Of a stretch of DNA of 33,801 nt, positions 1 to 33,801 are shown in pieces. The position numbers and the translations under genes are program-made. How positions within the stretch are numbered: the stretch's first letter is position 1; the number at the start of each line of letters is the position of its first letter. The notes below the pieces were generated by a model. It had not been told where the DNA came from. It did no database searches and saw only the letters and a program-made list of their open reading frames with translations. Source of the stretch: Chlorobiaceae bacterium (lineage in GTDB: Bacteria; Bacteroidota; Chlorobiia; Chlorobiales; Chlorobiaceae); NCBI GenBank assembly GCA_016927285.1, contig JAFGMZ010000084.1, forward strand, positions 1-33,801, written 5' to 3'.

Positions 1-21
1 ATTTTTTGTAATACGGTTCAT
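1..21 (-). CDS. Start of an unidentified gene running off the left edge
   Basis: Only seven codons (MNRITKN) are inside the window, so no function can be given. The start is credible because an AGGAG Shine-Dalgarno sequence lies about 8 nt upstream of the ATG on the minus strand. The only other nearby ATG on this strand (24..26) is followed at once by a stop. The gene points away from the tRNA. About 240 bases with two palindromes lie upstream of it. Confidence 0.45.
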
Positions 22-103
22 GACATCTTCTCCTGAATGTTTTTATTGGAGTTCTATGTATGGAAATCATACCCTTATCATCGATCCGGCTAAGTCAAAT
101 GGA

Positions 104-115
104 TCACAGCTGTGA
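104..115. repeat. 12-bp perfect palindrome, possible operator
   Basis: TCACAGCTGTGA is a perfect self-complementary 12-mer located 83 bases upstream of the start codon of the left-edge gene. Palindromes like this often bind dimeric regulators, but no known consensus is matched well enough to name one. Confidence 0.3.
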
Positions 116-182
116 CAAGACTATTGAATATAAGAATGAATGATTACGCGGACAACAGTTCACAATTATTACGCCCTTATTT

Positions 183-210
183 TTATCATTACCGACACCG
201 GTAATGATAA
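183..210. repeat. 28-bp inverted repeat with Fur-box-like sequence
   Basis: The two 12-nt arms TTATCATTACCG and CGGTAATGATAA are exact reverse complements separated by ACAC. The right arm and the bases after it read TAATGATAATCA, which equals positions 3 to 14 of the classical 19-bp Fur box. No T-run follows on either strand, so an operator is more likely than a terminator. Which regulator binds, and whether it controls the left-edge gene, is inference. Confidence 0.4.
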
Positions 211-263
211 TCAGGTATGCCGGAAGGGTCGAAATCGAATACAGCGGATAAAAAAAGTGGCTG

Positions 264-336
264 TGGAGCTTAGGGGAGTCGAACCCCTGACCTTCTCATT
301 GCGAACGAGACGCTCTACCAACTGAGCTAAAGCCCC
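264..336 (-). tRNA. tRNA-Ala (anticodon CGC)
   Basis: The minus strand folds into a complete 73-nt cloverleaf. It has a 7-bp acceptor stem, a GCTC/GAGC D stem, a five-pair anticodon stem around loop TTCGCAA (anticodon CGC, reads GCG), a 5-nt variable region and a T arm AGGGG-TTCGACT-CCCCT. The third acceptor pair is G3:U70, the main alanine identity element, which confirms the amino acid. The discriminator base is A, and the 3' CCA is not encoded, so it must be added afterwards. A run of seven T follows 8 nt downstream and may end the transcript. The gene lies downstream of atpH beyond that operon's terminator, so it is probably transcribed separately. Confidence 0.95.
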
Positions 337-393
337 ATAAGAGGAACACCTTACTGACAGGCCTCATGCCTGTAAATATCCTAAATAATCAGT

Positions 394-430
394 CAAAAAA
401 ATAGCCCGTATTATCAATACAGGCTATTAA
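394..430 (-). terminator. Intrinsic terminator after atpH
   Basis: Arms AATAGCC/GGCTATT plus GTATT/AATAC, with one mismatch between them and a 3-nt loop, occupy 400..428. On the minus strand the stem is followed directly by seven T. It sits about 35 bases past the atpH stop codon and separates the ATP synthase operon from the tRNA. Confidence 0.85.
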
Positions 431-465
431 ACTGATTTATAACGACTCCATAGAGAGAATATCGG

Positions 466-1011
466 TTATATTTTTCCGGAGGTCAGCGCCTGTTTCATCA
501 GATGAAGCTGGTGCTTTACGCTTCCATCAAGTATGGTATCTCCAATCTTGATCGTAATGCCCCCAAGCAAATCTTCCTTGATAGTTGTTTTTGGCCTAAC
601 GTTCTTGCCGGTATATGCAGAAAGGCGGTTGACCAACTCCTTCTCCTGCTCGTCGCTGAACTTGACTGCGCTGGCTATATCAATATTAATGATTCCGTTT
701 TTCTCATCAAGCAGTTTCTGAAACTCAAGGATGATCTGCTGCAAAAGTCCTGCCCGTTTTTTCTGTGCCAGAAGTCTGAGAAAAATCATCACCTTTTCAT
801 CGGCTACATTTCTGAATACTTCCTCGAGGATATGTTTCTTCTGATCCCCATTGATAAGCGGACTGCGAAGGACATGAACAAGATCACGGGATAGGTCGAG
901 CGTTTCCTTGATACTGTTCAGCGCCTCTGTGGCCTGATCGAGAAACATCCCTTCTTCAGCTGCAGAAAGGAGAGCTAACGCGTAACGTCTGCTTGCAATT
1001 ACACTTGACAT
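466..1011 (-). CDS. atpH: ATP synthase F1 delta subunit (OSCP)
   Basis: This 181-residue protein is the delta subunit of the F1F0 ATP synthase, the peripheral-stalk piece that ties the F1 head to the b subunits. The length is normal for the family. The N-terminal part (about 1-105) is the helical bundle, starting SSVIASRRYALALL. The C-terminal part carries the family pattern LLGGITIKIGDTILDGSVKHQL near residues 145-168. It is the last gene of the operon, 14 bases after atpF and just before a terminator. The alpha, gamma, beta and epsilon genes, which follow delta directly in many bacteria, are not here, so the enzyme is encoded at split loci. Confidence 0.95.
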   Translation of the reverse strand: MSSVIASRRYALALLSAAEEGMFLDQATEALNSIKETLDLSRDLVHVLRSPLINGDQKKHILEEVFRNVADEKVMIFLRLLAQKKRAGLLQQIILEFQKLLDEKNGIINIDIASAVKFSDEQEKELVNRLSAYTGKNVRPKTTIKEDLLGGITIKIGDTILDGSVKHQLHLMKQALTSGKI

Positions 1012-1025
1012 GTCCTACGGGATTT

Positions 1026-1553
1026 TCAGTTACGTTTAGAAGAAAGATCCTGAATCATGCTGTCCACAATTCTCTTCTGCATGTCAGCATCAAGACTTGT
1101 CTTGATAATTTTTTCAGCACCCATTACAGCAAGATCGGCTACCTCGTTTCTTAAAACGTCAAGCGCTCTGCGCTTTTCCTGCTCGATCTCCTCTTTTGCT
1201 GAGGTTATTATTTTTTTTGCTTCAGCCTGTGCTTTTTCACTCATTTCCGCACGAAGCTTCTCTCCGAAATCCTTCCCTTCACGAATGATCCGTTCTGCTT
1301 CAGCGTCAGCTTTAGCCAGCATCTCCCTGTTCTTGCGAAGTATCGATTCCGCCTCATCTTTTGCATTGTGCGCGCGATCTATTGCAGACTGGATCCCATT
1401 TTCTCTCTCTTCCAGTGCAGAAATGATCGGTCCCCACGCAAGCTTTTTCAGAATGAGCAATACGAGGACAAATGTTACCGCGGTCCAGAAGATAAGCCCC
1501 GGATTGGGACTCAAAAGACCGCCACTGAGAAGTATGACTCCCGACGTTAGCAT
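1026..1553 (-). CDS. atpF: ATP synthase F0 b subunit
   Basis: The 175-residue protein is the peripheral-stalk b subunit. One membrane helix (about residues 18-40, ending in KKLAWGPI) is followed by a long charged, Ala/Glu/Lys-rich helix that forms the dimeric stalk. I place the start at the ATG ending at 1553 because the AGGA ribosome site is then 9 nt away. The GTG two codons upstream (1559) would be only about 3 nt from it. The gene follows atpE after an intercistronic hairpin and is followed by atpH, the stalk partner. Only one b gene is present in this operon. Confidence 0.95.
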
Positions 1554-1585
1554 GAACACTGTTCCTTTAACGGGTTGATTAAAAT

Positions 1586-1619
1586 CCGATTGCGGTCTGG
1601 AATAGCCAGCCGCAATCGG
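1586..1619. repeat. Intercistronic hairpin between atpE and atpF
   Basis: The arms CCGATTGCGG and CCGCAATCGG are perfect complements. Inside them CTGG/CCAG pair around an AATAG loop, giving 14 base pairs with one bulged base. On the minus strand the stem is followed by ATTTTAAT, a weak T tract. It may protect the 3' end of an atpE message or partly terminate transcription, which would help make more c than b subunit. That role is inference. Confidence 0.6.
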
Positions 1620-1655
1620 GATATGTTCTGATTAAAGCGTTGAGACCGGTTCTGC

Positions 1656-1877
1656 TTATTTAAGGGCAAGCAGAACGCAGATAACCTCACCGAACAGAGC
1701 AACACCTTCGATAAGCGCAGCTGCGATAATCATTGTCGTACGAATCTCAGAAGTGGCTTCCGGCTGACGGGCAGTACCCTCAGCTGCTGCTGCTGCAATG
1801 TTACCGATACCAAGACCCGCGCCGATAACGGCAAGACCCGCGCCGAGACCGGCACCCAAGTATCCTAAACCTTCCAT
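1656..1877 (-). CDS. atpE: ATP synthase F0 c subunit (proteolipid)
   Basis: This 73-residue two-helix hairpin is the rotor-ring subunit. Helix 1 is glycine-rich (GxGxG pattern, residues 8-25), the polar loop is ARQPE (36-40), and helix 2 carries the ion-binding Glu57 in LIEGVALF. The Gln of the sodium-binding type is absent from helix 1 and Gly, not Ser or Thr, follows Glu57, so proton coupling is expected. A second acidic residue, Glu64, lies seven residues on, within the same helix, which is unusual. A strong GGAGG site lies 10 nt before the ATG, the best in the operon. This fits the need for many copies per enzyme. Confidence 0.96.
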   Translation of the reverse strand: MEGLGYLGAGLGAGLAVIGAGLGIGNIAAAAAEGTARQPEATSEIRTTMIIAAALIEGVALFGEVICVLLALK

Positions 1878-1910
1878 CGTGTAATTACCTCCGATTAATT
1901 GTTGAGTGTT

Positions 1911-1939
1911 ATATTAAAGAAAATCATGAGCAGTGTAAA
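1911..1939 (-). promoter_or_regulatory. Candidate internal promoter upstream of atpE
   Basis: The minus strand reads TTTACA, 17 nt, TAATAT in the atpB-atpE gap. The -35 hexamer matches 5 of 6 sigma-70 consensus positions and the -10 hexamer 4 of 6. Transcription would begin about 27 nt before the atpE start. This would give extra c-subunit message. The call rests on sequence match alone. Confidence 0.35.
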
Positions 1940-1995
1940 AACTTTACGCTCCGCGAAACGCACTGCTTCAGGCGCATCCCGGGCTTCGCCGCGCT

Positions 1996-3030
1996 TCAGT
2001 GATGAGCGACTCCGGCTTCATGCTCGTCATGCCCATCATGTACGGTTGCAAGACCGATGAAGAGAGCGGAAAGCATTGTGAAAATAAACGCCTGGAGAAA
2101 CGAAACAAAGATTTCAAGCAGGTAAATAAATATAGAAAACGGAACCGATACGGCAACCGCGACAACGTAACTTTTCAGGATGAAGCTGATGAATATGAGG
2201 CTGAGAATGACGATATGGCCAGCTGTCATATTGGCGAAGAGTCGGACGGTAAGAGCGAACGGTTTGGTGAAAAGCCCGATAATCTCAATAGGAATCATGA
2301 TAATCCAAAGCGACCAGTGGGTACCCGCCGTCAGATGCGCAAGGTAACCCTTGAGGCCATGGGCCTTCAGCGAGGCCGTCTGGGTAATAAAAAAGGTAAA
2401 TACGGCAAGGGTAAGCGTGACGTTGATGTTGCCGGTAGGCGTCGCGCCGTAAGGAACGAGACCGAGGAGATTACAGAGCAGAATAAAAAAGAATACGGTC
2501 AGAAGATATGGCAGGAATTTCTCGAAACCCGGGCCGATATTGGACTTCGCAACATCGAGTCGTATAAAATCGACCAGCGCCTCCATGGCGTTAGCAAGGC
2601 CTTTCGGCGCATTTTTTGCCGTCATTTTTCTGTATGTTCCACCGACGGAAGCGAACACAAGCAGAACGATGGCTGCGGCAATCCACATGATGACCACATG
2701 TTTGGTAATCGAAATATCGTATCCGCCTACGACAATTTTCGGCAGGTGAACTTCGCCGAAAGGCTCGAAAGCGTAAACATTGCTGTCGAGGATATGGTGC
2801 ATGATGACGTCACCGGGCTTGTCGCTGTGTTCCCCTTCCGCGCCATGTGCGTCGCCTTCTCCGTGAGCCACCGCCGCCTCCTCTATAACGGCCGGAGTCC
2901 CATGCATTTCGGCTTCGCCGGCATGCCCGGTCGCAGCAAACGCTGTCGTACCGGCATTCATGAGCAGCGGAACGCTTAAGGCAAGTACTTTCAGAAACGC
3001 TTTGACCTCTTTAACATTTACCGGTTTCAT
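1996..3030 (-). CDS. atpB: ATP synthase F0 a subunit
   Basis: The 344-residue protein is the stator channel subunit. The essential arginine is Arg263 in [13 protein letters not shown], and Gln313 lies in the last helix. The N terminus has a signal-like hydrophobic segment (13-32, AFA near 30-32). A His- and Glu-rich stretch of about 35 residues (36-69) follows, so the protein is longer than the enterobacterial homologue of about 270 residues. The C terminus is also His-rich (331-344). The His-rich ends may face the periplasm or bind metal, which is inference. The ATG overlaps the atpI stop codon as ATGA, which suggests translational coupling. There is no clear Shine-Dalgarno sequence. Confidence 0.95.
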
Positions 3031-3413
3031 GCAACGTTCTTTTTCTGTTTGTTTTTCTTCTGATAACCAAGAATTTCGACAATAACATAAATGCAGTAGA
3101 AGGCAAAAAAGGACAACACGAAATCATAAGCCGATACATAACTTCCAGCTATGATAACCGCCAGCAGAACCATCATCAGCAAGAGGCGGACGGCCAAGCC
3201 ACCAAAAACAACTTTGGTGAAGGTTGCCGATTTTTTTTCGAAGGCATAATCAAAAAGCAGGTATCCGGCCAAGGTGTTCAGGAAAACCATTACCCAGGCA
3301 ACCGTAACCGACTTCAGGTCCACACTGCCCGGAGCAAGCCCCCAGAAGATAACCGCCCATAAAATGACGGTCAAGATACATAACTTTATCAGAAAATCAA
3401 ATAATGGTTTCAT
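3027..3413 (-). CDS. atpI: AtpI-like small membrane protein of the ATP synthase operon
   Basis: A 128-residue protein with four predicted membrane helices (about 7-27, 36-54, 66-89 and 95-116) and a Lys-rich cytoplasmic end. It sits between atpZ and atpB, where the ATP synthase I protein is usually encoded. That protein assists assembly of the c ring in some species. The sequence itself is weakly conserved, so the name rests on position, size and topology. Its stop codon overlaps the atpB start. A purine-rich GAAAGGGA lies immediately before its ATG. Confidence 0.75.
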
Positions 3414-3453
3414 TCCCTTTCTCGATTTCTATTGTGTTAAAAAAAACGTCTGG

Positions 3454-3705
3454 CTACTCTTGCTTCCGGTTCGCTGTTTTCAGTACTTTCATAAGAACAA
3501 GCACCATGCCACCCATCCCCATGAACATGCCGATAATCAGAAAGAGCGGTGATGTGCCCAGTTGTCCGTCTGCCCAATAGCCGGCAAACACAAAAAAAAC
3601 AAACCCTGCGGCAATCTGAATTCCAAGGCCAAGATAATCGGAAAGCGCCCTGAGCGAACGACCTAACTGATCCGGATACCGGTCATCATCCTGTCTGTTT
3701 TTCAC
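3454..3705 (-). CDS. atpZ: AtpZ/AtpI-family F0F1-ATPase accessory protein
   Basis: This 83-residue protein has a polar N terminus, then two membrane helices (about 28-46 and 54-74). It contains the family signature of a GLGIQIAAG start to helix 1 followed by GYWADGQLGTSPLFLIIGMF, as in the ATPase_gene1 family. It is the first gene of the operon, the usual place. Proteins of this family help ATP synthase assembly or form a Mg/Ca channel with AtpI in some bacteria. I use the GTG ending at 3705 because AGGA lies about 7 nt upstream. The nearby ATG (3707..3709) is in another frame and stops after seven codons. Confidence 0.85.
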   Translation of the reverse strand: MKNRQDDDRYPDQLGRSLRALSDYLGLGIQIAAGFVFFVFAGYWADGQLGTSPLFLIIGMFMGMGGMVLVLMKVLKTANRKQE

Positions 3706-3809
3706 GCATTCATCCTTTTTTACAAGTCATTATCCCCTGATTTCTCATTAGTATTCTCATGGCAGTCAACCCATATGAAAAAATCCTGACAACATCGAAT
3801 CTCCCGGAA

Positions 3810-3828
3810 AAGCGCTATTTTCGCGCTT
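3810..3828. repeat. Small hairpin in the atpZ-pgeF divergent region
   Basis: AAGCGC and GCGCTT pair around a 7-nt loop. The 169-base region between the divergent starts must hold promoters for both directions, but I see no convincing -35/-10 pair. A TTGACT on the minus strand near 3768 has no matching -10. The hairpin has no T-run. Confidence 0.3.
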
Positions 3829-3874
3829 CGGTTTCAGGCACTTTGTCAGTTAAAATAACGATTTATCGCTACTC

Positions 3875-4672
3875 ATGAAAAAAGAGCCATTCATTTCCCG
3901 GAAAGAGTACATTGTCCCTGACTTATTCAGAAAGATACAAAATCTGGTCGCCCTGCAAACGACAAGATGCGGTGGTGTAAGTCCACATCCTTACGACAGC
4001 CTCAATTTCGGTTTAAATACAGGGGACAGCAGAGAAAATATCGAACAGAACACCCTCCGGCTATGCCATCTTCTCGGTATAACTGACAACCGGCTGGCCT
4101 GTTCGGATCAGGTTCACGGAACCAGCATATTTCACGCCATCGCGCCTGGCTTTTACCCCGGCTATGACGCCTTTGTGACAGCGGAAAAAGAACTATTTCT
4201 CTGTATTTTCACGGCGGATTGTTTTCCTGTTCTGCTCTGCGACACTGAAACCATGTCCGTGGCGGCAATTCATGCCGGATGGAAAGGTACTGCAGGTCAT
4301 ATTGTCACGAAAACCATTGACGTCATGCGCGAACGGTTCGGCTCCGATCCGAAAAATCTGCTCGCATGGATCGGAACAGGCATCTCGCAGTCTGCCTATG
4401 AAGTCGATGCCGGTGTAGCCGAGGCGTTCGAAAAAGAGCACCTGGCCCCTTCCCGGGAATATGGGAAGTTCAACCTCGACCTTGCCGGGGCAAACAGATC
4501 GCAACTGATCAAGGCTGGAATACCCGAATCGCAGGTCGAATGCTCCGCACTCTGTACATCAGATAACGCCGCACTGTATTACTCTTACCGGCGGGATGCC
4601 GGCAGAACCGGACGCATGCTGAGCATGATCGGCGTTACGACTGTTCGGAAGATGCGGAATCGAGCGCAATAA
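3875..4672 (+). CDS. pgeF: PgeF/YfiH-family peptidoglycan editing factor (multicopper-oxidase-like, DUF152)
   Basis: The 265-residue protein belongs to the YfiH/LACC1 family. The zinc site of the family is complete: His81 in QVHG, Cys116 in ADC and His133 in HAGWKG. The N-terminal TTRCGGVSPHPYDSLNFG is also typical. In E. coli the homologue removes wrongly built UDP-MurNAc peptides with L-Ser in place of L-Ala. Relatives act on purine nucleosides, so substrate is not settled. It lies 8 kb from the FtsZ end of the mur/fts cluster. There is no obvious ribosome site before the ATG. The 3' end overlaps the convergent small gene by 38 bases. Confidence 0.9.
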   Translation: MKKEPFISRKEYIVPDLFRKIQNLVALQTTRCGGVSPHPYDSLNFGLNTGDSRENIEQNTLRLCHLLGITDNRLACSDQVHGTSIFHAIAPGFYPGYDAFVTAEKELFLCIFTADCFPVLLCDTETMSVAAIHAGWKGTAGHIVTKTIDVMRERFGSDPKNLLAWIGTGISQSAYEVDAGVAEAFEKEHLAPSREYGKFNLDLAGANRSQLIKAGIPESQVECSALCTSDNAALYYSYRRDAGRTGRMLSMIGVTTVRKMRNRAQ

Positions 4673-4847
4673 GCACGGTCCCTATTTTCTTTTCAAGAGC
4701 ACGAACACGAGCAAGCTCTTCGGCGGCAAGACCTCCGGCTATGACATCATAGTCGGAAAATGAGAGCAGGGTTATGCCGAGATCCTGCTCAAGGATGCGA
4801 ATTTCGGCGATCTGCTCAGGAGTGAGTTTCGAAAGACTGGAAAGCAT
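4635..4847 (-). CDS. Small protein of unknown function with internal duplication
   Basis: I do not recognise this 70-residue protein. A GAGGAGG ribosome site 5 to 6 nt before the ATG, among the strongest in the window, argues that it is real. Residues 8-31 and 40-63 are two copies of one unit at a 32-residue offset. Both follow the pattern L..E..A..R.LE...G..L, with 8 identities and mostly conservative changes elsewhere. Each unit looks like an amphipathic helix followed by a short hydrophobic strand. There is no signal peptide, membrane helix or cysteine. It overlaps pgeF tail to tail and is divergent from bchU, with which it shares a 190-base upstream region. Confidence 0.75.
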   Translation of the reverse strand: MLSSLSKLTPEQIAEIRILEQDLGITLLSFSDYDVIAGGLAAEELARVRALEKKIGTVLIALDSASSEQS

Positions 4848-4905
4848 GTTGCCTCCTCTTTGGGTTCAGGGTTTCGGTATGCTCGGACGGAAACCTGTTT
4901 ACTCT

Positions 4906-4911
4906 ATTATA
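4906..4911 (-). promoter_or_regulatory. Candidate -10 element for the 70-residue gene
   Basis: The minus strand reads a perfect TATAAT about 59 bases before the start codon at 4847. No good -35 hexamer is found 16 to 18 nt upstream. A regulator binding the nearby inverted repeats could replace it. Confidence 0.35.
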
Positions 4912-4921
4912 ACATATTGAC

Positions 4922-4939
4922 ACAACTCCTTCCAGTTGT
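4922..4939. repeat. Inverted repeat 1 upstream of bchU
   Basis: ACAACT and AGTTGT pair across 6 nt. The left arm shares its first base with a TTGACA (4917..4922) on the plus strand, the best -35-like hexamer before bchU. No matching -10 is seen 16 to 18 nt on. It may be an operator. Confidence 0.35.
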
Positions 4940-4956
4940 TTCGTAAACCTAATTAG

Positions 4957-4974
4957 CCTAAATTAAAGTTTAGG
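4957..4974. repeat. Inverted repeat 2 upstream of bchU
   Basis: CCTAAA and TTTAGG pair across 6 nt, the same arm and spacer lengths as the repeat 17 bases before it. A further AACCTAA sits at 4946..4952, so TAGG-type half-sites occur three times here. It lies 63 bases before the bchU start codon. The function is unknown. Confidence 0.35.
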
Positions 4975-5037
4975 TAAAATCAATAACGGCCTGTCCGTAT
5001 CTTTAAATTTCTTAAACTCTTTAGCCTCATCCGTACC

Positions 5038-6057
5038 ATGAACGACATCGAGTTACTGAAACAAAACCATAGGGCAAACGACATTATTTTTAAAGGGCTT
5101 GTGGAATTCGGCTGTTTCAAAGCAGCTCTTGAACTTGACCTCTTTACGCAGCTCGGTGATGGGGCGAAAGACACGGCAACTCTCGCGGCAGCTACAGGTT
5201 CGGTTCCGCCAAGACTCGGTATGCTGCTTGAAGCTCTCCGACAGATGGGTGTCACTATCGAGGATAATGGAAGCTGGAGCCTCACATCGTTCGCAAAAGC
5301 GATGTTCGTTCCGAATGCCGACCAGCCAAATCTTTATATGATTCCTGTGGCAAAAGCCATGGCCCACCTTTCCGATGCATTTTATTTCAAACTTGCGGAT
5401 GCCGTCAAAGGCCAGCTCGATTTCAAGGGCGAAGTCCCCTATCCGCCCGTAACGCGTGAAGATAATCTGTATTTTGAAGAGATCCACCGCAGCAATGCCC
5501 ATTTCGCCATCAAGCTGCTGCTCGAAGAGGCCGACCTCTCCGGCGCAAAAACGCTGGTTGATGTCGGCGGTGGTATCGGCGATATTTCCGCTGCCCTTCT
5601 TAAGAAGTTCACCCAGCTGAGCTCAACGATCCTCAACCTTCCCGGAGCAATCGAGCTTGTCAATGAAAATGCTGCGGAAAAAGGGGTTGGAGACCGCCTG
5701 AAAGGAACTGCCGTCGATATCTACAGGGATAGTTATCCAAAGGCAGATGCCGTCATGTTCTGCCGCATTCTGTACTCGGCTAACGAACAGCTGACTGACA
5801 TCATGTGCAGAAAAGCATACGATGCCCTCCCTGCAGGAGGCAAAGTGCTTATTCTCGACATGATTATCGATGACCCCGAAAATCCGAACTTCGATTACCT
5901 GAGCCACTACATTCTCGGAGCTGGCATGCCGTTCTCCGTACTCGGCTTCAAACCGCAGGATGCTTATAAGGAAATCCTCGAGAAAATAGGATTCAGCGAC
6001 GTGCGCATCGTCAGGCAGTATGACCACCTGCTCTGCGAAGCCCTGAAACCGGCATAA
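5038..6057 (+). CDS. bchU: Bacteriochlorophyllide C-20 methyltransferase BchU
   Basis: The 339-residue protein is BchU, the SAM-dependent enzyme that methylates C-20 of the chlorin ring, giving BChl c (or e) instead of d. It is an O-methyltransferase-fold protein with an N-terminal helical dimerisation part (1-100) and a Rossmann domain. The SAM loop is DVGGGIGD (175-182). Tyr246 in ILYSANEQ and His290 in DYLSHYILG match the residues proposed for substrate binding and catalysis in the C. tepidum enzyme. The blocks VPYPPVTREDNLYFEEIHRS (133-152) and LNLPGAIELVNENAAEKGV (199-217) are characteristic. The gene is intact, whereas BChl d strains are known to carry frameshifts in it. It has no evident Shine-Dalgarno sequence. 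Confidence 0.97.
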   Translation: MNDIELLKQNHRANDIIFKGLVEFGCFKAALELDLFTQLGDGAKDTATLAAATGSVPPRLGMLLEALRQMGVTIEDNGSWSLTSFAKAMFVPNADQPNLYMIPVAKAMAHLSDAFYFKLADAVKGQLDFKGEVPYPPVTREDNLYFEEIHRSNAHFAIKLLLEEADLSGAKTLVDVGGGIGDISAALLKKFTQLSSTILNLPGAIELVNENAAEKGVGDRLKGTAVDIYRDSYPKADAVMFCRILYSANEQLTDIMCRKAYDALPAGGKVLILDMIIDDPENPNFDYLSHYILGAGMPFSVLGFKPQDAYKEILEKIGFSDVRIVRQYDHLLCEALKPA

Positions 6058-6101
6058 GGACAGGAAGTGTCGCGGGTCTCATTCGTTCAATGAGCCCCAT
6101 C

Positions 6102-6144
6102 AAGAATGAAAAAAGGCTGCCGATGGCAGCCTTTTTTCATTCTT
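6102..6144. terminator. Bidirectional intrinsic terminator between bchU and the CoA-transferase gene
   Basis: A perfect 20-bp stem with a GAT loop. The GC-rich inner part GGCTGCC/GGCAGCC is flanked by A6 on one side and T6 on the other, so both strands end in a U tract. It serves two convergent genes: bchU stops 44 bases to its left and the CoA-transferase gene stops 14 bases to its right. Confidence 0.93.
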
Positions 6145-6158
6145 CTGTACTTGTTCCG

Positions 6159-7451
6159 TCATTCACCGCAATAGCTTTTCTGTCCGTAGAGGTCGCGAGC
6201 GCTTCGACAGATCTCCTCCCGATAATCCGGATGAGCGATGCTGGCTAATGCTTCGGCTCGCTGGCGAAGGTTCTTGCCGTGAAGGTTCACGATACCGTAT
6301 TCTGTAACGATATAATGAACATGGGCTCTCGTGGTTACAACACCCGCTCCCGGTTTCAAATGAGGCACAATCCGGGATTCCCCTTTTCTCGTGGTCGAAG
6401 GCAGCGCTATGATCGGTTTTCCGCCTTCTGAGAGCGCTGCGCCCCTGATGAAGTCCATCTGACCGCCTACGCCGGAAAAATGCCGATGCCCGATTGAATC
6501 GGCACAGACCTGACCGCTCATATCAATCTCAATAGCACTGTTGATCGCCGTGACTTTCGGATTTTTGCGAATCTCCTTCGTATCGTTGACATAGTCGGAA
6601 GGAAGCATCTCCACAAGCGGGTTGTCATCGACGAAATCATAGAGCCTGCGGCTTCCTACAAGAAAACTGGCGACCACGATCTCTTTGTGGGTTTTCTTTT
6701 TCCTTCCGGTAATCACGCCTTTTTCTATCAGGTCAACAACGCCATCGGAGAACATTTCCGTGTGAATGCCAATATCCTTGTGCGAACCGAGCGCAGCGAG
6801 AGTGGCATCGGGAATAGCCCCGATACCCATCTGCAATGTTGCCCCATCCTCGACGATAGATGCGATATGGCGACCGATGTTTTGCTCGATCTCCGTCAAT
6901 TCATGTCTCGGTGTTTCCGGAAGAGGATCGTTCACGGCAACCATCGCATGAATCTTGCTCATATGCAGCAACCCCTCGCCATGCGTTCTGGGCATCAAAG
7001 GATTCACCTGCGCAATGACCTGTTTCGCGTTATGAACCGCAGCAAGCGATGCATCGACTGAAACCCCGAGAGAGCAGTATCCATGTCGGTCAGGCGGCGA
7101 AACGTGCACAAGGGCAATATCGAGGGGGAGAATCCTGTTATGAAACATCGAGGGGACATCGCTGAGGAATATAGACATAGCATCAGCATATCCCTCCTGT
7201 ACCGCTTTCCGAACGTTTTTACCGACAAAAAAAGCATTGAGCCTGAAACTCTCCTGGTATTCGGGACGCACATAAGGAGCGTCCCCTTCTGTATGAAGAC
7301 TTACAATCTCAACATTCCTCAACTCACCTGCACGACCGACCATCGCCTCTATAAGACGCTGCGGCGTTGCCGCGGCCGTATGCAGAAAGACCCTGTCTCC
7401 GGAACGAATGATCGAAACTGCCTCATCCGCTGAAAGCATCCGGTTTCCCAT
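6159..7451 (-). CDS. Acetyl-CoA hydrolase/CoA-transferase family protein
   Basis: The 430-residue protein belongs to the acetyl-CoA hydrolase/4-hydroxybutyrate CoA-transferase family. The catalytic glutamate is Glu232 in IHTEMFSDG, and the CoA-binding loop GVGGQMDFIRGA lies at 327-338. Proteins of this length exchange CoA between acetate and another acid, or hydrolyse acetyl-CoA. Which one cannot be told from sequence. In a green sulfur bacterium it could link acetate to the reductive TCA cycle pool (inference). AGGAG lies 10 nt before the ATG. It begins only 35 bases after ftsZ with no terminator between, so it may be the last gene of the dcw transcript, an unusual partner. Confidence 0.88.
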   Translation of the reverse strand: MGNRMLSADEAVSIIRSGDRVFLHTAAATPQRLIEAMVGRAGELRNVEIVSLHTEGDAPYVRPEYQESFRLNAFFVGKNVRKAVQEGYADAMSIFLSDVPSMFHNRILPLDIALVHVSPPDRHGYCSLGVSVDASLAAVHNAKQVIAQVNPLMPRTHGEGLLHMSKIHAMVAVNDPLPETPRHELTEIEQNIGRHIASIVEDGATLQMGIGAIPDATLAALGSHKDIGIHTEMFSDGVVDLIEKGVITGRKKKTHKEIVVASFLVGSRRLYDFVDDNPLVEMLPSDYVNDTKEIRKNPKVTAINSAIEIDMSGQVCADSIGHRHFSGVGGQMDFIRGAALSEGGKPIIALPSTTRKGESRIVPHLKPGAGVVTTRAHVHYIVTEYGIVNLHGKNLRQRAEALASIAHPDYREEICRSARDLYGQKSYCGE

Positions 7452-7486
7452 TTTTTTATTACTCCTGTTTAAGTGAACAGCATAAA

Positions 7487-8779
7487 TCAGCTGCCGTTGT
7501 TTTTCCTGCGAAGATATGCCGGAAGTTCTGTAAGTCCTTTTTGTATCTGGTCTTCCTGCTCATCGACGCTCCGGGAGAGATTTGTGCCGTTATCGGCACT
7601 CTGCTCAAGGCGCTTTTTCATGCCAACTTCAAGAGGATCATGTATGGAAATCTGACGCCGAATATAGGTGGGAATCCGCAGATCCTCCTCCTGCTTTTCG
7701 GGCAGACCGGTTACAACAGAGCGAACTGTGCGGGAAACCGGCCCCTGGCGATGCTCGTTGAACTTCGAAATCGACATACCTTTGTCCGTACCGGAAGGCT
7801 CAAGGGAATCTGTGCGCCTAAACCCGGTAACGATGACAGTCACCCGGATCTCTCCGCTGATCTGCGGTTCATCGACATAGCCATTGATAATTTTTGCCTC
7901 ACCGCCGACCTGCTCTTCGATAAAGTTCATTGCATCGGTCATATCCCTCATGGTGACTTCCCCTGTGATATTGACCAGCACCCCTTTTGCGCCTCTTACC
8001 GAAACTCCTTCGAGCAATGGACTGTTAAGGGCGTCTGAAGCGGCTTTCAGTGCCCTGCGCTCGCCTGCCGAGGCAGCCGAACCCATCACGGCGTCTCCGG
8101 CACCAGACATGATGCTTTTGACGTCAGCAAAATCCACGTTGACATGGCCGTGCCGGGTAATGATATCGGCGATGCCTTTTGCCGCACGGTACAGGACATC
8201 ATTAGCCATATTAAAGGCTTCCGTTGCGCTGACACCGTCTTCAGCTATACTGAGAATTTTCTCGTTCTCGACGACAATCAGGGTATCGATGAATTTCCGC
8301 AGCTCATTGATGCCGCCATCAGCTATACGCGCTTTTACCTGACCTTCGAAGTTGAACGGCCGGGTCACGACGCCAATGGTAAGAATGCCCATGTTCCTCG
8401 CTATCGAGGCAATAACCGGTGCTGCGCCAGTCCCTGTGCCTTTACCCATACCTGCCGCGATAAAGACCAGATCGGCACCCTTCAACTGCGCGGCAATTAT
8501 ATCACGATCATCTTCAGCTGCCTGCCTGCCTTTCGAAGGATCGGCTCCGGCTCCAAGACCACTGGTAGCCTTCTTGCCTATCTGCACCCGTATCGGGGCC
8601 TTGGAGTTCAGAAGTGCCTGGCGATCGGTATTGAAAACGATATATTCCGCACCGCTTATTTTCCGGTCTATCATATTGTTAACCGCGTTGCCGCCACATC
8701 CTCCGACTCCTACAATTCTGATGGTAACACCTTTTCCCTGATCGCTGTCGAACAGTCCCGGGTCCAGTTCAAATGCCAT
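7487..8779 (-). CDS. ftsZ: Cell division GTPase FtsZ
   Basis: FtsZ polymerises with GTP into the division ring. The tubulin signature is at 112-118 but reads GKGTGTG, with Lys113 where Gly is usual. The T7 loop NVDFADV (214-220) holds the catalytic aspartates, and [12 protein letters not shown] (25-36) starts the GTPase domain. The conserved domain ends near residue 320. The tail of about 110 residues contains two copies of the short peptide that usually occurs once at the C terminus and binds Fts[12 protein letters not shown] (366-376) and [10 protein letters not shown] (417-426). AGGA lies 8 nt before the ATG. It follows ftsA by 45 bases. Confidence 0.98.
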
Positions 8780-8824
8780 AGTTTCGTTCCTGATTATTCT
8801 TTCATGCGCCCTGAACGACGCTGG

Positions 8825-10150
8825 TTACAATTCGCTCCAGAATTTTTTCAGCCGGTCGACGATCTTTGCGCCCCCGGAATTCGATGGCGGCAAAGATGGC
8901 GCTGTTTCGGTTCCGCGAAGATGCTCATCCTCTCGGGAAGGCTTGATAACTGCTGGGGACCCCTGAACGACATGTCCCGCGCCGGGCTCTTCGAACAGAC
9001 TGTTCTGCAGAGAGTGCGCAACAAGCCCCATCACTGTCGCATACATAGGATTGTTGACCGACCCCTTGATACCTCCCGATACCCCTTCGGGATACCCGAT
9101 ACGAACATCGAGACCGAGGACATCTCTTGCAAGCTCTTCGGTCCCCGGCATAAGGGCGCCGCCGCCGGTAATTATAGCGCCGGCATTGAGAAATTCATAA
9201 TAACCCGACCGTTTGATGGAATCACGCACCAGCTCTAATATCTCAATCATTCTTGCCTCGATGATCATCGTCAGGGAACTCTTCGGAAACGATTTCTGCG
9301 GACGGCCTTCGATTCCCGGTATGAGAATGGTCTCATCTTCTCCGAGCATTTTGCTGTAAGCGCATCCGTGGCGGATTTTCAGCTCTTCTGCAACCTCATG
9401 CAGGGCCTTGACTCCATGTGCGACATCGTGCGTGACATCGTTTGCGGCTACTTTAATGACTTCTGAATACCGTATTGCGCCATCAATATAAATTGCCACC
9501 TCGGTTGTACCCCCACCGATGTCAATTACGACGACGCCGCTCTTTTTCTCGCTTTCTTTCATCACGGCGATACCGGAAGCGACGGGTTCAAAAGTCAGCG
9601 CACTGACATCGAGACCCGCTTTTTCAATACACTGCTTGATATTGCGAATCTTCGTGCGAAGCCCTACCACGATATAGGCGCTGCCGCGCATCGTGGTTCC
9701 CGCCATACCAATCGGATCAAGGACGCCTTCCTGGTCATCGACAATGAACTCCTGAGGAATCACATGAATGATTTCATGATCGATATCGAGGTACTTGATA
9801 TTTGTTTTTGCTTTTTCAAGAAAGCGCCGGACATCGGATTCATTGACGATCCCGGTCTGGTTTACGCTGATTTCGGAATTACTGTGTATACAGTTGACAT
9901 GAGCCCCCGAAATACCGACATTGACCCCCTTGATCCGTATCGATGATTCCCGTTCGGCATCCGCTATAGCCGCTTTGATGGCATCGACCGTCTTGTTGAT
10001 GTTGACGACTGTAGCTCGCTGGAGGCCTTCGGAATTGGAACGCCCCTTACCCAGAACATTGAGCTTTCCTATCTCGTCCTTTTCAGCAACGACCACACAG
10101 ACCTTTGTCGTGCCGATATCAAGTCCCACTGCTATATTGCTTTTCAGCAT
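8825..10150 (-). CDS. ftsA: Cell division protein FtsA
   Basis: FtsA is the actin-like ATPase that attaches FtsZ to the membrane. The phosphate-binding motifs are GLDIGTTK (9-16) and VIDIGGGTTEVAIY (about 207-220). The adenosine motif is ITGGGALMPG in the last third. The last residues (about 428-441, AKIVDRLKKFWSEL) form an amphipathic helix typical of the membrane anchor. At 441 residues it is slightly longer than the E. coli protein because of a Pro/Ser/Gly-rich linker before the anchor. It lies between ftsQ (23 bases) and ftsZ (45 bases). Confidence 0.97.
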   Translation of the reverse strand: MLKSNIAVGLDIGTTKVCVVVAEKDEIGKLNVLGKGRSNSEGLQRATVVNINKTVDAIKAAIADAERESSIRIKGVNVGISGAHVNCIHSNSEISVNQTGIVNESDVRRFLEKAKTNIKYLDIDHEIIHVIPQEFIVDDQEGVLDPIGMAGTTMRGSAYIVVGLRTKIRNIKQCIEKAGLDVSALTFEPVASGIAVMKESEKKSGVVVIDIGGGTTEVAIYIDGAIRYSEVIKVAANDVTHDVAHGVKALHEVAEELKIRHGCAYSKMLGEDETILIPGIEGRPQKSFPKSSLTMIIEARMIEILELVRDSIKRSGYYEFLNAGAIITGGGALMPGTEELARDVLGLDVRIGYPEGVSGGIKGSVNNPMYATVMGLVAHSLQNSLFEEPGAGHVVQGSPAVIKPSREDEHLRGTETAPSLPPSNSGGAKIVDRLKKFWSEL

Positions 10151-10173
10151 GATCCTCTATGCTTGCATGATTA

Positions 10174-11061
10174 TCACAGGGCCATATCCCGTTGTATTCC
10201 TGTAGTATCGATATCTCTGGTAAATACTCTGTCCCTGAACCTCAGATCGACAGAGTAAAATGCATCAAGCCCTTTCTTTGAAACAACCTTTTGCCAGAAT
10301 ATCTCGAATTTTTTCAACTTTTCCTTAAAGTTCCCGTCACTACCGACAACAAACCTGGCAGGCGAACCTGTTACCTTGCAGAAAATCAGCCCATCCTCTT
10401 CGAGATGGATTTCACGAATGAGCAGTTTTGCATATTCCGAATCTTTGAGAGCTGCAGTCAGATCCATAACCATCGCGCTGTCCCCGACAGAAAGCTGACC
10501 GAGTCCGTTCCTTGCCTGCACTGTCCTCCGAATACCAAAAACCCGGATCAGTTCAGGGTAACGCGAAACGACACGTTGCGTTTCGGGCAGTAACATTCCC
10601 TGCGCGTCGATGATCAGCTTTTTGTTCCGGTAAACGGTCCGGGCAACCGGTTCACGCTCCGTGACCCTTACCCTGATGATGCCGTTCAATTCACGGGCAA
10701 CAGAAATACCTTTGACATAGGGAATACCCAGCAGCTTCTCTTCGAGTTCGCCAGTATCTATACTTTGCAGATTTTTTCCGATATAGCTCTGCAGCAGGCT
10801 CGACAGATCGCTCCGACGAACAATATCGGTGCCTTCAATGACAACTTCACGGACGGCTACCGCCTGTTTCCACTGCGACGCATAGAAAGCAAGACCTCCA
10901 AGGCCTGCGAACACCAGCATTAAAATCACAAGTACGGCTTTCCAGTTTTCTCCGCCGTCCCCGGAAGGCTGGCTACCGCCCTCTTCGCCTCCGGAGTCGC
11001 TTAAACCGGACTCGGGAATTTCCGTGACCTGATAGTCCGGAACATGTTCAGAATCAGACAT
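10174..11061 (-). CDS. ftsQ: Cell division protein FtsQ/DivIB
   Basis: The 295-residue bitopic membrane protein has an acidic, Ser/Gly-rich cytoplasmic part (1-39) and one membrane helix (41-60). A POTRA domain (about 70-140, VREVVIEGTDIVRRSDL to VTEREPVA) and the FtsQ beta domain follow. It links early and late division proteins and partners FtsL. Its place between murC and ftsA is standard, though ddl, often found just before ftsQ, is absent. No clear Shine-Dalgarno sequence precedes the ATG. Confidence 0.93.
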   Translation of the reverse strand: MSDSEHVPDYQVTEIPESGLSDSGGEEGGSQPSGDGGENWKAVLVILMLVFAGLGGLAFYASQWKQAVAVREVVIEGTDIVRRSDLSSLLQSYIGKNLQSIDTGELEEKLLGIPYVKGISVARELNGIIRVRVTEREPVARTVYRNKKLIIDAQGMLLPETQRVVSRYPELIRVFGIRRTVQARNGLGQLSVGDSAMVMDLTAALKDSEYAKLLIREIHLEEDGLIFCKVTGSPARFVVGSDGNFKEKLKKFEIFWQKVVSKKGLDAFYSVDLRFRDRVFTRDIDTTGIQRDMAL

Positions 11062-11164
11062 CTGGATGGTTCATTTCGGTAATCTGACGAAGGCAGGTCC
11101 GACTCCGGCGACTTCTGGTTAGTGCTGCAGAACCGCACGGAAGATATCCTAACCTAAACAACAG

Positions 11165-11188
11165 CCTGAAACAGCCTGCCGTTTCAGG
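11165..11188. repeat. Stem-loop in the murC-ftsQ gap
   Basis: CCTGAAAC and GTTTCAGG are perfect complements across an 8-nt loop, in the 153-base gap that is the longest within the dcw cluster. The 8-mer ACAGCCTG also occurs twice (11161 and 11171). No T-run follows on the minus strand, so it is not a classical terminator. It could stabilise or process the message. Confidence 0.4.
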
Positions 11189-11214
11189 AATATGCAATAA
11201 AAGGAAATATCCTC

Positions 11215-12606
11215 TCACCGGCTTTCGAGCTCATGCGCCAGCCTGGTGGCCATGCGGGTAATATCTCCCGCGCCCATGAACAGCAGCAGCCCACCTTCAT
11301 GGCAGTAAGCTCTGAGCGCATTGTAGAGGTCCTCGCTGTCCGGAATGAAAACGGCAGGCTTTCCTCCCGATTTGCGTACCGCTTCGGCCACCATCTCTGC
11401 GGTAACTCCCGGAAAATCTTCCGCTTTTTCACGGGAAGGATAAATATCTGCTATAAAAATGCTGTCTGCATGAGAAAGCGCCCACCCGTATTCATCGGAA
11501 AATTCCTGCGTTCTCGAATAGAGGTGGGGCTGAAAAACCGCAACAATTCTGGAATCCGCCCATCCGCTCCGGGCAGCTTTAACGGCGGCCTTGACTTCGG
11601 ATGGATGGTGAGCATAGTCATCGACTATCATAAGCCCGCTTCCGTTATCGAATTTAATCTGGAAACGCCTTCTCATGCCGCTGTACCGACCCAGACCTGC
11701 GATCAGTTTTTCCGGTGCCAGATCAAGTTCGAGCCCGGTTGAAAAGGCCGCCAGAGCATTGAGTACATTATGCCTGCCCGGAACCTGCAACGTCACCCGC
11801 TCGTAACGATTTCCGAAGGCGTTGACGGCAAACGAAGTACGGTTACGCTCCATGAGTATGTCCGTGGCCATCACGTCGGCGGGCTCATCGATTCCGAAGG
11901 TCATGACCCGACGATTGAGCCTGGGGATGATTTTCCTGATTTCAGGCCAGTCGGCACAGCAGATAACCCGTCCGTAAAACGGCACCTTATCGGCAAAAGC
12001 GACAAAAGCGTTTTTAAGCTCGTCCAGCGAGCCATAGGTATCCATGTGCTCCGATTCAAGGCTGTTGACGACGGCGATGGTCGGCGTAAGTTTGAGAAAT
12101 GCCCTGTCGTATTCGTCGGCCTCTATGATCATATACTTTCCCTCGCCGACAACCGAGCTCCCTTTGAGATAGTCGGAAACTCCCCCGATCATAACCGTAG
12201 GCGACTCCCCCGACTCTATGAGCATAGTGGCAACCATGGCGGTCGTCGTGGTTTTACCGTGCGTACCGGAGATACAGATTCCGTACTTGTAGCGCATGAG
12301 CTCGCCAAGCATCTCATCCCGTTTGATGACCGGTATACCGGATTTTTCCGCAGCTGCAATTTCCACGTTTTCCGTTTTTCTGACCGCAGAAGAGTACACC
12401 ACAACATCGGCGCCTGCCAGATGCTCCTCGCTGTGTCCCCGGTAAACAACCGCGCCATGCTCGGCAAGTTTATCGGTCACCTCTCCGGACTGCAGATCCG
12501 AACCGCTGACACTGAAGCCGGATTTCAGCAGCAGTTCGGCGATTGCGCTCATTCCGGCGCCGCCTATTCCTACAATATGCACCCTTCTTGTTTTTCCGAG
12601 CTCCAT
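11215..12606 (-). CDS. murC: UDP-N-acetylmuramate--L-alanine ligase MurC
   Basis: MurC adds L-Ala to UDP-MurNAc with ATP in the cytoplasm, the first step of the stem peptide. The UDP-binding GIGGAGMSA is at 13-21, the ATP loop GTHGKTTTT at 114-122, and DDYAHHPSE is in the C-terminal domain. The open frame continues 112 codons upstream inside murG, but homology starts at [13 protein letters not shown]. That places the ATG at 12606, ten bases after the murG stop codon, and gives 463 residues, the usual size. There is no clear ribosome site, so translation may be coupled to murG. Confidence 0.96.
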
Positions 12607-12616
12607 GGAGATCTGA

Positions 12617-13711
12617 CTAAATGTTAGCAAGTTGAATAATTCGCTCCGCCAGCAACCGTGCCGCATCGGGATGGGCAAGCGCATGACATGAAACAGACAT
12701 GGCGTCGAGACGTCCGGAATCATGGAGCAGATCAAACACAATCTGCTTCGCTCCGGGCGTTTCAAGACGACTGTCATCGATAAGCATTGCCGCTCCGGAA
12801 CGAACAAGCGCTTTGGCATTGAAGCGCTGATGGTCCCCTGTTGCATACGGATAGGGAACAAGCACGGAAGGCTTCCCCATATTGGTAAGCTCGGCGATTG
12901 TCGAGGCCCCCGCCCGGCATACGACAAGATCCGAAACCGCATAAGCGTCTCCCATATTTTCGATATAGGGGCCGATCCATAGCCGTCCTGAAGGCTTGAC
13001 CTGACTGCTTATCCGGTCATAATCGAGGGCGCCGGTCTGCCATATGAGGTTAGTTCCTGATGAGAACTCTTCAAGCCATTGAAGCGCCGCATTGTTGATG
13101 GAGCGGGCACCTCGACTGCCACCGAACACGAGAAGCGTCGGCAACGGTTCCTGAAGACCGAAACGCATACGGGCCTCCTCGCTGCCGACAGGCTGAAACG
13201 ACCTCGCCGGATTTCCGGTTACGAAAACCCCCTTTTTTCTCCTGATATAACCTTTTGCCTCACTGAAAGAGAGATGTATTTCGCCGGCAAGAAGGGAGAG
13301 CAGTTTGGTAGTCACTCCGGGAAATGCATTCTGTTCCTGTATGAGCGTCCTTCGTCCCATGAGTTGCGCGGCAAGCAGCATGGGTGCGCTTGCGAACCCG
13401 CCGGTACCGACAACGACATCAGGCTTCTCTCTGCCTATGATCGAAGATGCGGAAACGAGCGCGCCGGCAAAATCCGCAAGTACGCCGACATTGCTGATAA
13501 TCGCCCGGAAGGATCCGCCCCGTTTCAGTCCCCTGACGGGAAGCAGATGCAGCCGGTAACCCATTCGGGGAATCTCTGTTGCTTCAATACCGTTTTTCGT
13601 CCCGGCAAACGAGACGGATGCGCCGGGAACAAGTTTCAGCAACTCGCCTGCCATGGCAACCGCCGGGTAGAGATGACCGCCGGTTCCTCCTCCTGCAAAA
13701 AGGACGTTCAA
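12617..13711 (-). CDS. murG: Lipid II synthase MurG (GlcNAc transferase)
   Basis: MurG transfers GlcNAc from UDP-GlcNAc to lipid I on the inner membrane face, giving lipid II. The 364-residue GT-B protein has the first glycine loop [11 protein letters not shown] (7-17), the second loop [11 protein letters not shown] and the UDP site [12 protein letters not shown]. It starts with TTG: a GGAGG site lies 6 nt upstream, and the TTG overlaps the ftsW stop as TTGA. This arrangement suggests tightly coupled translation. Confidence 0.96.
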
Positions 13712-14907
13712 GACAATCCTCCCTGCTGTTTTTCAGAAACAGTTTCCAGCTCCACGTTTCTCTTTCTGTACCTCGATATACTGATCAATATGCCTACTCC
13801 AAGTGAATTGAATACCAGCGCCGTACCTCCATAACTGATGAAAGGCAGGGCTACGCCTGTTGTCGGCAGCAGATGGGTGGCTACGGCGATGTTGATAAAC
13901 GCAAAAAGCACGATCGCTATGGTAATACCGCAGGCAACGAACTTGCCGAAATTATCCGGAGCATGCTTTGCTATTATAAGCCCGCATACAAGAAAAGCCG
14001 AAAAGAGAAACAGCACAGCCAGAGCCCCGATAAATCCGTATTCCTCGCCAATAATGACAAAAACGAAATCATTGTATGAAAGCGGCAGATACAGATCACG
14101 CTGTTTGCTGGCACCTATGCCCAGTCCGAAAAGACCGCCATTGCCAAGTCCTATAAGCGCCTGAAGCACCTGATAGCTCATGTTCTTCTCATCACCGCTG
14201 AAAAATGAAACGAGCCGGGCAACACGATATGGCGCAACCATGGCATACACCGCACCGACAGGAATAACGAGCGCTGCGGTTGCAAGCAGATAGCGAATGT
14301 TGACCCCGCCGATAAACATCATGATGAACCCGATAATTGCAATAAGTGACGCCGTACTGAAATTCGGTTCGAGTGCGATCAGGGCAACAACCGTCATCAG
14401 AATGACGACAAGCGGAAGATAGGTATTGTGCAGATCCTTGATGTAAGCCTGCTTCTCGCTGATCAGGCGGGAGAAATGGAATATCAACGCGTATTTGGCG
14501 AAATCAGACACCTGAAACTTCAAGGGCCCATACCCTATCCAGCGCGCAGCTCCCGAAATCACCCCGATGACTTTCAGAATAAGCAAAAGCGCAAGCAAAA
14601 AAACGCTGACCCCAAGAAAAATCTTGCTGACCTTGCAGAATATGTGATAATCGAGCCTGGCAAAAAAGACGATAGTCAGAATACCGATAAACGAAAAGAA
14701 CAGTTGCCGCCAGAGAAAGTATTCCGAGTTGGAGTACTTATTTTCCGCCCAGCTGGCACCGCTGCTGTAAACGACCACGATTCCGATGCAGATGAGCAAC
14801 GAAACGATCAGTAGCATCAGCTTGCCTGCTATGACCTCCCCGCGGGAACTCGCCCTGATTATCCGGCCGTTTTCTGCAGAACCGCCCGTTTGCACGCTCT
14901 CCATCAT
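13708..14907 (-). CDS. ftsW: Septal peptidoglycan polymerase FtsW (SEDS family)
   Basis: The 399-residue SEDS protein has about ten membrane helices and a 30-residue polar N terminus. It polymerises lipid II glycan strands at the septum with FtsI. Typical blocks are YHIFCKVSK after helix 2, GPLKFQVSDFAKYALI, and near the end LLPTTGVALPFISYGGTALV, the SEDS signature. The C-terminal end is basic. The ATG overlaps the murD stop as ATGA, and the stop overlaps the murG start. Confidence 0.96.
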   Translation of the reverse strand: MMESVQTGGSAENGRIIRASSRGEVIAGKLMLLIVSLLICIGIVVVYSSGASWAENKYSNSEYFLWRQLFFSFIGILTIVFFARLDYHIFCKVSKIFLGVSVFLLALLLILKVIGVISGAARWIGYGPLKFQVSDFAKYALIFHFSRLISEKQAYIKDLHNTYLPLVVILMTVVALIALEPNFSTASLIAIIGFIMMFIGGVNIRYLLATAALVIPVGAVYAMVAPYRVARLVSFFSGDEKNMSYQVLQALIGLGNGGLFGLGIGASKQRDLYLPLSYNDFVFVIIGEEYGFIGALAVLFLFSAFLVCGLIIAKHAPDNFGKFVACGITIAIVLFAFINIAVATHLLPTTGVALPFISYGGTALVFNSLGVGILISISRYRKRNVELETVSEKQQGGLS

Positions 14908-16298
14908 AACTTCAGCTCAAGTGTAAGGTGCTTGAAAAGCCTGCCCCGTTCCTCGAAATTCGCAAACATATCAAAACTCGCACATCCGGGAGAAAACAGC
15001 ACGGTATCTCCGCAACATGCGGTTTTTCTTGCCAGATCAACCGCATCTTCAAGCGTTCCGGCGCGGAGCGTCCGGGTTATACCTTCGAATGCCCGGCATA
15101 TTTTTTCTCTCGACTCGCCGATGGCCACTATCGCAGCAACCTTGCTGCGCACAACATCGACAAGCCCGGAATAGTCGTTACCCTTGTCACGCCCTCCGGC
15201 TATCAGTACAAGCCTGCCGGGCACGGCGTTAAGCGCCTGGAACAACGCATTGACATTGGTCGCTTTAGAATCGTTGATCCAGTCGACGCCGTCAAGGGAA
15301 CGCACGAACTCCTGACGGTGCTCGACCCCCGGAAATCCGGATAGCGTCACCCGTAACGCCTCCCTGTCGATGCCAAGGGAAAATGCGGCGGCGGTTGCAG
15401 CAAGCACGTTGTAGATATTATGCCTGCCACGGAAACTGTTTTTAAGAAATTCCTCAGCGGCGACAACCGGATAGGGAATGCCGTCTTTCCAGTGCAGTAT
15501 AAAGCTGCCGTCGAAAGAAAACGCCTCTCCCGAAGCGTGCCGGACGGCATCCTCGCCAATACCGAACGGAATAAGCCGGAAGGGATATGCCCCGGCTCCG
15601 TTGCAGAAATGCTCCCTGAGCAGGGGATCGTCAACATTGTAACAAAGAGCATCCGTCTGCTGCTGCTGACGATAAATCCTGTATTTCGCTTTGGCATACT
15701 CCCGTATGTCGCCATGGTACCGGTCAAGATGATCGGGTGTGATATTGGTGATAACCGATACGACAGGATGGAAACTCGTGCATCCTTCGAGCTGGTAACT
15801 GCTCAGCTCGATGATGGCAAGATCATCCGGTGCAAGCGAAGGCACGACAGCGGAGAATGGCACTCCGATATTTCCGGCGCTGACGGCAGTGTAACCCCGC
15901 GTTCTACCGTCCTCTTCGGCGATGCAATGCAGGAGCGTCGCCGTAGTGGTTTTTCCATCGGTGCCGGTAATGCCGGCCATTTTCGCCCTGCAGAACCATG
16001 ATGCCGCTTCGATTTCGCTGAAAAGCGGGATTCCTTTCCAGAGTACCATGCGGACGACGTCCGACTCGCGAGGAATTCCCGGACTGACGACAACCAGATC
16101 GGCATCGCAGAGACGGCCGGTATGCCCTCCCTCTTCATAATCGATACCAAGCCCCGACAAGAGCGTTTTTTCATCACCGGACAACTGAGCGAGTTCGCTC
16201 ACGAACACAGATGCGCCCCTTGCCGAAAGCAGCACAGCCGCAGCCATGCCACTTCTTTTGGCGCCGATAACCGATATTTTTTTCCCTTTTACCTGCAT
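14904..16298 (-). CDS. murD: UDP-N-acetylmuramoylalanine--D-glutamate ligase MurD
   Basis: MurD adds D-Glu to UDP-MurNAc-L-Ala. The 464-residue protein shows the N-terminal nucleotide fold VIGAKRSGMAAA (10-21), the ATP loop GTDGKTTT (112-119), and VEHRQEFVRSLDGVDWINDSK marking the start of the C-terminal domain. It begins ten bases after the mraY stop codon without a strong ribosome site, and its stop overlaps ftsW. Confidence 0.96.
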   Translation of the reverse strand: MQVKGKKISVIGAKRSGMAAAVLLSARGASVFVSELAQLSGDEKTLLSGLGIDYEEGGHTGRLCDADLVVVSPGIPRESDVVRMVLWKGIPLFSEIEAASWFCRAKMAGITGTDGKTTTATLLHCIAEEDGRTRGYTAVSAGNIGVPFSAVVPSLAPDDLAIIELSSYQLEGCTSFHPVVSVITNITPDHLDRYHGDIREYAKAKYRIYRQQQQTDALCYNVDDPLLREHFCNGAGAYPFRLIPFGIGEDAVRHASGEAFSFDGSFILHWKDGIPYPVVAAEEFLKNSFRGRHNIYNVLAATAAAFSLGIDREALRVTLSGFPGVEHRQEFVRSLDGVDWINDSKATNVNALFQALNAVPGRLVLIAGGRDKGNDYSGLVDVVRSKVAAIVAIGESREKICRAFEGITRTLRAGTLEDAVDLARKTACCGDTVLFSPGCASFDMFANFEERGRLFKHLTLELKL

Positions 16299-16310
16299 AG
16301 TGCGGCGTTA

Positions 16311-17417
16311 CTACCTGAGTTTCAATGTCATGAGACTTGCAAGAAAGAACAGAACGGTGATAATCCAGAACCTGATGACAATTTTCTGTTCTGGCCAGCC
16401 TTTCAACTGGAAGTGGTGATGCAGCGGAGCCATGAGAAAAATCCTGCGCCCCTGACCGTATCGCATCTTCGTATATTTGAACCAGAGCACCTGCAGAGAA
16501 ACCGACAGTGTTTCGATAAAGAAAATTCCTGCCAACACGGGTAGAAGCAGCTCCTGTTTGATGAGAAGGGCAATAACGGCAATGGCGCTTCCCAGAGCAA
16601 GCGACCCTGTATCTCCCATGAATACCTCCGCAGGATTCGAATTGAACCAGAGAAAACCCACGCAAGCCATCACGATTGCCATGCTGACCACGGCAATTTC
16701 CCCGCCGCCGGGAATAAATGGAATTTTGAGATAAGACGCATAAACCGCATTTCCGCCAAGATAGGCGAAACCGCCGAGAGCAAATACAACGATAGCGGAA
16801 CTTCCCGAGGCAAGACCGTCAAGACCGTCGGTAAGGTTGACCGCATTGGAGACCGCCGTGATGATGAAAATCACGACAGGAATATAGAAAATTCCGTAAT
16901 CGATCGTGAGATTTTTGAAGAACGGCACTGTCGTGGTGGAACGAAGCACCGAAAACGCCGGATCGTACCATGTGTAAAGGCCGATAACGAGTCCGAGCGC
17001 TATCTGACCGATGAGTTTATACTTCGGAGAAAGTCCGCCCTTGACCTTCAGTACGACTTTCATATAATCGTCAAGAAAGCCGATGGCGCCCATCCAGAAA
17101 ACCGCGAGCATGATCAACCAGACATGAGGGTCGTCGAAGCGCGCCCACAAAAACACCGACAGCTCGATCGCGATGATGATGAGCAGGCCACCCATAGTGG
17201 GAATATCCTTCTTCTTACGATGTTCCGGCGGCGCCTCTTCTTTAACCGGCTCTATGATACGACCCTTCAGATACCTTATGAACCATGGACCGAAAACAAG
17301 ACAGATGAGAAGCGCCGTTACCGCAGCCGCGCTCGCCCTGAAGGTAAGAAACTCGATAACACCGAGACCCGGGGGGTCGAAGACGTCATTGATATATTTC
17401 AGAATATAATACAGCAT
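16311..17417 (-). CDS. mraY: Phospho-MurNAc-pentapeptide transferase MraY
   Basis: MraY moves phospho-MurNAc-pentapeptide onto undecaprenyl phosphate, making lipid I in the membrane. The 368-residue protein has about ten membrane helices. Its catalytic aspartates are in LDDYMK (115-120) and in [12 protein letters not shown] (194-205) followed by [11 protein letters not shown] (266-276). The HHHFQLKGW loop (333-341) and KKDIPTMGG (69-77) are also diagnostic. It follows murF by 17 bases. Confidence 0.97.
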
Positions 17418-17434
17418 TCAGACTGAAACGTTGA

Positions 17435-18853
17435 TTATTGAGATACTCGTTCATCGCACAGGACATTGGCCGCCTCATCGAGCCGCATGCCCCTCGATCC
17501 CTTGAAAAGCACGACATCCCCGGGACGCACCATATCGAGAAGCGCTTTCGACAGCTCTTCGCGATTTGCATAATGTCCGTATGCACGGGCCTCGTTTCCC
17601 GAAACATAACCCCGGGCCAGATCGCCGATAGTCAGAAGCAGGTCGATCGTACTCCGTTGAATATACCTGCCGATCTTATCATGCTCAAGTGCTCCGGAAT
17701 TCCCGAGCTCGAGCATATCGCCGAGCACGGCTATTTTTCTGCCCGGGCACGACAGCTCATCGAGGAGATCGATGGCATAACGTACCGAATCCGGATTGGC
17801 ATTATAGGTATCGTTGATAATGGTAACGCCTCCCGCCTTCCTGTATTCCATCCGTTTCCAACCGGATGCGGGATGCAGGTTTTCCAATCCTTCCCTGACT
17901 GCTGCAAGGGCAAGCCCGAAATACGACCCGACAGCTGCTGCAGCAAGCGCATTGATGACGTTATGGCGGCCTGTCAGACGAAGCGTAACGAAGTGGCGCT
18001 TACCTCCGGAACAGAGAAAAAACGTAGCCCTCCCGTATTCGTCAAGACCGATTTCTTCGACATGTGGAACCTGCTCACCAAATTCGTCGAGGCCATAGAG
18101 CACCGTGCGCCGAAGACCTGCTGCCGCCTTTTTCAACCGGGCGTCTCCTGTATTGACAAAACAGATACCCCCATTGCTGTCGAGATACTCATAAAGCCGG
18201 GTCTCGGCATCGGCAACGCCGTCGAGATCGCGCAGAAACTCCAGATGCTCATGGCCGATATTGGTGAGCAGACCATGAGTAGGCTTGGCGATGGAGGCAA
18301 GCAGCTCCATTTCCCCGGGATGGTTTATTCCCATCTCGACGACCGCAATCTCGGTATCGCGTTTGATCTGCAGAAGGGTGAGCGGCACGCCAAGATGATT
18401 ATTCAGGTTCCCTTTGCTCATATGCACCCGGAATCCGGTAGCGAGAACCGATGCGACAAGTTCCTTCGTGGTGGTCTTTCCATTGCTCCCGCCAACGGCG
18501 ACTACCGGAATAGCAAATGTATCGCGATAAGCCGAAGCAAGCCGCTGCAGCCCCTTGACCGTATCCGGAACAACCAGATAACGCCTGCGTCCCATACCGG
18601 GATCAATCGGATGCAATGCGTACCAATCCTCTGAAACGACCGCCCATGAGGCGCCTTTCGAAAAAACTTCGTCTATATAGCGGTGAGCGTCGGTACGCTC
18701 GCCGCAAAGAGCGACAAAGACGTCGCCATCCGCTATTACCCGGGAGTCGATGACGACGCACGGTTCATCCATCTCCGGAGACTCATCGCCATACCCCGAG
18801 ACAACTATAGTTCCGATCCTTCTCAGATCGGATTCACTGAGAATTCCTTTCAT
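17435..18853 (-). CDS. murF: UDP-MurNAc-tripeptide--D-alanyl-D-alanine ligase MurF
   Basis: MurF adds D-Ala-D-Ala to complete the pentapeptide. The ATP loop is GSNGKTTT (122-129). MGINHPGEMELLASIAKPTHGLLTNIGHEHLEFL is the central-domain block, and NDTYNANPDS with VLGDMLELG are typical of the C-terminal domain. At 472 residues the length is usual. The gene lies between murE (11 bases) and mraY (17 bases). Confidence 0.96.
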   Translation of the reverse strand: MKGILSESDLRRIGTIVVSGYGDESPEMDEPCVVIDSRVIADGDVFVALCGERTDAHRYIDEVFSKGASWAVVSEDWYALHPIDPGMGRRRYLVVPDTVKGLQRLASAYRDTFAIPVVAVGGSNGKTTTKELVASVLATGFRVHMSKGNLNNHLGVPLTLLQIKRDTEIAVVEMGINHPGEMELLASIAKPTHGLLTNIGHEHLEFLRDLDGVADAETRLYEYLDSNGGICFVNTGDARLKKAAAGLRRTVLYGLDEFGEQVPHVEEIGLDEYGRATFFLCSGGKRHFVTLRLTGRHNVINALAAAAVGSYFGLALAAVREGLENLHPASGWKRMEYRKAGGVTIINDTYNANPDSVRYAIDLLDELSCPGRKIAVLGDMLELGNSGALEHDKIGRYIQRSTIDLLLTIGDLARGYVSGNEARAYGHYANREELSKALLDMVRPGDVVLFKGSRGMRLDEAANVLCDERVSQ

Positions 18854-18864
18854 GCGGATTTACC

Positions 18865-20409
18865 TTAACCTTGCGTTAACCGATCGTCACGAAAACACTC
18901 CCTGAGCATTTCCTGATCTGAGAAATAATGCTTTTTTCCGGCTATTTCCTGATAGGTTTCATGACCTTTTCCCGCGACAAGGAGCACATCATCTGACCGA
19001 AGAGATGCGACCGCCTGACGAATTGCATCGGCCCTGCATGATATGCGCTTGTAGGAAACACCCGATATACCCTGCTCAATCGCATCCAGAATGGTCTCCG
19101 GATCCTCATTCCTTGGGTTGTCGGATGTAATGTAAACGAAATCGGCATAGTCGGATGCTATTCGTCCCATCAGCGGACGCTTTGTCGTATCCCGATTTCC
19201 GCCACATCCGAAAACAACGACAAGGCGACCGGGCGGCGTCGTGAGCTCCCTGAGCGTACACAGCGCCTTTTCAAGCGCATCGGGAGTATGCGCATAATCG
19301 ACGAATCCACATCGACCAGTAACCTCATCCCATACTCGCTCCATTCTTCCAGGGACGCTGAAAGGTTTCCGCAACGCTTCGGCTACCTCCCCGGATGTCA
19401 TCCCCATACCTGACCCCACAGCCGCAGCTTCAAGCAGATTCATAGCATTATACTTTCCCGGGAGCTCAGTCTGCAGCGCACTTGTTTCATCGGGAAAATG
19501 CAGTTCGAGCATTGTGCCGATAACCTTGCGTTCTTTTACTGAAACGGAAAATCGCTTTCCGCAAGAGAGCATCTCCCTGCTGTCTGGCTGCATGGAGCAG
19601 CAGAAGCGACGATCCTCCGGCACCCGCGATGCCATGAATGCCGAATAAGGGTCGTCGCTGTTAATAACAGCAAACCCGTCGGGTTCGAGCTGGTCGAACA
19701 AGAACTGTTTCGCTCTGGCATACTCGTCGAGGGTGTGATGAAAGTCGAGGTGGTCCACGCTCAGATTGGTGAACACCCCGCATCTGAACCGAAGGGCGTA
19801 TACCCTGTCAAGCACAAGGGCATGTGAAGATACTTCCATGACCGCTGCGACGCATCCCTCTTCAAGCATGCCGAAAAAAAGCGCCTGAAGTTCATGTGCT
19901 TCGGGAGTGGTCCGCTCAAGCAGGATATCTCTCGATCCTATCCGGCAGAGCCCGGTACCAATATACGCAGCGGGAATCCCACCTGCATTGAGCATTCCGG
20001 CAATCAGCCTGGCCGTTGTAGTCTTGCCGTTGGTTCCGGTCACGCCGATCAGCATAAGTCGATCGGACGCATAAGCATAAAAAACCCTGGCCGCCTCGGC
20101 AAGGGCTTTTCTCGCGTCTGCAACCAGTATGAAGAGCACCCCTGAAACAGGATGCATCGGCAGCGTTTCGCAGATAACCGCAACAGCTCCATTGCGAATG
20201 GCTGTATCGATAAAGGCGTGACCGTCCGCGACAAAACCCCGGATTGCGACGAACAGCGACCCTGGACCGGACTCCCTTGAATCAGCAGTAATCGTTATTG
20301 CCGTAAGACTGGCAGGATCGGGACCCGAAAGCTCAAGAAATCCGATCAGTCCCAGCAGATCGGCAAGCCGCACGGGGGCGGGGGGCCTGGAATAAATACT
20401 CTCTTGCAT
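18865..20409 (-). CDS. murE: UDP-MurNAc-tripeptide synthetase MurE (meso-DAP type)
   Basis: MurE adds the third residue of the stem peptide. DNPR near 431-434, in the sequence SDNPRNEDPE, is the known signature of enzymes that use meso-diaminopimelate rather than lysine. The ATP loop is GTNGKTTT (about 126-133), and VDYAHTPDAL is in the C-terminal domain. Two starts are possible: the ATG at 20409, which shares one base with the ftsI stop as TGATG, or the GTG one codon upstream at 20412, which has slightly better spacing (7 nt) to AAGGA. The protein has 514 or 515 residues. Confidence 0.96.
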   Translation of the reverse strand: MQESIYSRPPAPVRLADLLGLIGFLELSGPDPASLTAITITADSRESGPGSLFVAIRGFVADGHAFIDTAIRNGAVAVICETLPMHPVSGVLFILVADARKALAEAARVFYAYASDRLMLIGVTGTNGKTTTARLIAGMLNAGGIPAAYIGTGLCRIGSRDILLERTTPEAHELQALFFGMLEEGCVAAVMEVSSHALVLDRVYALRFRCGVFTNLSVDHLDFHHTLDEYARAKQFLFDQLEPDGFAVINSDDPYSAFMASRVPEDRRFCCSMQPDSREMLSCGKRFSVSVKERKVIGTMLELHFPDETSALQTELPGKYNAMNLLEAAAVGSGMGMTSGEVAEALRKPFSVPGRMERVWDEVTGRCGFVDYAHTPDALEKALCTLRELTTPPGRLVVVFGCGGNRDTTKRPLMGRIASDYADFVYITSDNPRNEDPETILDAIEQGISGVSYKRISCRADAIRQAVASLRSDDVLLVAGKGHETYQEIAGKKHYFSDQEMLRECFRDDRLTQG

Positions 20410-22430
20410 CACAAAATCGTCCTTTTCCCGACAGCCGAAACCAGCTTGACCCTGACAATGCCTGATTGTGCAGTTTTAGAGCCCGGTTTGATATGTTGGG
20501 AACCGACAATGCCATCTGCGGCGCCGCTCGACTTCATATCAAGTCCGATCCATTTCAGCAGCCTCCGGGCATCATCAGCCTTCATACCCTTGAGATCGGG
20601 AACAACAACGGTTGTCGTCGAGTCGATGACCGCCTGCTCAGGGGATCTGAAAGCGAGATTTTTTTGTAGCTCTTCAGAGCATGAAAGCATTCTCGATGCT
20701 ATACTCGAAAATACGGGGGCAGCAACCGTTGATGCATAATAAACCGTTCGCGGTTCCTCAACAAGCACAATGAGTGCATAGCGTGGCGACTCGACAGGGA
20801 AATACCCGACAAAAGAAGAAACATAGACCGCATTGGCGTAGGAACCACCGGAAGCCCTCCTTGCCGTCCCGGTTTTTCCGGCCACGCTCATACCTGGAAT
20901 CGCTGCATTTCTGGCCGTTCCGCTGTCAACGACCGCCTTGAAATACTCCTTCCCCAAATACCTGGCCGTCTCGGGAGAAACGACCTTCATTACCGCTTTC
21001 GGCCGATGTTCAAGTATGGTCCTGCCTTCGGTATCGATAATACTTTTAACCAGATAAGGCTTCATCCTCACCCCGTCATTCGCTATCGTCGCATAAGCCT
21101 GCAGAATCTGCAGGGGTGTCACCATCACCTGGTAACCATAACCCATCCAGGGCAGCGTCGTCTTATCCCAATTTTTCAGCGGTCTTACCCGACCCGGGGA
21201 TTCCCCAAGCAATCCGATGCCGGTTTTCGAACCGAAGCCAAAATTCCTCGTATAGGAATGGAATTTTTCCCGTCCTGTTTCCATGGCGGTCTTGGCTGCA
21301 ATGACATTACTTGAGTGCATAATCGCTTCACGAAAAGTGATCTCTCCATAGGACTCATGATCCCTGATTCGCAAACCAAAAAGCGGCAGCACACCATTAT
21401 GGGCAAAAACCCGATCTTCAGCTTTTCGCCCGAGCACTTCAGTAGCCGTTGCCGCCATGAGTATCTTGAAAGTTGATCCCGGTTCGAAACTATCGGTAAC
21501 TGACCGGTTGCGGGATTTCTCCGGCGTCCATGTAACCCTGCGATTAAGATCGAACGACGGGTTATTGGCCATTGCAAGAATTTCACCGGTACGCACATCC
21601 ATCACGATACCTGTTGCTGCGCTCGCCTGGACACGACCGACAGTTGCGGCAAGCTCGTCCTCGACAATACTCTGGATATCGGCATCGATCGTCAACCTGA
21701 GAGTATGGCCTTTTATAGGATCAAGCTGCAGAGCATCCGGTGCAGGATAACGTTTTCCCGTTGCAGAACGCTGGAAAACTCTTGATCCGTCACGTCCCCT
21801 GAGATAACGATCATATTGCAGCTCAAGACCGCTTATACCGCTGTTCCTGCTGTCGGTCACGCCAATAACCTGTGCTGCGACATTAAGATAATAACGCTGT
21901 TGCTCCCTGTCGAACCAGACCCCGGGAATTTTTTTCTGCATCAGCGGCAAAGCCTTTACTGCGGAAACCTTTCGGCCAAGAACAGCAAGCCGTTTTTCCT
22001 TTCTGAGTTTTTTCAGATAATAAGGCCGACCTTTGCCAAGATGCTCTGAAAACAGTCTTGCCACCTCTCCCGAATTATCGAATGTCTTCTGTTTTCCTGA
22101 GCGGCGATCGGTCACCGGTTTCCCTTTTTCATTGAAAAGCGGAGTATTCCTGACGATTTGCGGATCTGCATAAAACGAAATCGTTTCAACGGTTTCCGCA
22201 AGCATCCTTCCGTGACGATCGAGAATGACGCCTCGTTGCGATTTTTCAGTGACAAGCCGGATATATTGCCTTTCTGCCTTACCCTGATACTTCCTGACAT
22301 TGATAATCTGAATGTTCAGCAACATGACGATAATGCCGACAAGAAACAGAACAAAAAAAACCACAACAAGTACAAGTCGTTTGCTGAACTCGGAATCCGG
22401 CGGCTTCTGCGATAAATCTCGATCACTCAT
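20409..22430 (-). CDS. ftsI: Septal transpeptidase FtsI (PBP3 class) with a PASTA domain
   Basis: This class B penicillin-binding protein cross-links septal peptidoglycan. After a cytoplasmic tail, one membrane helix (about 19-41) and the dimerisation domain, the transpeptidase motifs are complete. They are Ser319-Thr-Phe-Lys322 (nucleophile), Ser373-Ser-Asn375 and Lys519-Thr-Gly521. Residues about 607-665 form a C-terminal PASTA domain (VVVPDLKGMKADDARRLL), absent from the E. coli protein and known from Spo VD/PBP2x-type relatives. It works with FtsW, encoded in the same cluster. The ribosome site is weak. Confidence 0.95.
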   Translation of the reverse strand: MSDRDLSQKPPDSEFSKRLVLVVVFFVLFLVGIIVMLLNIQIINVRKYQGKAERQYIRLVTEKSQRGVILDRHGRMLAETVETISFYADPQIVRNTPLFNEKGKPVTDRRSGKQKTFDNSGEVARLFSEHLGKGRPYYLKKLRKEKRLAVLGRKVSAVKALPLMQKKIPGVWFDREQQRYYLNVAAQVIGVTDSRNSGISGLELQYDRYLRGRDGSRVFQRSATGKRYPAPDALQLDPIKGHTLRLTIDADIQSIVEDELAATVGRVQASAATGIVMDVRTGEILAMANNPSFDLNRRVTWTPEKSRNRSVTDSFEPGSTFKILMAATATEVLGRKAEDRVFAHNGVLPLFGLRIRDHESYGEITFREAIMHSSNVIAAKTAMETGREKFHSYTRNFGFGSKTGIGLLGESPGRVRPLKNWDKTTLPWMGYGYQVMVTPLQILQAYATIANDGVRMKPYLVKSIIDTEGRTILEHRPKAVMKVVSPETARYLGKEYFKAVVDSGTARNAAIPGMSVAGKTGTARRASGGSYANAVYVSSFVGYFPVESPRYALIVLVEEPRTVYYASTVAAPVFSSIASRMLSCSEELQKNLAFRSPEQAVIDSTTTVVVPDLKGMKADDARRLLKWIGLDMKSSGAADGIVGSQHIKPGSKTAQSGIVRVKLVSAVGKRTIL

Positions 22431-22473
22431 TGCCCAATGCTCTCACTGGTTTAATCCTTACACTCCTTAGACG

Positions 22474-22977
22474 TTATGGAACAATTTCGACTGCTGGCTC
22501 ACGAGAAGCCTGCAGGCCGAGAAGCTCGGCCTGCAGGGCGATATTGTGAATGCCCTGCAGTTCATTCACCTTGAGTTCCTGGGATGTGACCACGCTCGAG
22601 CTCATGGCTATCTGCTCCCTGAGCGTTTCATTTGCAAGGGCAAGTTTCTGTATCGCTATGGTATTATATATCTGAACAAGAAAGATTCCGGTTAATGGAA
22701 GCAGATACAAAAAAGTCCGCAAACGAAGAAGATCTGAAAGCCGGAATTCGAAAGCGCGTCCGAACAGTTCTCTTAATCCGCCTTGATCCGAACTTGAAAA
22801 TACAGGGGATTCTGACGGCTCCCTGTCGCCGACAGACCCTGAAGCCCTCATCCGGCCCTGTACGGCGGGATGTTCGCGATCATCATTCTGATTGCTCTGC
22901 CCCCGGTCGAGCACATCATTGAATACGCCCGGCAGAACGGTCCGGGTTACAAGTCGATCTGAATCATATGGGCTCAC
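22474..22977 (-). CDS. ftsL: FtsL-like division protein
   Basis: The name rests on position between rsmH and ftsI and on topology, because FtsL sequences diverge fast. From the chosen start the protein has 167 residues. A polar cytoplasmic part of about 85 residues is followed by one membrane helix (LRTFLYLLPLTGIFLVQIYN) and then an extracytoplasmic helix with coiled-coil character. I start at the GTG ending at 22977 because AGGAG lies 6 nt before it. This gives a 14-base overlap with rsmH. The open frame continues upstream to 23067, which would force a 104-base overlap. The cytoplasmic part is longer than in E. coli FtsL. Confidence 0.8.
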   Translation of the reverse strand: MSPYDSDRLVTRTVLPGVFNDVLDRGQSNQNDDREHPAVQGRMRASGSVGDREPSESPVFSSSDQGGLRELFGRAFEFRLSDLLRLRTFLYLLPLTGIFLVQIYNTIAIQKLALANETLREQIAMSSSVVTSQELKVNELQGIHNIALQAELLGLQASREPAVEIVP

Positions 22978-23956
22978 CGGTATCTCCTGCTGCAAGTTTT
23001 TCAAGAACCCTGAGCTTTGCACTCCTGGCTCTCGGATTCGACGATAGTTCCTGTTCTCCTGCGACAATTGCTCTCCTGGTTACGATACTGAACCCCGCTT
23101 TTCTGAGCGGCTCCCTGAGCCCAACTCCCTTCGGGCCCCAATCGCTGCGTGCCTGCTCGACAAAAAAGGACTTGACCATCCTGTCCTCGAGCGAATGATA
23201 ACTGATGACGGCAAGCCTTCCGAGCGGAGAAAGCAGCGCGGTGCTTTGTTCCAGTACCCGGGCAAGTACATCAAGTTCGCGGTTCACTTCGATCCTGACG
23301 GCCTGGAAAATCCGCGAAAGCGTCTTGATAGCGCGGTCGGGCCGCGCTTCGCGTCGCCGGATAATATCGGCAAATGTCTCGGTACGCAAAATCGGGCCAT
23401 ACCGTTCCCGGTAATCGACGACGCTCCGAGCAATACTCCTGCTCCGAGGCTCTTCGCCAAACCGGTAAAAAAGGTTCGCAAGCTCCCGTTCGCTCATGGC
23501 ATTGATGATATCGGCAGCGCTTTTTTCTGCGGCTGGATCCATACGCATATCGAGCGGACCCTGATGCAGATAACTGAATCCCCGCTCCGGAGAATCAATT
23601 TGCGCCGATGATACCCCGAGATCAAGCAGCATACCCGCCACGACAGGCGGTCTCTGGTTTTCGATGCATACCCGCTGAACAATCTTTTGCAGATCGCCGA
23701 AATTGCCTTTCACAAAAACGAGCCTGCCCGAATAAGATGAGAGCCTCTTTTCTGCAGCATCAAGCGCATTATCATCCTGATCGATGCCGATGACCAGTGA
23801 CTGCTCTGCAAAATCCCTTCTGAGCAGTTCCTGCAGGATTGCATGAGAATGTCCGCCGCCGCCAAGAGTGCCGTCAACATAGACCCCGGGTATTTTCACG
23901 AGCAACTTCGGTATTTCAGCGACAAGCACCGGCTCATGATATCCTTTTACGATCAT
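22964..23956 (-). CDS. rsmH: 16S rRNA (cytosine-1402-N4)-methyltransferase RsmH
   Basis: RsmH (MraW) methylates N4 of C1402 in the 30S decoding site. The SAM motif is DGTLGGGGHSHAI (28-40), and YHEPVLVAEIP (6-16) is the classical N-terminal block. GMLLDLGVSSAQID and GRLAVISYHSLEDRMVK are also typical. The frame is open further upstream, but homology starts at MIVKGYHEPV, so I use the ATG at 23956, four bases after the mraZ stop codon. An AGGAGG lies 13 nt away inside the mraZ end. The protein has 330 residues. Confidence 0.96.
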   Translation of the reverse strand: MIVKGYHEPVLVAEIPKLLVKIPGVYVDGTLGGGGHSHAILQELLRRDFAEQSLVIGIDQDDNALDAAEKRLSSYSGRLVFVKGNFGDLQKIVQRVCIENQRPPVVAGMLLDLGVSSAQIDSPERGFSYLHQGPLDMRMDPAAEKSAADIINAMSERELANLFYRFGEEPRSRSIARSVVDYRERYGPILRTETFADIIRRREARPDRAIKTLSRIFQAVRIEVNRELDVLARVLEQSTALLSPLGRLAVISYHSLEDRMVKSFFVEQARSDWGPKGVGLREPLRKAGFSIVTRRAIVAGEQELSSNPRARSAKLRVLEKLAAGDTGEPI

Positions 23957-23960
23957 TATT

Positions 23961-24407
23961 TTAAAAAAACCTCCTGGCAAGTGAGGAAAACCGTTCGATA
24001 TTCCCCTCCAGCAATGCATGAAGCCTTCCGGGCTCCCAGATTACCAGTTTCGTATCGGCACCCATGATGAGAGCATCCTTTTCAATTCCCGCATGATCGA
24101 GACTCTCCCGCGAAAGCGCTATCCGGCCCTGCCGATCAACGGCGACAATATCGAGACTCTCGTAGAGCATGGTTTTCAATAGTCGTTCATCAGGATTGAA
24201 ATCAGAAAGTCCGGCCAGCGCGATTTTTGTCTGCTGCCAGATTTCAGGCTCGTACAGCTCAAGAGAACCGTCTGGAGCTTTCATCAGATAAAGATATATT
24301 CCTTTCGAAGATGCCGAAGGGAAAAAATCCCTTCGAAACCGGACCGGAATCATCAATCGGCCCTTGTCATCGAGAGCGTGCAACTCCTTGCCGATAAATC
24401 CAGCCAT
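23961..24407 (-). CDS. mraZ: Transcriptional regulator MraZ
   Basis: MraZ is the AbrB-like DNA-binding protein that controls dcw operons, acting as a repressor in E. coli. The two swapped-hairpin repeats carry the diagnostic DxxGR motifs: DDKGRLMIP at 13-21 and DRQGRIALS at 91-99. The open frame extends 72 codons upstream, but homology starts at MAGFIGKELHALD, giving 148 residues, the normal size. No Shine-Dalgarno sequence is seen. It is the first gene of the cluster, and about 107 bases upstream lie three TGGGN-type repeats expected to be its own binding site. Confidence 0.95.
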   Translation of the reverse strand: MAGFIGKELHALDDKGRLMIPVRFRRDFFPSASSKGIYLYLMKAPDGSLELYEPEIWQQTKIALAGLSDFNPDERLLKTMLYESLDIVAVDRQGRIALSRESLDHAGIEKDALIMGADTKLVIWEPGRLHALLEGNIERFSSLARRFF

Positions 24408-24500
24408 GAAAGCATAATTCCGGAAACGGTTAGAACTACTGCAGACGGTAATGACAGACCTGAGACCTGCGAAATGAAGAAAAAAAATAAAACAGCAAAA

Positions 24501-24521
24501 CAATGGGAAAAAATCCCATTG
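24501..24521. repeat. Inverted repeat in the mraZ leader
   Basis: CAATGGGA and TCCCATTG pair across five A. One arm contains the last TGGGA of the MraZ box, so the other arm is the same half-site inverted. On the minus strand the stem is followed by a T-rich tract (TTTT, then T8 further on), so a weak attenuator is also possible. Confidence 0.5.
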
Positions 24522-24538
24522 TTTACCATTTTGTCCCA
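24514..24538 (-). promoter_or_regulatory. MraZ-binding box (three TGGGN-type repeats)
   Basis: The minus strand reads TGGGA, CAAAA, TGGTA, AACAA, TGGGA: three 5-nt repeats with 5-nt spacers, hence a 10-bp period. Two match TGGGN exactly and the middle one has one change. This is the arrangement described for MraZ operators upstream of dcw clusters. It lies between the candidate -10 element and mraZ. Confidence 0.75.
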
Positions 24539-24544
24539 CAAAAA

Positions 24545-24573
24545 AATGTATGCAAAAAGCCAGCACCAAACAA
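24545..24573 (-). promoter_or_regulatory. Candidate promoter of the dcw cluster (Pmra)
   Basis: The minus strand reads TTGTTT, 17 nt, TACATT. The expected start of transcription falls at the first repeat of the MraZ box, so bound MraZ would block initiation. The hexamers match the sigma-70 consensus only in part (3 and 4 of 6). The call leans on position. Confidence 0.4.
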
Positions 24574-24625
24574 ATATCTATCTCTTTTACACTTCGTTTT
24601 TTTGCGCCATCCGCCGCACACAACC

Positions 24626-25123
24626 ATGAACCATCCCGAAATTATCATCGACGGGTATAACCTTCTGCATAAACTTTTTCCTTCGGTAAGCCGCACGAAT
24701 CTTGCGCTGCATCGAAACAAAACCGAATCCCTGCTGAATAGATATCAGAAACAGCGAAAAAGCACGATTACCGTCGTCTATGACGGCGGAGGCGTCCGCG
24801 AATCGTCGGAAGGATCCTCGCTGTCCATCGTTTACACTGCTTCATCAAAAAGCGCCGACAACTGGATAATCGATTACGTAAAATCGTTGAACACAAACAG
24901 AAAAATGGTTACTATTGTAAGTTCGGACCGCGAAGTGTGCCGGTATGGGCTTGCCTTTGGGGCAAAATGCATGTCTTCAGAGGAGTTCATTGCGATTCTT
25001 TCCCCAGGTAAACGTCAGCGCAATCCCTGCTGCCCGGTTGCGGAACGTAAATTCAGCGAAGGATTTCTGGACAGCAATGAAGTGGACCAATGGAAACGTC
25101 TGTTCCGGCATCGAAAACCATGA
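24626..25123 (+). CDS. YacP-like NYN-domain protein, probable ribonuclease
   Basis: The 165-residue protein belongs to the YacP/Rae1 NYN (PIN-like) family. It shows IIIDGYNLLHKL near the N terminus with the metal-binding Asp, TVVYDGGGV in the middle, SADNWIIDYVK, and TIVSSDREVCRYG with a further acidic site. The Bacillus relative cleaves mRNA in the ribosome. The exact target here is unknown. The open frame begins further upstream, but homology starts at MNHPEIIIDGYN, so I use 24626. It is divergent from mraZ and shares its upstream region. Confidence 0.82.
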   Translation: MNHPEIIIDGYNLLHKLFPSVSRTNLALHRNKTESLLNRYQKQRKSTITVVYDGGGVRESSEGSSLSIVYTASSKSADNWIIDYVKSLNTNRKMVTIVSSDREVCRYGLAFGAKCMSSEEFIAILSPGKRQRNPCCPVAERKFSEGFLDSNEVDQWKRLFRHRKP

Positions 25124-25205
25124 ACAGCCTTCATGCATCGTTCTGTTCCTGAATTGTATACGGGATAACACATTCTCATACTAAAAAAACGTAGGTAGAA
25201 TCAGT

Positions 25206-25529
25206 ATGCCTGAAAGTCCTCTCAGCAATACCGGCCATTGGCAGGAACTGGAAAAATGGCGAAAAAAAATCGATAATATTGACAGCCATCTGGCTGCCCT
25301 GCTGTGCGAAAGACTGCAATGCGCACGAAACATAAGCATTCTGAAAGCAAGAATCGGAGAGCAGGTACTGCAACCGGAAAGAGAAAAAGAGGTACTCAGC
25401 AATGTAATCAGCCAGGCTGATTCACAGCAGAAAGTCAATGCTCTGGAAAGAATCTACCGCTCCATCCTCGAAGAATCCAGGCTTTTTCAGCATGAACAGA
25501 ACTGCGAACGGCACCAGAACCGAGATTAA
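25206..25529 (+). CDS. Chorismate mutase (AroQ class)
   Basis: This 107-residue protein is a stand-alone AroQ-fold chorismate mutase, converting chorismate to prephenate for Phe and Tyr synthesis. Active-site residues known from the E. coli mutase domain line up at a constant offset of 8: Arg19, Arg36, Lys47, Arg59 and Glu60. Position 56, where E. coli has Asp48, is Gln. No prephenate dehydratase or dehydrogenase domain is fused. A weak AGG site precedes the ATG. The 3' end may overlap the mltG start. Confidence 0.85.
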   Translation: MPESPLSNTGHWQELEKWRKKIDNIDSHLAALLCERLQCARNISILKARIGEQVLQPEREKEVLSNVISQADSQQKVNALERIYRSILEESRLFQHEQNCERHQNRD

Positions 25530-25548
25530 CACCCCGCAGGTCACTCCA

Positions 25549-26565
25549 ATGGCATCATCACCCACCCCTTCATCCGGAAAAATCCTGTTGGCTTTACTTT
25601 TCGCTGCTGCAGCAGCCTTTTGCGGCATGTTTTTTATTCCCGGCCTCAATACCGCAGATCATGCAACAGGATTCAGCATACGCAGAGGGATGGGATTCAT
25701 GGAGATCGCCGATGAAATGCAGCGCGCGGGGACTATACGAAACCGGTGGCAAACCATACTGACCGGAAGGATGATTCCGGGACTGCACAACATAAAACCC
25801 GGGAGATACACCGTCCCTCCAGGTTTATCGAATTTCCGGTTGCTCTCCTATCTGCGCTCGCGCCCTCAGGATGAGGTTCAGATTACCATTCCTGAAGGAC
25901 TTGACATGCGAAACGTTGCGCGACTGCTCTCTTCGAAACTCGACATGGATTCCACCGGATTCATGGCCGCAGTACAGAATCCGGTTTTTCTGAAAAAGAA
26001 TAATATAAACGGCAGCACTGCAGAGGGCTATCTTTTTCCCGGCACCTATCATTTTCCCTGGGCAGATCCCCCGGAAAATGCAGCCGACTTTCTTGTAAAG
26101 CAGTTTCGAAATTTTTTTTCCGACAGCCTGAAATCCATCGCCGCATCAAAAGGTATAAGTGAAAAATCATTGCTTACGCTGGCTTCCATTGTCGAAGCGG
26201 AAACGCCGCTCGATACAGAGAAACCCGTAGTTGCAAGCGTATACCTGAACCGGCTGAAAATAAACATGCGCCTGCAGGCTGATCCGACCGTCCAGTATGC
26301 GCTGGGCGAAAATGCCCGATTACTCTACTACACGGATCTCGCCATAGACTCTCCTTACAACACCTATCGCCATCCGGGACTGCCTCCCGGGCCGATCTGC
26401 AACCCGGGAGCGGCATCGATACTTGCCGTCCTGAACCCGGCCAAAACCAGCTATCTTTACTTCGTAGCAACCGGAAAAGGGGGACATTATTTCTCATCAA
26501 CACTGGCCGGGCACAATGAAAACATCAGAAAATACCGGGCTGCCCGTAATAACGCGAAACCATGA
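25549..26565 (+). CDS. mltG: Endolytic murein transglycosylase MltG (YceG-like)
   Basis: MltG cleaves newly made glycan strands and so sets their length. It has one N-terminal membrane helix (11-31), a LysM-like region (GFSIRRGMGFMEIADEM) and the YceG catalytic domain. The catalytic glutamate is Glu216 in LASIVEAET, followed by RLQADPTVQYALG and SPYNTYRHPGLPPGPICNPG, both typical. From this ATG it has 338 residues. An ATG at 25492 would add 19 residues and overlap the chorismate mutase gene by 38 bases. Neither start has a strong ribosome site. Confidence 0.92.
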   Translation: MASSPTPSSGKILLALLFAAAAAFCGMFFIPGLNTADHATGFSIRRGMGFMEIADEMQRAGTIRNRWQTILTGRMIPGLHNIKPGRYTVPPGLSNFRLLSYLRSRPQDEVQITIPEGLDMRNVARLLSSKLDMDSTGFMAAVQNPVFLKKNNINGSTAEGYLFPGTYHFPWADPPENAADFLVKQFRNFFSDSLKSIAASKGISEKSLLTLASIVEAETPLDTEKPVVASVYLNRLKINMRLQADPTVQYALGENARLLYYTDLAIDSPYNTYRHPGLPPGPICNPGAASILAVLNPAKTSYLYFVATGKGGHYFSSTLAGHNENIRKYRAARNNAKP

Positions 26566-26666
26566 ATAGAATGCGTCGCTGCCCCATCACTCATTATCCA
26601 AAAAGAAATTACATTATATTAGTAACCTGAAAGCATGGTACATTTTCTAACAAACCTTCAAACAAA

Positions 26667-27860
26667 ATGCAGAAAAAGACCTTGTCTGACATAGCAATCC
26701 AGGGTAAAAGGGTATTGATGCGTGTCGATTTCAATGTTCCCCTTGACGGAGAAAAAAACGTTACCGACGATAAACGGATCATCGAGGCGCTCCCCTCGAT
26801 CAGGAAAGTTCTCGAACAAGGCGGACGCCTTATCCTCATGTCGCATCTCGGCCGACCGAAAGGTAAGCCCAACGCCGATTTCTCCCTCGCTCCCGCAGCA
26901 ACACGACTTTCAGAACTTCTCGACTGCCCGGTAGCGATGGCTGGCGACTGCATAGGAACGGAAGTCATGCAGCAGGTGCTCGCACTGCAGGACGGAGAAG
27001 TGATCATGCTTGAAAATCTCAGATTTCATCCTGAGGAAGAAGCCAACGATCCTGATTTTGCACGTGAACTGGCCTCGCTTGGAGAAATTTATGTGAACGA
27101 TGCTTTCGGAACGGCTCACCGTGCCCATGCATCGACTGAAGGGATAACCAGATACATGCAAATCGCGGTTGCCGGTTTTCTGATAGAAAAAGAACTTAAA
27201 TATCTTGGCAAAGCCCTTCAGGACCCCGAACGCCCTTTCGTCGCGATTCTTGGAGGGTCGAAAATATCGGGAAAAATCGATGTTCTTGAAAACCTCTTCA
27301 ACAAGGTTGACGCAGTTCTTGTCGGCGGCGCCATGGTCTTTACCTTTTTCAAAGCACAGGGGCTGCCTATCGGAAATTCCCTGGTCGAAGACGACAAGCT
27401 TGAACTGGCACGTAATCTCATCGAACAGGCGGCACAAAAAAACATCAGGCTTCTGCTTCCTGTCGATGTCATCGTGGCACCTGAAATCTCCGCCACAGCC
27501 GAAAGTCGTGCGGTTTCGATCGATGCCATTCAGGATGGCATGATCGGCGTAGATATCGGCCCTGAAACGAAAGCGATCTATCGCCGCGAAATTCTCGATG
27601 CCCATACCATACTCTGGAACGGACCGATGGGCGTTTTTGAAATCGACAAATTTGCTGAAGGAACGATAGCCATTGCCGGCGCCATGGCTGAAGCTACCGC
27701 ATCAGGAGCGACCACCATCATCGGAGGAGGAGATTCCGCTGCCGCCGTCGCGAAAGCAGGACTTGCCGAACAGATGACCCATATCTCTACCGGAGGCGGA
27801 GCAAGTCTCGAGTTTCTTGAAGGAAAAGAACTCCCTGGTATAGCTGCTCTGAACGATTAA
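26667..27860 (+). CDS. pgk: Phosphoglycerate kinase
   Basis: Pgk interconverts 1,3-bisphosphoglycerate and 3-phosphoglycerate with ADP/ATP. In a green sulfur bacterium it works mainly toward sugar synthesis from pyruvate made by CO2 fixation. The 397-residue protein shows RVDFNVPL (19-26), SHLGRPKG, the lysine-bearing [12 protein letters not shown] and the nucleotide loop [13 protein letters not shown]. The 101-base gap after mltG has an AT-rich TATATT (26615..26620) that could be a -10 element, without a good -35. There is no Shine-Dalgarno sequence. Confidence 0.97.
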
Positions 27861-27941
27861 CTGCCTGTACACAGTTCACGATGATACAGGAAACTCCTGA
27901 CTGAACGCAAGAAAACCGGAGAGGAAAACGAAACGATAACC

Positions 27942-28775
27942 ATGAGCCCATTCAATCAGACCTACAGCCCCGGGGGATTCCAGATGATGCCCCCGGCTAT
28001 TAAAACCATAATCATTGCGAATATTGCGATTTTTATGCTGCAGGTGCTATTGCAGAACTCTCCGTTCAGTGGACTGATCACGGCAGCCGGCGCTCTATGG
28101 CCGGTTGCTTCAGCAAATCCTAACGGGCTATCGTTCCAGATTTGGCAGCCTTTCACCTATATGTTTCTGCACGGAAGCTTTGGGCACCTTTTTTTCAACA
28201 TGTTCGCACTCTGGATTTTCGGAGCTGAACTCGAGAATTACTGGGGCACCAGGCAGTTCAACATCTACTACTTTCTCTGTGGAACAGGGGCCGCCTTTAT
28301 CAATCTTATCTTCACCATCGGTGATCCTTATCCGACCGTCGGCGCCTCAGGAGCTGTCTACGGCGTTCTTCTGGCTTTCGGCATGATGTTTCCTGAACGA
28401 TATATCTTTCTCTATTTCCTTTTCCCGATAAAGGCAAAATATTTTGTTGCCGGTTATGCGCTTATAGAGTTTTTATCTGGCATGGGACGAACAAACAGCA
28501 ATATTGCGCATTTTGCACACCTTGGCGGCATGGTAATCGGTTTTCTGTATATCATCATCCGAAGGCAGGGCTGGACCTTGCCGAAATGGACCAAAAAAGC
28601 GCAGTCAGCCGGAAAACGATCAGGACAAGCGCCTGTGCACCATATCGATAAAGAAGAGAGGTCAACAGTCACCGATGCGGAAATCGATGCTATTCTTGAC
28701 AAAATATCGAAGAATGGTTATGAATCGCTGACCAGTGATGAAAAAAGAAAGCTGCTGAAAGCTGGCGGAAGCTGA
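27942..28775 (+). CDS. Rhomboid-family intramembrane serine protease
   Basis: The 277-residue protein has six or so membrane helices and the complete rhomboid catalytic pair: Ser136 in GASGAVYG and His193 in AHFAHLGG. The conserved HGSFGHLFFNM (77-87) precedes them, with His82 and Asn86 for the oxyanion region. Such enzymes cut membrane helices of substrate proteins. The substrate is unknown. The C-terminal 60 residues are polar and end in VTDAEIDAILDKISKNGYESLTSDEKRKLL, a short domain common after rhomboid cores in this group. An alternative ATG lies 14 codons downstream. Confidence 0.92.
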   Translation: MSPFNQTYSPGGFQMMPPAIKTIIIANIAIFMLQVLLQNSPFSGLITAAGALWPVASANPNGLSFQIWQPFTYMFLHGSFGHLFFNMFALWIFGAELENYWGTRQFNIYYFLCGTGAAFINLIFTIGDPYPTVGASGAVYGVLLAFGMMFPERYIFLYFLFPIKAKYFVAGYALIEFLSGMGRTNSNIAHFAHLGGMVIGFLYIIIRRQGWTLPKWTKKAQSAGKRSGQAPVHHIDKEERSTVTDAEIDAILDKISKNGYESLTSDEKRKLLKAGGS

Positions 28776-28779
28776 AATC

Positions 28780-29232
28780 ATGAAAGAAAAACACCGTATA
28801 TTCGCTTCAGCGAAAAACAAGGCTGAATCGCTGCTTAAGGATCCGGTAAAAACAAAAAAACTGCTTGATACCGCTTTTAAAAGATCTTCTGCAACCGGAA
28901 ATTCGTCGCCGGTCTTCACGATAGGAGAAAAAATACAGGCTGCTGTCCGTATGATACGCGCCTATATCCAGAAAGAGTATACAGATATCCCCTGGCAGAC
29001 CATAGTCGCACTGACAGCCGCACTGGTCTATTTCGTTTCCCCGCTGGACGCCATTGCCGATTTCATCCCGCTCCTTGGATTTGCAGATGACGCAGCCATA
29101 CTATCCGCAGTACTGGCATCGATCAAACAGGATCTCGATCGATTCCTTTCATGGGAACATACAAGACACAGCAATACCGAAACAATCTCCTATGAAGAGA
29201 TCGATTCAGGCGAACCCGAAAATCGTCATTGA
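28780..29232 (+). CDS. YkvA-family (DUF1232) membrane protein
   Basis: The 150-residue protein carries the DUF1232 signature PWQTIVALTAALVYFVSPLDAIADFIPLLGFADDAA (about 68-103), one hydrophobic hairpin or helix with the conserved SPxDxIxDFIP core. The function of the family is not established. The N-terminal 60 residues are basic and the C terminus is acidic. It starts four bases after the rhomboid stop, so the two are probably co-transcribed. Its end overlaps the convergent methyltransferase gene by 7 bases, with no terminator between. Confidence 0.85.
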   Translation: MKEKHRIFASAKNKAESLLKDPVKTKKLLDTAFKRSSATGNSSPVFTIGEKIQAAVRMIRAYIQKEYTDIPWQTIVALTAALVYFVSPLDAIADFIPLLGFADDAAILSAVLASIKQDLDRFLSWEHTRHSNTETISYEEIDSGEPENRH

Positions 29233-30662
29233 ACGAAACGTTCGAAACATGCCACGCTTTCAACGTGAGCCGTATGCGGAAACATATCAACCGGCTGAAC
29301 CGAAACCAGCCTGTAGCCATTAAGAGAGAGTTCCCTGCCGTCCCTTGCAAGATTCGAGGGATTGCAGCTGACGTAAACGATCGTTCTTGCTCCCAGTTTT
29401 ATCATCGTATCAAGAGCTTTGGGGTGCATGCCCGCCCTTGGGGGATCAGTTACAATGACCCCTGGCGATTCATACCTGGAAAGTTGCAGCAGCATCGAGT
29501 GAAAATCCTTCAGGTCGGCCTGAAAAAAATCGGCGTTTTCAATACCATTGCCTGATGCGTTCCTGGCGGCATCCCTGAGCGAACTTTCAACTACCTCAAT
29601 ACCGACCACCTGGCGACAATATTTTGCAAGATAGAGCGTTATAGTACCGGTACCGCAATAGAGATCGTAAACTGTATCGTTATCCCGCAATCCTGCGACT
29701 CTGACGATTTCGTCATACAAAACCTCTGCCTGACGTGTGTTTGTCTGGAAAAACGAATTTGCCGACACCCTGAAATCCAGGGATCCGAGTCGTTCCGTCA
29801 TCGAACCCTCTCCTCTGATCGTATACTCCTGCTCTCCTGTGGCAACAGTATTCTTTTTTGCGGTTACATTGTTAACCACAGTTAACCGCTCGTCAGGAAG
29901 CGAGCTTTCAAGAAAATCGGCATACTGCGTCATAAGTTCGCGGTCATGCCACGACGTAACGATATTGACCATAATATCCCCGCTCTCCTCGCTTGATCGC
30001 AGCATAAGATTACGCAGAAAACCCTCGTGCGCTTTCACGGCATAGGGGCTCAGGCCTTGCTCAACAGCGAACTGACGGGTCAGACGAAGCAGATCGTTCA
30101 TCCGTTCGGTTGCAAGATAACAGTAATCGATATCCAGCACTTTCTCATAATTACCCGGCGCATGAAAGCCAAGTGCAAAATCTTTCGGCCGTTCAAGCCG
30201 TTCAAGTGGAATCTCTTCGGGCAGAAGATAACGCATGCTCGAACAGGAAAACTCCACCTTGTTACGATAGTGCTCGGTCGAATGGGCAGGCAGAACAGGA
30301 GCAACAGGAGGTCCGATAAATCCTCCGATATGCTCCAGATCATCCGCTACTTTTTTCCTTTTGTAGCGAAGCTGAGCTTCGTACGAAACGTGCATAAGCT
30401 TACATCCGCCGCACACACCGAAATACCTGCATGGAGGTTCAACCCTGTCTGAAGAAAATTCCGTAACCTGAAGCGCCTGTGCATCGATAAATCGCTGTTT
30501 CACCTTTCTGATCAGAGCCCGCACCCGATCTCCCGGGGCCAGCATACCGCTGACCATAACTCCCATGCCATTTTCAAGCCTGCCGAAACACCGGTCTTTA
30601 TCGGCAAAATCAATAATAACCAATTCTATGATATCGCCTTTTTTCAAGGTCATGCTTTCCAT
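29226..30662 (-). CDS. RlmD/RumA-type 23S rRNA (uracil-5-)-methyltransferase
   Basis: This SAM enzyme makes 5-methyluridine in rRNA. The N terminus is a TRAM RNA-binding domain (LKKGDIIELVI onward). Then come the iron-sulfur cysteines in CRYFGVCGGC (81, 87 and 90, counted from the GTG at 30671), with a fourth likely in DIDYCYLAT. The C-terminal methyltransferase domain has DLYCGTGTITLYLA and the catalytic cysteine in YVSCNPSNLARD, 45 residues before the end. Whether it targets U1939 (RlmD) or another uridine cannot be read from sequence. Starts at GTG 30671, ATG 30662 or ATG 30653 are all possible. Confidence 0.88.
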   Translation of the reverse strand: MESMTLKKGDIIELVIIDFADKDRCFGRLENGMGVMVSGMLAPGDRVRALIRKVKQRFIDAQALQVTEFSSDRVEPPCRYFGVCGGCKLMHVSYEAQLRYKRKKVADDLEHIGGFIGPPVAPVLPAHSTEHYRNKVEFSCSSMRYLLPEEIPLERLERPKDFALGFHAPGNYEKVLDIDYCYLATERMNDLLRLTRQFAVEQGLSPYAVKAHEGFLRNLMLRSSEESGDIMVNIVTSWHDRELMTQYADFLESSLPDERLTVVNNVTAKKNTVATGEQEYTIRGEGSMTERLGSLDFRVSANSFFQTNTRQAEVLYDEIVRVAGLRDNDTVYDLYCGTGTITLYLAKYCRQVVGIEVVESSLRDAARNASGNGIENADFFQADLKDFHSMLLQLSRYESPGVIVTDPPRAGMHPKALDTMIKLGARTIVYVSCNPSNLARDGRELSLNGYRLVSVQPVDMFPHTAHVESVACFERFVQ

Positions 30663-30673
30663 ATATTTCACGA

Positions 30674-31591
30674 TTATTTCTCGACGGTCAGCAGTGCCGC
30701 ACCAAAAACTCCCGCACTGTCTCCAAGTTGCGGTTGCAAAAATGGAACCATAAGCCTGCTGCTGAACAGGCTGCCCTCGATCAGTCGCCGAGTATCTTCA
30801 GTATAGAGCATACCGATGTTTCCTGCGCCTCCACCGATGAAACAGCAGTGAGGATCGACGATATTGAGCACAGAAGCGACAGCTTTGGCAAAGTAACCGG
30901 TCAGTCGGCTGATTGTCGCTTCTGCCGCAGCATCGACTCCCGTAAGCCCGGCTATCTCCTGCAAGGATTTCGAACAACCGGTAAGTGACCGATAATGCCG
31001 TTCAAGTGCAGGACCAGAAATAACCGTCTCCACGCACCCTTTTTTTCCGCAATAACACTGCTCACCGTCAGGAATGAGGACATTGTGTCCCCACTCTCCC
31101 GCAATGCCGTGAGCTCCGTGCAGCAACCTGCCATCGGCAACGATCCCTCCCCCTACTCCCGTACCTATGATCATACCGAAAGCAACCCTCCCTTCGCCTG
31201 ACTGCATGATCTTTCTTCCGGCGCCCAGCAAAGACTCCGCAAGTACAAAACAATTTGCATCGTTACCAATGAGAACCTCCCTCTGCAGCAGAGACTCAAT
31301 ATCCTTTTTCAGATTCCTTCCGTTGAGACAGAGCGTATTCGAATTGCTTATGCTGCCTGATACCTTATCGTATCTTCCCGGAGTACCTATACCGATACGT
31401 CGAGGCAAAGGAAAACCGCTCTGGTTTGAAAGCTCTTCGAGCAGGCCGACGATCCTGGCAGTAATATGCTCATAGCCAAAAGACGCCTCCGTATAAATCC
31501 TCCGTCGATAGAGGGCTCTCATCTCGCTGTCGGTAATCACTGCTTCTATCTTCGTACCGCCAAGATCGACCCCCCAGTACCTTCCACTCAT
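30674..31591 (-). CDS. ROK-family sugar kinase (glucokinase/fructokinase-like)
   Basis: The 305-residue protein has the ATP phosphate loop DLGGTK (9-14), the active-site aspartate in IGNDANCFVLAES, the GTGVGGGIV loop, and the zinc site GEWGH...CYCGKKGCVE of the ROK family. It probably phosphorylates a hexose. No repressor-type N-terminal helix-turn-helix is present, so it is a kinase rather than an NagC-type regulator. The start is the ATG at 31591 because it overlaps the PAP2 stop as ATGA and homology begins there. The frame is open for 19 more codons inside the PAP2 gene. No sugar transporter is nearby to suggest the substrate. Confidence 0.87.
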   Translation of the reverse strand: MSGRYWGVDLGGTKIEAVITDSEMRALYRRRIYTEASFGYEHITARIVGLLEELSNQSGFPLPRRIGIGTPGRYDKVSGSISNSNTLCLNGRNLKKDIESLLQREVLIGNDANCFVLAESLLGAGRKIMQSGEGRVAFGMIIGTGVGGGIVADGRLLHGAHGIAGEWGHNVLIPDGEQCYCGKKGCVETVISGPALERHYRSLTGCSKSLQEIAGLTGVDAAAEATISRLTGYFAKAVASVLNIVDPHCCFIGGGAGNIGMLYTEDTRRLIEGSLFSSRLMVPFLQPQLGDSAGVFGAALLTVEK

Positions 31592-32187
31592 GTATGCGAA
31601 GAGCTTTTCCTGATCTGGATCGGCTGCAGGACGTTCTTGAACGCCCATGAAAAAGCCATATAGGCAAGCAGACCACTTGCGCAGCCAATCATAATGCCTG
31701 CAAGCACATCTCCCGGATAATGCACACCGACATATATTCTCGAATATCCAACAAGAAACGCGTAGCCAACCATCAAAAACACAAAAAGCTGTTCGATGAG
31801 CGCCCCACGGCTAAACACGATCCAGACTACCGAAGCAACCGCTGCCGAATTTGCTGCGTGTGAAGATGCGAAAGAATAGGAACGCGACTGGTCGATAAGA
31901 AGACGACACCCGTCGATCACAAAACAGGGACGGATGCGCTGAAAAAGCGGTTTAAGTATACCCGAAGCCGTGTAATCGGCTATGGCAACAGCAAGCAACG
32001 CTACGGCAAGGACAACAATGCCGCGACGCCCTTTTCTGACAAGAATATAGAGCGCAGCGAGCAAAAACAGATGAGATGAAAGCTTGAACATGGTAAGAAA
32101 CACCATGAGATCATCAAGAGCCGGATGAACCAGATAAGCGTTGATCCACCGGAAAGCCCAGGTGTCGATCTCTCCTGCCATATCCAT
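31588..32187 (-). CDS. PAP2-family membrane phosphatase
   Basis: The 199-residue membrane protein has about five or six helices and all three PAP2 phosphatase motifs. These are Lys79-x6-Arg86-Pro87, SFASSH (105-110, with His110, where PSGH is usual) and Ser149-Arg150-x5-His156-x3-Asp160. Enzymes of this type release phosphate from undecaprenyl diphosphate, phosphatidylglycerol phosphate or similar lipids. Recycling of the murein lipid carrier is plausible but unproven. It starts six bases after the yidC stop codon and is coupled by ATGA to the kinase gene. Confidence 0.87.
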   Translation of the reverse strand: MDMAGEIDTWAFRWINAYLVHPALDDLMVFLTMFKLSSHLFLLAALYILVRKGRRGIVVLAVALLAVAIADYTASGILKPLFQRIRPCFVIDGCRLLIDQSRSYSFASSHAANSAAVASVVWIVFSRGALIEQLFVFLMVGYAFLVGYSRIYVGVHYPGDVLAGIMIGCASGLLAYMAFSWAFKNVLQPIQIRKSSSHT

Positions 32188-32193
32188 AACAGG

Positions 32194-33801
32194 TCACTTT
32201 TTAGAGCCAGAACCAGCCTTCTTCTTTTTCGGAGCAGCGGCGGCGGCAGCGGCGGCAAGCGCGGCTTTAGGTACATCATCCTCGGAAGTTGTGGAATTGA
32301 TGTAGAACTGCTGAGCAACGCTGAAAATATTGAACATCAGGTAATACAGACCAAGGCCTGCCGGCAGATTGTTGAAAAACAGCAGCATCATCGCAGGAAA
32401 AACATACATCATGACCTTCATCTGCTCGTTACTCTGTGCCGTAGGTGTAATCTTCTGCTGTACGAAAACCGTAATACCCATTAGAATGGGAAATATTGCT
32501 ATGTGATCGCCATATACCGGAATAGAGAAACCGAAATCAAAAATCGAATCCGGAACCGAAAGATCCTTTGCCCAGAGAAAGCCATGATGACGAAGTTCGA
32601 TAGAAGAGCGGAAAACATAGAACATCGCAAAAAGCAACGGCATCTGAAGCAGAACAGGAAGACACCCGCCGAGAGGATTGACTCCTGCCTCCTTGTATAT
32701 CCTGCCAAGTTCGCTTTGCAGTTTTGCCGGGTTATCCTTGTATTTCTCCTGCAGATCCTTAAGCGCCGGCTGAAGAGCCGCCATCTTCTTCATGGACTTC
32801 GTCGATGCCATAGTCAGCGGATAGGTAACCAGCTTGATAAGCAAGGCGAAAATGATGATAATGACACCATAGTTGCTGATAAATCCATTCATCCAGGTAA
32901 ACACAGGCAGGATTATGTACTCAGCAAACGGTCTGGTAAGCCAGTCCCAACCGAAATCCATTATCTTTTCAAGATCTGCATCAAGCGTTTTGACGGTGTT
33001 GTAATCAAGTGGGCCGACATACAGCCTGTAGGTATTCTCTGCAACGTTACCAGAAGAAGGGACCGACATCTTCAAGGATGCAAGGTACTCCTCGAAATGC
33101 TCCGATTTACGCTTACCTTCAAGATAAATCCCCTCTGTTTTACCTGCAGGAATAATAGCCGCAGTGAAATACTTGTTTCGAACAGCTACCCAGCCAGCCT
33201 CTCCCGACTGTTCCTCCTGAAAAGTCTGGTTATCTTTGGATGCATCAATTTTAACCAGGCTGCCTCCAAGATAGCCGCTGGCGAGTGCATTATGCGACTC
33301 ATCTTCACGATTTTTCTCCGTATAGGTCAGACCCCCGTCCCATTGCAACTGATACTCGTTACCAGCAATCTCATTATTGAACCCGGTAAGCTTTACATCG
33401 TAATCTATCTTGTAGCTGTTTCCGGAAAAACGGTAAGTTATATCGATAGCCTTGGACTGGCTGATATCGAGTCTGTAGCGGACTACCGAATTCTCTTTGC
33501 CACTTATAACGGTCTTTGCTTCATTTGAAATCTGCCTGAAATACAGATCTCTCGTATCTATTTTCTTGCCGTCATTGCTGATGAAAAGCAGGGATAAGGC
33601 TCCTTTTTCCTCATTGCTGACAAGATTAAAGGGTTGGAGTTTTCCGTCCAGGTGCTTTTTCAGTACAACGGACTTCACTGTAGCGCCTTTCGAAGAGAGT
33701 TGAATTATCAGAAAATCGTTCTCGACCGTCAACAGCTCCTCCTGCCCTGAGGAAATGCCGGCAAAAACGCCGAAAGCGTCTGATGACGATGCCGAAGGCG
33801 C
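32194..33801 (-). CDS. yidC: Membrane protein insertase YidC (5' end outside the window)
   Basis: YidC inserts and folds inner-membrane proteins, including the ATP synthase c subunit. The frame is open to the right edge, so the first membrane helix and start codon are missing. The TTG at 33732 is not the real start. The visible 535 residues hold the periplasmic beta-sandwich domain, then five helices with [19 protein letters not shown] and [25 protein letters not shown]. At the groove position of E. coli Arg366 (R-x3-YPLT) this protein has Lys. The tail is alanine-rich then strongly basic ([12 protein letters not shown]), which in Oxa1-like proteins helps ribosome binding. It heads the yidC-PAP2-ROK-rRNA methyltransferase set. 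Confidence 0.96.

Follow-up and report, generated by a model that had tools for sequence, protein, structure and literature searches.

A candidate self-control operator of mraZ with a possible reversed fourth box in a Chlorobiaceae bacterium

Most bacteria build their division and cell-wall machinery from the dcw cluster, whose conserved regulator is MraZ. The locus described here lies in a 33,801-nt stretch of DNA from a Chlorobiaceae bacterium (the window), and it raises the question of whether the short repeats ahead of mraZ form an operator through which MraZ would control its own gene, and of which boxes belong to it. The first-pass annotation had proposed a promoter candidate followed by three 5-nt repeats with 5-nt spacers, and the minus strand from 24573 to 24514 agrees with this to the letter. 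The promoter candidate (24573-24545) consists of a -35-like TTGTTT (24568-24573), a 17-nt spacer and a -10-like TACATT (24545-24550); after 6 nt come box 1, TGGGA (24534-24538), box 2, TGGTA (24524-24528), and box 3, TGGGA (24514-24518), separated by CAAAA and AACAA. By sequence, the predicted boxes sit downstream of the -10 element and over the transcription start that would be expected from it, at about 24538, approximately 130 nt ahead of the mraZ start at 24407. The pattern TGGKA-N5-TGGKA-N5-TGGKA has a single site with no mismatch in the window, where shuffled sequences give a mean of 0.16 three-box sites at up to two mismatches, and a looser box pattern has one zero-mismatch site across the 1.93-Mb genome. 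The promoter candidate is not among the sites listed by a generic sigma-70 scan of the window and by hand count matches the sigma-70 consensus at 7 of 12 bases. It is thus a poor consensus match, and its support comes from its conservation in 83 Chlorobiaceae leaders.

That the first gene downstream is mraZ, as first annotated, is confirmed by an ATG at 24407 and a Pfam MraZ match (PF02381) with an E-value of 2.3e-18. The 148-residue product (23961-24407, minus strand) shares 28% identity with E. coli MraZ, and both DxxxR motifs are common to the two. Its predicted structure (pLDDT 86.9) aligns with M. pneumoniae MraZ 1n0e (Z 18.3, rmsd 2.5, 139 aligned residues), with M. genitalium 9r4j, titled as a promoter complex (Z 18.2, rmsd 2.4, 139 aligned), and with 9sz7, titled as a four-box promoter complex (Z 17.8, rmsd 2.5, 138 aligned); the model's other fold matches, to flagellar, chemotaxis and plant B3 domains, stay at Z 6.4 or lower, far under the MraZ entries. 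The rest of the dcw cluster follows on the minus strand (7487-23914) in the order rsmH, an FtsL-like ORF, ftsI, murE, murF, mraY, murD, ftsW, murG, murC, ftsQ, ftsA and ftsZ, with gene names assigned from domains and order. The count of 14 genes given earlier for the cluster was correct, 13 of them carrying Pfam domains and one, the ORF at 22474-23067, being FtsL-like by position only, with no Pfam match. The gap between murC and ftsQ is the widest in the cluster (153 nt) and contains a terminator-like hairpin of 10 pairs (11188-11165), so that ftsQ, ftsA and ftsZ may form a separate unit. We therefore propose control of at least the proximal dcw genes; the hairpin bears on whether an operator at mraZ would reach all 14. 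An acetyl-CoA hydrolase/transferase gene (6102-7451) begins 35 nt past ftsZ; behind this gene, a perfect 20-nt inverted repeat with a T-run is a likely transcript end. On the other side of the promoter candidate, a YacP-like NYN-domain gene (24626-25123, plus strand; Pfam PF05991) shares the intergenic region with mraZ; since the two genes are divergent, this region (24540-24626) may carry two promoters.

When other Chlorobiaceae are compared, as had been proposed, the array proves to be a constant feature of the mraZ leader. Among 86 Chlorobiaceae genomes, 84 have an mraZ match, and 83 leaders were examined, leaving out that of G083 (a 55-residue MraZ match with no start) and a second copy in G076. 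All 83 carry TAC[AC]TT followed after 3-7 nt by a period-10 array, the -10-like element being TACATT in 81 and TACCTT in two. Three RTGG boxes at period 10 are perfect in 74 leaders, one base off in eight and two off in one. The -35 element of the family is a run of six T at -23 to -18, with a 17-nt spacer, whose sole exception is a G at -21 in 2% of the leaders; the window has one such G inside the run. The boxes had been assigned to the TGGGN repeats with 10-bp period known for MraZ, and of this description the period stands and the unit does not: box 1 of the relatives is mostly GTGGT, the commonest form, GTGGC or GTGGA, and the consensus unit over the 83 leaders is therefore RTGGKRAAAA. 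Box 2 is TGGT in 56 leaders, and box 3 is TGGG in 75. In the 59 long leaders the box cores reach 2 bits of information (the T of box 2, 1.5 bits), and past box 3 the content is mostly below 0.6 bits. A genome-wide search with up to one mismatch gives the array pattern in 77 of 86 genomes against none of 86 for the reversed control; judging from coordinates, every site but one (G068:C23) is that at mraZ, making the pattern nearly unique to mraZ across the family. In a second genus of the family (L126-L145) the array adjoins the start codon of mraZ: nearly all of these leaders have box 1 30-31 nt ahead of the ATG, so that the promoter must be upstream of the array and box 3 falls where a ribosome-binding site would be expected.

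How does this layout compare with MraZ operators described elsewhere? For the dcw cluster of E. coli, the operator was reportedly described by Eraso et al. in 2014. The E. coli K-12 sequence has TTGACA and TAAACT, and between these and mraZ stand three GTGGG boxes at period 10. The window is alike in that three GTGG boxes with this period closely follow the -10-like element and lie directly before the gene; the Chlorobiaceae, too, keep the promoter before the array. The two differ in the -35 element, which is TTGACA in E. coli and a T-run in the window and its family, and in an inverted TCCCA, discussed below, which is present in the window and absent from E. coli. According to the accessible part of PMC7761207, B. 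cenocepacia MraZ binds a fragment with four period-10 repeats that lie past the -10 element and over the start site, the E. coli repeats being in the same position. By sequence, the window would share this placement, whereas the gel-shift binding belongs to B. cenocepacia, whose four 7-nt repeats have 3-nt spacers where the window has three direct boxes and one reversed. In the Mollicutes, MraZ of M. genitalium is a repressor whose motif occurs once, at mraZ, as stated in the portion available of PMC8475190, and the Mollicute site is given as (AAAGTGKN3)3 in that of PMC5282649. The GTG core, the period and the location at mraZ are like those of the window, whereas the core reads AAAGTGK there and RTGGKRAAAA in Chlorobiaceae; judging by its title, PDB 9sz7 is a structure of Mollicute MraZ on a four-box promoter. 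By analogy, the binding in B. cenocepacia and the repression in M. genitalium count for a self-control operator in the window. From every feature checked by sequence, the site appears to be of the known MraZ-operator kind with one variant feature, the reversed box. Conservation, near-uniqueness to mraZ and the E. coli layout together give the first-pass annotation's reading of self-control by MraZ good comparative support.

A different use of G-rich repeats has been proposed for S. aureus, where the available text of PMC11796246 reports a G-quadruplex element downstream of PmraZ. It is most improbable that the window array acts in this way. A quadruplex would need four GGG tracts, of which the array supplies two, besides a single GG and one CCC; box 2 is TGGT in the majority of relatives noted above, and a quadruplex does not require an exact 10-nt spacing.

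Many other families in the phylum likewise have such arrays ahead of mraZ. Outside Chlorobiaceae we kept 106 leaders from 30 families (f1 to f34 are family labels used as handles), which with the 83 above makes 189; duplicate loci were dropped (L155, L161, L166, L175 and L216), and some sampled genomes with MraZ (e.g. f12, f30 and G090) fall outside the leader set. The mraZ starts of these leaders were set by script, using a profile from these proteins and taking the in-frame ATG closest to the expected position, with GTG or TTG as second choice, so that their leader lengths are approximate; kinship among genomes lies outside the statistics, and per-family counts are therefore safer than per-genome counts. 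A two-box array is present in 91 of the 106 leaders and absent from 15. In family f15, 13 of 14 leaders (L179, L181-L183, L185, L186, L259, L261, L270, L281, L283, L292 and L294) have the word TTAT.[AC]ACA immediately ahead of their MraZ array; we take this word to resemble a DnaA box. A gene-blind scan of the phylum for the array pattern matched 52 of 148 genomes, and mraZ lies just downstream in 11 of the 14 non-Chlorobiaceae loci checked, MraZ being absent at the other three (L178, L180 and L190). The pattern is found in none of 11 sampled genomes lacking MraZ versus 52 of 137 having it (hypergeometric P 0.007, uncorrected for kinship). Eight of these 11 belong to one family, f19, in which all eight sampled genomes lack both MraZ and the array pattern, so the missing arrays do not represent many independent events.

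These distributions bear on whether the array might be read by a regulator other than MraZ, possibly one acting on the divergent YacP-like gene. Such divergence from mraZ is seen at 43 of 60 loci, and GTG-core direct repeats are also used by HsdC in Mollicutes, as reported in the part available of PMC5282649. However, the array stays with mraZ in the 17 of 60 loci that have no upstream YacP-like gene, and it is absent from the sampled genomes without MraZ, which leaves another regulator very unlikely.

The side on which the promoter lies differs among these families. Of the 91 array leaders, 48 from 16 families carry TTGAC on the upstream side and lack a perfect TAnnTTTG downstream. Another 23, from 6 families, lack the upstream TTGAC and carry TAnnTTTG 10-22 nt past the array; no leader combines the two orders, and 20 fit neither, where shuffled flanks give 1.8% for TTGAC upstream and 1.0% for TAnnTTTG downstream. 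The accessible portions of PMC9723704 and PMC7366714 describe TAnnTTTG as the -7 element of Bacteroidetes promoters, located at -12 to -5 in a flavobacterium. In Chlorobiaceae it occurs downstream of the array in one of 83 leaders. Judged from these elements, the operator seems to have been retained while the promoter switched sides.

The first-pass annotation had called the operator in the window complete. Its three direct boxes stand, and a further element in the same register had been overlooked. The word TCCCA (24504-24508, minus strand; TGGGA on the plus strand) starts exactly 10 nt past the start of box 3, so that it continues the register of the three direct boxes in the opposite direction. 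Together with box 3 it forms a perfect 11-nt inverted repeat with a 5-nt loop (24498-24524), of which one arm (24514-24524) is box 3 with its flank and the other (24498-24508) holds TCCCA. Is this reversed box part of the operator, a hairpin in the message or an accident?

The comparison of all 189 leaders shows that the word recurs at mraZ in other families. TCCCA at +10 from the last direct box occurs in 21 of them, from 8 families, and at any other offset between +5 and +30 in only seven cases (four at 19, two at 22 and one at 25); on the opposite flank, at -10, none of the 189 has it. Under the strict register rule used for these counts, four capped leaders of f7 and f34 are among those at offset 10. 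Among eight control words at +10, only CTCCA was found, once. Outside Chlorobiaceae the count is 20 of 106 leaders versus 0.08 expected from shuffled flanks, with none of 2000 trials reaching 20. A gene-blind scan for two direct boxes plus TCCCA found 37 sites in 36 of 394 genomes, against 4 of 394 genomes for the reversed control. Thirty of the 37 sites were fetched, of which 28 precede mraZ by 35-143 nt, and at the other two (L306 and L308) MraZ is absent from the fetched locus. Capped leaders mostly have two or fewer perfect direct boxes, and the cap may therefore stand in for a third box. A literature search whose coverage lacked most subscription papers turned up nothing on Chlorobiota MraZ operators and nothing on MraZ boxes in reversed orientation, which makes this absence weak evidence.

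The palindrome could instead act as RNA, as a 5'-end hairpin of the mraZ message serving attenuation, stability or translation control; its 5' arm would then be box 3 by chance, and the three direct boxes would not be concerned. The hairpin is strong in the window (z -3.95) and reaches z of -3 or lower in four other leaders (L102, L020, L019 and L023). In addition, all 21 capped leaders lack a downstream TAnnTTTG, so that capped arrays are probably transcribed. However, over 59 Chlorobiaceae leaders the mean z is -0.39 and the median 0.06, and a conserved leader attenuator was rejected for the family. An intrinsic terminator or attenuator at the palindrome was rejected as well: the scan lists 4 GC pairs in 11, and the relatives show no conservation. 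In a separate observation, four Chlorobium leaders (L019, L020, L102 and L112) have box 3 at the start of a hairpin followed by about 7-8 T, resembling a very early terminator. The capped leaders of other families also speak against an RNA role, since their spacing is fixed at +10 and since, of all 21 capped leaders, 11 keep TCCCA next to a box, TGTT or TGGTA, with which it would barely pair as RNA (0 to -0.6 kcal/mol). Retention of the word where RNA pairing is nearly nil favours a DNA site read in reverse, and we regard the RNA explanation as unlikely.

A more serious alternative concerns the window itself, where the reversed box might be the roleless chance product of a recent inverted repeat, with the operator consisting of the three direct boxes. 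Within Chlorobiaceae the leader in the window is the only one of 83 with TCCCA at +10 (0.04 expected; 76 of 2000 shuffles reach 1), and the box is absent in the closest relative, L004. With this single occurrence the box may be a coincidence, and the case for it is weaker in the window than in other families because the relatives lack TCCCA. The arms, moreover, reach beyond the box to a length of 11 nt, which is what an inverted repeat of recent origin would show. Against this, the box has the exact register and the exact word that are enriched at +10 in seven other families. We consider an accidental box a substantial possibility, although somewhat short of an even chance. For contact between MraZ and the reversed box, the comparisons leave the scales about level in the window, and they make such contact fairly probable in the phylum at large.

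Taking the evidence together, we think it very probable that the site is a self-control operator of mraZ. Start, MraZ binding and repression at this operator are inferred, as follows. RNA polymerase would start at about 24538, and MraZ rings would occupy the GTGG boxes over about +1 to +25, presumably on one face of the DNA, since the period of 10 bp is close to one helical turn. TCCCA would be a fourth MraZ contact, reversed, in the same register and on the same face. Bound MraZ would keep transcription of mraZ, and at a minimum of the proximal dcw genes, from starting, and would in this way limit how much MraZ and how much of the division proteins is supplied. Whether the phylum has two further operator designs, one with the reversed-box cap and one with the promoter on the opposite side of the array, we would put at even odds. 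In the cap design, which the window carries alone in Chlorobiaceae, MraZ rings would read both polarities, perhaps through two similar halves per subunit or through facing rings. In the opposite-side design, with TAnnTTTG 10-22 nt past the array, the operator would cover the -33 region, and MraZ might even activate.

By sequence comparison, these results extend the MraZ operator to the Chlorobiaceae and, beyond them, to a large part of the phylum. They also raise two puzzles, namely why some arrays end with a reversed box exactly one helical turn on, and how one operator would serve promoters on either side. Given that structures of MraZ with promoters exist, according to their entry titles, both puzzles look accessible.
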